Assembly: GCF_003096415.1 (NCBI RefSeq)
Contig: NZ_QEKH01000003.1
Span: 124,001-188,000 of the forward strand
Reading direction: 5' to 3'
Length of the DNA: 64,000 nt
Source: Victivallis vadensis
GTDB taxonomy: Bacteria; Verrucomicrobiota; Lentisphaeria; Victivallales; Victivallaceae
Shown piece after piece: positions 1 through 64,000 of this stretch (the stretch's first letter is position 1; the number at the start of each line of letters is the position of its first letter). The position numbers and the translations under genes are program-made. The notes beneath the pieces are model-generated. The model had not been told where the DNA came from, searched no databases, and was given only the letters and a program-made list of their open reading frames with translations.

Positions 1-2054
1 AAGCTGCTGAAAATGCCGAGTCTGGCCTTATCCCCGGCGACGGTGAATTTCGCCGGATACCTGGGCGGGTAAAGCTGCGACGCGATGAAGTTGATTTCGC
101 CGTTGTAGCGGTCGATCGCGACCAGTTCGTCGGCCATCGAGGCGTTGCCGTCGCGGTTGATGTCCAGCTTGGCGAGTCCGAGCGTGACCCGCCCCGGCGC
201 GTCTGCGTCGCCGCCTTTGAGCGTGATGGTGCGCGCAATCGCCTGTTCGATGTAGAAATCGCTGGCGATCAGGGAACTGCTGTTTTCCAGATGGATGCTG
301 TACTCCGACAGTGTGGCAAGGCGGGTCATGATTCCGAAAATGCCGCCGGAGGCTTTGCCTTTGATCCAGACGGTTCCCTCGTAGCTGACCGGGGCGAAAA
401 TCGTGGCCGCGCCGGAGTTGATTGCGTGGATGTTCCCCTCGACATTGTCGAGGATCACGGTGTCGCGGGCGGTGAGGTTTTCCAGCCGGAACCCGAGCAG
501 GAAAGGCATGTGCGAATACTTGCCGCGTACGTAAACGCTGTGGTAGGTCACGCGGGAACCGGTTTCCGACGGGAACTGCCGGATGTCCGCGCCGGTGCCG
601 CCGAAGCCGGAAACGGTGCGGTCGGCATTGAACTTCAGGCCGTACCGGTTCACCGCGAAGTTGTCCAGCAGCAGTTCGCCGGAGGGACGGACGTTGATTG
701 CGTTCTCTTCGGGCTTGCCCGCAAAGAGAATCTCCGAATACAGACCGCTGCCGCCGAGGCCGAAACCGCTGCCGGTGAGTTCAAGCGGACGGGTGGTGCG
801 GTAGATGCCGCGCGGCAGGTAGGCGATTGCGCCGTTGCCGTGCTTTCTGGCGGCGTCGAGCGCCTTCTGGATCGCTTCGGTGTCGTCGGCGCGGCCGTCG
901 CCTCTGGCGCCGAATTGGGTTTTCGCGTCAAAGAGTGCGGTCGGCAGTTTCACTTCCGCCGGAATGAAATCAGTGTCGGCATTGAGCGGGAGCGCGCCTT
1001 CCGGCAGGGGAACGGTGATGGCGCGGGGCGATTCTCCGGCGGTGAGCCGGGACGGGCCCAGCAGCGTGTTGGCGGCCAGCAGCAGGAACTGGTTGCGGTT
1101 CGCCTGCAGCGGAGCTTTTTGTGCGTCGGCGTGGCGGAAGGTATTGTCGAAGAGGGTCAGCGGCGCGCCGAAAGAGGTGATCGCCGCCGCGTCTCGCCAG
1201 TCGGCGACATAGCAGTTTTCGACCGTCATCGGACTGACCGAGTTGCCGAATTTCAGAAAAGTTCCGGCGTTGACCGACACGGAGCGGCGGATGCTGGAGG
1301 CGTGTTCCGGATTGGCGACCACGTCGGTGCCGTTGTTCTCAAAGCGGCTGTTGCGGACGTAGAAGTTGCCGTTGACGCACTCGACCGCGACCGCCTTGTT
1401 ATTGGTGAAGCGGCAGCCGTCGAAGGTGTAGTTGTAGTCGTTGAAGGAGGTGAAGCTGATCGCGGTGCCGCAGTTGTCGAAGATGGTGTGCTCGAATGCG
1501 ATTTCGGCGGTCGAAAGGCCGTCGATGCTGTTCTTTTCGGAGAGGACGCCGAACTTCGAGAAATTGCGGAATTCGCAGAACGCGTAATAGAGGTGGGTTT
1601 CAAACTTGTTGTCGTTGTCGTGGTTGAGTCCGGCGGCCGCCTTGCCGTTTCCGTCGAAGGTGAGGCCGATCATCCGGCAGTGGAGCATGCCCCGGTCACG
1701 CAGGATGGTGCCGTCCGCTTTCCCCTGCCAGCGCAGCACGGTGTTGCGGCCGTGGCCGTAGATGCCGGTGCCGAGCAGCCGCTTTTCCTTGCCCTTGAAC
1801 GGAGGCTTTTTGATGATGACGAGTTCGGAACTGACCGGATAGACGCCGGGCGGGAAGTAGATTACGGTTCCGTCCTGAACCGCGTCGAACGCCTTTTGAA
1901 GCGCGGCGGTGTCATCGGTGGTCCCGTCGCCTTTCGCCCCGAAACTTTTCACATTGAGCCAGTCGCTGCCCGGAACCCAGTTCAGCTCCGGCAGCGGGAC
2001 GGCGGCGGTCGCCGCGAATGCGGCGAACATCAGTAAAGCAAGCAATCGTTTCAT
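1..2054 (-). CDS. Secreted pectate-lyase-like parallel beta-helix protein, 3' end outside window
   Basis: The frame is open from the ATG at 2054 to the window edge, giving 684 codons without a stop. The N-terminus MKRLLALLMFAAFAATAA is a clear signal peptide. The motif FGAKGDGTTDDTAALQKAF (near residue 38) recurs as FGARGDGRADDTEAIQKAL (near residue 378). This is the hallmark start of Pectate_lyase_3 / glycosyl hydrolase 28-like right-handed beta-helices, so two helix domains are likely in tandem. The stretches between are rich in short N/D/G turns, as expected for helix coils. The protein probably acts outside the cytoplasm on a polysaccharide; the substrate cannot be read from sequence. An AAGGAG box lies 11 nt before the start. 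The gene is 31 bp downstream of a pseudopilin gene and belongs to regulator/pseudopilin/enzyme module 1. Confidence 0.85.
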   Translation of the reverse strand, partial: MKRLLALLMFAAFAATAAVPLPELNWVPGSDWLNVKSFGAKGDGTTDDTAALQKAFDAVQDGTVIYFPPGVYPVSSELVIIKKPPFKGKEKRLLGTGIYGHGRNTVLRWQGKADGTILRDRGMLHCRMIGLTFDGNGKAAAGLNHDNDNKFETHLYYAFCEFRNFSKFGVLSEKNSIDGLSTAEIAFEHTIFDNCGTAISFTSFNDYNYTFDGCRFTNNKAVAVECVNGNFYVRNSRFENNGTDVVANPEHASSIRRSVSVNAGTFLKFGNSVSPMTVENCYVADWRDAAAITSFGAPLTLFDNTFRHADAQKAPLQANRNQFLLLAANTLLGPSRLTAGESPRAITVPLPEGALPLNADTDFIPAEVKLPTALFDAKTQFGARGDGRADDTEAIQKALDAARKHGNGAIAYLPRGIYRTTRPLELTGSGFGLGGSGLYSEILFAGKPEENAINVRPSGELLLDNFAVNRYGLKFNADRTVSGFGGTGADIRQFPSETGSRVTYHSVYVRGKYSHMPFLLGFRLENLTARDTVILDNVEGNIHAINSGAATIFAPVSYEGTVWIKGKASGGIFGIMTRLATLSEYSIHLENSSSLIASDFYIEQAIARTITLKGGDADAPGRVTLGLAKLDINRDGNASMADELVAIDRYNGEINFIASQLYPPRYPAKFTVAGDKARLGIFSS

Positions 2055-2085
2055 CTGGTGAATTTCTCCTTGAGGTGATTTAAAT

Positions 2086-2895
2086 TCAGTTGTCGGAAGT
2101 TCCGGGAGTCTTGCGGGCCCGCCAGTAGGTGTTGCGGAACGGGTGCCCGCCGTAGACGATGCCGATGTTCGCGGCGGCATGTCCGTCGGAGTAAAGGATG
2201 TTGACGCCGTTGCTGTGGCGGTAATCGACGAACTCGACGCCGTTCGGCCAGGTTCCGGCGGTGTCGGTCTCCTGAACCTTGCCACTGTTGGTGTGATAGT
2301 CGAGGCGGTAGCTGCTCGCATCCATCATCGCATATTTGGTGGAAGGCGATTTGATCTGCGAAATCTTGGCGCCGAGGAATCCGTCGTAGGTCTCAAAGTT
2401 ATTGGTTCCCGTATTCTTGTTGAAAGAGGCGAAGCCGTTGGCGCCGTAGCTCATCTCCGCGCGGAGCGCCTTGCTGCCGAAGTAGCGGGTTTGTTCGCCG
2501 TTGGCGGGACAGTTCCAGATTCCCTGCGCGGAGACCGAAATATTGTCTCCGGCGTCGACCCGGCCGGGCAGCAGTCCGGTTTCGACCAGGTTGTGCATCC
2601 AGTAAGGCGAGGCGTTGCCGGAAAAGGACGCGCACGGAATCTGGCCGTCGTTCGAGTCGGCATAGGAGATGAAAGCCGTGCCGAACTGTTTCTGGTTATT
2701 CAGGCATTTGATTGCGCGCGCCTTATCCCGCGCCTTGTTCAGCGCGGGCAGCAGCATCGCCGCCAGAATCGCAATAATCGCTATCACCACGAGCAGCTCA
2801 ATGAGAGTAAAATTCCGGCGCATCATACCGGGCATGTCAATGTGCCGGGTGCGTTTCACTTGTCGCATTTGTTTATCCTTTCGCTTGTCACTCAT
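2086..2895 (-). CDS. Type II pseudopilin (prepilin-type N-terminal methylation domain, DUF1559-like)
   Basis: The protein has a 32-residue basic leader followed by [18 protein letters not shown], the class III prepilin signal and hydrophobic N-terminal helix. Next come [17 protein letters not shown] and a globular domain ending with a YSDGHAA segment, typical of the DUF1559-like pseudopilins common in Lentisphaerota and Planctomycetota. The ATG at 2895 is preferred because GGAGGTG lies just upstream; GTG at 2901 is an alternative. Prepilin peptidase should cut just before the Phe and methylate it. The residue before Phe is Asn, not the usual Gly. The gene lies between regulator 3493-4560 and the beta-helix enzyme, so co-expression is likely. 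A role in export or surface display of the neighbouring enzyme is inference. Confidence 0.9.
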
Positions 2896-2948
2896 TTTCA
2901 CCTCCGCTGTAAATCGATTGTTTTTAAGACCATTGCGGGCAACACGTT

Positions 2949-3492
2949 GACTTGTAAAATATTTTCATTGATTTCCCCCGACGCGAAGCGTCTTTGGAGT
3001 GCGGAGCCTGAAGGGCTTGCTCCCGCTCTGCGGGAGTAAGCTTCAGCTCCGCTTTCCAGTCGCACGTGATCATGCAGTCACTCATACGTTTAGCTACCTT
3101 TCCATGCCATTACAGGCAACAAACCGGGCGTTACGTCTTATGCGGATGGCTCCGGAGGGCCTTTTCAAGGCCTGCCCGCCTGCGGCGTGCACGATCGCCC
3201 GTCCGGACCTCCCCGCTCGCCTCGGACCTCCCGTTGACTTGCCAAGCACTTCCATTCGCGGGCGGCCCTAGCGGGCCTTACTTGTCGGGCTGCGCCCGTC
3301 AACTCTTCAACGTTCGCTGCGCTCACTACGCCAGAGGGGCTTTGCTGACCAACCAAAGCTCGCCAGTGCCAGCCGCCGCACGCCCCCCGGAGGGGCATTG
3401 GCGTGCGCACTCGGCCGCGGCACCTTGCCGCCCGCCGCACGTCCCCCCCGGAGGGGCATTGGCGTGCGCCCCCGGCAGCGGCACCTTGCCGC
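2949..3492. repeat. GC-rich repeat region of module 1, no gene
   Basis: About 540 bp without a convincing gene separate the regulator and pseudopilin of module 1. The region is dense in short inverted repeats, for example around a CCCGCTCTGCGGGAG hairpin near 3023 and AGGCCTTGAAAAGGCCT (either strand) near 3160. The regulator-proximal end holds two tandem units of 59-61 bp that each end in GCGGCACCTTGCCGC. That core also forms the ends of the 388-bp elements at 17121 and 27623. At the other end ACTTGTAAAATAT (from 2950) recurs next to the element at 17 kb. Open frames here are by-products of base composition. Confidence 0.6.
3373..3492. repeat. Tandem duplication of a 59-61 bp unit
   Basis: Unit 1 (3373-3431) and unit 2 (3432-3492) both begin CCGCCGCACG, share GGAGGGGCATTGGCGTGCGC and end GCGGCACCTTGCCGC. 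They differ by a few substitutions and a small indel. The second unit abuts the stop codon of the regulator gene, whose TAA complement is at 3493-3495. Confidence 0.85.
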
Positions 3493-4560
3493 TTACGCCC
3501 CGGAACTTGGTACCAGCCGATGTTCAATTACTGTTTTTCGGATGTCCTCCCCCTGATAACGCCGGAAAATCAATTCAACGGTTTCATGCACCATCTGTTC
3601 CACGCTGAGTTCCAGCCAGAGGCAGGGGCCGGGAAAGAGCCGCGGAAACTCCCGGTTGCGATGGATGGCGACCAGCCGGTAATCGCGGACCGGATCGACT
3701 CCGCACTTCACCATGGCGGTCATCACGCCGGGCAGCAGGCTGTCGGGATAGATCAGCAGCCCGTCCGGCTGTTCCGGCAGGGCCCGGACCTCCATAAACT
3801 CCCGGTAGGCCAGCGTATCGTACTGATCTGGCGGAAAATCGATCAAATGATCGAATGTGAGATTGTGGATCAGCGAAATTCCCGTTTCGGCGAAGCGCGG
3901 CTCGACCATGCTGCGGATCCACGGCAGTCCGTGGTTGCCGGGCTGGTTGCGGATGAATTCCGGGTCCAGCGAGGTGATCGCCGCGACCCGGCGGCATCCC
4001 GCCTGCCGGAAAGCGCGGGCCAGAGGTTTCAGGAACCGCCCGTAATTGATCTCCACATGCGGCACCGCGGGATTGGTGGAGAGTCCGACCGCCGGAATCG
4101 GCAGCTTGATCAGCTCGGCGATGTTTTCCTTGCACAGGTCGACGAAGGCGACCGCCTGGACGGCTCCGCTCCGGGCGAGCCGGCGCAGTTCCTGCAGGCC
4201 ATTGCCGCCGGCGTTGTCCACCACGATGCGGCAATGGAGTCCGCGCCGGATCAGCTCCGTTTCGAGCATCCGCAAATAGAGACGGCGGAAAGGGAAGATG
4301 CCGCCGTGGGCGAAGTCGGGCAGGTAGATCGCAACCCCGGTCAACTGCCGCCGCTTTTCCCGGACGAAAGTGCCGATCCGCGGTTCGCGCACGATCAGCC
4401 CCTCCTCAACCAGCAGCGTCAACGCCCGCTGCACATTGGGCGGCGTGGTGCGGAACTGCTCGGCGATCGTCTGGGAGGAGGGCAGCGGGGCGCCCGGCAG
4501 ATATCTGCCGGTCTGGATTCCTTCCCGGAAATGGTGCGTGATCTCTTCCCGAATGCTCAT
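3493..4560 (-). CDS. GntR-family regulator with LacI-type sensor domain (module 1)
   Basis: Residues 1-70 form a GntR winged helix-turn-helix (SIREEITHHFREGIQTGRY, then PSSQTIAEQFRTTPPNVQRAL and a wing EPRIGTFVREKR). Residues from about 75 to 355 resemble the periplasmic-binding-protein-like sugar sensor of LacI/AraR regulators, with the typical RVAAITSLDPE and GLLIYPDSLLPGVM segments. The protein probably binds DNA as a dimer and is released or activated by a sugar ligand. It is transcribed toward the pseudopilin and beta-helix enzyme and likely controls them. Its own promoter contains a palindrome, suggesting autoregulation. The ligand is unknown. Confidence 0.88.
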   Translation of the reverse strand: MSIREEITHHFREGIQTGRYLPGAPLPSSQTIAEQFRTTPPNVQRALTLLVEEGLIVREPRIGTFVREKRRQLTGVAIYLPDFAHGGIFPFRRLYLRMLETELIRRGLHCRIVVDNAGGNGLQELRRLARSGAVQAVAFVDLCKENIAELIKLPIPAVGLSTNPAVPHVEINYGRFLKPLARAFRQAGCRRVAAITSLDPEFIRNQPGNHGLPWIRSMVEPRFAETGISLIHNLTFDHLIDFPPDQYDTLAYREFMEVRALPEQPDGLLIYPDSLLPGVMTAMVKCGVDPVRDYRLVAIHRNREFPRLFPGPCLWLELSVEQMVHETVELIFRRYQGEDIRKTVIEHRLVPSSGA

Positions 4561-4596
4561 GGAGGCCGGTCTTTTTTACATTTTATGTTAATAATG

Positions 4597-4633
4597 ATAC
4601 TAGTATTATACCAAACTCGAAACGCTTTGTCAA
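4597..4633 (-). promoter_or_regulatory. Sigma-70 promoter with overlapping palindrome, module 1 regulator
   Basis: On the minus strand TTGACA (4633-4628), a 17-bp spacer and TATAAT (4610-4605) form a full consensus promoter. The palindrome ATACTAGTAT (4597-4606) overlaps the -10 box, a good position for repression by the encoded regulator. Confidence 0.8.
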
Positions 4634-4763
4634 TAGGGAAAAAGAATTTTTGGAAAGAAAAATGAAAAATGTCCGGTTTGAATCTCTCCGATGGCGGGGG
4701 AAAGGGAAGCGGCCGGCTTCCGGCAGGCGGACATGATTTATCCGTGTGCGGGATGGGAGAAAA

Positions 4764-4791
4764 GAGGCGGCGGGCGCGACGGCTGCCGCCC
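4764..4791 (-). terminator. Possible terminator of the rsmB-trmL operon
   Basis: On the minus strand GGCGGC...GCCGCC can pair around a 13-nt loop and is followed by TCTTTTCT. The stem is short and the U-tract is broken, so this is tentative. Nothing else is recognisable in the gap between the module 1 promoter and 4829. Confidence 0.3.
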
Positions 4792-4828
4792 CTCCGTAAC
4801 AGAAGTCATCTCCCGCCGGAAAACAGGA

Positions 4829-5122
4829 TTACCGTTCGTCGTCTTTGAGGCGGGCGGCCGGTTCGTCGGGGAGGTCGACCACCTCGGCGTCGATCACCGC
4901 TTCACTGGCCGGGACCTCCGGCTCGGGATCGGGAGACGGGGCAGGGCGCTTCCGGCTCTGGAAATTCCCCCACTGGAATTTCGCGACCTTCACGCCGAAA
5001 AAGCTTTGCAGGATCATCAGCACGATTCCGACTGCGATCAGAACCGGAATCAATACGATCACGATTCCGAGGGCGACCAGGCCGAGGATGGCATAGACGA
5101 TCAGTTTGACCGGGTTGTTCAT
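4829..5122 (-). CDS. Small membrane protein of unknown function
   Basis: This 97-residue protein has one long hydrophobic stretch (about residues 5-45: LIVYAILGLVALGIVIVLIP and onward), enough for one or two membrane segments. The tail is hydrophilic, rich in Pro, Glu and Asp and probably cytoplasmic. The start codon overlaps the stop of trmL by 4 bp (ATGA), so it is translationally coupled as the last gene of the rsmB-trmL operon. No family was recognised. Confidence 0.7.
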   Translation of the reverse strand: MNNPVKLIVYAILGLVALGIVIVLIPVLIAVGIVLMILQSFFGVKVAKFQWGNFQSRKRPAPSPDPEPEVPASEAVIDAEVVDLPDEPAARLKDDER

Positions 5123-5592
5123 GGATGGAATACTCCTTCACGGTTGACGCGGAGCGCCTCGTACAGCACGATGCTGGCCGCGTTGGCGAGGTTGAGACTG
5201 CGGTGGAACCGGCCGTTCATCGGAATCCGGTAAAGCCGGGAACGGTAACGGTCGTAAAATTCCGGCGGCAGCCCGCTCGACTCCCGGCCGAACACCAGAT
5301 AGTCGCCGGGACGGTATTGCGCATCCCAGAAGCAGGTCTCTCCTTTTGTGGAGATGAACAGGAGATTCGCTTCGGGATTCTTTTTCAGAAACTCCTCCCA
5401 GTTCTCATAGATGGTGAGGTCAAGGTGCGGCCAGTAGTCCATGCCGGCGCGTTTCACATATTTATCCTCCAGTGAAAAACCGAGCGGCCTGACCAGGTGG
5501 AGCCGGGTTTCGGTGGAGACGCAGAGGCGGCCGATCGTACCGGTATTCTGCGGGATTTCCGGCGCGACGAGCACGATGTTAAAGGGCAGCAT
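5119..5592 (-). CDS. trmL: tRNA (cytidine/uridine-34 2'-O)-methyltransferase, SPOUT family
   Basis: The 157-residue protein matches the TrmL/YibK length and pattern. It begins FNIVLVAPEIPQNTGTIGRL, contains YLVFGRESSGLP (motif 2) and ends with MNGRFHRSLNLANAASIVLY (motif 3), which forms the SAM-binding trefoil knot. TrmL methylates the wobble ribose of certain tRNA-Leu isoacceptors. The frame is open further upstream to 5757, but the ATG at 5592 gives the conserved N-terminus. It overlaps the 3' end of rsmB by 14 bp and the next small gene by 4 bp, so all three form one operon. Confidence 0.92.
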   Translation of the reverse strand: MLPFNIVLVAPEIPQNTGTIGRLCVSTETRLHLVRPLGFSLEDKYVKRAGMDYWPHLDLTIYENWEEFLKKNPEANLLFISTKGETCFWDAQYRPGDYLVFGRESSGLPPEFYDRYRSRLYRIPMNGRFHRSLNLANAASIVLYEALRVNREGVFHP

Positions 5593-6964
5593 CTTCCAGC
5601 GCCTCCTGCCGCCGCATCCGGGCGACGAACATCGAATCGCAATCGCCGTCGTAGCTGAAAACCTGCAGCGTGCCGCCGGTCGGTTCGCCGGTGAGCGGAT
5701 TCGGGAAATCCTCAAGCGTGTATTCGGGATGGGCCGCGAGGAAACGCTCCAGCACACCGCCGTTTTCCTCCGGGAACAGTGAACAGGTCGCGTAGATCAG
5801 TACGCCGCCCGGTTTCACCGCCGGAGCCGCCGCGGTCAGGACTTCGAACTGGACCCGGGTGATGTCGGTCAGTTCCTCCGCCTTCAGCGTCCAGCGTCCG
5901 TCCGGGTTGCGCCGCCATACGCCGGAGCAGCTGCACGGCGCATCGACCAGCACGCCGTCGAATCTGGCGGCCTGTTTCCCCTGATAGGGCTTGCCGTCCC
6001 ATTCGCGGGTCCGGATGTTCGGAAAGCCCGCCCGCCGGGCGCGGGTGCGCAGGTCGTCGAGTTTATAGCTGCGGATGTCGGTGGCGACCACCGTGCCGGT
6101 GCGGTTCATCAGCGCGGCGAGCTGCAGCGTCTTGCCGCCGGCGCCGGCACAGGCGTCCAGCCACCGTTCGCCGGACTTGGGGGCGGCGGCGAGGCCGATG
6201 CACTGGCTGGCGAGGTCCTGCACTTCAAAGAGACCGTTGCGGAACGCGTCCAGCGTGAAAAGGTTGACCCGCCCGGTCACGGCAACCGCGTCGGCGATTT
6301 TGCCGTGGCGGCTGACGGACAGCCCCGCAGCGGAGAGGTCGGCGACCAGATGGTCGGTTTCGGCGGTCTGCATCCTGAGCCACATCGGCGGCCGGGCCGC
6401 GAGATCGGCCAGAAAACGTTCACGGTCCAAACCTTCGGGCAGGTGCGTTGCGATCCACTGCGGCAGCAGGTCGCCGTCGGCAAAAACGGCATCGACGCCG
6501 AAGATTTTCCCGAGCGCCCCGGCGCGGGCGAGCAGTTGATTCCGGGCTTCCCGGTCCGGTTTCGGCCACGGGAAGCCGAGCTCTCTGGCGATCGCGTCGG
6601 CGGCGGGCAGATTCCGGTAATCGAGGTAAAGCGCGGCGAAGAGCAGCGCGTCGAGTTCGAGGCGGGCCAGTCGGATTTCACCGCGTTCGATTTCAACGAG
6701 CCGTTCGGCGGGCAGGAATTTGCGCAGCAATCCCCAGTAGCGGAGCATCGCGTAGACCGCTTCGCCGATGAACTGGCGGTCGCGGGAGCCGCACTGCCGG
6801 TTTTCGCGCAGCCACGCGGAGAGCACGCGGTCGGCCGGTTTCCCGGAGCCGAACACCGCCTGCAGGACGGTGCGCGCCGCGAGGTTGGCGGATTTCAGCT
6901 GCGACCGGAATTTATTGAGATTGAGTTCCAAAATAATCTGTTCCTTTGAAGTTGCTGGGTACAT
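5579..6964 (-). CDS. rsmB: 16S rRNA m5C methyltransferase, RsmB/NOL1-NOP2-Sun family
   Basis: The N-terminal part (to about residue 150) is helical and NusB-like (NLAARTVLQAVF, RQFIGEAVYAMLRYW). The C-terminal part is a class I methyltransferase with the SAM loop DACAGAGGKTLQLAA (near 268), DAPCSCSG (near 340) and YATCSLFPEEN (near 397). The two Cys-containing motifs are the catalytic pair of the RsmB/RsmF family. The likely reaction is C5 methylation of a cytidine in 16S rRNA, C967 in E. coli numbering. The ATG at 6964 has no clear ribosome site; an in-frame TTG twelve codons in follows AAAGGAAC and may be the real start. First gene of the rsmB-trmL operon. Confidence 0.88.
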   Translation of the reverse strand: MYPATSKEQIILELNLNKFRSQLKSANLAARTVLQAVFGSGKPADRVLSAWLRENRQCGSRDRQFIGEAVYAMLRYWGLLRKFLPAERLVEIERGEIRLARLELDALLFAALYLDYRNLPAADAIARELGFPWPKPDREARNQLLARAGALGKIFGVDAVFADGDLLPQWIATHLPEGLDRERFLADLAARPPMWLRMQTAETDHLVADLSAAGLSVSRHGKIADAVAVTGRVNLFTLDAFRNGLFEVQDLASQCIGLAAAPKSGERWLDACAGAGGKTLQLAALMNRTGTVVATDIRSYKLDDLRTRARRAGFPNIRTREWDGKPYQGKQAARFDGVLVDAPCSCSGVWRRNPDGRWTLKAEELTDITRVQFEVLTAAAPAVKPGGVLIYATCSLFPEENGGVLERFLAAHPEYTLEDFPNPLTGEPTGGTLQVFSYDGDCDSMFVARMRRQEALEDAAL

Positions 6965-7289
6965 TCAATATAACATAACTCCAAAGGGACGTTTTTTACA
7001 GTGCCGCAAGCGGAAATCTTGCCGGAAATCTCCGCTCTTTCGCAACGTGTCGGGAGAGGAATCTGAAATGCGGGCATGTGAGATTGAATTTTCCTGAAAA
7101 AATCGGACTTTCTCGTGTTCAGTGATAATAAAACGCCGCTCCGGCGCGTTGCCATGGTGTAGTTGATGGCTTTTTTCCGTTATTCTACTGTTTTTTTTAT
7201 GATGTTGACTTGAAAAAAAGGGTGAAAAACGCTAATTTCCATAATTTGTACGTACAGATCATTGATACAGGCAGGGGGATGGTTCTGAA
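6965..7289. other. Intergenic region between divergent rsmB and RND operons
   Basis: About 325 bp without a gene. It is AT-richer than its surroundings, as expected for two divergent promoters. TTGACT at 7205 and several TAAT-rich hexamers are present, but none has a convincing 16-18 bp spacing, so no promoter is called. No RNA gene is visible. Confidence 0.5.
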
Positions 7290-8510
7290 ATGAAGAAGGT
7301 GATCGGGTGGCTGGTGATTCTGGCGGCTGTGGCCGGAATCGGATGGCTGGTCTGGCAGCGGATCGAAGAACAGAATTCGGAGAACACCGGCAAGGCGAAA
7401 AAGAAAGCCGCGGCCATCGCCGTGGAAGCCGTATTGCCCGAAACAAAGGACATGCGCGATGTGAAGACGTTCACCGGCACTCTGAAGCCGTGGTCCAGCT
7501 TTGAGGTCGCCCCGAAGGTCAGCGGCAGGCTGGAGGAGCTGAACTTCGATATCGGCGACCCGGTTCCGGGCGGCGCGGTGATCGCGCGGATCGAGGATAC
7601 GGAGTACAAGCAGGTGGTGGACCAGACTGCGGCGGATCTCGACGTCGCCAGGGCGGAACTCTCCGAAGCGCGCGTGATGCTCGACCTGCGCCGCCGCGAA
7701 TACGAGCGCCAGAAGATTCTGACCGAAAAGAACGTCGGCACCGCCGCCCAGTATGAATCCGCCGAAACCGCCTATCAGGCCCAGGCCGCCGCTTATGCGA
7801 AAAGCGAGGCCGAAGTCAAGCGGCGGCAGGCGATTCTCGACAACGCCCGGCTCAAGCTGAACGACTGCACCGTCACCGCCGACTGGGGCGGCGGGGATAT
7901 GCACCGCTATGTCGCCTCCCGCGAAGTGGATGAAGGCACGCTGATGGCGGCCAACCAGGCGCTGCTCACGGTCGCGGAGCTGGACCGGCTCTATGCGGTG
8001 ATCTATGCGATTGAGCGCGACTACCCGTCGCTGAAAATCGGACAGGTCGCCCGGCTCTCCACCGACGCCTATCCGGGCGAGGTGTTCGAGGGGAAAATTT
8101 CACGGATTGCGCAGGTGTTGCAGGACAACACCCGGCAGGCCGCTGTGCAGATCGAGGTGCCGAATAAGGACCTGCGTCTGAAGCCGGGCATGTATGTGCG
8201 TGTGCAGATGGAATTCGCGTTCCATCCCGGCGCGCAGGTGGTGCCGCGCAACGCGGTCATAAAGCGGAACGACAAGACGGGAGTGTTCAAGCTTTCCGCC
8301 AGGGACGGTAAAGCGGTGTTCGTGCCGGTGGAAACCGGAATCGCAACCCGCGCCTTTACTGAAATTCTTTCCCCGAAGCTGAATTTCCCGGTGATCACGC
8401 TCGGCAACCATCTGCTGACCGACGGTGTGGATATCCGGATTCCGGCGGACTTCCAGATCCGCAAACCGGATGATGCGGAGGCCGGGGAGCAGGAGACGGC
8501 ACGGTTATGA
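7290..8510 (+). CDS. RND efflux periplasmic adaptor (membrane fusion protein, HlyD/AcrA type)
   Basis: A 406-residue protein with an N-terminal membrane anchor (VIGWLVILAAVAGIGWLVW). The biotinyl-lipoyl-like half-motif KVSGRLEELNFDIGDPV is followed by a coiled-coil hairpin (about residues 110-195, Ala/Glu/Arg-rich) and beta-barrel segments (RLYAVIYAIERDYPSLKIGQ; LKPGMYVRVQM). It joins the inner-membrane pump to an outer-membrane channel. The ATG of the pump gene lies within its last codons (4-bp overlap), so the two form an operon. No TolC-type channel gene is adjacent. Confidence 0.92.
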   Translation: MKKVIGWLVILAAVAGIGWLVWQRIEEQNSENTGKAKKKAAAIAVEAVLPETKDMRDVKTFTGTLKPWSSFEVAPKVSGRLEELNFDIGDPVPGGAVIARIEDTEYKQVVDQTAADLDVARAELSEARVMLDLRRREYERQKILTEKNVGTAAQYESAETAYQAQAAAYAKSEAEVKRRQAILDNARLKLNDCTVTADWGGGDMHRYVASREVDEGTLMAANQALLTVAELDRLYAVIYAIERDYPSLKIGQVARLSTDAYPGEVFEGKISRIAQVLQDNTRQAAVQIEVPNKDLRLKPGMYVRVQMEFAFHPGAQVVPRNAVIKRNDKTGVFKLSARDGKAVFVPVETGIATRAFTEILSPKLNFPVITLGNHLLTDGVDIRIPADFQIRKPDDAEAGEQETARL

Positions 8511-11500
8511 ACATCCCGGAGTTTTCGGTAAAACGCCCGATCTTCATTTCGATGATCTCCTGCATCGTGCTGATTCTGGGCGGCGTGGCGCTGAGTTACC
8601 TGCCGGTCGACCTGATGCCGGACATCACCTATCCGGGCGTAACCATCATCACCACCTACGAGGACGCCAGCCCGGAGGAGGTCGAGGAGCTGATTTCCAA
8701 GCGGATCGAACGTTCGCTCTCCGCCGTCTCCGGGGTGAAGGAGATCACCTCCACCTCCGGCGAAGGTTCCAGCAACGTGACCGTCTCCTTCAACTGGGGG
8801 ACCGACCTCGAATCGGCGGTGGCCGACGTGCGTGACCGCCTTGACCGGGTGGTGCCGAGCCTGCCGGATGACGCGGACCGGCCGATCCTGTACAAATTCG
8901 ACTCCGCGAGTTCCCCGATCCTGCGCATCGGCGTGGCGACGAACATCGACCTGATGGATGCGCGACAACTGGTCGAGGACCAGATTCAGTACCGGCTGGA
9001 GCGGATCAACGGCGTGGCCTCGGCTGAGATCAACGGCGGGCTGGTGCGCGAGATTCAAGTGCTGTTCGACGTGGACAAGGCGCGCAAGCTGGATACTTCG
9101 CTGGAAAATGTGCTCTCCAAGCTCAAGGAGGCCAACGTAACCACCCCCGCCGGAAACCTGCGCGAGGACCGGCTCGAAATCCGTGTGCGGACCCCCGGCA
9201 TCTTCACCGACATCGACCAGATCCGCAATACCGTGATCGCGACCGGAAAGAACGGCGAACTGATCAAAGTCGGCGACGTCGCCGAAGTGGTCGACACCCA
9301 TGAAAAACTGACCCGGTATGTGCGGGTGAACGGCAAGCCGGGCATCATGATGCAGGTTTACAAGCAGTCCGGCTCCAACACCGTGCAGGTGGCCAACGGC
9401 GTTTTGAAGGAAATGGAAAGGGTCAACGAGGAATTCGGTTCGCAGGTGCAGCTTCAGGCGATCATCAATACGGCGGATTTCATCGAACGCGCGATCAGCG
9501 GTGTGGCGGATTCCGCTTTTTCCGGCGGGCTGCTGGCGGTGGTGGTGCTGCTGTTTTTTTTGCGCAACATCGGCAGTACGATCGTGATTTCGATCAGCAT
9601 CCCGATGTCGATCATCGCGACCTTCGCGTTGGTCTACTTCTGCGGCTACACCCTGAATCTGATGACGCTCGGCGGCCTTGCGCTCGGCGTCGGCATGCTG
9701 GTGGACAATTCGATCGTGGTGCTGGAAAACATCACCCGGCTGCGCGACGAGGGCATGCATCCGCACGAGGCGGCGGTGAAGGGGACCAGCGAAGTGGTGG
9801 CCGCGCTGACCGCCAGCACGCTGACCACGCTGGCGGTGTTCCTGCCGCTGCTCTTCATGGAGGGGATGGCCGGCGTGATGTTCAAGCAGTTTTCGGCGGT
9901 GGTCTCCTTTTCGCTGGGCTGCTCGCTGTTCACCGCGATCACGCTGGTGCCGATGATGGCGTCGCGGCTGCTGCGCCCGGTGGCGCCGCCGGCCGGCAAG
10001 CCGTCGCTGTGGCACCGGATCATGGAGATCCCGGAGTATTTCCTGCGGTGGCTGGTCGGCTGTTATTCCGATGCGCTGGATGCGGTGATCCGGTTCCGCT
10101 GGCTGTTCATCGGGATTTCGGTGGCGCTGGTCGGCGCGTCGCTGCTGCTGATTCCGCTGATCGGCACCGAACTGATGCCCAAGGCGGACGAAGGCGAGGT
10201 GCGTGTCTTTCTGGAAATGGAGGTCGGCACCAGCCCCGAAGCCGTGAACGATGTGGTGATCATGACCGAAAACATCATCCGCGAGGTATGCGGCAAAGAT
10301 ATGCGCGGCTGGGTGACCTTCGCGGGCAGTTCGAGCTGGCGCAGTTCGGGCGGACACAAGGCGAACTACAACATCCGGCTGGTGCCGAGGACGCAGCGCA
10401 GGCGTTCCGACCAGCAGATCACCGCCGAGCTTGACCGGCGGCTGAAGGTGATTCCGGGCGCGGTCTGCCGGGTGCGGGCCGGGCAGGGGATCTTCTCGCG
10501 GATGATGGGGGCCGGTTCCGGCGAAGGGGTTGCGGTGGAGCTGCGCGGTTTTGATTTCGATACCGCCGCCGCGCTGGCGGCGCGGGTCAGCGACGCGATG
10601 GCCTCCGTGCCGGGCATCACCGACGTGAAGCTCTCCCGTGACCTCGGCGTGCCGGAGGACCGGCTGGTGATCGACCGCGACAAGGCCAACGACCTCGGTG
10701 TGCCGGTCAAGGAGATTGCGGATGCGCTGCGCACCATTCTCGCCGGTTCCGAAGCGGGCGAGTTCCGTGAAAACGGCGACGAATACACGATTCTGGTGAA
10801 GGTCAAGGATGCGGATCTGCTGGGCCTCGACCAGATTCTCGACCTCTCCATGCGCAACGACAAGGGGGAACTTGTGGTGCTGCGCAACCTGATCAATTAC
10901 GAACGGGTCAAGGGACCGGTCAACATCGAACGCAAGAATCAGGAACGCGTGCTGACCGTCGGCGGCAATATCCAGGACCGCGACCTCGGTTCGGTCGTGC
11001 AGGATATTCAGGCGAAATTGGAGGATATTCCGATGCCGCCGGGCTTTACGCTGCTGTTTTCCGGCGATTACGAAGACCAGCAGGAGTCGTTTCGCGAGCT
11101 GATGTTCGCGTTTTCGCTGGCGCTGGCGCTGGTGTATATGGTGATGGCCTGCCAGTTTGAATCGCTGCGCGACCCGCTGGTGGTGATGTTCAGTGTGCCG
11201 CTGGCGGCGATCGGTGTGGTGCTGGCGCTCTTCCTGACCCGGACGACGTTCAATCTGCAATCCTTCATCGGCGTGATCATGCTCGCGGGCATCGTGGTGA
11301 ACAACGCGATCCTGCTGGTGGATACCGCGAACCTGTTGCGCAACGAGGAGGGGATGCCGCTGGAAAAAGCGGTCAGGGAAGCGGGTAAACGGCGGTTGCG
11401 GCCGATCCTGATGACCACGCTGACCACGGTGCTCGGGCTCTTCCCGCTGGCGCTCGGGCTGGGGGACGGCGGCGAGACGCAGGCGCCGATGGCGCGCGCG

Positions 11501-11620
11501 GTGATCGGCGGCCTGACCAGCTCGACGGTGATTACATTGTTCTTCGTTCCGGCGGTCTATCTGGTGGCGGAAACTCTCTGCTCCAAAAAGAAAACGCAAA
11601 CCGGGGAAGAACGGAGCTGA
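8507..11620 (+). CDS. RND-family multidrug efflux transporter (AcrB/HAE-1 type)
   Basis: The 1037-residue length is standard for the family. The start is canonical (MNIPEFSVKRPIFISMISCIV) with the PDITYPGV porter-domain motif. Twelve membrane segments are expected; TM4 carries LGVGMLVDNSIVVLENI with the two Asp residues of proton relay type. The second half contains FSVPLAAIGVVLALFL and GIVVNNAILLVDTAN. It exports hydrophobic compounds by proton antiport through the adaptor encoded upstream. Substrates are unknown. A long open frame antisense to this gene is an artefact of codon bias. Confidence 0.94.
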   Translation: MNIPEFSVKRPIFISMISCIVLILGGVALSYLPVDLMPDITYPGVTIITTYEDASPEEVEELISKRIERSLSAVSGVKEITSTSGEGSSNVTVSFNWGTDLESAVADVRDRLDRVVPSLPDDADRPILYKFDSASSPILRIGVATNIDLMDARQLVEDQIQYRLERINGVASAEINGGLVREIQVLFDVDKARKLDTSLENVLSKLKEANVTTPAGNLREDRLEIRVRTPGIFTDIDQIRNTVIATGKNGELIKVGDVAEVVDTHEKLTRYVRVNGKPGIMMQVYKQSGSNTVQVANGVLKEMERVNEEFGSQVQLQAIINTADFIERAISGVADSAFSGGLLAVVVLLFFLRNIGSTIVISISIPMSIIATFALVYFCGYTLNLMTLGGLALGVGMLVDNSIVVLENITRLRDEGMHPHEAAVKGTSEVVAALTASTLTTLAVFLPLLFMEGMAGVMFKQFSAVVSFSLGCSLFTAITLVPMMASRLLRPVAPPAGKPSLWHRIMEIPEYFLRWLVGCYSDALDAVIRFRWLFIGISVALVGASLLLIPLIGTELMPKADEGEVRVFLEMEVGTSPEAVNDVVIMTENIIREVCGKDMRGWVTFAGSSSWRSSGGHKANYNIRLVPRTQRRRSDQQITAELDRRLKVIPGAVCRVRAGQGIFSRMMGAGSGEGVAVELRGFDFDTAAALAARVSDAMASVPGITDVKLSRDLGVPEDRLVIDRDKANDLGVPVKEIADALRTILAGSEAGEFRENGDEYTILVKVKDADLLGLDQILDLSMRNDKGELVVLRNLINYERVKGPVNIERKNQERVLTVGGNIQDRDLGSVVQDIQAKLEDIPMPPGFTLLFSGDYEDQQESFRELMFAFSLALALVYMVMACQFESLRDPLVVMFSVPLAAIGVVLALFLTRTTFNLQSFIGVIMLAGIVVNNAILLVDTANLLRNEEGMPLEKAVREAGKRRLRPILMTTLTTVLGLFPLALGLGDGGETQAPMARAVIGGLTSSTVITLFFVPAVYLVAETLCSKKKTQTGEERS

Positions 11621-11692
11621 CCGCCGGCGCGCCGGCATGATGCGGCATGGACGGGAATTTTCTCCTGCTTCGCGGGGAGGGGGGCCGTACTT

Positions 11693-11720
11693 TTGATATT
11701 TGATTCGGACGATGTATATT
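11693..11720 (+). promoter_or_regulatory. Promoter of the flavoprotein gene
   Basis: TTGATA (11693-11698), a 16-bp spacer and TATATT (11715-11720) lie 38 bp before the ATG, with AGGAGG just before the start codon. TATATT is also used before corA and before gene 22549. Confidence 0.6.
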
Positions 11721-11758
11721 ACTACGGAACCGTAATTGCGTAATTTCAGGAGGTTGAA

Positions 11759-12376
11759 ATGAAAGTTCTGCTGGTCAACGGGAGCCCTCACAGGGAGGGT
11801 TGTACTTTTACGGCGCTTTCGGAGGTGGCCGGAGCGCTGAAGAACAACGGCGTCGAATCGGAGATTTTCTGGATCGGCAACCGGGCCGTACAGGGCTGCA
11901 TCAGCTGCTGGAAATGCCGGGAGACCGGAAACGGCTGCGTGTTCAAAGAGAAACTCTACACCGACTTTGTGACGAAAATGAAGGAGAGCGACGGACTGGT
12001 GATCGGCGCTCCGGTCTATTACGCCGGACCTCCGGGAAGTTTGTGCGCGATTCTCGACCGGGTGTTCTTTTCCGCGACGGAATGCTTTCTGCATAAGCCG
12101 GCGGCGTGTGCGGTGAACTGCCGGCGCGGCGGAGCGAGCGCCGCGTTCGACCGCTTGAACAAATACTTCACGATCTGCCAGATGCCGGTGGTGTCGTCGC
12201 AGTATTGGAATTCGACGCACGGCTTTACGCCGGACGAGGTTCGCCGGGATCTGGAGGGATTGCAGACGATGCGGACGCTCGGCAACAATATGGCCCATCT
12301 GCTGAAGTCCCTGTCGCAGGGCGGAGTCCCGCTGCCGCAGCAGGAGCCGCGGGTCAGCACGAATTTCATCTCATAA
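11759..12376 (+). CDS. NADPH-dependent FMN reductase-like flavoprotein with Cys cluster
   Basis: The N-terminus KVLLVNGSPHREGCTFTAL is the FMN phosphate-binding loop of flavodoxin-like NAD(P)H:FMN reductases. GCISCWKCRETGNGCVF (near residue 50) is the compact cysteine motif of the iron-sulfur flavoprotein (Isf) branch of anaerobes. IGAPVYYAGPPGSLCAILDR is the second flavin-contacting segment. At 205 residues it fits the family. It probably transfers electrons in an anaerobic redox or detoxification reaction; the partner is unknown. It is a single gene with its own promoter, convergent with ribBA. Confidence 0.85.
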   Translation: MKVLLVNGSPHREGCTFTALSEVAGALKNNGVESEIFWIGNRAVQGCISCWKCRETGNGCVFKEKLYTDFVTKMKESDGLVIGAPVYYAGPPGSLCAILDRVFFSATECFLHKPAACAVNCRRGGASAAFDRLNKYFTICQMPVVSSQYWNSTHGFTPDEVRRDLEGLQTMRTLGNNMAHLLKSLSQGGVPLPQQEPRVSTNFIS

Positions 12377-12407
12377 GGAGCGCCGGGAGCAACCGTGCTC
12401 CCGGTTG

Positions 12408-12444
12408 AAAAAAAAGCGTCCGGACGGGCAAAGCCTCCGGACGC
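12408..12444 (-). terminator. Rho-independent terminator of ymdB-ribBA
   Basis: On the minus strand a 9-bp stem GCGTCCGGA/TCCGGACGC with an 11-nt loop is followed directly by eight T residues (complement of A at 12408-12415). A second perfect 11-bp inverted repeat (12458-12468 with 12487-12497, CCTGATTTAGA) overlaps the ribBA stop codon. Confidence 0.85.
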
Positions 12445-12487
12445 GATGCTGTTCAGGCCTGATTTAGAACTTATTCAGGGATAAACT

Positions 12488-13687
12488 CTAAATCAGGTGT
12501 CCCATGCGCTCTTTTTTGGTGCGCAAATAGAATTCGTTTTCGGCGCACGGCTCAATCACCAGCGGAACCCGTTCCGCGAGCTTCAGGCCGTAGCCGGAAA
12601 GGCCGACCAGCTTCTTGGGGTTGTTGGTCAGCAGCCGGACCGATTTCACTCCGAGGTCGAGCAGAATCTGCACGCCGATCCCGTATTCGCGCAGGTCGGG
12701 GGCGAAGCCGAGTTTTACATTCGCATCGACCGTGTCGCACCCTTCATCCTGAAGCTGGTAGGCGTGGATCTTGTTGAAGATGCCGATGCCGCGTCCCTCC
12801 TGGCGCAGATAGACCAGCACGCCGGAGCCGTTTTCGACGATCTGGCGCATCGCGGCGTGGAGCTGGTCGCCGCAGTCGCAGCGGCAGCTGCCGAATACGT
12901 CGCCGGTCAGGCATTCGCTGTGCACGCGCACGAGCACATTCTCCTTGTCTTTCACGTCGCCGTAAACGAGGGCGATATGCTCGAAGGAGTCCACCTTGGT
13001 CCGGTACGGGGTGATCCGGAATTCGCCGAACACGGTGGGCAGCCGGGCGCTGGCGCCGCGGATGATCAGTTGCTCATGGCGGCGGCGGTAGGCGATCAGG
13101 TCGGCCACCGTTCCCCATTTCAGGCCGTGTTTTTTGCGGAATTCATCCAGCTGCGGCAGCCGGGCCATCGTGCCGTCGTCGCTCATGATTTCGCAGATCA
13201 CGCCGGCCGGAGTGAGTCCGGCGAGGCGGGCGAGGTCGACCGCCGCTTCGGTGTGTCCCGCCCGGCGCAGCACGCCGCCCGGCCGCGCGATCAGCGGGAA
13301 CAAATGCCCCGGCGATACGAAGTCGGCGGGCGAGGTCGCCGGGTCGATCAGCGCCTTGACCGTCGTTGCCCGGTCGAAAGCCGAAATGCCGGTGGTGGTG
13401 CCGCGCTTGGCGTCGACGCTCTGGGTGAAGGCGGTGCCGAAAGGATCGGTCAGCGAGGCGGGCGTGGAGAGGTTGAGTTCGGAGGCGCGTTCCGCCGACA
13501 GCGGCGCGCAGATCAGCCCGCGCCCGTAGGTCGCCATGAAAGTGATCGCTTCCGGGGTCACGTGGGCGGCGGGCAGCACGAGGTCGCCCTCGTTTTCACG
13601 GTGCTCATCGTCGGTGACGATCACCATTTTGCCCTGCCGCAGGTCGGCGACCAGATCCTCTACCGGATCGAAAACAAATTCGCTCAT
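12488..13687 (-). CDS. ribBA: Bifunctional DHBP synthase / GTP cyclohydrolase II, riboflavin synthesis
   Basis: Residues 1-200 are the RibB domain that makes 3,4-dihydroxy-2-butanone 4-phosphate from ribulose 5-phosphate ([13 protein letters not shown] acidic loop; [17 protein letters not shown]). The rest is the RibA domain that opens GTP. It carries the zinc site [18 protein letters not shown] and the substrate loop [22 protein letters not shown] and [16 protein letters not shown] are conserved ends. The ATG at 13687 is preferred because of AGGA nine nt upstream; the frame runs open to a TTG at 13720. It follows the phosphoesterase gene in an operon. No FMN riboswitch is visible upstream. 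Confidence 0.94.
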
Positions 13688-13716
13688 CGTATCAATTCCT
13701 GTTGTATATGAACTGT

Positions 13717-14508
13717 TCAAATATTGATTTCACGAGAAATCGGCGTGATCGCGTTGGCGCGGCCGGTGCGGTAGTCGTAGCCGATCACCGCGCCGTCGAG
13801 CCGGATCGGGCCGTTTTCGACCACCGGCAGCCGGTTCGGCAGTCCGGTGGTGAATTTGTACAGCACCGCCCCGACCTCGCGGCCGAGCACACTGGTGGAG
13901 GCTCCGACCATCCCGGCGTCGGTCAAATAGGCGGTTCCGCCGGGGAGTACCCGGCTGTCGGCGGTCTGCACGTGGGTGTGCGTGCCGATCACGGCGGTGA
14001 CCCGCCCGTCGAGGAAGTACCCCATCGCCAGCTTTTCGCTGGTCGCCTCGGCGTGGAAATCGACCAGAATGGTGCTCACGCTTTTCGGCAGTTCCTCATT
14101 GAGAATCCGGTCCGCGGTTTCAAAGGGGCAGTAGGCGGAGTCGCGCATGAACACCTTGCCGAGCAGACTGATCACCGCCACTTCGCCGCCGCCGGGGTTG
14201 GGAAAGACGCCCCAGCCGCGTCCCGGCTGCTTTACGGAGAAGTTGGCGGGACGGATCATCTGGCGGAAAGCGCCGATTTCGGCGTCGAAGCCCTTCTGGT
14301 CCCAGGTGTGGTCGCCGCTGGTCACCACGTCGGCGACGGCGAGCAGGTCGCGGACGCATCCGGAAGTCAGGCCGGAGCCCGCCGCCGAGTTTTCGCCGTT
14401 GATCACCACAAACTGACAGTTGAATTCCCGGCGCAGTTCCGGCACGAGCTGTTTGACCGCTTCGCGGCCTCCCTTGCCGACGACGTCGCCGATAAAAAGC
14501 ATATTCAT
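13717..14508 (-). CDS. YmdB-type metallophosphoesterase (TIGR00282 family)
   Basis: The 263-residue protein carries every metal-binding motif of the family: [43 protein letters not shown] and [12 protein letters not shown]. Bacillus YmdB is a cyclic-nucleotide phosphodiesterase with global effects on biofilm and sporulation; the role here is not known. It lies 76 bp after the MFS gene and directly upstream of ribBA. Confidence 0.9.
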
Positions 14509-14584
14509 GAATTCGGGATTCCTCTTCGTTGCTGCGATTGCATTCTCTATAACATATCGCCGGATCGGGAATTATTCCAGTCCT

Positions 14585-15763
14585 TCAGCCGTTCCGGTGT
14601 TTTTTCATCTGCAAAAAACGGGTCATCAGCAGTACGCACAAGAATGAGAACGGGCTGGCGAACATCGCGGCGCGCAGTCCGAACCGGTCCGCCGCGACGC
14701 CGACGAGCAGCAGCAACAGTCCGGCGATGCCCCAGGTGCCGCCGACCACCAGCCCCATGCGCGTGCCGAGCGCGGGGCCGCCGGGGGCGGTGCGCGCCAA
14801 TACCACCAGCTGCGGAAAGCCGGCTCCGACCAGCACTCCCGCCAGCGGGATCAGCGCCGCCGCCCAGCCGGACGGGGCGGCGCAGAGGTAGAGGATCAGC
14901 AGCGGCACCCCGGCGAGGATTTCGAGCTGGATGCACCGGATGGTTTCAAACTTTTTGATCAGGAAGCTGGTACCGAGCGCGCCGAGCCCCGCGCCCGCGC
15001 CGAACAGCATTGCGCTGAGGCCGCCGAAACCGAGCGAAAAGCCGAAGAGATTCAGATAGGTCGGCAGCAGTCCCTGAATGATCACGCAGCCGGTGTTGAT
15101 CAACGTCGCGACCACGAAGAGCTCCCAGAAGGTCAGCGTGGAGTGCGGGATGGCCGCCGCCTTGCCGCGCGCCGCCTGCGGCCGGTCCTTGGCGAGCCGG
15201 ACCCGCGCCTTGGAGACGCCGACGAGCAGGAGAGCCACCGGAATCAGCATCAGGTAGAGGCCGTGGAAACCGAAGCATTCCAGCAGCACGCCGCCCAGCA
15301 ACGGACCGGTTGCGTAGCCGAGGAAGCCGGAGAGCATGAAAATGGAGGTGGCGACTGCCGGCGTCACGGTGCCTGGATCGATCGCGCAGACGCCGCGCAG
15401 CCCCTCGGGATGGACCAACGCCACGCCGACGCCGAGCACCAGCACGATCAGCGTCAGGAGCCACATCGCTCCCGGTCCGGCCGGCACCAGTCCGACCAGG
15501 CAGATCGCGCAGCCGAGCACCAGCCCGACCTGAACCAGCAGCGGCCTGGTCGCGGTTTTGCGGAGTGTTCCGGCCCAGAGCTGTACGCCGTTGGAGCTGA
15601 AGGCGCAGAGGGTCAGCAGCAGCGTGCCGGTGCCGATGGAAAGGGTGTATTTTTCCAGCAGGCGCGGCAGGAATCCCGGCAGCATACCGGAGAGCATATC
15701 GACGGTGAAGTGGATCGCGGTCAGCATGGAGAGCTGCCAGATCGCAAGGGTTCGGCGGTTCAT
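14585..15763 (-). CDS. Major facilitator superfamily transporter
   Basis: The 392-residue hydrophobic protein is consistent with 12 membrane helices. It starts with a conserved TAIHFTVDMLSGMLPGFLP segment, as in Fsr-like (fosmidomycin-resistance type) MFS exporters, and has GFLGYATGPLLGG in TM5 and a central basic loop (KARVRLAKDRPQAARGK). The substrate cannot be deduced. It is divergent from the regulator gene at 15942, whose promoter lies in the shared gap, so control by that regulator is possible. Confidence 0.85.
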   Translation of the reverse strand: MNRRTLAIWQLSMLTAIHFTVDMLSGMLPGFLPRLLEKYTLSIGTGTLLLTLCAFSSNGVQLWAGTLRKTATRPLLVQVGLVLGCAICLVGLVPAGPGAMWLLTLIVLVLGVGVALVHPEGLRGVCAIDPGTVTPAVATSIFMLSGFLGYATGPLLGGVLLECFGFHGLYLMLIPVALLLVGVSKARVRLAKDRPQAARGKAAAIPHSTLTFWELFVVATLINTGCVIIQGLLPTYLNLFGFSLGFGGLSAMLFGAGAGLGALGTSFLIKKFETIRCIQLEILAGVPLLILYLCAAPSGWAAALIPLAGVLVGAGFPQLVVLARTAPGGPALGTRMGLVVGGTWGIAGLLLLLVGVAADRFGLRAAMFASPFSFLCVLLMTRFLQMKKHRNG

Positions 15764-15864
15764 GGTGGTTCGGACTTTCCTGTTGTGATTTCATTAATAT
15801 ATCCCGCCGCCGCGCGAGTATCAAGAAATCCGAAGAAAAATGTCCGGTTTTCCGCTTTTGCCTC

Positions 15865-15917
15865 TTGACAACCGCTTCTTTCTTTGGTATAATATAGATG
15901 TAGCACAAAATGTGCTA
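15865..15917 (+). promoter_or_regulatory. Consensus promoter and 17-bp operator of the module 2 regulator
   Basis: TTGACA (15865-15870), a 17-bp spacer and TATAAT (15888-15893) are a perfect sigma-70 promoter. Eight bases downstream lies the perfect palindrome TAGCACA-AAA-TGTGCTA (15901-15917), around the expected transcription start. It is the likely binding site of the GntR-type regulator encoded next. Confidence 0.85.
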
Positions 15918-15941
15918 TTGTAATATCGAAAGGAATCAGGC

Positions 15942-17015
15942 GTGGGAAACAAACCGCAATACCTGAAAACGGCGGAATTGCTGGCGGAGCGGATTTCGTA
16001 TGGCGACTATCTGCTGACTGAAATTCCGTCCTCCCGGAAACTGGCGGAGGAGTTCGGCGTCAGCCATATCGTGGCGCGCAAGGCGGTTGAAAAGCTGCTG
16101 GCCGACGGCCTGTGCCGCCGGATGGAAAACGGCCGGATCGCCGTATGCGCCCGCCGGGAAGCGGCGGGACCGGCGCCGGAGCCGACGGTCGCAATGCTGT
16201 TTCCAGCCTTCGCCAGCAACTATTTCCAGCGTTGCCGGGTGCAGCTGGAGCGGGCGACGGAGCGGCGGCGCGGCCTGTTTCGCCCGGTGAATTTCGTCCA
16301 TTGGAATGAGCCGGTGATCCGGGAGACGCTGAACAATTTCGACGGAGTGTTCCTGTTCGGCAGCGCCGAAGAACTTGACCCCGCCGCGCGGGAATTGTTC
16401 CGAAGCCGGAAACACGGACTGACCACGGTGGATTTCGACCTGACCGGGCTGGGGATTCCCCGGCTGGCGATGTTCGACGCGAGCTGTGTGCGCCCGCTGC
16501 TGGAACATCTGAAGTCGCTCGGTTTCAACCGGATCGATTGTATCAACACGCAGCCGTGCGATGTGGAGACCACCCGCCGGATCGGGGCGTGGCTGAATGG
16601 GATGCGCGAATTGGATTACACCGGCATATTGCACAACGAGCCGGTCCGCGCCTACGAGGACCCGGCGCAGAGCGCGTATGAACTGATGCGTGCCCGCCTG
16701 ACCGGTGAATTTACGGCGCAGGCGGTATTCTGCACCAATGAAAACATTGCCTATGGCGTGGCGCGCGCCCTGCTGGATGCGGGGAAACTGCCCGGACGCG
16801 ACATCGGGCTGGTCGCGATCGGCGACGGCGGGAACGCCCGTTTTTTCGCCCCGTCGATCACCTGTGTTGAAATGCCGGACATGGCGCGGGAACTGGACCG
16901 GCTGCTCGACTGGATGTTCGATCCCGGCAAAACGGCGTGGACGGATGAGCCTGCGTTGTTGCCGCGGCAGGTGCCGCTGTTTATCGGAGAATCCACCGTA
17001 TGGAAAAGAAAATAA
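15942..17015 (+). CDS. GntR-family regulator with LacI-type sensor domain (module 2)
   Basis: The start is GTG, preceded by AAAGGAATCAGG. Residues 1-75 are a GntR-type winged helix ([28 protein letters not shown]). The rest is a periplasmic-binding-protein-like sensor ([54 protein letters not shown]), as in LacI family members. It should regulate its own gene through the palindrome at 15901 and the pseudopilin and glycosidase that follow; the gap to the pseudopilin is only 13 bp. The ligand is probably a sugar released by the glycosidase (inference). Confidence 0.9.
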
Positions 17016-17028
17016 AAGGAGACGGCTT

Positions 17029-18264
17029 ATGAAAAATAAATTTACATTGATCGAGTTATTGGTGAATATTACTTGTAAAATATGCAATCAGTCTCTGTAT
17101 GCCGCTCTGCGTAAAAGAGAGGCGGCAAGGTGCCGCTGCCAAGTAACGGGATGTGCGTCGTCACTTCGTTCCTCCTACTTATCCCGCTGGGGAGCTCTGC
17201 TCCCCCGGCCCCTCGCTTCCTCATCTATTCCCGCTCTGCGCAAAAGAGAGGGGTTCGGGGGAGAGAAAGCGGCGACTTGCGCCGTGTCTCTCCCCGTACC
17301 AACTAATCCGAACATCTCTCTCATTCTTCGCAACCTCTTACGCCTCCGTCAACGCTCTGCGAGCGGCAAGTCGGAGCAAAAACGTGAAGTTGCCTTTCCG
17401 CAAAAAAGCGGGAAGACAACTTCACGTTTTTGCGGATCTTCCTTCCCCGCCGACCGACCGCGGCCCCGCCTGTTGACCGTCCCGTACCCGGCACCGGCAC
17501 CTTGCCGGTCGTGGTCCAGCGGCGAAAGCGCTGGTCGCTCCGACAGGAGCGAAATCCTCCGTTGGAGACTATCCCGCTGCAGTTTTACGTTGATTGAGCT
17601 GCTGGTAGTGATTGCAATGATCGCCATTCTGGCCGGAATGCTGCTGCCCGCGCTGAACAAGGCGCGGGAGAGCGCCCGGGCGTCGAGCTGCCTGAGCAAC
17701 CTGCGGCAGATCGGGCAGGCGGAGCAGATGTACGCCGGGAACAACGACGATTTCCTGACGCCGCTGAACCTCGGCGCCACCTGGGGCGTGAACAATGATA
17801 ACAACTGGTGGACCAATCTGCTGGTCAATGGCGGGTACCTGCCGCCGCCGAAGGTGTGGCACTGGGAACCGAGTGGGGTGGTGAAGGACGGCGTATTGCG
17901 CTGTCCGAGCGTGAACGACAACGAGATTTCCGCTTCGGGCGGCTATGCGCTGTTCGAAAATGTCGCGGCCGATAAGCATCCGAACCGGGCCTCTTATGGT
18001 TGTGCGCCCAAATTGGGGCGGGTGAGAAATGCGTCGGGGCTGATCCAGATCGCCGACAGTTACCACTATCAGTATAAAAACACCAGCATCGGCTTCCTGT
18101 GTCCGAAGTGCACCGAGTGGACTTTTTCATCGACCGCCCAGATTCCGCCGCGCCACCGGGGAGGCGGCAATGCGGTGTTTCTCGACGGCCATGTGGCGGG
18201 ACATCCTTATTTGTACTGGAAGGGAAATTCCGACGATGTATTCGGTCATGAAGTCAAACGGTAA
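17029..18264 (+). CDS. Pseudopilin with a repeat element inserted in the leader (module 2)
   Basis: The gene starts with a good ribosome site (AAAGGAGACGGCTT-ATG) and codes [13 protein letters not shown], a normal prepilin start. It then runs through about 170 codons of Arg/Ser/Pro-rich, low-complexity sequence coming mostly from the 388-bp repeat. A second start [20 protein letters not shown] follows, with a complete pseudopilin body ([20 protein letters not shown], ending [14 protein letters not shown]). The frame has no stop, so a 411-residue precursor could be made. If processed at the second site the leader would be about 185 residues. It may instead be a disrupted gene. The glycosidase starts 10 bp downstream. 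Confidence 0.75.
17121..17508 (+). repeat. 388-bp element with terminal inverted repeats, copy A
   Basis: The element is bounded by CGGCAAGGTGCCG at the left and its reverse complement CGGCACCTTGCCG at the right. The inverted repeat extends imperfectly to about 29 bp (TGCC, GTA and CGGGA are shared inside). A nearly identical copy of the same length lies at 27623-28010. It contains a hairpin with arms 17383-17401 and 17408-17426, loop AAAAAA, framed by A5 and T5. No transposase is encoded, so it resembles a MITE or a palindromic element. It is placed in frame within the pseudopilin gene. Confidence 0.85.
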
Positions 18265-18274
18265 GAGGATCGTG

Positions 18275-21200
18275 ATGAACTATTGGTTGCTTATCCCGGC
18301 GGTCTGTGGGATCACGCTCAACGCCGCCGTGGATTTTACCGGGCCGGGATTTCCGCCGCTGTCGCTCAACCGGGCGGGAGAAGCGGCGACGGTGCCGGTA
18401 CGGCAGACGGTGACGGTGGCGGATTTCCGGGACGGTTTCCCGGATATCGTGCTGAACAAGGCCGGGGAACGGGGACAGAAATTGATCCATGCCGCGGAGC
18501 GCGGCGCGCTGCAGGTGGAGTGGCGGCGCGCGAATGCGGGATACTGGGAGTGGAGTTGCCGAAAGCCGGTCCCGCTGCCGGAATTTACTTCAGCCCGTAT
18601 TGTGGTGAAGCTGACCGCCGGGAGTCCGGAGCCGCCGGAATGGTTCAACCTGCGGCTGGCGGATGCGACCGGCGAGGTGTTCCAGTACGCGAAGCGGACC
18701 GACTGGGACCGGGACGGCGTCTGCAATCTGGTGTTCGAGTTGGAGCGTTCGCAAAAGCCGGTGCTGAGCTGGGGCGGCAATGGCGACGGCAGGCTGGATT
18801 TCCCGGTGAAATTCCTCGGGGCCAGCGGTGATTTCAAGGCGGGGGAGGGGGACGGAAAGCTGTGGATCGATTCGATACGGGGGGAATTCGTGTCTTCGGT
18901 GCCGTTGAGCCGGGCGGTCGCGGTCACGCTGAAGGGAACCGATCCGTTCCACCTGATTCCGCCGGAGAGGCAGGGACCGGTTCTGTCGTTTCACAACCGT
19001 TCCGTTTCCGCGGTCCGGCTGAATGCGGAACTGACGCTGCGGGATTTCGACGGCATGGCGGTGCGAAAGCGGTTCCCACTGGTGTTGGCCGCCGGAGAAA
19101 CCCGGCCGTTCGTCTGGCCGGAAAAGCTCGGCCGCCGGGGCATCCGCTATCTGGAATGCCGGTTCTCCGATTCGGAAAATCCCGGTGATTCTTCGGTGTG
19201 GAACAGTTCGTTTGCGGTGATGGAGCCTGCCGGACCGACAGCCGGGGCGGGGCGGGGATTCATTTTCGGCGTCTGCAGCCATCCGAATTGGACCCGGGAC
19301 CGTGAGGTTCACCGCCGCGAAGCCGAGGCGGCGGCGCTGGCCGGAGCCGGAGTGGTGCGGATCGATTTCGAGTGGTGGCAGATCGAGCCGGAGAAGGGGA
19401 AGCGCGATTACACACTGTACGATGAACTGGTTGAAACATTCGCGCAACGGGGCGTCGAATTTGAGGCGATCCTCGGCAAGCCGCCGAAATGGGCGGTCGT
19501 GAAAGGCAATCTGCCGGATTACGGCGCGTGGCGTTCGTTCGTGCGGGATGCGTTCCGGCGCTACCGGGGAAAAATCCGTCTGTGGGAGGTCTGGAACGAA
19601 CCGGACCTTGCCGGGTTTGCGTCCTTCGATGTTCCCGAGTATGTGGAGCTGATGAGAATCGTGCGCGAGGAGGCTGACCGGGAAATTCCCGGAGCGACGG
19701 TTCTTTCCGGCGGTTTTGCGACGATGGCGGCGCACGGCTCGAAAAAACGGGAGGATTTTCAGGAGGAGACCCTGAAGCGCGGCCGTGGGCTTTTCGATCT
19801 GCACGCCTACCATGAGCACGGCACTTTTCCGCAATACCGGCAGCTGGTGGACGGCCTGTTCCTGCCGATGCGGAAGCGGGCCGGAGTCGCCGTGCCGTGG
19901 TATGCCAATGAAACCGCGATCACTTCGGCCGGCGTCGGCGAACGGGAGCAGGCGGTCACGCTTGCCAAAAAGCTGGTGTTCGCATGGAGCCGGGGAGCAG
20001 TCGGCTACAACTGGTACAATCTGCGCAACAAAGGCGACGATCCGCGCGACGGAGAGCACAATTACGGGATGATGACCTCCGACTTCCGGCCCAAGGCGGT
20101 CTATGTGGCGTTCAACACGCTGGCGGGCCTGCTGCGGGGCCACGGGTTCGTGCGGCAGATTCCGGTGGCGGACGGCGGGATGCTGTTTGAATTCCGCAAC
20201 GGGACTGAACGTGTATTGTGCGGCTGGAACGAGGAGTTCCGCAGCGCCGGCAAGCGGTTGCTGGTCGACTCGGACGCCGTTCGGGCCGAGTTGATCGACC
20301 TGATGGGCAACGCGGTTCCGGCGGAACGGCTCGGCGACCGGCTGCTGCTTCCGCTCGAACGGACTCCGGCTTTCCTGCGGCTGGCCGGTGCGGACCGGGT
20401 TGAGGTTGCCGGAGGCGTGATGCGGATTATTCCGCCGCCGGTCGCGGTTTCGGGGCGGACATTGCCGCTGGAAATCGAACTGGTCTCACCGGTTTCCCGC
20501 CCGGTCAACGCGAAGTTGACGTTGCTGCCGCCCGCCGGATTGCGAACCGAAAACGACCAAGTGGAACTGGTGTTGGGGCCGGGAAAGAGGTGCGTCTGGA
20601 AAACGCAACTGTCGGTCGGAGGCGATTTCCTGCCGAAGCTCGGGGAAACGGAGACGGTTGCGGTCGAATGCCGGATTCCGGAGCTTGGATATCGGGATCG
20701 TCTCGAACAGCCGGTCGTCGGAGCACTGCCGCTACCAGCGCGTTTCGATTTGAACCGGAAAAATCAGACGGTATCGCTCTTCGACGCCGACCCGACGAAA
20801 ACCGCGCTGGTCTGGAGCGGCCCCGGGGACCTGAGCGCTGAAGTCCGGCTGGATGCGTCGGACCGGGAACTGCTGTTGCGGGTGGACGTGACCGACGACC
20901 GGCACTGTCAGCCCTTTTGGAGGAGCGATATGTGGCAGGGGGACGGTGTGCAATTCGCGCTGGCGGTTCCGGGGCAGCAGGGGTTATGGGAGCTGGGGCT
21001 TTCGCTGTCCGACTCCGGCGGGAGTAAATGCTTCGCATGGAGTGTGCCGAATGGTTTCGACCGGACCGCTGCTGCTGCCGCGATGCGGCTGGAAGCGGAA
21101 CGGCGCGGGACAGTTACGCATTACCGGGCGGCGATTCCGCTGGCCGCGCTCGGTCTCGACCGGACGAAGCTGCGTGAGGGCATCCGGTTCAATCTGCTGG

Positions 21201-21304
21201 TCAACGACAATGACGGCGAAGCGCGCAAGGGATGGATTGCCGCTGCTCCGGGGATTGGTTCGGGGAAGGATGCCGGAAAATATCCGGTGGTGGTCGGGCC
21301 GTGA
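18275..21304 (+). CDS. Secreted clan GH-A glycosidase (GH39/GH5-like) with CBM9-like tail
   Basis: The ATG at 18275 has AGAGGA just upstream and starts a signal peptide (MNYWLLIPAVCGITLNAA). Residues to about 330 are beta-rich. A TIM barrel follows, beginning FIFGVCSHPNW, with LWEVWNEPDLAGF near 440 (acid/base Glu) and PWYANETAIT near 545 (probable nucleophile Glu). This is the arrangement of GH39 and related clan GH-A families. Residues from about 820 to 1009 resemble the CBM9/DOMON-like domain (DRELLLRVDVTDD, MWQGDGVQFAL, YRAAIPLAALGL). It probably hydrolyses a beta-linked glycan outside the cytoplasm. The exact family needs a profile search. It follows the pseudopilin by 10 bp. Confidence 0.82.
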   Translation: MNYWLLIPAVCGITLNAAVDFTGPGFPPLSLNRAGEAATVPVRQTVTVADFRDGFPDIVLNKAGERGQKLIHAAERGALQVEWRRANAGYWEWSCRKPVPLPEFTSARIVVKLTAGSPEPPEWFNLRLADATGEVFQYAKRTDWDRDGVCNLVFELERSQKPVLSWGGNGDGRLDFPVKFLGASGDFKAGEGDGKLWIDSIRGEFVSSVPLSRAVAVTLKGTDPFHLIPPERQGPVLSFHNRSVSAVRLNAELTLRDFDGMAVRKRFPLVLAAGETRPFVWPEKLGRRGIRYLECRFSDSENPGDSSVWNSSFAVMEPAGPTAGAGRGFIFGVCSHPNWTRDREVHRREAEAAALAGAGVVRIDFEWWQIEPEKGKRDYTLYDELVETFAQRGVEFEAILGKPPKWAVVKGNLPDYGAWRSFVRDAFRRYRGKIRLWEVWNEPDLAGFASFDVPEYVELMRIVREEADREIPGATVLSGGFATMAAHGSKKREDFQEETLKRGRGLFDLHAYHEHGTFPQYRQLVDGLFLPMRKRAGVAVPWYANETAITSAGVGEREQAVTLAKKLVFAWSRGAVGYNWYNLRNKGDDPRDGEHNYGMMTSDFRPKAVYVAFNTLAGLLRGHGFVRQIPVADGGMLFEFRNGTERVLCGWNEEFRSAGKRLLVDSDAVRAELIDLMGNAVPAERLGDRLLLPLERTPAFLRLAGADRVEVAGGVMRIIPPPVAVSGRTLPLEIELVSPVSRPVNAKLTLLPPAGLRTENDQVELVLGPGKRCVWKTQLSVGGDFLPKLGETETVAVECRIPELGYRDRLEQPVVGALPLPARFDLNRKNQTVSLFDADPTKTALVWSGPGDLSAEVRLDASDRELLLRVDVTDDRHCQPFWRSDMWQGDGVQFALAVPGQQGLWELGLSLSDSGGSKCFAWSVPNGFDRTAAAAAMRLEAERRGTVTHYRAAIPLAALGLDRTKLREGIRFNLLVNDNDGEARKGWIAAAPGIGSGKDAGKYPVVVGP

Positions 21305-21329
21305 ATTCACGGCTCCGGCCGGGGACATG

Positions 21330-21357
21330 TTGCATTTCTGAATCCGGGTGCTATATT
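21330..21357 (+). promoter_or_regulatory. Promoter of corA
   Basis: TTGCAT (21330-21335), a 16-bp spacer and TATATT (21352-21357) precede the corA start; GGAGG lies just before the ATG. The spacing is short, so confidence is moderate. Confidence 0.5.
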
Positions 21358-21374
21358 GAAATCGGAGGAGAAAT

Positions 21375-22445
21375 ATGCAGAATCTTTACATCGGAACCAA
21401 ACCCAGGAAAACCGGCATGATGCCCGGTTCGCTGGTTTTCACCGGCAAGCGTAAAATGAAGAACGTTTCGCTGGAGGCTTTCTGCTACAACCAGGAGGAA
21501 GTCCGGCGGATTCCGTTGCGGAGCGCGGATGAGATTCCGGGACTGCTGCAGGAGGACTGCCGGCTCTGGCTGAACATCAACGGACTGCACGATTCCGAAC
21601 TGATCAGGCGGATCGGCGAAATATTCGGGATCAACCCGCTTTTTCTCGAAGATATCCTCAATACCGGCCAGCGTCCCAAAGCCGAGCTCGGAGAGGATTA
21701 TATGTTCTACGTCCTGAAGATGATCCGGCTCGCCCCCAAAGAGGACCACCTGAACATCGAACAGCTCAGCATGATCCACGGCCGGAATTATCTGCTCACG
21801 TTTCAGGAGGTTGAAGGGGATCTGTTCGATGCGGTCCGGCAGCGGCTCATGAAGAACATCGGGCGGCTCCGCAGGGCCGGGACGGATTATCTGGCTTACG
21901 CCCTGATGGATACGGTCGTCGACCACTATATCGTGATCCTGGACCATCTGCGCGACCTTCTGGAGCCGCTGGATACCGAAGCGCTCGACTCGAATGAGCG
22001 GCGCGATCTGCCGTCCAGCGTCCGCAGCGGCAAGAATCAGCTGATTCTGCTGCGGCGTTTCATTTCGCCTCTGCGCGAGGTTCTCGATACGCTGCAGCGC
22101 GACGGCGACGATCTCTGGGATGAGTCGCTGACTCCTTATCTGAACGATTTGCGGGACCATCTGCGCAGTGTGATGGATACGATCGAATCCTACCGGGAGA
22201 ATCTTTCCGGCGTGCTGGAGCTTCATCTGGCCGTATTGAGCCAGAAGATGAATGATGTGATGCGCACTTTGACCGTGATCGCGACGATTTTCATTCCGCT
22301 GACGTTCGCCGCCGGAATCTACGGCATGAACTTTGAATTCATGCCGGAGCTGAAAATGCGGTGGGGATACTACGGTTTCTGGGGCTTCTGCGCGGCCGCG
22401 GCACTGCTGATGCTGGCCGCGTTCCGGTGGAAGAAATGGCTCTGA
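21375..22445 (+). CDS. corA: CorA-type Mg2+/Co2+ transporter
   Basis: The 356-residue protein has the large cytosolic N-terminal domain and two C-terminal membrane helices of CorA. The signature YGMNFEFMPE follows TM1 (TVIATIFIPLTFAAGIYG), and TM2 is GFWGFCAAAALLMLAAF. The acidic loop MPEL is the selectivity entrance. CorA forms pentamers and imports magnesium or cobalt. It is a single gene with its own promoter. Confidence 0.93.
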   Translation: MQNLYIGTKPRKTGMMPGSLVFTGKRKMKNVSLEAFCYNQEEVRRIPLRSADEIPGLLQEDCRLWLNINGLHDSELIRRIGEIFGINPLFLEDILNTGQRPKAELGEDYMFYVLKMIRLAPKEDHLNIEQLSMIHGRNYLLTFQEVEGDLFDAVRQRLMKNIGRLRRAGTDYLAYALMDTVVDHYIVILDHLRDLLEPLDTEALDSNERRDLPSSVRSGKNQLILLRRFISPLREVLDTLQRDGDDLWDESLTPYLNDLRDHLRSVMDTIESYRENLSGVLELHLAVLSQKMNDVMRTLTVIATIFIPLTFAAGIYGMNFEFMPELKMRWGYYGFWGFCAAAALLMLAAFRWKKWL

Positions 22446-22446
22446 T

Positions 22447-22475
22447 TTGATTTTTTCCTGATTCCGGCGTATATT
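22447..22475 (+). promoter_or_regulatory. Promoter of the duplicated-domain secreted protein gene
   Basis: TTGATT (22447-22452), a 17-bp spacer and TATATT (22470-22475) lie upstream of the gene at 22549. The 5' leader of about 65 nt ends in a GGAGGTG ribosome site. Confidence 0.6.
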
Positions 22476-22548
22476 GATAACATACGTACCGTTTTTTGAG
22501 GAGGATTCGCAGAATCCATATCTGTAATCACGCAATGGAGGTGTCTTT

Positions 22549-23424
22549 ATGAAAACAATCGGAATTTTGGGAATTGTCGCGGCAGTCCTGACGGCGGGAG
22601 CCGCTGAAGTTCAGGTTTCCGAGCTGACCGGCAATGCCAAGGCAAGCGAATTCAAGCTGTATGGGAAAAACCGCGTTGTCAGGGCGGGATTCCCGGTAAC
22701 CGCATTGCCGGCCGATCTGGCGGGTGAAACGCTGGTTTCGGCTCCGCGCGGTTCGGCCACCCAGCCGGGAGCCGCTTATTCGGTTTCGGTCGACGGGCCG
22801 GCCAAGGTCTATTTGCTGGTGCAGGATCGCGGCAAGACCACCGTTCCGGAAGGCTGGACCAAGGTTCCCGCGACCGTATGCTGGGCGAACAACTATACGG
22901 ATTCCGTCTATGTGAAGGAACTGGATGCGCCGGGCAAGGTGGAAGTGCCCGCTCATGACGGCAAACAGGGGAACAACTTCGGCGTTCCCAACGCCCTCGT
23001 GATTACGGCGAAAGAGAAGGAAACGGTATCTTCCCCCGCGACGGAAAGCCGCATGCTGCCGAAGAACCGGATGCGGTGCGTCGGGGGCAGCTTCGTGTTC
23101 GTCGAGTTTCCGGAGTTCCTGAAGGACCTGCCGCTGATTTCCGTTCCGCGCGGAGTTTCAAACCAGCCCGGCACCGGCTACTCCTTCACTCTGAAGAAGC
23201 CGGCGAAACTCTATTTGCTGGTTCAGGATCGCGGCACGCCTTCCATCCCGGAAGGGTGGACCAAAGAGGAAGGCAAGGCGGTGTGGAGCGTCGGCGCCGC
23301 GAAACATAAAGACTCGATCTATTCCCGGGAGTTTCCCGCCGGAACCGTTGAAATTCCGGCCCATGACGGCAGGCAGGGGAATTCCTACGGCATTCCCAGC
23401 GCGGTGGTGATTCAGTATAAATAA
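22549..23424 (+). CDS. Secreted protein of unknown function with two homologous repeats
   Basis: A signal peptide (MKTIGILGIVAAVLTAGAA) precedes two repeats of about 120 residues. Both contain KNR, a PRG-x-x-x-QPG segment (SAPRGSATQPGAAYS; SVPRGVSNQPGTGYS), KVYLLVQDRG/KLYLLVQDRG, PEGWTK, and a closing VPAHDGKQGNNFGVPNALVI / IPAHDGRQGNSYGIPSAVVI. The repeat looks like a beta-sandwich, perhaps a glycan-binding fold, but no family was recognised. It is monocistronic with its own promoter and terminator. Confidence 0.75.
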   Translation: MKTIGILGIVAAVLTAGAAEVQVSELTGNAKASEFKLYGKNRVVRAGFPVTALPADLAGETLVSAPRGSATQPGAAYSVSVDGPAKVYLLVQDRGKTTVPEGWTKVPATVCWANNYTDSVYVKELDAPGKVEVPAHDGKQGNNFGVPNALVITAKEKETVSSPATESRMLPKNRMRCVGGSFVFVEFPEFLKDLPLISVPRGVSNQPGTGYSFTLKKPAKLYLLVQDRGTPSIPEGWTKEEGKAVWSVGAAKHKDSIYSREFPAGTVEIPAHDGRQGNSYGIPSAVVIQYK

Positions 23425-23441
23425 CCGTCCGAACGATCCGG

Positions 23442-23473
23442 CGGCCGTTCCCTGCATGGGGATGGCCGTTTTT
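23442..23473 (+). terminator. Rho-independent terminator after gene 22549
   Basis: The stem CGGCC/GGCCG, extended by TCCC/GGGG, closes a short loop and is followed by TTTTT at 23469-23473. Confidence 0.7.
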
Positions 23474-23501
23474 ACTTTATTTACGAAAGTGGAGGAGTAC
23501 G

Positions 23502-24338
23502 ATGAAACGAATCGTGACCATTCAGGATATTTCCTGCGTCGGCAAGTGTTCGCTGACGGTGGCGCTGCCGGTCATTTCCGCGATGGGCGTGGAGTGCGCG
23601 GTGCTGCCGACGGCGGTGCTTTCCACCCATACGATGTTCCGGGGCTTCACGTTCCGCGATCTCACCTGCGATATCGAGCCGGTCGCCGCGCATTGGAAAC
23701 GGGAAAAGATCGGTTTCGACGCGATCTACACCGGCTATCTCGGCTCATTCGAGCAGTTGAAGCTGGTGTCGGAATTCATCGACGGCTTCAGGACCCCGGA
23801 GAATCTGGTCTTCATCGACCCGGTGATGGCCGATAACGGCAAGCTCTATCCGGGATTTACGCCGCAGTTCGCCCGGGAGATGGCCGGACTCTGCGGCCGG
23901 GCCGACGTGATCGTGCCGAATCTGACGGAGGCGGCGTTTCTGCTGGACCGTCCGTACCGGGGCGAGGGCTATGACGAAGCCTATATCCGGGAGCTGCTGA
24001 AGCGTCTCGCCGGACTTGGCGCGAAGCAGGCGGTGCTGACCGGAGTGAGCTTCGCCCCCGGCGAACTCGGCGTGATGGGATATGATGCCCGGCGGGATGA
24101 GTTTTTCAGCTATTTCCACCGCCGCCTCGATGCCTCGTTCCACGGGACCGGCGATATCTTCTCCTCCGCGGCGGTGGGGGCGCTGATGCGCGGATTTCCG
24201 CTCGAAAAAGCGTTGGCGCTCGCGGCGGACTATACGGTCGACTGCATCGAATGCACGATGAATTCGCCCGGCCATGTCTGGTACGGCGTCGAATTTGAGC
24301 GGGCTGTCCCGAACCTGCTGAAGCGCCTGGAGCAATGA
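23502..24338 (+). CDS. Pyridoxal/pyridoxamine kinase, PfkB-like
   Basis: The 278-residue protein begins TIQDISCVGKCSLTVALPVI and ends with the ribokinase-type anion hole and catalytic base FHGTGDIFSSA. FIDPVMADNGKLY and VIVPNLTEAAFLL are conserved in PdxY/PdxK. It phosphorylates B6 vitamers with ATP in the salvage of pyridoxal phosphate. It is convergent with the GH99-like gene, with 42 bp between them. Confidence 0.9.
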   Translation: MKRIVTIQDISCVGKCSLTVALPVISAMGVECAVLPTAVLSTHTMFRGFTFRDLTCDIEPVAAHWKREKIGFDAIYTGYLGSFEQLKLVSEFIDGFRTPENLVFIDPVMADNGKLYPGFTPQFAREMAGLCGRADVIVPNLTEAAFLLDRPYRGEGYDEAYIRELLKRLAGLGAKQAVLTGVSFAPGELGVMGYDARRDEFFSYFHRRLDASFHGTGDIFSSAAVGALMRGFPLEKALALAADYTVDCIECTMNSPGHVWYGVEFERAVPNLLKRLEQ

Positions 24339-24380
24339 GGCTTCACGCTTTGCGGGCAGGGGGCGGAACGCGTCGGGGAT

Positions 24381-26855
24381 TCATCTCCAGAAATAGCCGT
24401 CGCACTCCACGCTGCGGCCGCCGAGGCTGGAGCTCATATCCTCCTGCGTCAGGTCGAAGAACTGGAGCCGGGAGCGGTTGCCTTCGGCGTCCACCGCCTG
24501 CAGCGCGAACGGTATCCCGGTGAAGTTGCGCGGCAGCAGTTTATCAGGGAAGCCCACCACGAACGTCCTGAACTCCTTTCCCGCCGCAGGCAGTGCGAAG
24601 CCGCGGGAGGTTTCGTTCGCGATCGCTTCCGGGTAGAGCGCCAGTTGCTCCAGCGCGGCTTCCGCGCCGCCGGAAAGTTTCAGGTGAATCTCGATTTTGC
24701 CGGAACTTCCCGGTTTGCTCCGGAAATTGTGCAGCTTCACCGCATGCCAGCGGGAAGCTCCCATGCCGTGCAGTACGGGACCGGCGGGAATGGAGGAAGC
24801 CTTTTCGCCGTTGGAGCGGAAGATGCCGTATTCCGTGTTGCGGGGATAGCGCAGCACGGCGGTGATCTTCGCCCCCTCCGGCGCGCGGTATTTGATGCCG
24901 AGGAAGAGCGGCCCGTATCCTTCCGGCCGGGCGGGCAGGGTGAGCGTGAAGGGGAGGAAACGGTCCTGCTTCAGCGTGCCGTCCGCTCCGGCTCCGAAAG
25001 TGCAACCGAAAGCCGCGGCTTCTTCTCCGTCGAGTTTGACGTAAGCGGTCGGCGCCGCGCTGACTTCGATGCGGTCGACTCCGCTCAGGTCGTCGACTGC
25101 GTCGACCGCCATATTCGCTTCAGAGATATGCAGCCGGAGCCCGGTGATGCGCGGCGGGGTGCGGTCGATGCCGTACAGAATGCTCCACATCCACGGATCG
25201 ACGTACTCCTTCGGCGGCAGCGGCGGTTCGGTGAAACGGGCTCCTTTCATCTTTGCGAGCAACCGCACCGAGGCGAAGGGATCGGCGTTCTCATTGCTCC
25301 ACGAAGGTTCCAGCGCGGTCTTTTCCTCGCGGTCGTTCCAGCTGGAGAGGTTCACGATTGCCGGGGCCACTTCCTGCTGCGCGATCCGGATCGCCTTCAG
25401 GAAGAAGGCGTCGCGGTCGAAGGAACGGTCCGGCATCACCTCCGGAAGTTTGGACCAGCGCCCCGCGTTGTTGAAGCCGGGGTAGATCCAGACCGCCTGT
25501 TCGAGTTTGTTTTTACGTTTCCGGTTCGCTTCGGCGACCAGTTGTTTGCTTTTGCGCAGGCTTTCGCGCCATTTGTCCCAGTAGAGCGTGTCGTCGGGCA
25601 GTTCGGAATCCGCCTCCCAGCGGTCCCCGCCGGTGCCGTAGGCGCGGGTGGTCTCTTTGCGGCAGTGGCTCCAGGTATTGGCCGGGAGCTTCAGGCAGCC
25701 GAGCGCCTCGACCTGCACCATTTTTTCCGCAGGTCCGGAGACCATCCAGTAGATTTTTTCTCCGCTTTTCCGCTCCACCGCTTCCATGATCTGCTGGTGT
25801 TCGGCGGCGGAATACGGCAGGTTCCACGCTTCGTACTGGTAGAGGATTTTCTCGTTCCGGCGCAGGAAGGCTTCGGGATATTTTCCGGCCAGCGCCAGCA
25901 CCGAGGAAGCGCGCTCGATAAAGGCGGAAATCTCTTTGGCCGATTTCGGCATGAACTGGATCTCGTCGTGGATTCCGAGCCGGAACCCCTCCTGCCGGGC
26001 CAGCTTCAGGCAGTTCTCGAAGTGTTCGAGGTTCAGGAATTTCCGGCCGCTTTCCGGGTCGGGGTAGAGCTGCATCAGCACGCCGTCCAGTCTGCTGTTC
26101 TTCATGCACCGCAGCTGCCAGCGGATCACCTCGGTATTTCCGGCGGAATAGAAGCCCAGATACGGATAGGTCAGGTCCGCCCCGGCCCGCCGCCACAACG
26201 GACCGGAACTGTTGCGGTATTCGCTGCGTCCGTCCTGATAACCCCAGACCCGGAAAAACGCGTCGCCGCCCTTTTCCGTCGTATCCGCGTAGAACCAGGA
26301 GTGCCACTCCTGCGCGATCAGGAACGTATCGCGCAGATCGGGAACCGTTTCGGGCGTTTCCGGCTCCCGCTGTTCAACCGGCGCCGGAGCAAGACGGCGT
26401 TTCAGCGCGGCTTCCGCCTCGGAGGGAATGCGCTCGAAATTCAGTTCCGTGACTTCAACCGGCCGGGGGCAGAGAAACCAGAGCGAGCCGTGCGTCCCCG
26501 GGCGATCTTCCGTCATCTCCGCCTGAAACTCCTTCCATTCGCCTCCGGTTGCGGGCAAACGTTTTTCCAGCAGCGAATAGGTGTTGTCGCCGTGTTTGAC
26601 GATAAAGTGCAGCACGCCCCCGCCGAGCCGGTAGCGGAAAGAAACCCGGTATTTCGCGCGGGAAAGCGTCAGGGCATGGCTGCTCCATATCCCGTTCTCC
26701 CGGCCGGTTCCGGGTTGAATCCGCCAGATGTTTCCTTCGGTTTCCAGCCGGGTGCCGTCACCGAGCTTTTTCCAGCTTTCCGCGGGCGGCAGATCCATCG
26801 TCCCGGCAGACAGGAGTGTCGAAAGGCAGGCCAGCAGCAGTATCTTTTTCATCAT
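24381..26855 (-). CDS. Secreted GH99/GH71-like glycosidase-type protein (module 3)
   Basis: The ATG at 26855 (GGAGGAATTGCA upstream) opens a signal peptide (MMKKILLLACLSTLLSAG). Residues 20-150 form a beta-sandwich resembling carbohydrate-binding modules. The central part (about 175-560) has features of the GH99/GH71 group: AQEWHSWF, YLGFYSAGNTEVIRWQLRCM, DGVLMQLYPDPESG, LGIHDEIQF and the late motif NLSSWNDREEKTALEPSW. C-terminal beta domains follow. Endo-acting mannosidase or glucanase activity is plausible but not proven. It lies 14 bp after the disrupted pseudopilin, as the last gene of module 3. Confidence 0.72.
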   Translation of the reverse strand: MMKKILLLACLSTLLSAGTMDLPPAESWKKLGDGTRLETEGNIWRIQPGTGRENGIWSSHALTLSRAKYRVSFRYRLGGGVLHFIVKHGDNTYSLLEKRLPATGGEWKEFQAEMTEDRPGTHGSLWFLCPRPVEVTELNFERIPSEAEAALKRRLAPAPVEQREPETPETVPDLRDTFLIAQEWHSWFYADTTEKGGDAFFRVWGYQDGRSEYRNSSGPLWRRAGADLTYPYLGFYSAGNTEVIRWQLRCMKNSRLDGVLMQLYPDPESGRKFLNLEHFENCLKLARQEGFRLGIHDEIQFMPKSAKEISAFIERASSVLALAGKYPEAFLRRNEKILYQYEAWNLPYSAAEHQQIMEAVERKSGEKIYWMVSGPAEKMVQVEALGCLKLPANTWSHCRKETTRAYGTGGDRWEADSELPDDTLYWDKWRESLRKSKQLVAEANRKRKNKLEQAVWIYPGFNNAGRWSKLPEVMPDRSFDRDAFFLKAIRIAQQEVAPAIVNLSSWNDREEKTALEPSWSNENADPFASVRLLAKMKGARFTEPPLPPKEYVDPWMWSILYGIDRTPPRITGLRLHISEANMAVDAVDDLSGVDRIEVSAAPTAYVKLDGEEAAAFGCTFGAGADGTLKQDRFLPFTLTLPARPEGYGPLFLGIKYRAPEGAKITAVLRYPRNTEYGIFRSNGEKASSIPAGPVLHGMGASRWHAVKLHNFRSKPGSSGKIEIHLKLSGGAEAALEQLALYPEAIANETSRGFALPAAGKEFRTFVVGFPDKLLPRNFTGIPFALQAVDAEGNRSRLQFFDLTQEDMSSSLGGRSVECDGYFWR

Positions 26856-26869
26856 TGCAATTCCTCCGG

Positions 26870-28054
26870 TTATCTGGGACGCCAGTATTCCTGATGGGAA
26901 GCCGCCCAATCATTCAGCAGCGTCTGGTGAGCGCCGCCGACGCTTCCGTCGTAAAAGAGCAGGTTTGCGCGCAGGTCATGCCACCCCGCCACCGGCTTGC
27001 TGTACACATCGTTCGCATACCAGTTGCTGTCGTACACCACGACCGTGTGCGTGCGACGCACTGTCGTGGTCCTGTTTTCGGGCAGGGGAGTCTTGGTGTT
27101 GTGGTTCCAGCTGGCGTAGTAGTTCCACGCGTAGCCCCGCGAGTACGGCGGATTCCCCGCGATCTTCGGCAGCGCGAAGCCGAGGTTGCCGTCCGCCGCC
27201 GCCGGACACTGGTAGAGTTTGCCTTTCACATAGCCGCTGTCCTCCACGAAGGCGGCGGACACTTACGACTGGACTGTATACAGTTTGCCTTTCACATAGC
27301 CGCTGTCCTCCGGCAGCCCGTTGTAAATATTCAGGTAGCTGAACCACCACCGGTTCGGCGTGGTCCGGTATGCCGGAGGCAGGAAACTGTCGTTGTCCTG
27401 CTCGTAAAGCCGGAATTCCACTCCGAGCTGTTTCAGCGAGGAGGTGCAGGAGGCCAGCCGCGCTTTCTCCCGCGCCTTATTCAGCGCCGGCAGCAGCATT
27501 CCCGCCAGTATCGCGATGATAGCTATCACCACGAGCAGTTCAATCAGCGTAAATCTTGCGACGGTCGGCCTTAAGCGGCGGTATGCGGGGGGCGTGTCCG
27601 CCGCCCCCCGCGCCCCCTGCGTCCGGCAAGGTGCCGGTGCCAGGTACGGGACGGTCGACAGGCGGGGCCGCGGTCGCTCGGCGGGGGAAGAAGATTCGCA
27701 ATAACGTGAAATCATCTTCCCGCTTTTTTGCGGAAAGATGATTTCACGTTTTTGCTCCGACTTGCCGCTTGCAGAGCGTTGGCGGAGGCGTAAGAAGTTG
27801 CGAAGAATGAGAGAGATGTTCGGATTAGTTGGTACGGGGAGAGACACGGCGCAAGTCGCCGCTTTCTCTCCCCCGAACCCCTCTCTTTTACGCAGAGCGG
27901 GAACAGATGAGAAAACGAGGGGCCGGGGGAGCAGCGCTTCCCAACGGGATAAGCAGGAGGAACGCAGTGACGACGCACATCCCGTTATTCGGCAGCGGCA
28001 CCTTGCCGCCCGGCGGATGGAGGAAAGAGTTGAGTGATGTGAATTTCTGTTCAT
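26870..28054 (-). pseudogene. Pseudopilin with repeat element and in-frame stop (module 3)
   Basis: The frame starts at an ATG (28054) after GGAGAAAG and runs [19 protein letters not shown] into the 388-bp element. It continues through [19 protein letters not shown] and a pseudopilin body up to [17 protein letters not shown], where a TAA occurs (27265-27263). The same frame resumes at once as [22 protein letters not shown] and ends in the family's C-terminus (NLLFYDGSVGG, HQEYWRPR). [11 protein letters not shown] is thus present twice, 66 bp apart. Removing one 66-bp unit would restore an intact protein, so a tandem duplication broke the gene. The upstream half alone would give a truncated pseudopilin. 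Confidence 0.8.
27623..28010 (-). repeat. 388-bp element with terminal inverted repeats, copy B
   Basis: Same length, ends and orientation relative to the pseudopilin as copy A, with only scattered substitutions. The hairpin arms (27705-27723 and 27730-27748) have diverged from copy A but pair within the copy. The translation in the pseudopilin frame ([16 protein letters not shown] ... [13 protein letters not shown] ...) is shared with copy A. The 69 bp between its end and the FTLIELL codons is unrelated to copy A's 75 bp. Confidence 0.85.
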
Positions 28055-28079
28055 ATTCTTTCTCCGGCTTGTTCTTTCA

Positions 28080-29126
28080 TTATGCGGTTTCTCCTTGTGA
28101 CAGGGAATACGGGATTGTCTGTTGACGGTCTCTTCCGTCCCGGGCTTTTTTGAGCAGGTTTTCCAACAGGGCTTCGCCCGCCTGTTCCAGATGCATGTCC
28201 ATGGTGGTCAGCGGAGTGGGAAAATTGTAATACTTCCACATATTGTCCATGCTGATGAGCGCGGGCTTTTGCGGGCGGTTCTTCACGGCATTCCAGGCGC
28301 CGACCGCGCGCAGGTCGGAGGTCGCCATGATGGCGGTCACTTCGGGAAAATGATCGATTTTCTGCTCGACTTCGAGGCGGATGGGATCGGGGAGGGCGCG
28401 GTAATTGAACCAGCAGTAATCGCTTCTGTAAGGGATGCCGTGCCTGCGCAGGGCGCGGCGGTAGCCGCGGTGACGCGCCGAATCCGGGCAGTCGCCGAGA
28501 AAAATGATATTGCGGCGGCCGCGCCCGATCAGGTATTCCACCGCGTCCTCCGTGGCTTTGCCGACGTCGCAGAAGACGAGATTGAGTTTCCGGTGAATCG
28601 GGTCGTTGATGTAAAGGGAATACGGGATCTGCTTTTTGACTGCGTATTCCACGAGCTGTTCGCAGGTGTTATAGTTCAGGAAGATGCACATGGAACTGCC
28701 GGGAACCGCAATGCATTTGAAAGCGTCGAGCGTCGTCGCCATCGGCGCGATGTTGACCGTCATGTCGTGCTTCCGTGCAGCGGAAACGATTCCTTTGACC
28801 ATCAGCTGGGTGAAACACCAGTCCGGGGAAGTCCGGGCCGGATCGAACATCTCCTCATAGGCGGCGATACAGTAGATTGTACCCGGAACGGAGGATGCCC
28901 GGTTTTTCAGCTCTCTGGCGACGAAGGTGCCTTTGCCGCTGACGCTGTAGATCAGCCCTTCCTCATAAAGCGGCTGGAGCGCCCGTGTCAGGGTAGCCTG
29001 ACTGACCTGAAAACGCTCCATCATCGCCTTGACCGTGTGGAACCGGCCTCCGGCGAATGCGCCGGAGAAAATTTCCTCGCGCAGTACTTCCGCCAGTTGT
29101 TCGTGCTTGTAATTCGCCTGGATCAT
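28080..29126 (-). CDS. GntR-family regulator with LacI-type sensor domain (module 3)
   Basis: The ATG at 29126 (GGGGGA upstream) gives [20 protein letters not shown], the start of a GntR winged helix ([31 protein letters not shown]). A LacI/PBP-like effector domain follows, with [21 protein letters not shown] and [19 protein letters not shown]. It is transcribed toward the pseudopilin, 25 bp downstream, and the GH99-like gene. The operator-like palindrome in its promoter suggests autoregulation. Ligand unknown. Confidence 0.9.
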
Positions 29127-29159
29127 GATTCCCCCGGATAAGGTTAAAAAAACATATCG

Positions 29160-29204
29160 CATATCGATATGATTAATTATAGCAAAACGAAAGCCGAAAG
29201 TCAA
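29160..29204 (-). promoter_or_regulatory. Promoter and palindromic operator of the module 3 regulator
   Basis: On the minus strand TTGACT (29204-29199), a 17-bp spacer and TATAAT (29181-29176) form a near-perfect promoter. The 12-bp perfect palindrome CATATCGATATG (29160-29171) follows a few bases downstream, where it would block transcription if bound. Confidence 0.82.
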
Positions 29205-29358
29205 GAGCGAAAGCAAAAAAAGAGTATATTTTTGTGGCGCGATGAAGATTCCTGCCTCTTTTCGGAGGTGTGTGAAAATAAAGCGGCATTGCGGCGGACT
29301 TGCAACTTTTCCGGATGGTGATATGTTACCGGTACAGTATCATTCGAGGAGGCTGATT

Positions 29359-29579
29359 ATGGAACATCTGATCGATCGCATCAATTGGAGGATGATGGAA
29401 TTCTATTCCGGGGAGGATTCCCGCCGGATTGGCATACCCGGTGCGTGTATGACTATACCCGGCTGTCGGCGGCGAAGTCCGGTGTGGAACCGCATCGGGC
29501 GATTCTGCATGACAAAGGTTATTATCCGCTCGACCGGGCGGCGGGACGCGAATTATTCGACCTGTTGTTCCTGAAATAA
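29359..29579 (+). pseudogene. Possible remnant of an HD-domain phosphohydrolase
   Basis: The ATG at 29359 follows a GAGGA box and codes MEHLIDRINWRMMEFYSGEDSRRI, typical of the start of small HD-domain proteins. The continuation HTRCVYDYTRL...GVEPHRAIL and the end AAGRELFDLLFLK, which resembles the family's C-terminus, are in another frame. The central HD metal-binding core is missing. I read this as a frameshifted, internally deleted relic just upstream of marC; a short real gene cannot be excluded. Confidence 0.4.
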
Positions 29580-29591
29580 CGAGGAGGAGAT

Positions 29592-30194
29592 ATGGACACG
29601 TTTTCATCGATGCTGATTCTGTTTTTTCTGGTGATGAATCCACTGGGTAATCTGCCGGTGTTCATCGCCGAGCTGGACCGGCAGCCGCCGGAGCGTTACC
29701 GGTTCATCGTGTTGCGGGAGTGCCTGATCGCGCTGGCGATCCTGCTGCTGTTCGTATTCTGCGGCGGCGAAATTCTGAAGGCGCTGCGGATTACGCAGGC
29801 GTCGCTGGAGCTGGCGGGCGGGATTATTCTTTTCATGATCGCGATCAAGCTGGTGTTCGGCTCCGCATCGGGCAGCGGCGAAAAGAAGTCCGCGCCGGAA
29901 AGCGAACCCTTTATCGTGCCGCTGGCGATTCCGCTGTTCGCCGGTCCGGCGGCGATGTCCACCGCGATTCTGGTCGGCGGCAGGGGCGGTTTCATGCACA
30001 CGCTCGAAGCCGCCGGGGCGCTGGCCGCCGCGTGGGCGATCTGCACGGCGATCCTGCTGAGCGGCCGCTATGCCGGAAAGTTCCTCGGCGCCAAGGCGCT
30101 TTCCGCGCTGGAGTCGCTGATGGGGCTGCTGCTGACCACGATGGCCGTCGAGATGATCATCGCCGGGATCAAATACGCTTTTCTGTCCAAGTAG
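29592..30194 (+). CDS. MarC-family integral membrane protein
   Basis: The 200-residue protein is predicted to have six membrane helices. It has the family's NPLGNLPVF in the first helix and PLAIPLFAGPAAMSTAILV in the middle. MarC/YhgN/SnatA proteins are linked to transport of small neutral amino acids, but most lack a proven role. AGGAGG lies before the start. It converges on the glycosyltransferase gene with a single base between the stops. Confidence 0.88.
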   Translation: MDTFSSMLILFFLVMNPLGNLPVFIAELDRQPPERYRFIVLRECLIALAILLLFVFCGGEILKALRITQASLELAGGIILFMIAIKLVFGSASGSGEKKSAPESEPFIVPLAIPLFAGPAAMSTAILVGGRGGFMHTLEAAGALAAAWAICTAILLSGRYAGKFLGAKALSALESLMGLLLTTMAVEMIIAGIKYAFLSK

Positions 30195-30195
30195 C

Positions 30196-32055
30196 TCAGG
30201 GATGGGCGGGCGGAGTCAGGAGCCGCATGATCCATTCGCCGGGCAGGGGGGAAGCTCCGAAGCTGCTGCGGCGGTAGTCGCGCTGGCTGTCGTACAGCAG
30301 ATGATGTTCGCCGTTGACCCGCGTGAAATCGAGCCGCACGACTCCGTCGGACAGCGCGACCGGAAATTTGAGCTTGTTAAGGCCCCGCTCCGGCGCGTCG
30401 AGCGTCTGTTCGGGGCCATTGTTGACCCGGAAGGTCACGCTGCCCGGCACGAGCGTCAGGATGGTCCATTCCAGCTCTCCTGCCGTTGCCGGAGTGACGA
30501 ATTTTTTGGCGAGGGTGCCGCCCGGCTCCAGCACCGCCTCCGACCAGCCGCCGAAGGTGAACGGGCCGTAGTCGAACCGTTCATCCGGCTTGCCGCCGCC
30601 GGTCACGAGCGTGCCGTCGGGACGGACCAGCCGCATGATTCCGGCTTCGAGGTTCTCGCGGTAGAAATCGTAGCTTGAACTGGTGAGCCAGAAGCCCGCC
30701 AGCAATGCCGCACCGCCGTAGAGCAGCAGTTTGCGGCGGCCTCCGGGATTCCGCTTCCAGCGGCGGAACATCCATCCGACGTAGCCGCCGCCCGCCACCG
30801 CGACCAGAGGCAGCACCGGCGCCCGGAAGCGCGACAGGATGTAGAACAGCGCCGCCGCCGCCCAGTAGGCGCAGATGAAATAGTAGAGCAGCAGCAATCC
30901 GGTCTGCCGCTTCCGCCGGAGCCTTCCGGCGAAGACCAGCAGTCCGGCGATGCCGAGCGCGATCGGCACGGCGCTGCGCCCCGGCAGCAGACAGCGCAGG
31001 ATCAGGCTGAATTGCCCTTCGCCGTACAGCGACACGTTGTTCGGAATCTCCCGGTAATCCCAGAAGAGCAGCAGTTTGCGGAATTGAAGCTCGAAAAACG
31101 AGCCGGGGGAAGAACACATCCACTCCCACATCTGGGCCGGGACGGAGACCCCTTCCGAGGCGCGCTGCATCATGCGGTGGTACGCCTCCGGGTACTCCAT
31201 CGGCCCGGCGGGAAGCCCTGGATTGCGTCCGCCGGCCGGAGCCTCCACCGAATTGCCCAGCCCGAGCACCGCATCGGCGGCGGTCGAGGGGCCGGTGAGT
31301 TTCCCGGTCAGCCGGGTATTGTGGATTGCGAACGGCAGCTGCACCGCGAGCAGCAGCAGGAAAAACAGTGCGAACGCGCCGGCTTGCCGGAGAAAGGAGC
31401 GCCGGAGCCGGATTCCCGACAGGATCATCGCCGCGGCGACGCCCGGCACCAGAAACCAGATATTGCCCCGCGTCAGGATCGCAACGCCCGCAACCAGCCC
31501 GACGCAGCCCCAGCGCGGCAGCGTCCAGCGGTCGCACGCCCGCAAGGTCAGGTAAAAGAGCAGCAGGATATTGAAGGTTTGCAGCGTTTCATTCTGATGG
31601 AACGGGGTGTAGAGCAGCAAGGGCGTGGAAATCGCCACCAGTATGGCGGCAACGTATCCACCCGTTCTGCCGAACAGCCGTCCGCCCGCCAGCCCGGCCA
31701 GCAGCGAAGTGGCCGCCCCCAGCAGCGACTGCACGAAGATCACCGCCCAGACGGAACCCGCTGAAACCAGATAGACGGCGGGAAGAAAGACCGCGTAATA
31801 GAAAGGCTGGTAGTAGAAAACCCCTTCATAGCGGAAGCCCGCCATATCGCGGGCGAGCTTCATATAGGTGGCAAGATCGCTCAGGGAGGAAGGAGCGAAT
31901 ACGCTGTTCCGCCCGCCGTTGACCGCGCCCAGTTCCCATGAGACGGCGAGCCGGAGCAGCAGCGCCCCGGCGGCGATCAGCAGCAGGTTCCGAAAAAAAC
32001 GCCGCCGGTTCCAGGAAGCGGCGGCGTTTCGGTTCTTGCACTTGGCGTTGACCAT
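30196..32055 (-). CDS. Membrane glycosyltransferase, ArnT/PMT-like (GT39/GT83 type)
   Basis: The 619-residue protein has about ten to eleven membrane segments in residues 20-460 and a soluble C-terminal domain (about 470-619). The first loop holds DLATYMKLARDM, matching the D-x-x-x-Y loop region of ArnT/PMT-like lipid-linked sugar transferases. FHQNETLQTFNILLLFYLTLRA and LTRGNIWFLVPGV are typical of the fold. It probably moves a sugar from a polyprenyl carrier onto an envelope acceptor. It starts one base after the frr stop, so it is co-transcribed. Confidence 0.78.
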   Translation of the reverse strand: MVNAKCKNRNAAASWNRRRFFRNLLLIAAGALLLRLAVSWELGAVNGGRNSVFAPSSLSDLATYMKLARDMAGFRYEGVFYYQPFYYAVFLPAVYLVSAGSVWAVIFVQSLLGAATSLLAGLAGGRLFGRTGGYVAAILVAISTPLLLYTPFHQNETLQTFNILLLFYLTLRACDRWTLPRWGCVGLVAGVAILTRGNIWFLVPGVAAAMILSGIRLRRSFLRQAGAFALFFLLLLAVQLPFAIHNTRLTGKLTGPSTAADAVLGLGNSVEAPAGGRNPGLPAGPMEYPEAYHRMMQRASEGVSVPAQMWEWMCSSPGSFFELQFRKLLLFWDYREIPNNVSLYGEGQFSLILRCLLPGRSAVPIALGIAGLLVFAGRLRRKRQTGLLLLYYFICAYWAAAALFYILSRFRAPVLPLVAVAGGGYVGWMFRRWKRNPGGRRKLLLYGGAALLAGFWLTSSSYDFYRENLEAGIMRLVRPDGTLVTGGGKPDERFDYGPFTFGGWSEAVLEPGGTLAKKFVTPATAGELEWTILTLVPGSVTFRVNNGPEQTLDAPERGLNKLKFPVALSDGVVRLDFTRVNGEHHLLYDSQRDYRRSSFGASPLPGEWIMRLLTPPAHP

Positions 32056-32056
32056 A

Positions 32057-32623
32057 TCAGACGGTCATCAGCTCCTTTTCCTTGGCCGAGAATTCCTTGT
32101 CCAGCCCGGCGATGTACCGGTCGGTCAATTTCTGGATGTCTTCGAGCATCTTCTTGTGCTCGTCTTCGGTCAGCAGGCCGTCCTTCTGCGCTTTTTTGGC
32201 GGCGTCGTTGCCTTCGCGGCGGATGTTGCGCAGCGCGACCTTGGCGTCTTCGACTTCGGATTTCGCCTGTTTGACCAGCGCGGCGCGACGGTCTTGGCTG
32301 AGCTCCGGAATCGGCAGCTTCAGGGTGCGGCCGTCGCTCATCGGGGTGATGCCGACGTTGGAGGCGAGGATCGCCTTTTCAATCGCGGAAACCGCCGAAG
32401 CGTCCCACGGCTGGATCACCAGCAGACGCGGTTCCGGCGCGGTGATGCCCGCGATGTCGCGCAGACGGGTCTGGGTGCCGTAATATTCGACCGTGATGCC
32501 TTCGACGAGCGCCGGGGAAGCCTTGCCGGTGCGGATCGCGGCGAAGCTGTTCTTCAGCGCGTCTTCGGTCTTCATCATATGCTCTTCGAGACTGTCGAGC
32601 AGGTTTTCGGGATCGAGCTGCAT
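32057..32623 (-). CDS. frr: Ribosome recycling factor
   Basis: A 188-residue protein, the usual length for RRF. The hallmark pieces are RTGKASPALVEGITVEYYGT, ILASNVGITPMSDGRTLKLPIP and the C-terminal helix DAAKKAQKDGLLTEDEHKKM. It splits post-termination ribosomes together with EF-G. The ATG at 32623 has AGGAGGATAACACA upstream; the frame is open beyond it but the conserved start is here. pyrH and tsf, its common neighbours, are not in the window. Confidence 0.96.
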   Translation of the reverse strand: MQLDPENLLDSLEEHMMKTEDALKNSFAAIRTGKASPALVEGITVEYYGTQTRLRDIAGITAPEPRLLVIQPWDASAVSAIEKAILASNVGITPMSDGRTLKLPIPELSQDRRAALVKQAKSEVEDAKVALRNIRREGNDAAKKAQKDGLLTEDEHKKMLEDIQKLTDRYIAGLDKEFSAKEKELMTV

Positions 32624-32731
32624 TTGTGTTATCCTCCTGATGGTATGGTTCTGTCTGAATTCCACAGAATGGTAAAATAGCCGGAATCCGGTGAAAATGC
32701 AAGCGGTTTCCACGGATTTCGGCGGAAAATT

Positions 32732-33835
32732 TCACCGGTTCATCAGGAAGAACGCGACTCCGCCCGCGATCAGCGCGATTGCCGCAGCCAGAAGGGTGAT
32801 CTTCCACGCGCTCCACGGCCTCTCGCCCTGAACCTCTCCGGTGCGGGCGTTGACGGTGAAAATGTAGTTTTTTTCGCGGTAGCGGTAGCCGGCCAGCCAG
32901 ACCGGCAGCAGCACGTGGCGGAACCGGATATCCCGGTAGTTGACGTCGGCAGAGCAGATCCGCTGTTCGTCGCCTCCGATGTCGCGGCGGATGGCCGCTT
33001 CGATTTCCGGTTCGGCCCGTTGGGCGGCGATGTCGAAGCCGTCGGCCAGCGGCACGGAGTAGCTCTCCATCTGGAAGCCTCGGATATATTCGTCGCCGTA
33101 AGGTTCCAGCGCTTCGAGATCCCACGGTTCAAGCTCGTCCAGCAGCTCGGCCGGCGCCGACCGGGTCGCCGTGATCAGCCGGTTGCGGAAGCCGTTGGAG
33201 ACGGTTCCGGCGGCGGGCCACCAGCGCGTGCGCCGCTCCTGCCGGGTTCTGGTGACGGTCTTGCCGTTCTCCTGTGCGGTGTAGGAAACGGTTACGTAAT
33301 AGTAATCGCCGCGCATGCCGGTGTAGCTGGTCTGCGTGTCGAAGTCATAGATCCAGAAAGGCAGGTAATTCCCGGAGATGCCGGTCAGATGGGACGCCTT
33401 CAGCACCGCGCCCGGCAGGAACCAGCGGCTTTTGAGCCATTTGTCATATTCCATTCGTGCCTGTTCTTCGGTGATCCGGAAGGGGAGCAGCGAAGCCGGG
33501 CGGAGTTTGCGGCTGCTCTGCGCCGCTCCGTTCACCGGCGTCGCGCAGTAGGGGCAGCGGGCGGCGGTCACATTGGGCGGCAGCACGATTTCGGCGGCAC
33601 AGCCGGGGCAGGTCAAAGTCAGCACTTCGGCGCTTTCGGATTCGCTGTCGAGCCTGGCCAACTCCGCGCGGAAGTCGTGGCGGTGGAACTGGGCGCCGTC
33701 CTCTGCCGGTTCGCCCGACTCGAAAGTCTGGCCGCAACTGGCGCAGGAGAGCTTGCCGTGTGCCGGGTCGAACGCGAGCGGATGGCCGCAATTCGGACAG
33801 TTGACCGGCGGCGGAGTGTTTTCCGAAGAACTCAT
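32732..33835 (-). CDS. Double zinc-ribbon membrane protein, YdjG-like
   Basis: The 367-residue protein has two N-terminal zinc ribbons: CPNCGHPLAFDPAHGKLSCASC (residues 13-34) and CPGCAAEIV...CPYC (about 76-97). A middle domain (FRITEEQARMEYDKWLKSRWFLPG, NYLPFWIYDFDTQTSYTG) has three to four short beta strands, and a C-terminal membrane helix (ITLLAAAIALIAGGVAFFL) ends it. This resembles Bacillus YdjG, part of a PspA-linked membrane-stress system. A divergent SPFH gene, the YdjI type, is two genes away, which supports that reading. Confidence 0.7.
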   Translation of the reverse strand: MSSSENTPPPVNCPNCGHPLAFDPAHGKLSCASCGQTFESGEPAEDGAQFHRHDFRAELARLDSESESAEVLTLTCPGCAAEIVLPPNVTAARCPYCATPVNGAAQSSRKLRPASLLPFRITEEQARMEYDKWLKSRWFLPGAVLKASHLTGISGNYLPFWIYDFDTQTSYTGMRGDYYYVTVSYTAQENGKTVTRTRQERRTRWWPAAGTVSNGFRNRLITATRSAPAELLDELEPWDLEALEPYGDEYIRGFQMESYSVPLADGFDIAAQRAEPEIEAAIRRDIGGDEQRICSADVNYRDIRFRHVLLPVWLAGYRYREKNYIFTVNARTGEVQGERPWSAWKITLLAAAIALIAGGVAFFLMNR

Positions 33836-33964
33836 ACCGTTTCCCTCTGGCTGTTTTTTTCAGGTTTTGTGAATATAATACCGGTTTCATCGATTGACAA
33901 ACGATTATTTGCCGTTATAATAACTTTTTGCAGGCATCAGGGTTTGTACGGAGGGGATGACGAC

Positions 33965-34765
33965 ATGAAACACGGAAAACGGAAAGCACTCGGCTGTGCC
34001 GTATTGCTCTCGGCCGGGCTGGTTGGCGCCTTGCTGCTGCTGCCGGGATGCGTGGACCGGGTCATTTTCCAGCCGCCTCCGCAGCGCGCCTCCATTCCCG
34101 GCTGCTTCCGGCTGGAACTGCCGGAGGAGGCGGGGCATATCGGCGCGCGCTATCTGCCGGCCCCTGAGGGGGGCGTCACCTTGCTTTACAGCCACGGCAA
34201 CGCCGAGGACCTGTCGTCGATCGCCTACCGGCTTTCGGCTTACCATGCAGAGGGGTACGGAATTCTCGCGTACGACTACGAAGGATACGGCGAAAGTTCC
34301 GGCACTCCGTCGGAAGCGGCGGCGTACCGCGACATCGAACGCTGCTGGCGGTTCCTGACCGTTGAAAAGCAGATCCCGCCGGAGTCGATCGTGATCTACG
34401 GCCGTTCCGTCGGAACCGGCCCCGCCGTGTGGCTGGCGACGCGGCGCCGGGCGCTGGCGCTGGTGCTGGAAGCGCCGTTCACCAGCACGTTCGCGGTGGC
34501 CGGGCTGGACTGGCTGCCGGGCGACCGTTTCCCGAATCTCGACCGGATCGGGCGGATCAACCAGCCGCTGCTGATCATTCACGGCGACCGGGATCAGGTC
34601 ATTCCGCAGCGCCACGGCCGGAAGCTGGCCGATGCGGCTGCCGCGCCGAAGAGCTTTTACAATGTCGGAGGGGCCGGGCACAATAACATCCTCCTGGTCG
34701 CCGGGCGGGAATATTGGAACAATCTGCGTGAGTTTCTGACGCGGGCCAAACACGAAAAGGAATAA
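33965..34765 (+). CDS. Alpha/beta hydrolase, lipoprotein
   Basis: The signal peptide ends in the lipobox LLLLPGC (Cys near residue 27), so the mature protein should be membrane-anchored. The hydrolase fold shows the oxyanion segment LLYSHGNAEDLSS, nucleophile elbow YGRSVGTGP (Ser near 147), acid HGDRDQVIP (near 207) and catalytic His GGAGHNN (near 238). It is close to the Bem46/YqiA-like serine hydrolases. The substrate is unknown. The SPFH gene begins 8 bp downstream, so the two form an operon. Confidence 0.88.
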   Translation: MKHGKRKALGCAVLLSAGLVGALLLLPGCVDRVIFQPPPQRASIPGCFRLELPEEAGHIGARYLPAPEGGVTLLYSHGNAEDLSSIAYRLSAYHAEGYGILAYDYEGYGESSGTPSEAAAYRDIERCWRFLTVEKQIPPESIVIYGRSVGTGPAVWLATRRRALALVLEAPFTSTFAVAGLDWLPGDRFPNLDRIGRINQPLLIIHGDRDQVIPQRHGRKLADAAAAPKSFYNVGGAGHNNILLVAGREYWNNLREFLTRAKHEKE

Positions 34766-34773
34766 TCGAAGGT

Positions 34774-35868
34774 ATGGGACTGTTTAATCTTTTCCGCGGT
34801 CAGTTCATCGACGTGATCGAGTATCCGAACGAAAATCCGGCTGTGCTGGTGCACCGTTTCGAGCGGTTCAACAATGAAATCAAATACGGCGCGAAGCTGA
34901 TCGTCCGCCCCGGGCAGGCGGCGGTGTTCGTGAATGAGGGCAAAATCGCCGACAAGTTCGGCCCCGGCACCTACACGCTGGAGACGAAGAACCTGCCGAT
35001 TCTGACCACGCTGCTGAGTTTGCCGTACAACTTCAATTCGCCGTTCAAGGCGGAGGTCTATTTCATCCGCACCACCGAGCAGCTCGACCGCAAGTGGGGA
35101 ACCGCAACGCCGGTGATGATGCGCGACGCCGATTTCGGCATCGTGCGGCTGCGGGCGCGCGGCAACTATGCGTACAAGGTCAGCCTGCGCGACGAACTGC
35201 TGACCCGGTTTGTCGGAGCGCAGGCGGATTTCACCGGCGACGCGATCGAGGGGCAGATGAAGACGAAGGTGGTTTCGGCCTGTTCGGATGCGCTGGGCGA
35301 GCTGAAAATTCCGGCGCTGGACCTCGCCGCGAACTATACCGAAATCGGCGACCGGGTCAGGGCGAACCTGGAGCCGGACTTTGCGGCGCTCGGCTTCGAG
35401 CTGCTGAGTTTCACGGTGGAGAGCATTTCGCTGCCGGACGAGGTCAATCAGGCGATGGACAAGCGTTCCAGCCTCGGTGCGCTCGGCGGTGTAATGGATC
35501 AGTACACCCGGATGCAGGCCGCCGACGCGATGCGAGCCGCCGCCGACAATCCGGGCGGCGCGGGCAATATGACCGGAATGTTTGTCGGCGCGAATCTCGG
35601 CGGTGCGATCAATGCCTCCGTCCAGCCGCCGCAGCAGGCTCCGCAGGCGGTGCCGCCGCCGCTGCCCGCCGCTCCGGCCTATTTCGCCGCGATCAACGGC
35701 GCTTCAACCGGCCCCTATACGCAGGAGCAGTTGAAAGCCGCCGTGCTTGCCGGGCAGGTCAAAGCCGATACGCTGGTCTGGGCGCAGGGAATGTCCGGCT
35801 GGCAGGCCGCCGGAACGGTTCCGGCGCTGGCTCCGGTTTTCGCGGCGATGCCGCCGCCGTTGCCCTGA
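34774..35868 (+). CDS. SPFH-domain protein with C-terminal GYF_2 domain, YdjI-like
   Basis: Residues 1-260 are an SPFH/virion-core-like domain (SKLIVRPGQ-type segment KLIVRPGQAAVFVNEGKIAD; GPGTYTLETKNLPIL; GFELLSFTVESISLPDEV). A Pro/Gln-rich linker leads to a GYF_2 domain (about 300-350: INGASTGPYTQEQLKAAV, ADTLVWAQGMSGWQAAG). In Bacillus the relative YdjI recruits PspA-type YdjF to membranes with YdjG. Here a YdjG-like zinc-ribbon protein is divergently encoded nearby, but no PspA is in the window. Confidence 0.85.
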   Translation: MGLFNLFRGQFIDVIEYPNENPAVLVHRFERFNNEIKYGAKLIVRPGQAAVFVNEGKIADKFGPGTYTLETKNLPILTTLLSLPYNFNSPFKAEVYFIRTTEQLDRKWGTATPVMMRDADFGIVRLRARGNYAYKVSLRDELLTRFVGAQADFTGDAIEGQMKTKVVSACSDALGELKIPALDLAANYTEIGDRVRANLEPDFAALGFELLSFTVESISLPDEVNQAMDKRSSLGALGGVMDQYTRMQAADAMRAAADNPGGAGNMTGMFVGANLGGAINASVQPPQQAPQAVPPPLPAAPAYFAAINGASTGPYTQEQLKAAVLAGQVKADTLVWAQGMSGWQAAGTVPALAPVFAAMPPPLP

Positions 35869-36094
35869 TCGTAATCGGGCGGGTTCTCGCGAAAATCTTT
35901 TGCCGATGAGATTTCAGTAATATTTGAAATTGATTATATAAATAAGATTTATAATTTAATAATAGTATATGAAATCAAATAATTTATAAAATTTTTGATA
36001 TTTTATAAGAAAGGTGCTTGTATTTTGCAGAGATAATAGTAATGTGTTGCATAATCAATTTCTTTAGTGTATTTTCAACAGAAAGAGATCGTTT
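35869..36094 (+). promoter_or_regulatory. AT-rich upstream region of the cas operon
   Basis: This gap is strikingly AT-rich (especially 35930-36080) compared with about 60% GC around it. It precedes cas6, the first cas gene, and must hold the cas promoter. Several TATAAT-like boxes (for example GATAAT near 36033) occur, but no clear -35 partner can be singled out. Confidence 0.5.
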
Positions 36095-36919
36095 ATGCAA
36101 ATCGAATTGCAGCTTTCTCCTGTGGGTGACGGGCTTCTTGCCCGTGACTGCCATCATGAACTCGCCTCTGCACTGTATCAGGCGCTGAGCCGATCACAAC
36201 CGAAACTGGCCGAAGAGCTTCACGACGGAAACCATCGCAGCCGTCTGAAGCTCTTTGTATTTTCTCTGTTCAACAGCGATCCGAAGCCGGTCGCCGCGGA
36301 ACTGCCGGACGGGACGCGCGCCCTGAAATTCGGTTCCCGGATCTGGATGCGGTTCGCATCGATCTGGCCGGAGCTGGTCTACGGCATGGCGGAAGCCCTT
36401 CAGAAACAGAAGGAACTGAATGTAAGGGGGCTGCGGTTCCGATTGGAGGAGATCCGAATGGTTCCGACACCGGATTTCCGGCCGACCATGACCTACCGGC
36501 CGTTCGGACAGGCCGATTTCATCGTGTGTCGTTATCAGAAGGACGGGAAAAATTATTTTCGGATGCCGGACGATTCGGAGCCGGGGATTCCCTCCTGCGC
36601 CGACCTGATCGCCGGAAATCTCCGCCATAAGCTGCTGCGCCTGCGTGAAATCCGTCTCGATATCTTCGAGAATCTGATGTCGATCGGCGGGCTGGATGCC
36701 TCCGCGGTGGCTGCTCTGCCGATACAGGTGGAATTTCTGCCGCTGATGGAGGGGAGGGCATACCGGACGCGGCTGACCCGGATCAGGGGAATCAACGTGC
36801 GCGCTTTCCGCGCTCCTTTGCGCATCACCGCCCCGGAAGCCGTCCACCGTCTGGTCTGGGAAACCGGCGTTGGGAGCATGAATTCGATGGGATTCGGACT
36901 GGTCTGTGGAGGGCGATAG
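36095..36919 (+). CDS. cas6: CRISPR RNA endoribonuclease Cas6
   Basis: The 274-residue protein opens MQIELQLSPVGDGLLARDCHHELASALYQAL, the ferredoxin-like strand and the His-containing helix typical of Cas6 catalytic regions. It ends with the glycine-rich loop TGVGSMNSMGFGLV that binds crRNA. It should cut the repeat transcript to leave an 8-nt 5' handle TTAGAAAC. First gene of an eight-gene cas operon. Confidence 0.9.
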   Translation: MQIELQLSPVGDGLLARDCHHELASALYQALSRSQPKLAEELHDGNHRSRLKLFVFSLFNSDPKPVAAELPDGTRALKFGSRIWMRFASIWPELVYGMAEALQKQKELNVRGLRFRLEEIRMVPTPDFRPTMTYRPFGQADFIVCRYQKDGKNYFRMPDDSEPGIPSCADLIAGNLRHKLLRLREIRLDIFENLMSIGGLDASAVAALPIQVEFLPLMEGRAYRTRLTRIRGINVRAFRAPLRITAPEAVHRLVWETGVGSMNSMGFGLVCGGR

Positions 36920-36920
36920 T

Positions 36921-38882
36921 ATGCTTTTGAAACGAATCGACGAAACATTGACGCAGGGATTGTACGATCTCGACGGCGGCCCGGCGGAAGTGGAGGTTTA
37001 TCTCGCGGAACCCTCGATCGGGGAGGGAATCGTCAACTGGGAGGTGGTTCGGGAAGGTGTGGTGCCGCCGGATTTTCTTCATTATAACGACGCGGCGGAC
37101 GGCAGCAACAAGCTGAACGGCAGTTGGCAGGGCCTTTATGTGAGTGAAGCTGCGTTGGAAGAGGCTGTGATTTACAGCGGCAGTTCCATCTATTTTTCCG
37201 ACGGTTCTCCGAATTTCGGAGGCGTCGCAAAATCCGCGATCTACCTGCGGTATTCCAGAGGGTTTATCGATTGGCTGGCCGGGTTCGATTCTGCTGCGGC
37301 GGAAAAGTTGCGCAGCGAGATTCCGGCATTTGAAGCGCTGATGGAGAATCGGGCTACAAAAAAACTGCCGACATCTTGGCATAAATTTAAAGCGCCACCG
37401 CAGAAATGGCCGCTGATTGTGGTCTGCCGGCTCAGTGACGGGCGTTTTCTGGTTCACTGGCTGAATAAGGATACGGAAGGGACGCTTCCGTTGGAGGCGC
37501 TGGGAATTGATGTAGTCCATTCCCGGGAGCTGATGGGGTTTCTCACGGCTCCGGCAACGTCTGAGTTGGAGTTGATCGCCGAGGAGTTTCAGACCGGCAG
37601 CGGTTTGGGGCGCAATGCGTTCGGAAAAGAGTACAAACTTGACGCGATCCGTCGTTCGGAGTATTTGCGCCTGATGGGCGTTGCCCCGGAGAACACCCGG
37701 GCGGATGTGCTTGATCTGTGGAGCAAAAAACTGCAATACCGGCGCAAGGTTGCCCCGTCGCCTGATACGTCGACTCTGATTTTTCTGCCGGAGGGTGAAC
37801 TGACGTACAGTGAGCTTAAAGAGTTCATTGATAAGGAAAACGAGAAAAAGAACCTCTATTTTGACGCGAAGAAAAATGGCGGAAAGAGTGAGGAGGAACG
37901 CGAGGAACTCAAGGCGCTGCGCCCGGAAATCATTCCGACTCCTTACTCCGCGACGGTTTTTCTGACCAATCTGGAGGGGAGCACCAAGAAGAAGCGGATC
38001 ATCCAGCAGATTTTCCCGGATGTTTCACTGGAATATCTGCAGGTGCTGAATGCGGAGTTGCTGCAATCCAATTTGGAAAATACGGTCGTGGATTATATGA
38101 AAGCGGCCCTGACCGGCCAGACCGGCGATACGCCGAGTGTCTACCGGTATTGGACAGAGGTTTTTACCAGAGCGTTGCAGCGGCAGCCGATTTCGGCGCG
38201 GGAGGTGTTTGCGAATTTTCAACGGTTTGCGAGAAGCCAGTCCGGCGAGGCGCTGATCGACAAATTGGGTGCCCGCCGTTACTTCCGGGTGATCGGCAAG
38301 CTGTTGCGATTGCAGCATTTGATCATGACCGCGCGGGAGGAGCCCGCGAAGCTGCTTACCAATGAATTTCAACAGGAATTGGTTCGGATAGAACAATTTA
38401 ACCTTATTAGCAGAGGAGTGTTCGGCCCTATGAGTACAACAGTGCCTTCGGGAGCGGAGCTGATCGGCGAGGCGTATGGCCTGCTGCGCGACAAGCAGAA
38501 AAGCAAACTGGACAATTTTATCCGGCAGGCGTGGGCGGGCGTGCCGGATTCGGAGTTCCCGATCTTCGTGCGAGGCGCCCTGGCCGGGATGTTGCTGAAT
38601 GAGCTGTGCTGGTCGGTACAGCAGGAAGGACGGCGTTTTTCCGCGACGCAGGGACGGCATCCGTCGCGGCTTCGTGGCCGGGAGCTGCAAAACGTGTTCA
38701 ACAAGGGAATCGGCCTGCTGATGAATCTTGATAAGGAACAGCTTTTCAACTGTCGGCTGCTGCCGTTCCTGAAGTCCCTGGAACCGGAAAGCCGCCGGGA
38801 TTCCTTCAACAGCGGCCTTATTTCCGGTATGACCTATTTTGAAAAGAAATCCGATGACAATAACGAGGTGAAACATGATTAA
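36921..38882 (+). CDS. cas8b: CRISPR type I large subunit, Cas8b-like
   Basis: The ATG at 36921, after GGAGG, codes a 653-residue protein without familiar enzyme motifs. Its place between cas6 and cas7 and its size fit the Cas8b/Csh1 large subunit of type I-B Cascade. That subunit recognises the PAM and recruits Cas3. A helical C-terminus (about 500-640) may be the fused small-subunit part. No zinc-binding CxxC pairs were seen. The sequence of Cas8 proteins is too variable for a firmer call by eye. Confidence 0.75.
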   Translation: MLLKRIDETLTQGLYDLDGGPAEVEVYLAEPSIGEGIVNWEVVREGVVPPDFLHYNDAADGSNKLNGSWQGLYVSEAALEEAVIYSGSSIYFSDGSPNFGGVAKSAIYLRYSRGFIDWLAGFDSAAAEKLRSEIPAFEALMENRATKKLPTSWHKFKAPPQKWPLIVVCRLSDGRFLVHWLNKDTEGTLPLEALGIDVVHSRELMGFLTAPATSELELIAEEFQTGSGLGRNAFGKEYKLDAIRRSEYLRLMGVAPENTRADVLDLWSKKLQYRRKVAPSPDTSTLIFLPEGELTYSELKEFIDKENEKKNLYFDAKKNGGKSEEEREELKALRPEIIPTPYSATVFLTNLEGSTKKKRIIQQIFPDVSLEYLQVLNAELLQSNLENTVVDYMKAALTGQTGDTPSVYRYWTEVFTRALQRQPISAREVFANFQRFARSQSGEALIDKLGARRYFRVIGKLLRLQHLIMTAREEPAKLLTNEFQQELVRIEQFNLISRGVFGPMSTTVPSGAELIGEAYGLLRDKQKSKLDNFIRQAWAGVPDSEFPIFVRGALAGMLLNELCWSVQQEGRRFSATQGRHPSRLRGRELQNVFNKGIGLLMNLDKEQLFNCRLLPFLKSLEPESRRDSFNSGLISGMTYFEKKSDDNNEVKHD

Positions 38883-39837
38883 GATCCAGTCCACTCTTCC
38901 CGCAACCGGCAACGCCTACATTCTGTTCGGTTTTGAAGCCATTCAGGCCCGCCCGAATCTCGATCCGTACAGCAGTACGCTACGCATGAACGATGAAACC
39001 GGGCAGGTATTTACCAGTGACGTCCATATCAAGCACCATGTGCGCCGCGGTTTGAAGGCGTATGCGGCGGCGGAGAATCTGCCTCACGCCGCGGAGACAG
39101 TTTTTTATGAAAAAGAAGATGAGGCGGGCAATCCGTGCAATTTTGATCTGCGCCTCAAAAAGATTCGTGAAGCCGCCGGAATCTCCAAGCCGGATATGAA
39201 AGACGCGCTGAACAACACCCTCGACCTGCCGCTTTTCGGATATGTGCATGCGATCAAGGGCGAGAACTTCAATGTGACGAATGCGGCCAATACGCTGTTC
39301 CGGCCGGTCACGTTCCATGATTGTGAAATCTATTCGCTCGGCCGCAACAATGCTTTCCCGACTCTGGACAAGCAGAACAAAGTCAAGGATTCCGCCGGGT
39401 CTGCTACCGTCGACTCCCTGGAATACGGCTTCTTTCTCGCCTTGTGGGAGATCAACCTCAACATGCTGCGGGTCAACGCTTCCGCGAGCAAGCTGATCGA
39501 CTGGGAAAAAGGCGGGGCGGCCAGGTGGTTCGAGGCGCTGGTCAACGGCATGTGGCGGGCTTATTCGAGCGACCGCTATCCGTCGTTCACCCAGCGGTCG
39601 CAGTTCGCGCAGTTCGTGCTGGGCTGGATGCCGGAGGGGGAGGTCAGTTATGCGAATCCGGCATCGCTTTACGACCGGCTTGAGGAAAAACGGATCAACA
39701 CGCATTCCGGCGCGGTCACTGCTCTGGAGAAAGTTCTGCCGGATTTCCTTTCCGGCTGGGGCTGTTCCGAAAGCAATGTGTTTGTGAAACATCGGGCGGC
39801 CAACTTCCCGGTGGCGCTGCCGGGAGCGGAGGCATGA
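38875..39837 (+). CDS. cas7: Cascade backbone subunit Cas7
   Basis: The 320-residue protein shows the Cas7 opening (YILFGFEAIQARPNLDPYSSTLRMNDETGQVFTSDVHIKHHVRRGLKAY). The usual NPNGDP of I-B/I-C Cas7 appears as RPNLDP. NALFRP-type ANTLFRPVTFHDCEIYSLGR follows mid-protein. Multiple Cas7 copies coat the crRNA spacer. The start overlaps the end of cas8b by 8 bp. Confidence 0.88.
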   Translation: MIKIQSTLPATGNAYILFGFEAIQARPNLDPYSSTLRMNDETGQVFTSDVHIKHHVRRGLKAYAAAENLPHAAETVFYEKEDEAGNPCNFDLRLKKIREAAGISKPDMKDALNNTLDLPLFGYVHAIKGENFNVTNAANTLFRPVTFHDCEIYSLGRNNAFPTLDKQNKVKDSAGSATVDSLEYGFFLALWEINLNMLRVNASASKLIDWEKGGAARWFEALVNGMWRAYSSDRYPSFTQRSQFAQFVLGWMPEGEVSYANPASLYDRLEEKRINTHSGAVTALEKVLPDFLSGWGCSESNVFVKHRAANFPVALPGAEA

Positions 39838-40553
39838 GTATTCTGATCTTTGAACTCGCCGGAGAGATGGCGATGTGGCGCAACGTCTACGAGTCGATGG
39901 GCTCGTACTCCTGCCTGGGGCCGGCTCCCGGCAATCTGGCGGGAGTCATCGGCGCGGCGCTCGGTTTCGCCTCGCCCCGGTCGCAGGCGGCTGAAAAGCC
40001 GGATGCGAAGCAGTTGAAAAACTGGGACAAAGCCGGCCTGCCGTGGCCGGTTTCTCCGGAATTGCTGGCTTGGGAGGAGACCAACGATTTTCATGTCGCG
40101 TGCCGCTGGATCGGAAAATTTCCGAAACGTGTGCCGTGGAATATCAACGGCTGCAAAGAGATCAACCGCAGCGACAACCTGCGTCTCCAGCAGCAGGTGA
40201 TTCTTGATCCGGCGTATGAGGTCGCGGTGGCGCTTCCGGCGTATGAGGCGGAACGGGTGGCGGCGGCGTTGCGGAAACCGGCGTTCCCGCTCTGTCTTGG
40301 CGCGTCGTTCTGTCGGGCGATCGTGCGGAATGTGCGGATCGAAGACGCGGTGCCGGAGTCCCCGTTCTGGGCGTTCCGTACCGACGGCGGCGCATTGGGG
40401 GAAGCTACACCGTTTTCGCGGCATATCGTGAATCCCGGCTCGTGTTTCGAGCGGATTCGCAGTGACGGCTACTGGATTTATCCGACGCCGGACCAGCCCG
40501 GCGTGATCGCGGCCGAACCGCTGGTGCGCGGCTGGGTGAGGGCCGGGGAGTAG
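39834..40553 (+). CDS. cas5: Cascade subunit Cas5
   Basis: A 239-residue RAMP protein. It begins LIFELAGEMAMWRNVYESMGSYSCLGPAPGNLAGVIGAALG, the Cas5 N-terminal strand plus the helix that follows the P-x-x-x-x-G-x-x-GA pattern. It caps the 5' handle of the crRNA. Its ATG overlaps the cas7 stop by 4 bp, so the two are translationally coupled. Confidence 0.88.
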   Translation: MSILIFELAGEMAMWRNVYESMGSYSCLGPAPGNLAGVIGAALGFASPRSQAAEKPDAKQLKNWDKAGLPWPVSPELLAWEETNDFHVACRWIGKFPKRVPWNINGCKEINRSDNLRLQQQVILDPAYEVAVALPAYEAERVAAALRKPAFPLCLGASFCRAIVRNVRIEDAVPESPFWAFRTDGGALGEATPFSRHIVNPGSCFERIRSDGYWIYPTPDQPGVIAAEPLVRGWVRAGE

Positions 40554-40556
40554 AAG

Positions 40557-42938
40557 GTGAAACTTTACAGTCACGGCAGGGATTCCGACCTGCGCGAGCA
40601 TCTGGCCGAAGTGATGCTCGCCGCTGAAACTCCGGAGGAACGGGTTCTGTGCGCCTGTCATGATCTTGGCAAGGCGACTGCCGCGTGGCAGGCGTACATT
40701 CTCGGGAACAGCCGGGAGTCTCCGCATCGTCATGCGGCGGCGGGCGGGCTTTTTGCCGCGCTCGTATTGTTGGAGCTGAATGGCGCGGAAAAGGAGAAGT
40801 GGGCGCTGATCGCGCTTCACGCCGGGGCAGCCCATCATACTGACTTGCAGGAGCTCAACACGGATTCCCTGAATGGCCTGTCTCTGGTGGCCGTGGACCG
40901 GCAGGTCGGGGAATTCATCCTTGACCCGGAATACGGCATCGCGTCACTGCTGCCGGAAGTTCCGGCGGAGGTATTGCTGCGGGCATGGGAGAAGTTCCGG
41001 AGAATGGCGCCGCCTGCTTCACGGGAACGCTTCCAATTCAAGACGGGGCTGAAACGGGCGGTTTCGCCGGAGGAACGGCTTAAAATCTATCTGCACTGTC
41101 GTTCGCTGCTGGGACGGCTCTGTCTGCTGGACCACGCTTCGGCAGCCCGCCAGTCGGGCAAGCCGGTGGAGGTACGCGAATGGCGGGCGCGGTTTCCGGC
41201 GGAGGAGTTCAAGCAGCGCCCGGCCCGGGAATTCAAGGGGGCGGAAACGCCGGTCAACCGGCTCCGCTCCTGTTTGCGGCGGGAGTTTTTGCAGACGGTT
41301 GAAAAGGAGGGCGTTTTCTATTTCATCGATGCGCCGACCGGACTTGGTAAAACCGAGGCGATGCTGTGCGGGGCGGAACTGCTGCGGCAGCGTGAGGGAT
41401 TGAGCCGGATTGTTTTTGCGGTTCCGCAACTGTCGATCGCGGATCAGGTGTTCGAGGAGTACTTTCCCGACTGCCGGGCGCAGATCTGGAACTCCCGCCG
41501 GCGCGATAAAACCGAGATTGGCAACGCTCAAACGCCCCCGGAGGATCGCCGCGGCAACGGCAGTGATGTCGAAGCTCTTGCCATCGAAGAACATCCGTTT
41601 CAGATGCCGTACAATGTGACCACGTTCAATCAGGTGTTGCTGGCGATGTGCCATCCGAACCGCAACCGCTGTATCCGGGGACTTGGACTGCGTGATGCGG
41701 TGGTGATTCTCGACGAGTTCCACAAGTTGCCTCAGGTGATTCTGCCGTTCTTCTTCCGCATCGCGCGGGAGTATGCGCGGTTGGCCCGGTGCAGATTCAT
41801 CCTCGGTTCGGCGACCCCGCTGGAATCTTTCCAGTTCTGGGATCTGGAGGATTCCTGCCGGATTCCGCCGGAGGCGACCGCTCCAATTTACCGCGCCGCC
41901 GAAATCGACAACCGGCGGCTCTATCGCTCGATGGGCTTTTTGACGCTTCAGGAATTGGAAACTGAAATAGAGGCGTTTCAGCAGGAATCCGACCGGAATC
42001 TGCTGGTTGTGGTCAACCTGATCGGGGAGGGAAGCTGGCCGTTGCGGCAGCGTTTTCAACAGGCGTACAACCCGTGGCGGCAGTTGGAGGAGCTGAAAAC
42101 TCCCGGAACCGGGCGCATCATGGTCTGGCTGGACGGATTGGTGCCGCCGCTGCTGCGACGCGATCTGATCACCGCCTGCCGCGACGCGATGCGACACCGG
42201 CCGGTGACGCTGGTCAGTACCCAGATGATCGAAGTCGGCGTAGACCTCGACTTCGACGCCGCGTTTATCGATTATCAGGGATTGGCCGCGACGATGCAGC
42301 GCGGCGGGCGGGTTGGCCGCAACGGCCGGGAAACGCCGTGCGAAGTCGGCGTGTTTGCACTGGTCTGCTCCAACGGAGATACCTCGTTCGAGCAGTTGAT
42401 CGAGGTTCGAAAAAATTACAGCATCCGCCTGAGACAGAAACCGTTTGACGCCATTTTCAAACAGGAATTGAAGTTTCTGGATTTGGAAATCGATTTTTTC
42501 AAGGAATGGGGAGAGCGATTTCTGCATGATTCTGAGCTGGCTGCGAGCCTGTCGGAGTTTCAGCGGGAAGTTTTTGCCGGGCTGACCGCTGCCGGATTGC
42601 TGGAACAGCTGTTCCGGATTGACGTTGTGGGAATGCAGTCGCTCGGAGCGACCTTTGAAAAAGCGCAGTTCATCGCGGAGCTTTTCGACTCCGAAAAGGC
42701 TTCGGAAATCATTGTCGTCGAATCACAGGAGGTTTACGATGAGTTGAGTGAACTGAACCGCCGGATCAAGTCGCAAACCAGTACCGGTGAGGATCGGAAG
42801 CGTTTTCTCACGCTGCAAACCGACCGGACCGTCGCACCGGCTGACCGGATCAGAAGCGAACTCGGTTTGGTGCCATGCGGCTGGATCGACTACCCGGAGC
42901 CGATTGAAGTGTTTCGCGTGGATTCGATGGTCTGGTAG
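40557..42938 (+). CDS. cas3: CRISPR effector helicase-nuclease Cas3
   Basis: The start is GTG, four bases after cas5. The N-terminal HD nuclease domain shows SHGRDSDLREHL, CHDLGKATAAWQAYI (near 34) and the later LHAGAAHH. The SF2 helicase has Walker A DAPTGLGKTEAML (near 260), DEFH box ILDEFHKLPQ (near 385), motif III GSATP and motif VI QRGGRVGRNG (near 580). Length 793 is normal for a fused HD-helicase Cas3. It degrades DNA marked by Cascade. Confidence 0.95.
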   Translation: MKLYSHGRDSDLREHLAEVMLAAETPEERVLCACHDLGKATAAWQAYILGNSRESPHRHAAAGGLFAALVLLELNGAEKEKWALIALHAGAAHHTDLQELNTDSLNGLSLVAVDRQVGEFILDPEYGIASLLPEVPAEVLLRAWEKFRRMAPPASRERFQFKTGLKRAVSPEERLKIYLHCRSLLGRLCLLDHASAARQSGKPVEVREWRARFPAEEFKQRPAREFKGAETPVNRLRSCLRREFLQTVEKEGVFYFIDAPTGLGKTEAMLCGAELLRQREGLSRIVFAVPQLSIADQVFEEYFPDCRAQIWNSRRRDKTEIGNAQTPPEDRRGNGSDVEALAIEEHPFQMPYNVTTFNQVLLAMCHPNRNRCIRGLGLRDAVVILDEFHKLPQVILPFFFRIAREYARLARCRFILGSATPLESFQFWDLEDSCRIPPEATAPIYRAAEIDNRRLYRSMGFLTLQELETEIEAFQQESDRNLLVVVNLIGEGSWPLRQRFQQAYNPWRQLEELKTPGTGRIMVWLDGLVPPLLRRDLITACRDAMRHRPVTLVSTQMIEVGVDLDFDAAFIDYQGLAATMQRGGRVGRNGRETPCEVGVFALVCSNGDTSFEQLIEVRKNYSIRLRQKPFDAIFKQELKFLDLEIDFFKEWGERFLHDSELAASLSEFQREVFAGLTAAGLLEQLFRIDVVGMQSLGATFEKAQFIAELFDSEKASEIIVVESQEVYDELSELNRRIKSQTSTGEDRKRFLTLQTDRTVAPADRIRSELGLVPCGWIDYPEPIEVFRVDSMVW

Positions 42939-42946
42939 AGGTAAGG

Positions 42947-43438
42947 ATGATGGAATTTACCGGAAAGGAATTGAATTATCTGCATGTGTGCCGCCGCAAA
43001 CTGTGGCTTTTCCGGCACGGAATCCGTCCGGAGCTGGAAAACGACCTGGTTCAGCTCGGTATGTTGTTGGGTGAAGAAACGTTTACCCGGCAGGAAAAGG
43101 AGATTCCGATCGGTGAGGCCGGTGTGCTGGACTGGGCTGATTTCAAAGACGGGGTGATCCATGAAACCAAGCGGGGCAGGGCGCCGGGAGGCGGCGATGA
43201 GGCACAGGTCCGCTATTATCTGGCTTGGCTGAACAGCCACGGGATTCAGGCTCGTGAGGCGGTGATCCATTATCCGCGCCGCCGTGAAACAGTAGTGGTT
43301 CCCTGGGATGAAGCGGCGGAACAGATGGTGAAGCAGGATCTCGCCGATTGCGAAGAGGTGGTGACGGGATCGGTTCCGGCTGCCGTCCGGCGGTCTTTCT
43401 GCCAAAAATGTGCATACGAGGAGATCTGTTTCGTATGA
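42947..43438 (+). CDS. cas4: Adaptation exonuclease Cas4
   Basis: The 163-residue protein has a Cys near residue 15 (YLHVCRRKLWLF) and the C-terminal trio FCQKCAYEEIC that together hold a 4Fe-4S cluster. The RecB-type nuclease residues are in VLDWADFKDGVIHETKRG (Asp and E-x-K) and QVRYYLAWL. It selects and trims PAM-containing prespacers. It overlaps cas1 by 4 bp. Confidence 0.93.
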   Translation: MMEFTGKELNYLHVCRRKLWLFRHGIRPELENDLVQLGMLLGEETFTRQEKEIPIGEAGVLDWADFKDGVIHETKRGRAPGGGDEAQVRYYLAWLNSHGIQAREAVIHYPRRRETVVVPWDEAAEQMVKQDLADCEEVVTGSVPAAVRRSFCQKCAYEEICFV

Positions 43439-44478
43439 ATCTCTATCTGACCCGGTCGGGCCGGTTGCGGCGGCGTGACAATACTTTGCGGTTTGAACGG
43501 GTGAATCTGCCGGAAACGGAGGATCCGGAAGTGGAGGCCGAAGCGCTGGAGGAGGGAAAAGCTGATGCAGTTCAGGCGCTGCCGGTGGAGAGTATTGACG
43601 CCGTATACGTATTCGGAGAACTCTCGGTGAATACGAAGCTGATCAATTTTCTGAACTGTAAAAAAGTTCCGGTTCATTTCTTCAACTGGTACGGTCATCA
43701 TACCGGTACGCTTCTGCCGCATGCGGAACAGCTCAGCGGCGATCTGGTGATCCGTCAGGGGGAAGCCTACCGGAATCCGGAAGAGCGGTTGATGATCTGC
43801 CGGAATCTGCTGGAGGCGGTGTTTCACAATATTCTTTCGGTGCTGCAATACTATCAGCGTCGGAAAGGCGGGCTGGAGAAGTCGATCGCCGCGGTAAAGG
43901 AGCTGGAACAGAAACTGGCGGAACAGGATACGCCGGAAGGCCTGATGGGACTGGAGGGCAATGTGCGAAAGCTTTATTATCAATCATGGCCGGTCTGGCT
44001 GGGAAAAACGGCGGAGCACTTTAAACGGGTCTATCATCCGCCGGACAATCCGTTGAATGCGCTGATTTCGTTTTTGAACAGCCTGCTTTACACGGCGTGT
44101 GTCAGTGAATTGTATCGGACGGCTCTTTATCCGGGAATCTCTTATTTGCACACTCCGCAGACCCGTCGCTTCTCGCTGGCGCTGGATCTGGTGGAGCCGT
44201 TCAAGCCGTTGCTGGTGGATCGGATGATTTTTCGGTTGCTGGATTCCAGAGCGATCGGAGACCGGGATTTTCGGAAACACAGCAACGGTTTTCTGTTGAC
44301 CGATGACGCGAGGCGGCGGATTCTTCAGGAGTGGGATCAGGAACTGCGCAGGACGGTTCATTACGCGCCGCTCAACCGTTCCGTCTCGTATCGGCAGCTT
44401 TTGCGTCTGGATTGCTATAAACTGATCAATTTTCTGCTGGAAGGCCGCGAATACCTTCCGTACCGGATAGGATACTGA
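43435..44478 (+). CDS. cas1: CRISPR integrase Cas1
   Basis: The ATG at 43435 gives MNLYLTRSGRLRRRDNTLRF, the usual beta-rich N-terminus, and a 347-residue protein. The metal site is visible as GLEGNVRKLYY (Glu), ISYLHTPQTRRFSLALDLVEPFKP (His and Glu). It integrates new spacers at the leader end with Cas2. Confidence 0.95.
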   Translation: MNLYLTRSGRLRRRDNTLRFERVNLPETEDPEVEAEALEEGKADAVQALPVESIDAVYVFGELSVNTKLINFLNCKKVPVHFFNWYGHHTGTLLPHAEQLSGDLVIRQGEAYRNPEERLMICRNLLEAVFHNILSVLQYYQRRKGGLEKSIAAVKELEQKLAEQDTPEGLMGLEGNVRKLYYQSWPVWLGKTAEHFKRVYHPPDNPLNALISFLNSLLYTACVSELYRTALYPGISYLHTPQTRRFSLALDLVEPFKPLLVDRMIFRLLDSRAIGDRDFRKHSNGFLLTDDARRRILQEWDQELRRTVHYAPLNRSVSYRQLLRLDCYKLINFLLEGREYLPYRIGY

Positions 44479-44479
44479 T

Positions 44480-44740
44480 ATGTATGTGATCATTGTATAT
44501 GACACGGAACACGACAACTGCGTCAAACTGCACAAGCAGTTGAAGAAGTACCTGTTCTGGAACCAGAATTCAGTCTTTGAAGGTACTGTAACCGTAGCGC
44601 AGTACGCAAAGATCAAACATATTCTGGAAGAAACCCGGGCTGAAAATAGTCACATCACATTTTATTCCATTGAAAACGAAAAATTCTTGTGTCGTGAAGA
44701 ACAAGGTTCAGCCAAAGGGAATATCTCAAATATTCTTTAA
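44480..44740 (+). CDS. cas2: CRISPR adaptation protein Cas2
   Basis: An 86-residue protein beginning YVIIVYDTEHDNCVKLHKQLKKYLFWNQNSVFEGTVT, a ferredoxin-like fold with the Asp of the family in VYDTE. It bridges two Cas1 dimers. It starts right after cas1 and is the last gene before the array. Confidence 0.94.
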   Translation: MYVIIVYDTEHDNCVKLHKQLKKYLFWNQNSVFEGTVTVAQYAKIKHILEETRAENSHITFYSIENEKFLCREEQGSAKGNISNIL

Positions 44741-44869
44741 GCATTGGCGGAAAGTCTGTTGCACGATTGAATACCGACAGGTGGAAATCCACGAAAAGGT
44801 ACTCGAGCTGTTTGAAAACTAAATAATTTGACCTCAAAAAGACAGTGTGCTATATTAAAACATCACGGG
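44741..44869 (+). promoter_or_regulatory. CRISPR leader
   Basis: An AT-rich stretch of 129 bp between cas2 and the first repeat. A TTTGAC/TATATT-like pair (near 44826 and 44851) could drive array transcription rightwards. New spacers should enter at 44869/44870. Confidence 0.7.
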
Positions 44870-45759
44870 GTCCCCCTCCAACCGTAGTGGATTAGAAACT
44901 CCGCGCGGAGGTCAAGCGCATCATCCATGCTGTCGTCCCCCTCCAACCGTAGTGGATTAGAAACCATTCGCGCGCTGCAAGGCAAGCTGGCGCCGGATCG
45001 GTCCCCCTCCAACCGTAGTGGATTAGAAACAAATAGGCCATCTTCAGCACGTCGAACGCATCGTGAGTCCCCCTCCAACCGTAGTGGATTAGAAACCTTC
45101 AATATTCAGATCCGCGGGCTTGTCGAGCGCGGGTCCCCCTCCAACCGTAGTGGATTAGAAACGTAAATTGTTTGATTCGTTCGGGCCGGAAGGCTGTGTG
45201 TCCCCCTCCAACCGTAGTGGATTAGAAACCCGTTGCAGCAGCGATTGAATATCTCAAGCAGGAGGTGTCCCCCTCCAACCGTAGTGGATTAGAAACACTC
45301 TTTCAAGAATATTGTTATCGCCGGTAGCGGCGGTCCCCCTCCAACCGTAGTGGATTAGAAACGTGCTTGTGCGTCAGGCACAATTGGAGCGGCTGCTCCG
45401 TCCCCCTCCAACCGTAGTGGATTAGAAACCATAATGATCCGTTACGCCAATCCGTCGCGCTCATGGGTCCCCCTCCAACCGTAGTGGATTAGAAACTGGG
45501 TATGGGTGATTGAGTTCAAGCAAATCGAGGTGTCCCCCTCCAACCGTAGTGGATTAGAAACCCCGGTGAAGCTGCTGTTTCGGCAGCCGGATTTACCCGT
45601 CCCCCTCCAACCGTAGTGGATTAGAAACCTGCCCGTATTTGGCTGGAAGTAACCGATGTGAGAAGTCCCCCTCCAACCGTAGTGGATTAGAAACCGCGAA
45701 TGCGAGCGTTTAATGGGGTTTCCGGACGAGTCCCCCTCCAACCGTAGTGGATTAGAAAC
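44870..45759 (+). CRISPR. CRISPR array: 14 repeats of 30 bp, 13 spacers of 35-37 bp
   Basis: The repeat starts GTCCCCCTCC and ends GTAGTGGATTAGAAAC. Repeats begin at 44870, 44935, 45001, 45067, 45133, 45200, 45267, 45333, 45400, 45467, 45532, 45599, 45665 and 45730, and all read as identical. The ATTAGAAAC end resembles the 8-nt handle of Cas6-processed systems, which sets the direction as plus. Even the last repeat is perfect. Thirty-one bp of spacer-like DNA follow before the putative prophage end. By eye no spacer matched the prophage part in the window. Confidence 0.97.
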
Positions 45760-45790
45760 AACTGGTGACGCTGTTTGTCCAATTATAGTA

Positions 45791-45856
45791 TGCAACTCGG
45801 TTTGCGCGCGGCGTGAAAATTGGTTTGCGCAGTAGTCGGTATTGAGTGTGCAAACC
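45791..45856. other. Candidate prophage end with repeated GGTTTGCGC sites
   Basis: Starting at a TG dinucleotide (45791), three copies of GGTTTGCGC or a close variant occur at 45799, 45822 and, inverted as GTGCAAACC, at 45848. Clustered sites next to a 5'-TG end are how Mu-like phages mark the ends bound by the transposase. The head genes of this prophage are Mu-like, so this could be its right end. This is inference; the transposase and the other end are outside the window. Confidence 0.4.
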
Positions 45857-45930
45857 GATTATAAAAAATGGTCGGACTGTGTGGCTATTCGGTTCTTATA
45901 TATAAGGTATAGGCGAGAGCTATTTGTCAA

Positions 45931-45985
45931 GTAAAAAAAAGACGGTTTGCGCGGCCGGAGTGCTGCGCAAACCTTTTCTTTTTCC
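45931..45985. terminator. Bidirectional terminator at the end of the prophage operon
   Basis: GGTTTGCGC (45944-45952) pairs with GCGCAAACC (45965-45973). The stem is followed by TTTTCTTTTTC on the plus strand. On the minus strand it is followed by GTC and eight T residues, which would end the late operon after the gene at 46104. Confidence 0.8.
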
Positions 45986-46103
45986 CGGTGGCATTGATAA
46001 CCCTGCGGCCGGGATCGGCAGGCTAAGGGAGGCGGCAGGCGGCTTCGCTCATAGCCCGGACCTGCCGCGTCAAGCGTCAACGCCGCGCGCTTAGGCGACC
46101 GGG

Positions 46104-46229
46104 CTATTCTACCTTAAAATGACGACGCTCTTTAAATTCCTCTTTCTTCCCTTTGTTCCAGTTGCTCACCGGGCGGAAGTAGCCGCAGACGCGACTGTAA
46201 ACTTCACATTTTTCCCCACATTTACTCAT
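46104..46229 (-). CDS. 41-residue NrdD C-terminal-like protein
   Basis: The small frame encodes MSKCGEKCEVYSRVCGYFRP followed by VSNWNKGKKEEFKERRHFKVE. CEVYSRVCGYFRPV-x-NWNKGK-x-EEFKER is characteristic of the C-terminal end of class III anaerobic ribonucleotide reductase (NrdD). Here it stands alone, without the catalytic barrel, and the glycyl-radical motif itself is not obvious. The start codon lies within the last codons of the lipoprotein gene. It is the last gene of the prophage operon before the terminator. Whether it acts as a radical-domain repair part or a metal-binding peptide is unknown. Confidence 0.65.
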   Translation of the reverse strand: MSKCGEKCEVYSRVCGYFRPVSNWNKGKKEEFKERRHFKVE

Positions 46230-46671
46230 TGGCGGCCTCCTTCGCCTCCCTGTCCCTGGTCTGGATTTCGGAGCTGCTGGAGCTGACGCCGGAGAGGTCG
46301 GCGGAAAGATCGCTCTTGGTCGCCTGAACGATCCGGGCGATGCCGGGCAGTCCCTGCTGATTCGGCAGGATGCTGATCGCGCCCTTGTTGGTCTTCCCGG
46401 CGAACAGCTTACCGTGCGGGGTGGGATCTTCGGTGGTTCCGGAGCTGGCGGAGATGTACGCCGCCCAGCCGTCCTCCCACATCACGACGGTCTTGTTTTG
46501 CGTCGATTTCGTGACGGTATGGATCACGCTTTCGGAGCTTTCGGTCTTTTTAACGATGTTTCCTGCAGCGTCGTATTCCGTGATCGTGCTGTGCGTTGAA
46601 GCGCAACCGGCGACCAAAAACAGGGCTGCCGCGGCGGCGGCAAAAGTGAAAAACAGTTTGCGCATTTTCAT
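46222..46671 (-). CDS. Prophage lipoprotein
   Basis: A 149-residue protein with a lipoprotein signal (LFFTFAAAAAALFLVAGCAS, Cys near residue 23). The mature part is short, Ser/Thr-rich and without known domains. Its place at the distal end of the late operon, behind tail genes, would fit an outer spanin or a superinfection-exclusion lipoprotein, but nothing in the sequence proves this. Confidence 0.7.
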   Translation of the reverse strand: MKMRKLFFTFAAAAAALFLVAGCASTHSTITEYDAAGNIVKKTESSESVIHTVTKSTQNKTVVMWEDGWAAYISASSGTTEDPTPHGKLFAGKTNKGAISILPNQQGLPGIARIVQATKSDLSADLSGVSSSSSEIQTRDREAKEAANE

Positions 46672-47117
46672 ACCTCTACTTTCGTATTTTTATATCCCTG
46701 CCAGCCGAAAAGCTGGCACACTGTCGCGAGCAGCAGACCGCAACCGGCCATCGCGGCAAATCGCCTGGCCTCCTGTATTTGTTCCCGGTTCAGCGGGAGG
46801 CGCACCGGGTGGCGGTGGTAAGCCTCCAGCATGGCGTTGGCTGCGAATCGCAAGTTGGCGATTGTGAACGCCAGATAGGTCCGCGGCGCGGTCGCGTACT
46901 CGTAATCGTGCGGCAGGGCTGCGAGTTCAAACGGGCGCAGCAGAAACGTCGTCAGGCGGCGCAGCCGGCTGCTCCAGGCGTCGGGGCCTATTCCATTGTA
47001 ATAACCTCGAAGCGTTTCGACCGGGGCGTCCCAAAAGCCCGGCGCGGTCAGGATGCCGACTTCGCGGCAGTGATCCAGGAGCGTTTCAATGTGTTCCGCA
47101 GTATAATCGTACCCCAT
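46668..47117 (-). CDS. Prophage protein of unknown function with HDYEY motif
   Basis: The 149-residue protein contains YNGIGPDAWSSRLRRL followed by LPHDYEY. This resembles a group of small phage proteins in which an NG-x-GP-x-x-W segment precedes a His-Asp-x-x-Tyr motif. A C-terminal hydrophobic stretch (ARRFAAMAGCGLLLATVCQLF) may be a membrane helix. It overlaps both neighbours by a few bases. Confidence 0.6.
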   Translation of the reverse strand: MGYDYTAEHIETLLDHCREVGILTAPGFWDAPVETLRGYYNGIGPDAWSSRLRRLTTFLLRPFELAALPHDYEYATAPRTYLAFTIANLRFAANAMLEAYHRHPVRLPLNREQIQEARRFAAMAGCGLLLATVCQLFGWQGYKNTKVEV

Positions 47118-47611
47118 TATTTGTCCTGCGCTTTCCGCCTCCTTTCAAATTCCCGGCCGGTGTGCCAGCCGGTTGTGCTTTCGACAATGCTTTCGGCTTC
47201 ACTGCCGGTTCTGCCCGCGTCGCGCTCCAATGTGATCTCCCGCAGCAGCGGCAGGCAGCAGACCGCATAGAGCAGCGGATTGCGCCGGAACTGCCACGCA
47301 TGGCGCAGTTCGTGAATCACGGTCGGGGTGATGATTTCGGCCCAGCTGATCCGGGCGTAATCGCGCAGTCTGCCGGTTGCTTCCGTATCCGGGGGCTTCA
47401 GGTAGATCGTCCACGGGTGCAGAAGCGTAAACGCGCCGAGCACGTCGTCGGTTATGGCCGGACACCAGCGCAGCTCGAAGCGACGATGCGGAAAACCGCG
47501 CAGCCAGGCTCCGGCGGCGGTGCGGCAGTAGTCTTCGAGCACGCGCCGGACCGCCCGGAGTTCATCCGGGGCGAGCGGTGTACTGTCCTTCAGGTCGAAA
47601 ACGGTGAACAT
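47117..47611 (-). CDS. Prophage HExxH zinc metallopeptidase-like protein
   Basis: The 164-residue protein carries TPTVIHELRHAWQF (HELRH = HExxH zinc-binding motif, near residue 102) with a downstream Glu-rich segment (REITLERDAGRTGSEAE) that may provide the third ligand. Its target could be the host wall or a virion protein. It is part of the uninterrupted late operon. Confidence 0.65.
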   Translation of the reverse strand: MFTVFDLKDSTPLAPDELRAVRRVLEDYCRTAAGAWLRGFPHRRFELRWCPAITDDVLGAFTLLHPWTIYLKPPDTEATGRLRDYARISWAEIITPTVIHELRHAWQFRRNPLLYAVCCLPLLREITLERDAGRTGSEAESIVESTTGWHTGREFERRRKAQDK

Positions 47612-47612
47612 G

Positions 47613-48164
47613 TCACGCCCCCTGTTCCGGAGTTTCGGCGGTGACGGGCAGGTACTTGATCAGCTTCGGCAATGCCGCCCAGGCGTCAAGCCCCGGCTCT
47701 CCGGTCTCCTGATAGTTGATTTCGATGTCGTGGATCAGCGTCAGCAGCGCGGCTCCGGCGGCGGTTTTTTCCGCATCGGTCTTGGTTTCGTCCCCCATGA
47801 TCGCGGCGGAGATTTCGTCGCTGGTGGCGGTCGCGGCAAGGCCGTGGGCATCAAGCAGCGCGGAGTACTGGCGCACCCGTTCGGCCAGCGTCGGGTTCGC
47901 GGCGTACACGGCGGCATACTGAGCGGTTTCGACTTCGAGCCGGGTGTATTCGCGGACGGTCAGTCCGAGTTCGGCCAGCTCTTCGGCGGATTTGAGTTCG
48001 CCCGCGACGTAGAGCGGAATCCGCATCCGGGTCGGGACCGGAACCTCCCGGATCACATACGGGGTTCTGATGTCCAGCTCCGCGCCGCCGGCGGTGGAAT
48101 CCACCAGCGTGCGCCTGACGATGTCGGTGTCGAGTTCTTCGATGAGGTCGGTTTCTTCTGCCAT
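47613..48164 (-). CDS. Prophage protein of unknown function
   Basis: The ATG at 48164 has AGGAGCAGACAATC upstream and gives a 183-residue acidic protein (MAEETDLIEELDTDIVRRTL). Ala- and Glu-rich helices fill the middle (ELGLTVREYTRLEVETAQYA). No family was recognised. The frame upstream of this start is a read-through of the LRR gene's 3' repeat and is not coding. Confidence 0.6.
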   Translation of the reverse strand: MAEETDLIEELDTDIVRRTLVDSTAGGAELDIRTPYVIREVPVPTRMRIPLYVAGELKSAEELAELGLTVREYTRLEVETAQYAAVYAANPTLAERVRQYSALLDAHGLAATATSDEISAAIMGDETKTDAEKTAAGAALLTLIHDIEINYQETGEPGLDAWAALPKLIKYLPVTAETPEQGA

Positions 48165-48181
48165 GATTGTCTGCTCCTGAA

Positions 48182-48892
48182 TTATGTGGTCGCGTTGTAA
48201 TGTATTGTAGTGGTATCCGGTGCGCCCCACGGTGCGCCGGACACTGCACCCTCCGCAAAGCCGCAGTAGATGTCGGTTAAGTTGGTACAGTTGTGAAACG
48301 CCAAGTACCCGATACTGGTGACGCTGGCCGGTATCGTGATACTGGGTAGATTGGTACAGCCGGAAAACGCACTGCTTTCAATACTGGTGACGCTACTTGG
48401 AATCGTGATCGAAGTCAACGCGCTACAGCGGAAGAACGCGCCGGATTCGATACTGGTGACGCCGTTCGGTATCGTGACTGAAGTCAAAGCGGCACAATTG
48501 TCAAACGCATAACTTCCGATGCTGGTGACGCTATTCGGAATCGTGATCGAGGTCAAGCCGGTACAGCCCCTAAACGCAACGGGCCCGATACTGGTGACGC
48601 TGCCCGGTAGTGTGACCGAGGTCAACGCGGCACAATCGGAAAACGCGCCGTATCCGATACTGGTGACGCTGGCCGGAATCGTGATCGAGGTCAAGCTGCT
48701 ACAGCCCCAAAACGCATACTTTCCGATGCTGGTGACGCTGCTCGGAATCGTGACCGAAGCCGCAGTTCGTTCGACCAGGGATTTACCGGCATTCATTACC
48801 CGGATCATGTCTGCAATGCTCATGCTGCCGCTGATGCCGTAGTGAGCCCTGATTTGATCGGCGATTGCCGTTAATTTTTCTGAAACGCTCAT
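48182..48892 (-). CDS. Prophage leucine-rich-repeat protein (LRR_5/BspA type), copy 1
   Basis: A 236-residue protein. An N-terminal helical part (SVSEKLTAIADQIRAHYGIS) is followed by about seven 23-residue repeats of the form S-x-TSI-x-x-xAF-x-x-C-x-x-LTSITIP, the BspA-like LRR_5 pattern. It closes with [20 protein letters not shown]. Such repeats usually bind surface partners. Its position after the tail fibres suggests receptor binding. The start overlaps the stop of copy 2 (ATGA); an ATG one codon upstream is possible. Confidence 0.85.
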   Translation of the reverse strand: MSVSEKLTAIADQIRAHYGISGSMSIADMIRVMNAGKSLVERTAASVTIPSSVTSIGKYAFWGCSSLTSITIPASVTSIGYGAFSDCAALTSVTLPGSVTSIGPVAFRGCTGLTSITIPNSVTSIGSYAFDNCAALTSVTIPNGVTSIESGAFFRCSALTSITIPSSVTSIESSAFSGCTNLPSITIPASVTSIGYLAFHNCTNLTDIYCGFAEGAVSGAPWGAPDTTTIHYNATT

Positions 48893-49491
48893 CATGCCGC
48901 TCCGTAATGTATTGTAGTGGTATCCGGTGCGCCCCATGGTGCGCCGGACACCGCACCCTCCGCAAAGCCGCAGTAGATGTCGGTTAAGTTGATGCAGCTC
49001 TCAAACGCACTGTCTCCGATGCTGGTAACGCTGCCTGGAATTGTGACCGAGGCCAATGCGGTACAGCCCCAAAACGCACCGCCTCCGATGTTGTTTACAC
49101 TATTCGGTATCGTGACCGAGGCTAACGCGGCACAGCTAATAAACGCATAACGTCCGATGCGGGTGACGCTGCTCGGTAGTGTGATCGAGGTCAAAGCGAC
49201 ACAATCGGAAAACGCATTGTCTTCAATACTGGTGACACCGTTCGGAATCGTGATCGAGGTCAAAGCAGTACAGCCGGAAAACGCCCTGATTCCGATGCAG
49301 GTGGCGCCGTTCGGAATCGTGATCGAGGTCGCGGTTCGTTCGATCAGGGATTTGAGAAAGTCGTCGCGCCACTCCGCCGCGCCGAGCAGCGTCGCCATAT
49401 CATCGAGCGACATCGCGCCGGTTCCCTCCGGGGCGGCGATTTCCCGGATCGCGTTCGCCAGCGCGGTCAGTTGATTGTCGAGTTCACTCAT
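48892..49491 (-). CDS. Prophage leucine-rich-repeat protein (LRR_5/BspA type), copy 2
   Basis: A 199-residue relative of the next gene. It has a helical start ([20 protein letters not shown]), about five LRR_5 repeats ([20 protein letters not shown] and similar) and the same closing segment [23 protein letters not shown] identity with copy 1 is highest at the 3' end (48196-48275 versus 48903-48985), while repeat number and the N-terminus differ. This suggests duplication followed by repeat gain or loss. Confidence 0.85.
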
Positions 49492-49495
49492 TTCA

Positions 49496-51517
49496 TCACC
49501 ATGTTCCGTTTAAAATGGCGGTGTCAACGTAACTTTTGATTGTGGCGATATCCGCCGCAGTCCAGTAATCGGTTCCCCGGACCGGGGCGGCTCCGGCGGC
49601 TCCGGTGGCTCCGGTTTCGCCTTTATCGCCTTTATCGCCTTTGTCGCCTTTCGGAATACCGAAGGAGAACGAGAATACCTTGGCGGTATTCGCCCCGGAG
49701 ACGCTTACCTGTACGGTCGGCGTCGCTCCGGCGGCCAACGCGGCGACCGCGGCGGTCGGCGTTCCGAAGCCGGCGGCGGCACCGGTATCGCCTTTGTCGC
49801 CCTTGGGGCCGGTTTCGCCTTGCGGTCCCTGCGCGCCGGTATCGCCTTTATCGCCTTTATCGCCGCGCGCCTTGACGCCGGTGCTGACTCCGTCGATGTA
49901 CCAGTAGTCGTTCACGATGGAGATGTGATCGCCGATGCTGCTGACCGTGCCGCCGGAATTGGGCCATTTGATCGCGTAGAAGACCGTATCGCCGACCATC
50001 GCGATTTCAAGTACATAAACGCCGGGCGTTTTGGCGATGTCCGCGCCGAGCGTGACCCATTCCGCCGGAATGTTGATTGTCTGCTTTGTTGTGTCAACGA
50101 TCAGCTCCCCGCTGTCGCCGTCTTTCCAGTTGGCGAGCGCGAGCGTCGCCCTTCCGTATCCGGCCAGCAGCCAGCGGGCGAACCGGTCGTGATCCAGCGT
50201 GACGGTCTGCACGCCGGAGAGAGTGACGGTTTCGGAGACCGCCAGCAGATGGCCCCGGTATTCGGTCGAAAAGGCCGGTTCGGCGATGTACTGCTTTTCG
50301 CCGTCCGAATCGACGCCGGTCTGACCGGCGTCTTTCGCCGGGGCGTACAGCGGATTCGCGACGGACTTGCGGACGCGGTGCAGAAAACCGATCGCCGGAG
50401 CGTCCTTTTCGCCGCCGGCGATTCCGAACGCGCCCTCGTTGTCCGGGGTGTCGGCCAGAGCGCCGTGGCGGCCGATCAGCATCGCGTCGGGAGCGGCCAC
50501 GGTCAGGCTGTAGCCGATGGCGTGCGCATATTTTCCGGTCAGGGTCAGGCGGTTGCCGAAGCCGAACGCCTCGCGGCCGGAGATTTCGGTGTTGCAGTTG
50601 CCGAACACGACCGCACCCATGCCGGAGACGGTGTTGCCGCGGCCGAAGATCACTACGTCGTCGGAGGCCGCTTTGTTGTTACCGCCGCGGATGAATACGC
50701 CGCGTCCTGCGGTGTTCAGGTTATTGACGCCGCCGAGGTCGGATTCGGGACCGTGGTTCACGTTGCCGACGCCGGAAACGGCTGCCGATTCCCCGGAATT
50801 CACATTGCACAAGCCGGAAACCGAAGCGTAATCGGCAACATTGACGCAGATGCTGCCTTGCACCGTTGCGCCGCACCCGGCGTTGAGGTTGTAGTCTCCT
50901 GCGGTCAGGCTGGATTCGTCAGTCTCCCACGAGGTGGCGGGAAACACCAGAAACGCCGGATCGTCGTCGGCGGAGAGTTCGGTGACGGAAGTCGGCAGCG
51001 TCAGGGCGGCGGTCAGCACGACGGTTCCGGCGGCGGCGTCGACGGATTCGACGGTCGCGGCCTGCGGCGAAGCGTCGTCGCTTTTGCTGACATGCACATA
51101 GACGACGGTTCCGGCGGCAGCGGCGGGAAGCGTTTCACCGGTCGGCAGCGCCAGCGTCAGGGTGCGGTTGTCCGCTCCGTACCCGGTGATCCGGTACGGG
51201 GTGCCGCCCGCCACGTTGTAGAAACCGGACACCTGCGCCTGTTCCGTCAGCGCAACGTTGTTTTCTCCGAAGCCGCCGCTTTGAAGTTCCTCGTATTCCG
51301 CGACTGCGGCGTTTTCGACAGTCAGCGGGCCGATCTGTTTGGACTTGAGCGCGGTGATCTTGTAGTATTTCCAGTTTCCGGAGCAGAAGACCAGAGCGCC
51401 GAGAACGGGATTTTCGATGTTCATGATTTCCGCTTCGGCAGATACGCGGCTGCGGGCGTCGAGCGGAGTGTCGACGGTGCCGGGAATCAGCCCGCCGGCG
51501 GTTTTGACGGTTGCCAT
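49496..51517 (-). CDS. Prophage tail fibre with head-repeat-like region and collagen-like stalk
   Basis: The 673-residue protein has an N-terminal beta-rich part. A region of short repeats (about 215-330: [39 protein letters not shown]) resembles trimeric autotransporter head repeats. Two collagen-like blocks follow ([20 protein letters not shown] near 547; [20 protein letters not shown] near 630), and a short tip ends it. Both elements favour trimers. It probably forms a fibre for host adsorption. A 2-bp gap separates it from the 780-residue protein. Confidence 0.8.
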
Positions 51518-51519
51518 GT

Positions 51520-53862
51520 TTAAACCTCCTGATCAAAATAAATGAATGTTTCACCGTCGAGCAGATTGAACTCCCCGAACGCGCGGTATTCCACGCCGTC
51601 AAGCGTCAGCGCAACGCCGTTCGCGCCGGAGCCCGCTGCGCCGTTGTCGGTTTCAAACGCGGTTTTTCCGCCCAGCCCGTCGTCTTTGGTCACGATGCAG
51701 CCGGCCGGGACCAGCGCGAACACCACCGCTCCGGCAGGGGCCTCGATTGCAATTTTGCCGGTCGGAAGCGGCCCCGAAACCACGGTTTCGGCGGTCAGCA
51801 TGTCGGAAGTGATGTCCGCGACGCGCCAGGTGACGCCGTCGGCGATGTAGCCGTAGTGCATGGTTTGCGGCGTTATGATTCCGGCGACGGTTCCGGTCAC
51901 GGTGATGACCAGCGTTTCGGTTCCGGCGGTCGCCGTGACCGTCGCGACGGTTGCGCCCGCCTCCTGCAGCGTGCCGGAGATTTTGCCGTCCGCCAGCGTC
52001 AGCCCGGCCGGAAGCGTGCCGGAGGTGAGATCATAAGTCACCGTTTCCTCTTTCAGGCTCACCGCGTCGAATGCGATATCCACCGCGTCGCCGACCGTCC
52101 CGGTGATCGCGTAGCTGGTGGTTCCGGTCAGAATCGCGGTGCCGAGCCAGGCGAAGAGCTTGCGCAGAAAAATCGGATATTGCATGTCGCCGCCCTGATC
52201 CAGATATTCCTGATACATTGTTTTTTCAAGCAGTCCCTGCGCGAAACGGATGCGGCCGCCGCGGGAAAGGTCGAGCGTCTGATCTGTAAAATAAATATGG
52301 GTCTTGTTGTCGGTGTCGCAGTAATGGATCGTGACGCGGTGCGTCACGTCCAGCGTCTTGACTTCCCCCGGATCGGCCGGATCGTCAAAGTAGAGTTCAA
52401 CGGTGGCGATCGGCTTGACGCCGGTCAGCGCAACCGCGTTGGCGATGATCTCCAGCGCGCCGTTTTCGCCGGTGCCGAATTTGATCGGAGAGGCGACCGA
52501 AGCGTTCTCACCGCGCGGTCCGGCCGGGCCGACCGGGCCGACCGGGCCAACCGGGCCTTCCGGGCCGCAGTAGAGGCGGAGTCCCGCGCTCCATGCGCCG
52601 AGGTCGGCCGCCGTTTTCTGGTAATAGAGCTGATACTTCTGCGCGGTCGCGGCAATCCTGCAGATTTCGGTCTTGAGTTCGTTGTCGGAATAGAGCGCAT
52701 CGAGCGGCGACGGGCAGGACAATTCCGTGTAGACCGTCGTTTCCCCGTCCGTCCAGGCATAGGCTTTGGCGCCGTTGTCGCCGGCTTCCGCCCGGGCGAA
52801 CACCGCGCCGGACTCCCGCGCCGTGACCGATTCGCAGTAAAGGTCTGTCGCCATGTAACGAAAGCCGCGGTCGGCGGCATCGTAGTTGTGGCGGTTCGCC
52901 AGCGTGCCGGTCGCATCGATCGCCAGACCGTCGCCGGGTTCGCCTTGAATGCCCTGCGGTCCCTGCTTGCCGTCGTCGCCCTTGAGTCCCTGAATGCCCT
53001 GTTTCCCCTCCGGACCCTGCTTGCCTTCCGGCCCCTGCTTGCCTTCCGGACCCTGTTTGCCTTCCGGACCGGGCACCGTCGTCAGCGGCGCGCCGGCGGT
53101 CCAGGCCCCGCCGATGAACCAGTAGACTTTGCCCTCATCGGTCGAAACGAAACAGCTTCCCTCCGCCGCATTTTCCGGACGGTCGGCAACCGGGCCGGTC
53201 GCATCCGGCGCCACGGTAAGGCCGTCCTCTCCGTAGGGAATCGGCTGCGGATCGCTCCACGTGCCGTCCTCGCCGTGCCTGACGCGCTGAAACCGGTCGA
53301 CATGGTTCACACATTCCGAATGCCACGAAACGCCATCGGCGGAGTATTCCCAGTACAGCTTCTGCGCCAGCACGCCCTTCGTCCACGATTTGCTCGCCAG
53401 ATCGGAATCCGGTTCCGCCGGAACTTCCCCGCCCTCCGGATCGACCGCGCCGCGACAGGTGATGTCGATCTGCACGATCAGAACCGCATCGCCCGCGTCG
53501 TCGAAGCCGCGCAGCTCGAAAACAGCGTCGACGCTTTTCTTGTTGTCGAGCTTTTCAAGGAAAACGGCGGTGTTGGCGTCCACCGGAACGCCGATCACGC
53601 CCTCGGCGGCGCGGCTCTTGTCGATGCCGTCCACGGTGCGGCACATCGGAACGGTGGCGCCGTCCCAGTCGACATCGACCGCCGCACGCAGGCTGACGAC
53701 CTCGGAGAGATCCGCCGCCGTCCATTCGGAACCCGGTTCCCCCTCGAAAAAGTGCAGCTCCCACATCGGCCGCTCACCGAAAAAGAGCAGCGGCTTCGTG
53801 TTGATCCGGCAGTTGTCCAGATTTACCGGCACCTGCCGCGTCAGATTATAGCACAATATCAT
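51520..53862 (-). CDS. Prophage tail/baseplate-associated protein with collagen-like stretches
   Basis: The ATG at 53862 overlaps the previous stop (ATGA), giving 780 residues. It contains PEGKQGPEGKQGPEGKQG (near 275) and PEGPVGPVGPVGPAGPRG (near 440), i.e. triple-helix-type Gly-x-y repeats. The C-terminus has bacterial-Ig-like segments (SGTLPAGLTLADGKISGTL, a putative Ig or cadherin-like repeat). It likely belongs to the tail tip or fibre complex. Confidence 0.7.
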   Translation of the reverse strand: MILCYNLTRQVPVNLDNCRINTKPLLFFGERPMWELHFFEGEPGSEWTAADLSEVVSLRAAVDVDWDGATVPMCRTVDGIDKSRAAEGVIGVPVDANTAVFLEKLDNKKSVDAVFELRGFDDAGDAVLIVQIDITCRGAVDPEGGEVPAEPDSDLASKSWTKGVLAQKLYWEYSADGVSWHSECVNHVDRFQRVRHGEDGTWSDPQPIPYGEDGLTVAPDATGPVADRPENAAEGSCFVSTDEGKVYWFIGGAWTAGAPLTTVPGPEGKQGPEGKQGPEGKQGPEGKQGIQGLKGDDGKQGPQGIQGEPGDGLAIDATGTLANRHNYDAADRGFRYMATDLYCESVTARESGAVFARAEAGDNGAKAYAWTDGETTVYTELSCPSPLDALYSDNELKTEICRIAATAQKYQLYYQKTAADLGAWSAGLRLYCGPEGPVGPVGPVGPAGPRGENASVASPIKFGTGENGALEIIANAVALTGVKPIATVELYFDDPADPGEVKTLDVTHRVTIHYCDTDNKTHIYFTDQTLDLSRGGRIRFAQGLLEKTMYQEYLDQGGDMQYPIFLRKLFAWLGTAILTGTTSYAITGTVGDAVDIAFDAVSLKEETVTYDLTSGTLPAGLTLADGKISGTLQEAGATVATVTATAGTETLVITVTGTVAGIITPQTMHYGYIADGVTWRVADITSDMLTAETVVSGPLPTGKIAIEAPAGAVVFALVPAGCIVTKDDGLGGKTAFETDNGAAGSGANGVALTLDGVEYRAFGEFNLLDGETFIYFDQEV

Positions 53863-54803
53863 GACATCGCGTCCCCTTCCTTGAAATGAAACCAGCTTGT
53901 GTAGTCGGCGAACGCCGAACACTGCGTCGCCTCCCAGCCGTTGTAAGTCTCATGATCCTTCGTCGGCGTGGTGATCCCGGCGGTGAAATCGTCATTCCGA
54001 AACTCCACGAAAACGCCGTCGGCATCGGCGGTGAATTGATTCATCCCGATCGAAACGCCGGAACCGAAGAAATTTTCATCGTCGCCGCCGGCTCCGGCCA
54101 CTTTCATAAACAAATACACATTGCCGTCCGGCGTGAATCCCTCCGGCAGGTCCGCGTAAATCCTTTTTGTCACGGTCGCGTTGCAGCAGTAGGAACCCTC
54201 GCGCCAGCCGTGATCAGGGCCGTAGATGTTATGAATATAACTGGCGGGGAAACTTCCGTCCGAAGCGGGGCGCGCATCTTTCAGCGCCGCCGCGACCGCC
54301 GCCGCCGGGCTGGACGGTTCGCCGGTGTGAACGCTGCCGGAAACGTAATCGCACAGATATTGTACCGGCGCGTAGAGCAGCAAATTGATCGCCCGCATCC
54401 GCTGGATCGCCCAGGTCAGATTCCACTCCGGGGAGAGATCGCCTTTCTCCGGATCGGAGACCGCCTTTTCATCGCCTCCGGCGGCTTCCAGCAGCAACTC
54501 GTCCCACGTCCACATGATGTCGGCCCAGTCCGTCAGGCCGGAAAAATCGAGCAGGGTGTGGTTGAAATAACGCCTCGCGACTTCCCGGAGCTCCCGGTCG
54601 AACTCGCGGCACCAGGTCTGCCCGTCGCCGGAGGCGGCGAGCATCGGCAGATAATCGGTTTGCGCAATCGTCTCGACATCCCATTCTTTCGCGAACGGCA
54701 GCCGCCGCTCCTCCAGCGCCTTGCGCAGCCCCTCGGCCGGAGTCCGCGCCGGCAGAAAACCCGGCTGCGGAAAACCAAACGTCTGCCAATTTAACCCTTG
54801 CAT
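53859..54803 (-). CDS. Prophage structural protein of unknown function
   Basis: A 314-residue protein starting MQGLNWQTFGFPQPGFLP after an AGAGAGG ribosome site. It is rich in Trp and Tyr (WADIMWTWDELLLEA, YTSWFHFKEG) and has no recognised domain. Its place between tape-measure-side genes and fibres suggests a tail-tip protein. Confidence 0.55.
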   Translation of the reverse strand: MQGLNWQTFGFPQPGFLPARTPAEGLRKALEERRLPFAKEWDVETIAQTDYLPMLAASGDGQTWCREFDRELREVARRYFNHTLLDFSGLTDWADIMWTWDELLLEAAGGDEKAVSDPEKGDLSPEWNLTWAIQRMRAINLLLYAPVQYLCDYVSGSVHTGEPSSPAAAVAAALKDARPASDGSFPASYIHNIYGPDHGWREGSYCCNATVTKRIYADLPEGFTPDGNVYLFMKVAGAGGDDENFFGSGVSIGMNQFTADADGVFVEFRNDDFTAGITTPTKDHETYNGWEATQCSAFADYTSWFHFKEGDAMS

Positions 54804-54821
54804 GGCCTCTCTCCCTCTTTT

Positions 54822-54857
54822 GTCCGACCGGTCGGACTGGTCGGACTGGTCCGATGG
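54822..54857. repeat. Tandem 9-bp GTCSGAC array, locus 1
   Basis: Four 9-bp units (GTCCGACCG, GTCGGACTG twice, GTCCGATGG). The first two form a perfect 16-bp palindrome GTCCGACCGGTCGGAC. The array ends exactly at the stop codon of the gene at 54858. Confidence 0.9.
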
Positions 54858-55436
54858 TTATTTCACCCAGCGGCCGGTCACCTCAATGTCGCCGACCGGA
54901 TGCACCTGCGCGGCGCTCCAGCTTTTCGTATCGTCGTTGTAGGAGATTTCCGCGATCCGCAGGATGTAACGTTTTTCGTCCTTCGTTTCCGGCAGCGTTT
55001 CCTCCAGACTGAAAGTCGCGGTGTAATCCTCCGTTTCGTCATCATAAGTGATGTCGAGGATCACGACGCCGGCTTTCGGCGGCCACTCCTGGTCGGCGAT
55101 CTGCTTTCTCCGGCTGCCGATCGTCAGCATCCCGGCGACGCCGCTTTCGGAGGCGGTGTTGTGCAGCCTGACGACCTGCCCCGGATTTTCCTGTTCTTCG
55201 TCGACGGGTTCGACCGTGACCGCGAACGGGCCTTCGTCGCCCCCCGCGGTCACGCCGGCCGCGCCTCCGCCGGTGCTGCCGGCTGAGGCGGAGAACACCG
55301 TTCCGGCCGGAAGCCGCTGAATCCGGATGCCCGCCCCGGCGACGGGGCGGCAGCTCTGCAGATGGTCGATCAACTGGTTCCAGAGATCGTACAGAACAAT
55401 AAACTTGTCGTTTTTAAGCAGTTTGCGCGGCAGCAT
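54858..55436 (-). CDS. Prophage protein of unknown function
   Basis: The ATG at 55436 (MLPRKLLKNDKFIVLYDLWN) has AAAGGA upstream. An in-frame ATG at 55457 lies inside the 9-bp repeat and looks accidental. The 192-residue product has a Gly/Ala/Ser-rich linker (SASAGSTGGGAAGVTAGGDE) and a C-terminal beta-rich domain (VVILDITYDDETEDYTATFS). No family recognised. Confidence 0.55.
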   Translation of the reverse strand: MLPRKLLKNDKFIVLYDLWNQLIDHLQSCRPVAGAGIRIQRLPAGTVFSASAGSTGGGAAGVTAGGDEGPFAVTVEPVDEEQENPGQVVRLHNTASESGVAGMLTIGSRRKQIADQEWPPKAGVVILDITYDDETEDYTATFSLEETLPETKDEKRYILRIAEISYNDDTKSWSAAQVHPVGDIEVTGRWVK

Positions 55437-55448
55437 TTTTTCCTTTCC

Positions 55449-55484
55449 GTCCGACATGTCCGACTGGTCGGACCGGTCCGACTT
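55449..55484. repeat. Tandem 9-bp GTCSGAC array, locus 2
   Basis: Four units (GTCCGACAT, GTCCGACTG, GTCGGACCG, GTCCGACTT), including the perfect palindrome GTCGGACCGGTCCGAC at 55467-55482. It touches the stop codon of the gene ending at 55483. Confidence 0.9.
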
Positions 55485-56241
55485 AACTGTAAAGTTCCTT
55501 GTCCCATCCCTCTTCGTTGCCGGAGAGCGTCCAGGTCAGCGTCGCCAGCCAGTCGTTTCCATTCCAGGAGACGCCGGCGTCGTCACACTTCCAGTCGCCC
55601 CTTTTGATGCCGAAGTCGTTGTCCGGTTTCCCGATTTTATTCAGGTTGTTCGCAACCATTTTCCCCGCCGCGTTCGCCGAACGGAAGCGGGCTGTTTCGG
55701 TGACCGAATAGGTCGCCACGTCGTAGGTTTCGTAACCGGGCTTGACGGGGTCTTTCAGGATGTGCCAGCGGCCCTCTTTGCCGTTCGGCAGCTCGCCCGG
55801 CGTTTTGATCCAGGCGTATTTCTGAGAATCGGCGTGGTTGAGAACCGTGTCTTTCGCCGTTTCCCACCAGGAAGGAGCGGCTTTCACGCCGGGAGCCCCG
55901 GCCAGATAGCAGTTCCAGCGGGCCTGGTATTTTTTATGCGTTTCCAGCGGCATCGACAGCATCGAACCTTTCAACTGCGCCGATTTTTTGCCGTAGGCGT
56001 TGTCCGGCTTTTCGGTGAGTTCGCCGTCGGCGGCCAGAGTGAACCGCTGTTCGCAATGCCAGATGCGCGGGCTTTCCTGATAGACCCGGACGCTTTTGAG
56101 CTGCCCGTCGTCAGTGCAGGCTCCGACCGGCGTGCCGGCTGCTGTGGCGGCCATCTCCTCTTTCGAGCCGTTCCAGACGATCGTGGTGGTGATGCCGTCC
56201 GAAGTGCGCTCCGTCACCCGAGATTGAAACTTTACTCCCAT
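55483..56241 (-). CDS. Prophage tail-associated protein of unknown function
   Basis: The 252-residue protein starts MGVKFQSRVTERTSDGITTT after GGAGGAAAAGTC. It is rich in Trp and Lys (WETAKDTVLNHADSQKYAWI; GDWKCDDAGVSWNGNDWLATLTW), with a beta-strand pattern. It follows the tape measure gene, where distal tail proteins are usually encoded. No family recognised. Confidence 0.55.
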   Translation of the reverse strand: MGVKFQSRVTERTSDGITTTIVWNGSKEEMAATAAGTPVGACTDDGQLKSVRVYQESPRIWHCEQRFTLAADGELTEKPDNAYGKKSAQLKGSMLSMPLETHKKYQARWNCYLAGAPGVKAAPSWWETAKDTVLNHADSQKYAWIKTPGELPNGKEGRWHILKDPVKPGYETYDVATYSVTETARFRSANAAGKMVANNLNKIGKPDNDFGIKRGDWKCDDAGVSWNGNDWLATLTWTLSGNEEGWDKELYS

Positions 56242-56254
56242 GACTTTTCCTCCC

Positions 56255-56308
56255 GTCGGACCGGTCAGACGGGTCCGACCTGTCCGACTGGTCTGACTGG
56301 TCCGACAG
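56255..56308. repeat. Tandem 9-bp GTCSGAC array, locus 3
   Basis: Six 9-bp units from GTCGGACCG to GTCCGACAG, two of which carry a change at the centre or arm (GTCAGACGG, GTCTGACTG). The array lies one base from the tape measure stop codon. Confidence 0.9.
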
Positions 56309-56309
56309 C

Positions 56310-58424
56310 TTAAAACGTTCCAAGTTTTTCGCAGATTGCCGCGATCTGTTTCATCTGCTCAAGCTGCTGTTTGTTGGTGTTGGCGATTTCGCGGTTGATC
56401 TTGTCCGACTCCGGCAGCTTGGCGCCGCCGGCGAAACCGCCGCGTGCGGTCAGGCTGTTGGTCTTGACCGATGTGTCGCCGAGCGAGGTTTCCCGCGTGT
56501 TCGCCATCGCGTAACTGATGGCCGACAGTTGTTTGACCATCGCCGTTTCTTCCTCGGAAAGTTCGCCGCCTTTGGCTTTCCTGGCATCGCGCAGCGCCTT
56601 TTGCTCCTCGAACTCCCGGCCGCGTCCGGCTTTGGTCATCGCCTCGCCGTAAAGGCCGTAGGCCTGCTCCTGCAGGTTCTGCCGGAGGTTCAGTTCCTTC
56701 AAGGCCTTCCGCTGTTCGAGCAGTTCCTGTGTTTCCTCCTCGGTCAGCTTTTTGCCTTGACGTTTCATCTCCAGGCGGAGCTTTTCGGCTTCATAGGCTT
56801 CATAATTGCCGTCGACCAGAAGTTGCTGAAGAGCGACCTCCTCTTTGGCTTCCGCGATCTGTTTGGCCGTGTCCTGCTTCTGGAGGGCTTCCCGCTGTTC
56901 GAGGATTTTTTTCTTCTCCTCCTCGGAGAGTTTCAGATTCTGATCCTTGAGTTCTTTTTCCAGCTTCAGCACGGCGGCTTTTTCAAACTCCGCGGCGGCG
57001 ATCAGCTTGTTGTAATCAAGCTCATACTTCGCCTGGTCGGTAATCTTCTTGACGGCCTCCGCCCGCTGGCGGTTGAGAGTGTCGATCTGCTGCTCGAACG
57101 CATAAATTTTCTCATCTGATGCCAGGATTGCCTGCTTGGCCTGCAGAATCCGCTTTTCCGCGTCCAGCATACCATCCCGGTCACCAGCGCTCTTCGCTTT
57201 TTCATAATCGGTTTGCGCAGAACCGAGCGCGGCTTCCGCTTCGACCCGCTGCCGGCTGCTGCGCTCCGCATCGATTCCCTGACGGCGGTTTGCGATTTTG
57301 ACGTCGATGTCTTTGGCGGCATTGAAGGCGTCGTCGGATTTGCGCTGTCCAAAAGAACGGTTTCGTTCCTGATTCCCCTTTGCAAGGTCGGCATTTTCGG
57401 CCTGCCGCTTCGCGCGGAAGTCGGCAACGGGATCGGAGCGGCGCTGCTCGTGGAGCTGTCTGCGCAGCTCCGTCATGCGTTTTACGTTCTCCTCGATCTT
57501 CTGCCCGGCCTCTTTGGCGTCCGCTTCGCCGCCGAGCCGGACATCGCCGCCAAACCAGACCGGTATTCCCGCATTGTCGCGGACCTGCGCCTGAGCGGCA
57601 TTGTCGGATTGCAACTGCCTCAACTCGGTTTCCATTTCCGCGATCCGCCGGTCTTTGTCGCGCTGGAGCTTTTTCACCATCGCTTCATCGACGCCGGAGA
57701 GCTTGCCGGTGGTTTCATCCAGTTTGACGCCGAGGTCGCCGTAGGATTTGGTCAGGTCGGCGATCAGTTTCCGCGCTTCCGCTTTGTTGGAGTTGGAGAG
57801 CTGCTCCGCCGAACTCAATTCCGACAGGCGCGACAAATAACCATCCGACTTCTGCCGGAGCTGCTCGTTCGCTTCGGCGGCTTCCCGGATATTTGCCGCA
57901 TTCCGCTGCGCAAGTTCGCCGGCTTCCTTCATGCCGTTGATCCAGTTGCGGTAAGCTGTCACGGCGATTTTGCCGAGACTGGCGATTCCGGCCGCGATGA
58001 TTCCGATCGCCCCGCCGCCGGCCAGGAATTTTCCAAGAAAATTTCCGGCGCCGCCCCGCGTCTTGTTCATCTCCTCGCGAATCGCGCCGAAAGCCTGAGC
58101 CGCCTGCTCCCGCAACGATACCGGAATCAATTTCGCCAGAATCCCGCCGGTCTTCCGCGCGGCGGCATCAGTCTGTTCCAGCTCCTCGCGTACCGTTTCC
58201 AGCGGCGCGTCGTCGGCGGTCACGGGAACGTCGATCTCCGGCGTCGGCGTCTGGGCCAGCTCCTCCACGGCGGCCTTTGCCTGTGTGGTGTCGGCGGTGA
58301 CGGAAACCTGCCGGTCCGGCAGGTTCGCCAGACTGCCGGCCGCCGCGCGGCTTTCCGCTACCACCGCTTCCAGCTCCTTGCGGTACTCTGCGGCGTCGAG
58401 CGTTATTTTGCAGACTGTGGCCAT
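56310..58424 (-). CDS. Prophage tail tape measure-like protein
   Basis: The 704-residue protein begins with a KITLDAAEYRKELEAVVAES segment and phage tape-measure-type beta repeats (VSVTADTTQAKAAVEEL; VPVTADDAPLETV). A hydrophobic stretch (FLAGGGAIGIIAAGIASLGKIA, near 140) is followed by 500 residues of charged coiled coil. This order is typical of tape measure proteins that set tail length. The two genes upstream sit where tail assembly chaperones normally lie. Confidence 0.82.
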   Translation of the reverse strand: MATVCKITLDAAEYRKELEAVVAESRAAAGSLANLPDRQVSVTADTTQAKAAVEELAQTPTPEIDVPVTADDAPLETVREELEQTDAAARKTGGILAKLIPVSLREQAAQAFGAIREEMNKTRGGAGNFLGKFLAGGGAIGIIAAGIASLGKIAVTAYRNWINGMKEAGELAQRNAANIREAAEANEQLRQKSDGYLSRLSELSSAEQLSNSNKAEARKLIADLTKSYGDLGVKLDETTGKLSGVDEAMVKKLQRDKDRRIAEMETELRQLQSDNAAQAQVRDNAGIPVWFGGDVRLGGEADAKEAGQKIEENVKRMTELRRQLHEQRRSDPVADFRAKRQAENADLAKGNQERNRSFGQRKSDDAFNAAKDIDVKIANRRQGIDAERSSRQRVEAEAALGSAQTDYEKAKSAGDRDGMLDAEKRILQAKQAILASDEKIYAFEQQIDTLNRQRAEAVKKITDQAKYELDYNKLIAAAEFEKAAVLKLEKELKDQNLKLSEEEKKKILEQREALQKQDTAKQIAEAKEEVALQQLLVDGNYEAYEAEKLRLEMKRQGKKLTEEETQELLEQRKALKELNLRQNLQEQAYGLYGEAMTKAGRGREFEEQKALRDARKAKGGELSEEETAMVKQLSAISYAMANTRETSLGDTSVKTNSLTARGGFAGGAKLPESDKINREIANTNKQQLEQMKQIAAICEKLGTF

Positions 58425-58433
58425 AAATACTCC

Positions 58434-59147
58434 TCACTGTTGGTCCGACAAAAACTTTTCCGCAAGCTCATCGATTCGGGCGGATATCTGCGCCTCAAGT
58501 TCGGCGTCCGGCCGCCGGCGGAACCGGTGCGGTTCCGTGCTTTCGCGCCGGGCGAAGTTCACGTAGGCGCAGCAGACCGTCGAAAGGCTCATCCCGTGCA
58601 TGACCCGTTCCCACGGTTCGCCGGTTTCGCGCACCGCGACGCCGCAGATGCGGGTCAGCCATTCGGCGTCATAGCGCGGCGGCTCATCTGCAAGGTCGGC
58701 GGGCGGCATCAGCTCCAGCGGCCGGAAGGCGGCGTCGCGCCAGGCGGCGGCCTCCCGGTGAGCGTCCGCGGCCTCCAGCCCCGTCGCCGCGGCATAACCG
58801 GCGGCGGCTCCCGGTATCTCCCAGGGCGCCAGGCGCAGTTCCCGCAGATCGGGGGCGGAAAGGATGTAAAGCGCGACGTCGAGATCGATCGTCCGGATCG
58901 CGCCGCCGGTTGCGTACCGGTTCTCCAGCATCCACAGAAACGCCCATTTCGCGGCCGTCAGGGGCCGGACGGGAAGTTTCCCGATGCGGAAGTCGCCCAG
59001 GTTCATAACCTCCAGCAGCAGCCGCGTCTCGGCGTTTTTGTCGTATTTCAGGCTTTCCAGGCGGCGCAGCTCTCCGTCGCCGGCCAGAATCCGGTTGAAC
59101 TCCACACCGGCGAGCTGTTGAAGTTCAGCCGCGGCATATCGACTCAC
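58434..59147 (-). CDS. Prophage protein, possible tail assembly chaperone
   Basis: The 237-residue protein is mostly helical (TAAKWAFLWMLENRYATGG; WEIPGAAAGYAAATGLEAAD). It has no recognised motif, but the position directly before the tape measure gene is that of tail assembly chaperones. I saw no slippery heptamer that would suggest a programmed frameshift. Its ATG overlaps the stop of the gene before it. Confidence 0.5.
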   Translation of the reverse strand: MSRYAAAELQQLAGVEFNRILAGDGELRRLESLKYDKNAETRLLLEVMNLGDFRIGKLPVRPLTAAKWAFLWMLENRYATGGAIRTIDLDVALYILSAPDLRELRLAPWEIPGAAAGYAAATGLEAADAHREAAAWRDAAFRPLELMPPADLADEPPRYDAEWLTRICGVAVRETGEPWERVMHGMSLSTVCCAYVNFARRESTEPHRFRRRPDAELEAQISARIDELAEKFLSDQQ

Positions 59148-59485
59148 GATCCGCCTCCTTCGGCAGCCTCCATCGGAGCGGAACCGTTGATGCTGGCGGT
59201 CTTGTGGCCGTTGACGCCCTCCCTGACCGACACATTGTCGATCGTGTACTTTTTGCCGCCGATGGTCAGTTCGCCGCCGACGGTCAGCGCGGAAATATCA
59301 CCCTCCGCCACGACGTTTCCTTCGCACTGGATGGTCCTTTTCTTGCCGTACATATCGATCTGCTCGATGTTGCCGTCCTCGTCGATCGCCTCCGCGGTGG
59401 AGGCGGTTTCGCCGTAGGTGACGGTTTGCAGATGCAGCCCCGCCACGGCGTTTTTGAACGAGGCCAGGCCGAATACAATACTCAT
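59144..59485 (-). CDS. Prophage small structural protein of unknown function
   Basis: The ATG at 59485 (MSIVFGLASFKNAVAGLHLQ) has GAGGAG eight nt upstream. The 113-residue beta-rich protein contains LTVGGELTIGGKKYTIDNVS, a segment reminiscent of tail-tube or tail-completion folds. No secure family. Confidence 0.5.
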   Translation of the reverse strand: MSIVFGLASFKNAVAGLHLQTVTYGETASTAEAIDEDGNIEQIDMYGKKRTIQCEGNVVAEGDISALTVGGELTIGGKKYTIDNVSVREGVNGHKTASINGSAPMEAAEGGGS

Positions 59486-59504
59486 AATCAAAACTCCTCT
59501 GATA

Positions 59505-59549
59505 GTCGGACCTGTCCGACCGGTCTGACAAGTCCGACAGGTCCGACGG
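59505..59549. repeat. Tandem 9-bp GTCSGAC array, locus 4
   Basis: Five units (GTCGGACCT, GTCCGACCG, GTCTGACAA, GTCCGACAG, GTCCGACGG) between the stop of the gene at 59550 and the ribosome site of the next gene. Confidence 0.9.
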
Positions 59550-59960
59550 TTAAATCCCTTGACTGACGATCAGCCCCAACGCCATTGCGGCGAAGTCCGC
59601 TTTGGGAGAGGACGCAAGGCAGTCCTCCGGGCGAATGAAGACGTCGCCGAGCGTCCGGCCTTCCGGCGGAAACAGCTCGAGCAGTTTCTCCGACGCCTCG
59701 AACAGCCCGAGCGCCCGGTCGTCGCTGCCTTTCCGGAAGCGGTCGATCAGGACCAGGGTGATCCGGTCCTCCCGGATCGTGCCGGTCGCGACAAACTGGA
59801 AGTTGTCGAAGACGACCAGCACGCCCGGCAGTTTGTCCGGGTTGACCGCGGTGAGTTCGGCGAGAAACTGGTCGGCGTTCTGGATGGCGGTCACGCGCAC
59901 CGTCCGGAAGTGTTCGCCGAGCAGTTCCCGCAGTTCCCGCGCAATCTCATGCAGCTTCAT
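59550..59960 (-). CDS. Mu gp37-like (DUF1834) tail completion protein
   Basis: A 136-residue protein with the features of the gp37 family: an N-terminal helix (LHEIARELRELLGEHFRTVRV), LPGVLVVFDNFQF and a C-terminal strand with ITLVLIDRFRKG. In Mu-like phages it follows gp36, as here, and helps complete the head-tail joint. Start and stop abut the neighbours. Confidence 0.65.
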   Translation of the reverse strand: MKLHEIARELRELLGEHFRTVRVTAIQNADQFLAELTAVNPDKLPGVLVVFDNFQFVATGTIREDRITLVLIDRFRKGSDDRALGLFEASEKLLELFPPEGRTLGDVFIRPEDCLASSPKADFAAMALGLIVSQGI

Positions 59961-60365
59961 TCAAAACCCCTCCATGTTGTCGCGCCCGAAGACCTCCGGG
60001 TCGCTCTGGTGGAGCGTGAACACGTTCGTGCTGTTCTCCGTCGCATCCGGCAGCAGGAAAAGGCCGCTGCGAATCTCCTCAAGGTATTTGCGCACCTGCG
60101 CGACCCGTGAGCTGACCTTTTCGGAATACTCGGCACCGGCGGCGCGGGCGTAGGCCCGCTCCTCGGCCAGCGTCAGCGTCCATCCCTTCAGCAGCGGCAG
60201 CGACGCAGCCGCCGTCACCGGGACCGCGTAACGGCGGCCGATGCAGCCGTTGATCTCGGCTTCCGCATCGGTCAGGTCAGTCACGGCGTCCGTCTCTTCA
60301 GAGTAAATCTCATCGAAGACGGTCTCCCCGATCCTGACGCGCAGTTCATCCGCGTCGGCGTACAT
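59961..60365 (-). CDS. Mu gp36-like (DUF1320) head-tail connector
   Basis: The 134-residue protein has the gp36 pattern: YADADELRVRIGETVFDEI, then DLTDAEAEINGCIGRRYAVPV and a helical C-terminus with KVSSRVAQVRKYLEEIRSG. It lies between the major capsid and gp37-like genes, the standard Mu-like order. Confidence 0.75.
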   Translation of the reverse strand: MYADADELRVRIGETVFDEIYSEETDAVTDLTDAEAEINGCIGRRYAVPVTAAASLPLLKGWTLTLAEERAYARAAGAEYSEKVSSRVAQVRKYLEEIRSGLFLLPDATENSTNVFTLHQSDPEVFGRDNMEGF

Positions 60366-60368
60366 CCG

Positions 60369-61580
60369 TCACGCCTGTGCGGCGGAGTTGACGGTCACGG
60401 TGTCGGCCGCGATGTTGACGCTGCGCTGATCGGTCGCGATCTCGGCGAGCGCGGCGGCCGGAGCCTTCAGGTTCTTGATCCGGCAGCACCGCTGGTTCGC
60501 GTTGTGGAATTCCAGCGTAAACTCGCCGACCATCTTCCGGCTGATTCCGTCAGCGTCCGGCGGCGTCGAATCGGTGTCCCCGACCGGGCGCATCCAACTG
60601 AGCGCGAAGCAGTCGTCGTCGCAGAGCCAGGCGTCCGCATCGTTGAAGTCGGGGTCCCCGATGATTTCGATGTTCTGGCCGTTCGCCTCGTTGACGACCA
60701 CCGCGACGTAGACGCCGCGCGCCTTGTCGTCGCGCATCACGGTGATGTTGTTCTTGTACTCGTTGGCCAGCACGCGCGCCTGATCCGGCGTGCAGTACAG
60801 CGCGGTCGGGTTGCCGCCTTCCTCGGTGACCTTCATCACCGCATCGTTGACCAGTTTGCTGGTCAGACGGCCGCCGGAAGCGTCCACGGCGAGCGCGGTC
60901 GCGAAGTTGTAAAGGCCGCCGGCCTCTCCGAACACGTCGTTCGCTTCATCGCGTTCGGTCCGGATGCCCCAGATCGCCTGACGGTTCATGTCGCGGTCGA
61001 TCTCCTGAAGGGCGAACTCCGTCTGCCGCGCGATGGAGTTCTCCACCTGGTCGATCGTCTTCGTGGCCAGCGCCGAATTGCTGATTCCGAGGTCCTTGCG
61101 GATGATCTGCGTATGATTGTACGCGCTGCCGACCGTCCGGCGGGTGTATTCGCCGTCGCCTTCGCGCGAGTTCTCCCGCACCGGCGTGCCGACGATCCGG
61201 CAGATGTCGCCCGCCGCGAGCGCGGTTTTGGCGGTGTCGCCGTTTGCCGCCACGACCGCGGCGGTGATCTTTTTGTCGGCCTCCTCCAGCGTGGCGACCT
61301 TGAATACGACCGGATGCCCGGCCACGGTGAAGCGCGTTCCGACTTTCACCCGCAGGAAGTCCGCGGCGGAAAGTGTCGCCTTGCCGGAGGCATACGCGGT
61401 CACGGTGAAGCCGCGCCCCTTGATCTGATCCTCCAGCCATTCGTGTTTGTGGTTGGTCGCCGGCGACGCCGACTTGAACCGGGACAGAAAACGTCCTTTC
61501 CCGGCGATCACGGTGTTCATCGCGCTCGAAAGGTCGCGCGCCTTGTTGGTCAGCGAATAGGTCTTGATTTCGTTCGGCAT
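60369..61580 (-). CDS. Major capsid protein, SU10/DUF5309-like
   Basis: The 403-residue protein begins EIKTYSLTNKARDLSSAMN, with FLSRFKSASPATNHKHEWLED typical of the SU10-like (DUF5309) HK97-fold major capsid group. EIIGDPDFNDADAWLCDDDCF and a late GEFTLEFHNANQRCCRIKNL are also family-like. It follows the protease/scaffold gene by 3 bp, the usual head-gene order. Confidence 0.8.
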   Translation of the reverse strand: MPNEIKTYSLTNKARDLSSAMNTVIAGKGRFLSRFKSASPATNHKHEWLEDQIKGRGFTVTAYASGKATLSAADFLRVKVGTRFTVAGHPVVFKVATLEEADKKITAAVVAANGDTAKTALAAGDICRIVGTPVRENSREGDGEYTRRTVGSAYNHTQIIRKDLGISNSALATKTIDQVENSIARQTEFALQEIDRDMNRQAIWGIRTERDEANDVFGEAGGLYNFATALAVDASGGRLTSKLVNDAVMKVTEEGGNPTALYCTPDQARVLANEYKNNITVMRDDKARGVYVAVVVNEANGQNIEIIGDPDFNDADAWLCDDDCFALSWMRPVGDTDSTPPDADGISRKMVGEFTLEFHNANQRCCRIKNLKAPAAALAEIATDQRSVNIAADTVTVNSAAQA

Positions 61581-61583
61581 TGC

Positions 61584-62099
61584 TTATCTCCTGATGGTTC
61601 TGGCGTTGTTGGTGGATTCGCGGATCGCCTTCTGCACGTCCGACAGCCCGGAGAGGTCGGACTCGGCCGGTTTGGCGTCAAGGTCCGACAGCTCCAGCAC
61701 GCCGACCGGGGCGAAGATGCCGTCCTGCAGGCTGTCGCAGTAGTCGGCGAGTTCCGCCGCGCTCATCTTTTTGATGTACGGCGTATCCAGCCGGGCCGGG
61801 GTCAGGACTCCGCGCCGGAAGCCTTCGGCGATGACCCGCCGGCGGTGTTCCGCCTCCTCGCGCTCCTGCCGCGCGGCTTCCGCGCACTCCAGAGCTTTGA
61901 CTTTTTCAGAAAGCTCCCCGGCCGCTTCCGCCTGGGTTTTCAGCGCGGCAAGGGTGACTTTGAGATTTTCCGGCGTCACGTCGTCGCCGAGCACCTCCTT
62001 CAGCACGGCGAGCAGTTCGCCGTCGGTTTTCTTCTCCGGTTCGGGTGCCGCGGGGGCGGCCGGTTCCGGAGCCGTCCGGGTCTTGGTTTCTTCAGGCAT
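61584..62099 (-). CDS. Nested scaffold protein from an internal start of the protease gene
   Basis: Within the protease gene an ATG (62099-62097) begins MPEETKTRTAPEPAAPAAPE. It is preceded at 5 nt by a perfect AGGAGG (62110-62105). The 171-residue product equals the C-terminal scaffold half, as in Mu, where gene Z lies inside gene I. The excess of free scaffold needed for head assembly would be supplied this way. Confidence 0.65.
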   Translation of the reverse strand: MPEETKTRTAPEPAAPAAPEPEKKTDGELLAVLKEVLGDDVTPENLKVTLAALKTQAEAAGELSEKVKALECAEAARQEREEAEHRRRVIAEGFRRGVLTPARLDTPYIKKMSAAELADYCDSLQDGIFAPVGVLELSDLDAKPAESDLSGLSDVQKAIRESTNNARTIRR

Positions 62100-62681
62100 C
62101 TTGGCCTCCTTTGATTGGGTTATGGATTCCTGTGCCGCCCGGACCTGCTCCGGGGTCACGTCGTCTTCATCTTCGCTCGCGGCGAGGTCCGCCGGATGCT
62201 GCAGACAGGGGTTGTTGGTCAGCGCCACGCTCTGGACGCGCAGCGGGCTTTTGCCGTCGAGTCCCCGGATCGACGGCGAGAAATAGCGGAACTGCCCCGC
62301 CTTCATCACCTCCCGGCCGATCGGCAGCCACTCCGCGTCGGTCAGATAGAGCGCGTCGCCGCGCGCCTCCAACCTGCCGAACCCCGCGACGCCGCTGTAA
62401 CGCGGCAGCTTCTTCAGGAGTTCGGTTTCGTCGATGCCGAGCTTGCCGGCCAGATTGCTGACCACGTGCTGGCAGTCGATCGGGATTTTCGCGCCCTTCG
62501 CCTGTTGATAGGCCGCGATGTCCTGCAGTTCCTGGGCTGAAAGTTCGAGGTTCACCGGCATCGAATCGCGCCGCGTGATGATGTTGTCCCCGGCGCGCAG
62601 GATCGGCCACGACACCGGCAGCCCTTCCGCGTCGCGTCCCACTTCCGACAGTTCCAGGCCGGAGTATTCCGTGATTTTCAT
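61584..62681 (-). CDS. Mu I-like prohead protease fused to scaffold domain
   Basis: The 365-residue protein has the Mu gpI-type protease part in residues 1-180 (DIAAYQQAKGAKIPIDCQHV, GRLEARGDALYLTDAEWLPI, FRYFSPSIRG and VALTNNPCLQ). The His in DCQHV and the Ser in FSPSI are likely catalytic. The rest (about 195-365) is an Ala/Glu-rich scaffold-like coiled region. A strong internal start lies at 62099. It should cut the scaffold and capsid during head maturation. Confidence 0.82.
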   Translation of the reverse strand: MKITEYSGLELSEVGRDAEGLPVSWPILRAGDNIITRRDSMPVNLELSAQELQDIAAYQQAKGAKIPIDCQHVVSNLAGKLGIDETELLKKLPRYSGVAGFGRLEARGDALYLTDAEWLPIGREVMKAGQFRYFSPSIRGLDGKSPLRVQSVALTNNPCLQHPADLAASEDEDDVTPEQVRAAQESITQSKEAKMPEETKTRTAPEPAAPAAPEPEKKTDGELLAVLKEVLGDDVTPENLKVTLAALKTQAEAAGELSEKVKALECAEAARQEREEAEHRRRVIAEGFRRGVLTPARLDTPYIKKMSAAELADYCDSLQDGIFAPVGVLELSDLDAKPAESDLSGLSDVQKAIRESTNNARTIRR

Positions 62682-62706
62682 TTGCGCAAACCTTTTGTTA
62701 GATAAT

Positions 62707-62742
62707 GTCGGACAAGTCCGACCAGTCAGACCTGTCCGACTT
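62707..62742. repeat. Tandem 9-bp GTCSGAC array, locus 5
   Basis: Four units (GTCGGACAA, GTCCGACCA, GTCAGACCT, GTCCGACTT) in the gap between the MuF-like gene and the protease gene. Confidence 0.9.
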
Positions 62743-62829
62743 GATTTTTCGGTAAAACGTGGTATAGTGAAAGTTGAGCGGTTTGGCGCGTTAGCTCACG
62801 ATTGAGTGTGCCTTTCGCCGCTCTTTTCT
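62741..62829 (+). ncRNA. Candidate small RNA opposite the prophage operon
   Basis: TTGATT (62741-62746), a 16-bp spacer and TATAGT (62763-62768) form a plus-strand promoter. The next 50 bases fold as GAGCGG/CCGCTC with an inner CTCA/TGAG hairpin and end in TTTTCTTATTT. This would make a short, highly structured RNA. It lies opposite the junction of the MuF and protease genes and could instead be only a terminator or a processing stem. Confidence 0.3.
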
Positions 62830-64000
62830 TATTTCAGCGTCCATTCCGAATCGCCGTAATCGTCACCGGCGTTGTTCCAGCTTACCAGCTTCAGCTCCTT
62901 GCCGTCCCACACCAGCACGCAGTAAGCCTGCGTCTGCGGATTGTGCAGCACGATCCGCTTCAGGCAAATCGGAACCTTTCTCATTTCTCTATGGGTTCCC
63001 TCCGTCACCATCGCCCGCTTCAGGCTGACGACGACGCGGCAGTTCTGGTTGCCGAGCGTTTCCTTCAGCAGCCGGATCGCAGCGTCCGGATCGGCGAACA
63101 GCTCCTTGTGGTTCCGCCACAGGTGTTCGATTCCATAATGCGGATTGCCGCGGCCGAGCTTGACCGGCAGCTCCGGCAGCCCGGCAGCCTCGGCGGCGCG
63201 CGGATTCAACTTTGCGACCTCGAACGGTTCCTTCGGGAACTTGTCGATCACGCTGCCGGGAACGTTCTTCCCCTGGCGGCCGGCCTGCTCGAACGCCCGG
63301 TTGACCTCCTTGTAGTCCGGCAGGCGATCCGGGTCAAGGCCGACCTTTTCAATTTCTTTCCTCGCGGATTCCTTCATCGCGTCGAAACCGTCCTTCACCG
63401 CACCGAGTTCCGGCAGCGGCGACGGCGCGGTCCCCTGAAGCGGCGGCGCGGCGATCAGCCCGACGCTGCCGAGCTCCTGATTCCGGACCGCCTCCTCGGC
63501 CTGGCGAACGATCGAAGCCCGGCTGACCGGATGCAGGCTGGATAAATCGTGCGTTTCAAACGCCTGCGCCGGGTCAAACGCAAAGCCGCTGCGGCTTTCG
63601 AGCTTCACCTGATCCGACGGCGTCGGCGTCTTGACCTTGCCTTTCCCCGCCCGCTTCTCGCTGCACTCCTCCAGTTCGCAGGTGCAGTTGAATTCCCACG
63701 GCGGCGTATGCGTCCGCAGCCACGGATCATCTTTTCGGATGATCATTCCATCGTATTTCTGATGGGAGGCGCGCGGTTTTTTGCTCCGTACCGACGCGCG
63801 GTAGATCACATACGGGAACGCCTCCAGATGGCCGGGAGAGTACATCCGCTCGTAAGTTCCGACCGCTTTCGCCATTTTCGCATTCTGGTCGATAATCAGA
63901 TTCAGCCGCGAAGTCGAACCGATGTTCGTCAGAGCGTTGCTCCCGTCATCCAGACCGTGCTGCCGGGCGAACCGGCGCATCCGGTTCCGGCATTCGTCCC
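62829..64000 (-). CDS. MuF-like minor head protein with C-terminal nuclease-like domain, 5' end outside window
   Basis: The frame is open to the window edge and continues upstream as DECRNRMRRFARQHGL. The N-terminal part has the phage Mu gpF / SPP1 gp7 pattern (SRLNLIIDQNAKMAKAVGTY, RASVRSKKPRASHQKYDGM, TPPWEFNCTCELEECSEK). After a linker of about 130 residues, a C-terminal domain (GRGNPHYGIEHLWRNHKELF, then KRIVLHNPQTQAYCVLVW and KLVSWNNAGDDYG) resembles the PBECR (Barnase-EndoU-colicin-RelE-like) nuclease domains that some MuF proteins carry. The nuclease reading is inference. Confidence 0.7.
   Translation of the reverse strand, partial: DECRNRMRRFARQHGLDDGSNALTNIGSTSRLNLIIDQNAKMAKAVGTYERMYSPGHLEAFPYVIYRASVRSKKPRASHQKYDGMIIRKDDPWLRTHTPPWEFNCTCELEECSEKRAGKGKVKTPTPSDQVKLESRSGFAFDPAQAFETHDLSSLHPVSRASIVRQAEEAVRNQELGSVGLIAAPPLQGTAPSPLPELGAVKDGFDAMKESARKEIEKVGLDPDRLPDYKEVNRAFEQAGRQGKNVPGSVIDKFPKEPFEVAKLNPRAAEAAGLPELPVKLGRGNPHYGIEHLWRNHKELFADPDAAIRLLKETLGNQNCRVVVSLKRAMVTEGTHREMRKVPICLKRIVLHNPQTQAYCVLVWDGKELKLVSWNNAGDDYGDSEWTLK

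What the first reader, a model, noticed from the sequence alone, without database searches (positions are those of the whole stretch)
54822..62742. Arrays of the palindrome GTCSGAC, 9-bp period, in prophage gene gaps
Five gaps (54822, 55449, 56255, 59505, 62707) hold four to six units of 9 bp, each GTC-S-GAC (self-complementary) plus two variable bases. From 53.8 to 62.9 kb every gap over about 10 bp contains one. Four of five begin within a base or so of the upstream gene's stop codon. None was seen in the host part. Neighbouring units form perfect 16-bp palindromes. Possible roles are transcription or translation attenuation, protein binding, recombination sites for phage modules, or protein-coding remnants (the unit reads as Ser-Asp-x).
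Basis: seen in the sequence. Interest (0 to 1): 0.75.

Follow-up and report, generated by a model that had tools for sequence, protein, structure and literature searches.

The report
Nine-base repeat arrays with partner gene
Short tandem arrays of a nine-base palindromic unit sit between (and sometimes inside) the genes of this prophage, and they belong to a widespread, apparently undescribed class of arrays that travels with one particular small helical-protein gene, which this prophage also carries.

Summary
The five arrays are real: 9-bp units GTC-N-GAC-NN, 4-6 units each, none expected by chance. The prophage runs past the window and holds 12 arrays in about 17 kb; the rest of the 5.2-Mb genome has essentially none. 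Most arrays fill the spacer between a stop codon and the next Shine-Dalgarno sequence; three outside the window lie in frame inside genes. Sister phages keep arrays at the same joints, with a conserved GTC.GAC core (3.7% differences) and free centre and spacer bases (51%). Array-free relatives simply lack the extra sequence.

They are not phage-specific: 40 of 388 genomes of the phylum have them. The strongest lead is a partner gene, a four-helix-bundle protein with suffix domain (TIGR02436+TIGR04258), which this prophage carries. Loci of that gene hold period-9 arrays in 18/30 cases versus 4/60 controls; other lineages use other units, mostly GTCC-type.

Best reading: the arrays are the cis-part of a gene-plus-array dispersing element (works like REP/RAYT, but unrelated), and they serve as module joints. 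The association is shown; the mechanism is inferred. RNA-hairpin regulation is possible but weakly supported.

The parts
54822..54855 (.). array of 4 units between the stop of gene 54858-55457(-) and the SD of gene 53859-54803(-)
   Evidence: array at the same joint in sister prophage L345:18364
55449..55482 (.). array of 4 units directly after the stop of gene 55483-56241(-)
   Evidence: the sister prophage has only a 9-nt gap here
56255..56306 (.). array of 6 units between genes 56310-58424(-) and 55483-56241(-)
   Evidence: sister array L345:16713 shares the first two units
58443..58449 (-). single unit (GTCGGAC on the minus strand) in frame at the C-terminal end of gene 58434-59147; four in-frame units in the sister phage
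59505..59547 (.). array of 5 units between genes 59550-59960(-) and 59144-59491(-)
   Evidence: sister array L345:13383; array-free relatives have stop-SD-start only
62707..62740 (.). array of 4 units upstream of the head protease gene 61584-62681(-)
   Evidence: arrays at the same joint in G003, G001 and viral contig L492
53859..62681 (-). prophage structural gene block in which the arrays lie (head-tail adaptor, major head, protease and tail-side genes)
   Evidence: The partner gene TIGR02436+TIGR04258 (C3:194553-195194, minus strand) and seven further arrays lie outside the window, about 6.5 kb beyond its right end for the gene

Best explanation
The arrays are the dispersed cis-part of a gene-plus-array element whose gene encodes a four-helix-bundle protein with a suffix domain (TIGR02436+TIGR04258, S23/IVP-like). 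SHOWN: the prophage carries this gene with arrays in and around it; such genes are strongly associated with period-9, mostly GTCC-type arrays across many families and more than one phylum; arrays lie at the same joints in sister phages with a conserved GTC.GAC core; they are extra sequence directly after stop codons or in protein linkers; one gene module has been gained or lost exactly between two arrays. INFERRED: the protein recognises the array (as DNA or as its self-complementary transcript) and causes its seeding, growth or upkeep; arrays survive where they do least harm (after a stop and before the Shine-Dalgarno, or in linkers, where the unit reads as Ser-Asp-x without stop codons); as repeated homology they then serve as joints for exchange of gene modules.
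For: The prophage gene is TIGR02436+TIGR04258 with arrays N-terminal to and inside it. TIGR04258 is in 35/42 GTCSGAC-array genomes versus 18/38 without. Period-9 arrays at 18/30 TIGR04258 loci versus 4/60 control loci, other periods not enriched. Five GTCC at 9-bp spacing: 33/53 gene-positive versus 5/27 gene-negative genomes; among genomes not chosen for arrays 10/18 versus 2/20. The gene-linked unit of G346 (GTCCCAA) is dispersed over that genome. Independent test: 6 of 117 stretches found only by the DNA pattern encode the gene next to or around arrays, about 0.5 expected, none in 60 control loci. Orthologous arrays: core 3.7% versus free positions 51% different. Sister phages G003 and L492. 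Module joint in G001.
Against: G003 has arrays but no detected TIGR04258; five of 27 gene-negative genomes have GTCC arrays; 20 of 53 gene-positive genomes have none; the second copy of the gene in this genome has no arrays nearby. Genomes are related and several are incomplete, so the p-values are indicative. No enzymatic activity is known for the family and no insertion event was observed directly; TerL points to in-place growth rather than insertion. Array recognition by core biases the conservation figure.
Confidence: 0.5

Rival explanations
1. Intercistronic RNA hairpins: the self-complementary units fold in the polycistronic late mRNA between stop codon and Shine-Dalgarno, stabilising the upstream cistron or limiting its translation, as E. 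coli REP/PU sequences do.
For: Stop-array-SD placement at most joints and its persistence in sister phages; units are self-complementary; purine-centred units come first and pyrimidine-centred last in 19 versus 2 arrays, as in an inverted repeat.
Against: Folding energies summed over 33 arrays are -607.9 versus -585.0 (sd 13.8) for permuted and -625.8 (sd 24) for random arrays with the same core. Array-free relatives have no replacement hairpin. Arrays also lie inside genes.
Confidence: 0.2
2. Neutral minisatellites: chance seeds grown by replication slippage and tolerated in spacers and linkers, with no partner protein.
For: Unit number differs between sister phages (1 versus 4); long homogeneous arrays in some host genomes.
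Against: Core conservation with free spacers, the same unit logic in distant phyla, and the link to one gene family.
Confidence: 0.15
3. Tandem operators, partition or origin sites bound by an unrelated phage or host DNA-binding protein.
For: Conserved pseudo-palindromic core at fixed 9-bp spacing. Several viral contigs hold inverted array pairs about 95-185 bp apart, some near Prim-Pol/VapE or DUF5906 genes.
Against: Arrays inside coding genes and in chromosomal restriction genes; no common DNA-binding gene other than TIGR04258 was noticed near arrays, although this was not surveyed fully.
Confidence: 0.1
4. Protein-level elements: Ser-Asp-x linkers are selected as peptides, and intergenic arrays are out-of-frame relics.
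For: In-frame Ser-Asp-x repeats in portal, TerL, HsdR, HsdM and the four-helix protein.
Against: Most arrays here are intergenic and the frame after the stop is not conserved; DNA core rather than peptide is conserved, including outside genes.
Confidence: 0.05

Closest known systems
REP / BIME / REPIN sequences with RAYT (Y1) transposase
   Same: A gene accompanied by dispersed, short, palindromic, mostly extragenic repeats
   Different: Here tandem 9-bp units and an S23-like helical protein; no Y1 transposase in this genome or in several array-rich ones
TIGR02436/TIGR04258 four-helix-bundle suffix proteins (NCBIfam)
   Same: The prophage protein is a member
   Different: No described link with nine-base arrays was found in the papers searched
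23S rRNA intervening sequences with S23 ORF (Coxiella; PMC4990558)
   Same: S23-type helical protein in a selfish element; tandem heptamers precede the ORF in Coxiella
   Different: Inserted in rRNA and excised by RNase III; not dispersed 9-bp arrays
Rickettsia palindromic elements (from memory)
   Same: Palindromic repeats found between genes and in frame inside genes
   Different: About 100-150 bp single elements, not 9-bp tandem units; no known partner gene
BrickBuilt minisatellite MITE of Porphyromonas gingivalis (PMC4596501)
   Same: Dispersed, intergenic tandem repeats
   Different: 23-nt unit carried in a MITE with terminal inverted repeats
Avd of diversity-generating retroelements (PMC10053308)
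   Same: Four-helix-bundle protein; PF05635 is said there to resemble Avd
   Different: No template/variable repeat pair or reverse transcriptase was noticed, and none was specifically sought; the suffix domain differs

Membership tests
REP/RAYT system | Y1-type transposase gene in the genome | tested here: not met
   PF01797 absent from G000 and from array-rich G016, G074, G036, G086, G075
REP/RAYT system | Dispersed extragenic palindromic repeats | tested here: met
REP/RAYT system | Single imperfect palindrome of about 20-40 nt as the unit | tested here: not met
   9-bp tandem units, 3 to more than 20 copies
TIGR02436+TIGR04258 four-helix-bundle suffix protein (the partner gene) | Profile scores above the curated cut-offs | tested here: met
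   78.6 bits (cut-off 40) and 27.6 bits (cut-off 24) for the prophage protein
23S rRNA intervening sequence | Insertion inside a 23S rRNA gene | tested here: not met
   arrays and gene lie in a prophage or beside protein genes
Diversity-generating retroelement | Reverse transcriptase with template and variable repeat | not tested
   no dedicated search was made
Phase-variable tandem repeat | Unit number varies within a population and switches a gene | not testable with these tools
   unit number differs between sister phages (1 versus 4), but 9 bp keeps frame and no population data are held
Known structured RNA (Rfam) | Match above the gathering score | tested here: not met
   only two sub-threshold matches in 53000-64000, neither at an array

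The most novel reading that the evidence does not exclude
A previously unrecognised two-part mobile system: an S23-like four-helix-bundle-suffix protein (TIGR04258) recognises and spreads lineage-specific arrays of nine-base units (mostly GTCC-N5) through bacterial and phage genomes, placing them between genes and, in frame, inside proteins, and creating joints for gene exchange.
Probability: 0.4. Interest if true: 0.88.

Novelty: categorically new. Interest (0 to 1): 0.74.

Why it matters
Tandem repeats in bacteria are usually treated as slippage noise or phase switches. Here one small, uncharacterised but strongly conserved protein family predicts where nine-base arrays occur, with different units in different lineages, across at least two phyla and in phages. 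If the link is causal, it gives a role to S23/IVP-type four-helix-bundle proteins, whose function is unknown, and a route by which repeats enter genes and phage modules are exchanged. It is directly testable by binding assays and by following arrays with and without the gene.

Tried and rejected
Chance or composition: rejected. A feature of the phage lineage defined by its capsid gene: 29 homologous capsid loci have no arrays within 1.5 kb. RAYT-driven REPs: no transposase. RNA hairpin selected through centre and spacer bases: not supported by energies, although the purine-to-pyrimidine order of centres stays unexplained. Mobile insertion of a whole array into TerL: the alignment shows only 3-5 extra residues, so in-place growth. 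Ser-Asp-x frame kept after the stop codon: not conserved between G003 and this phage. L395 was first taken for a prophage; it is a chromosomal type I restriction locus, so the 'phage-like' sets include one non-phage locus. Origin or operator reading for all arrays: fits a few viral contigs only. Most viral hits are collagen-like or other coding repeats and were not used. Strict specificity for period 9: period-10 GTCC arrays also exist. Literature: nothing on GTCCGAC arrays, SDx repeats or TIGR04258; the NCBIfam curator's comment on TIGR04258 could not be read.

Full report
OBSERVATION. The two-unit pattern has 9 matches in the window and none in 100 shuffles. In the whole 5.2-Mb genome 18 of 19 places fall in C3:178822-195480, that is in this prophage, which runs past the window's right edge. 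There it holds seven further arrays, twelve in all over about 17 kb. The surrounding genes are phage structural genes: portal, large terminase, minor head, protease, major head, head-tail adaptor, tail.

ANATOMY. On the transcribed (minus) strand the usual order is stop codon, array, Shine-Dalgarno, ATG, with 0-4 nt between stop and array for four of the five. Outside the window three arrays are inside genes and are read in frame as Ser-Asp-x: near the portal C-terminus (PDKPDRSDLSD), between the two domains of the large terminase (YWSDLSDLSGWSGR), and in a small helical protein (MSDQSDRSDKSD).

SISTER PHAGES. G003 carries a prophage with about 71% DNA identity over much of the structural block. 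It has arrays at the joints corresponding to 54822, 56255, 59505 and 62707, and in the same place of the portal gene. At the joint of 55449 it has only a 9-nt gap. At the joint near 58440 it has four in-frame units where this phage has one. Array-free relatives G006, G067 and G010 have at the 59505 joint just stop, Shine-Dalgarno and start, so the array is extra sequence after the stop. A third relative, IMG/VR contig L492, has an array at the joint before the protease gene. In orthologous arrays the six core positions differ in 3.7% of comparisons and the three free positions in 51%. Recognising arrays by their core biases this figure, but the contrast is very large.

MODULE JOINT. In G001 (about 80-82% identity) the region around L254:11156-11480 has one array where this phage has two, and the 258-bp module between the two, a small ORF that looks like a zinc ribbon, is missing. 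This is one clean example of a gene module gained or lost between arrays.

NOT PHAGE-SPECIFIC. GTCSGAC triple units occur in 40 of 388 genomes of the phylum, with 0 matches for the reversed pattern in every genome; counts reach 727. Pattern scans also returned Prevotella, Hydrogenedens, deltaproteobacterial and planctomycete contigs. Many arrays there are intergenic, a good part of them close to a stop codon. Actinobacterial hits (not examined singly) and most viral hits look like coding repeats and were set aside.

THE PARTNER GENE. The small helical protein with arrays in this prophage is a four-helix-bundle protein (TIGR02436) with the suffix domain TIGR04258. A homologue in a distant family (G341) sits in a type I restriction locus, with arrays at the same two positions of the protein and further in-frame arrays in hsdR and hsdM. 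TIGR04258 is present in 35 of 42 genomes with GTCSGAC arrays and in 18 of 38 without. At 30 TIGR04258 loci period-9 arrays were found in 18, against 4 of 60 control loci, and no other period from 5 to 15 is enriched (p about 1e-7). Many of these arrays have other units: GTCCCATAA in G061, GTCCCAAGN in G346, GTCCATCTT in G016, GTCCACNNN in G383, GTCYTACAR in G024. Five GTCC at 9-bp spacing are present in 33 of 53 gene-positive and 5 of 27 gene-negative genomes; among genomes not chosen for arrays, in 10 of 18 and 2 of 20. In G346, with 14 copies of the gene, the gene-linked unit GTCCCAA is dispersed over many contigs. Period-10 arrays exist too, but are fewer (about 275 pattern matches against about 2,160).

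INDEPENDENT TEST. The stretches found only by the DNA pattern were searched for the gene. Six of 117 genome stretches encode it, with arrays inside or within 143 bp, including Alloprevotella (Bacteroidota) and Hydrogenedens. About 0.5 would be expected from 1-3 copies per genome, and none of 60 control loci has it. The protein family is strongly conserved, with many invariant polar residues. The model of the L492 homologue is all-helical (mean pLDDT 87) and its best solved match is an S23-family protein, though not at a significant E-value.

MECHANISM. Shown: association of gene and arrays, conservation of the core, placement after stops and in linkers, change of unit number, one array-bounded module change. 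Inferred: the protein recognises arrays and promotes their seeding, growth or upkeep, and the arrays act as recombination joints. The element would work like REP/RAYT, a gene and its dispersed palindromic repeats, but it is not a member: the transposase is missing, and unit and protein differ. It also recalls the selfish 23S rRNA intervening sequences, whose S23 ORF in Coxiella follows tandem heptamers (PMC4990558).

RIVALS. An RNA-hairpin role fits the placement, and the purine-to-pyrimidine order of centres (19 to 2) is significant and unexplained. But folding energies are not better than those of random arrays with the same core, and relatives do without. Neutral slippage explains homogeneous arrays in some hosts, but not core conservation with free spacers, nor the gene link.

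CAVEATS. G003 has arrays but no detected TIGR04258; five gene-negative genomes have GTCC arrays; 20 gene-positive genomes lack them; the second copy of the gene in this genome has no arrays nearby. Genomes are related and partly incomplete, so p-values are indicative. Pattern counts are overlapping matches, not arrays.

NOVELTY. No paper found describes the arrays or the link. The gene-array system is rated categorically new with moderate confidence. If only the arrays are real and the gene is a passenger, it drops to a new kind of minisatellite.

Noticed in passing
L395 (G341:C54), arrays at 8222, 9361, 9790, 12947: A chromosomal type I restriction locus has in-frame Ser-Asp-x arrays in hsdR, hsdM and a four-helix-bundle gene lying between hsdR and hsdS.
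   Followed up: partly
L054, L057, L062, L068, L071, L076, L082, L105, L115; also L063, L122, L048, L114: Viral contigs with inverted pairs of three-unit arrays about 95-185 bp apart around A+T-rich DNA, some close to terminase or to Prim-Pol/VapE/DUF5906 genes; they look like origin or operator regions.
   Followed up: partly
L345, about 16740-16890 and 18220-18345 (G003 prophage): A second repeat of about 150 bp, rich in inverted repeats, sits next to two of the arrays in opposite orientations; MITE-like.
   Followed up: no
window 62776-62826 (minus strand) and L377 about 16700-16760: A stem-loop upstream of the protease gene, CTCAATCGTGAGCTAACGCG here and CCCAATCGTGGGTTAACGCG in G067, with paired changes in the stem (CTC/GAG to CCC/GGG); no Rfam match.
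   Followed up: no
mixed-centre arrays: Purine-centred units come first and pyrimidine-centred units last (19 to 2), on either strand; the opposite order is rare (12 to 1 in viral contigs). No explanation.
   Followed up: partly
L493 (Prevotella nigrescens, NZ_CP082843.1), about 5672-5698: A TIGR04258 gene in another phylum without GTCSGAC arrays, but followed by three 9-bp units CCTAGNNNN.
   Followed up: no
G346, G275, G258: Period-10 GTCC arrays (GTCCGTGNNN, GTCCGACNNN) occur beside period-9 ones in a few genomes.
   Followed up: no
window 60369-61580 and relatives: A homologous major head protein at about 42-49% identity is found in 30 of 60 related genomes, so this prophage type is very common in the family.
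   Followed up: no
window 45001-45229 and 48296-49330: Other tandem repeats: a 66-bp unit (3.5 copies) and 69-bp units (up to about 6 copies) near the tail end of the prophage.
   Followed up: no
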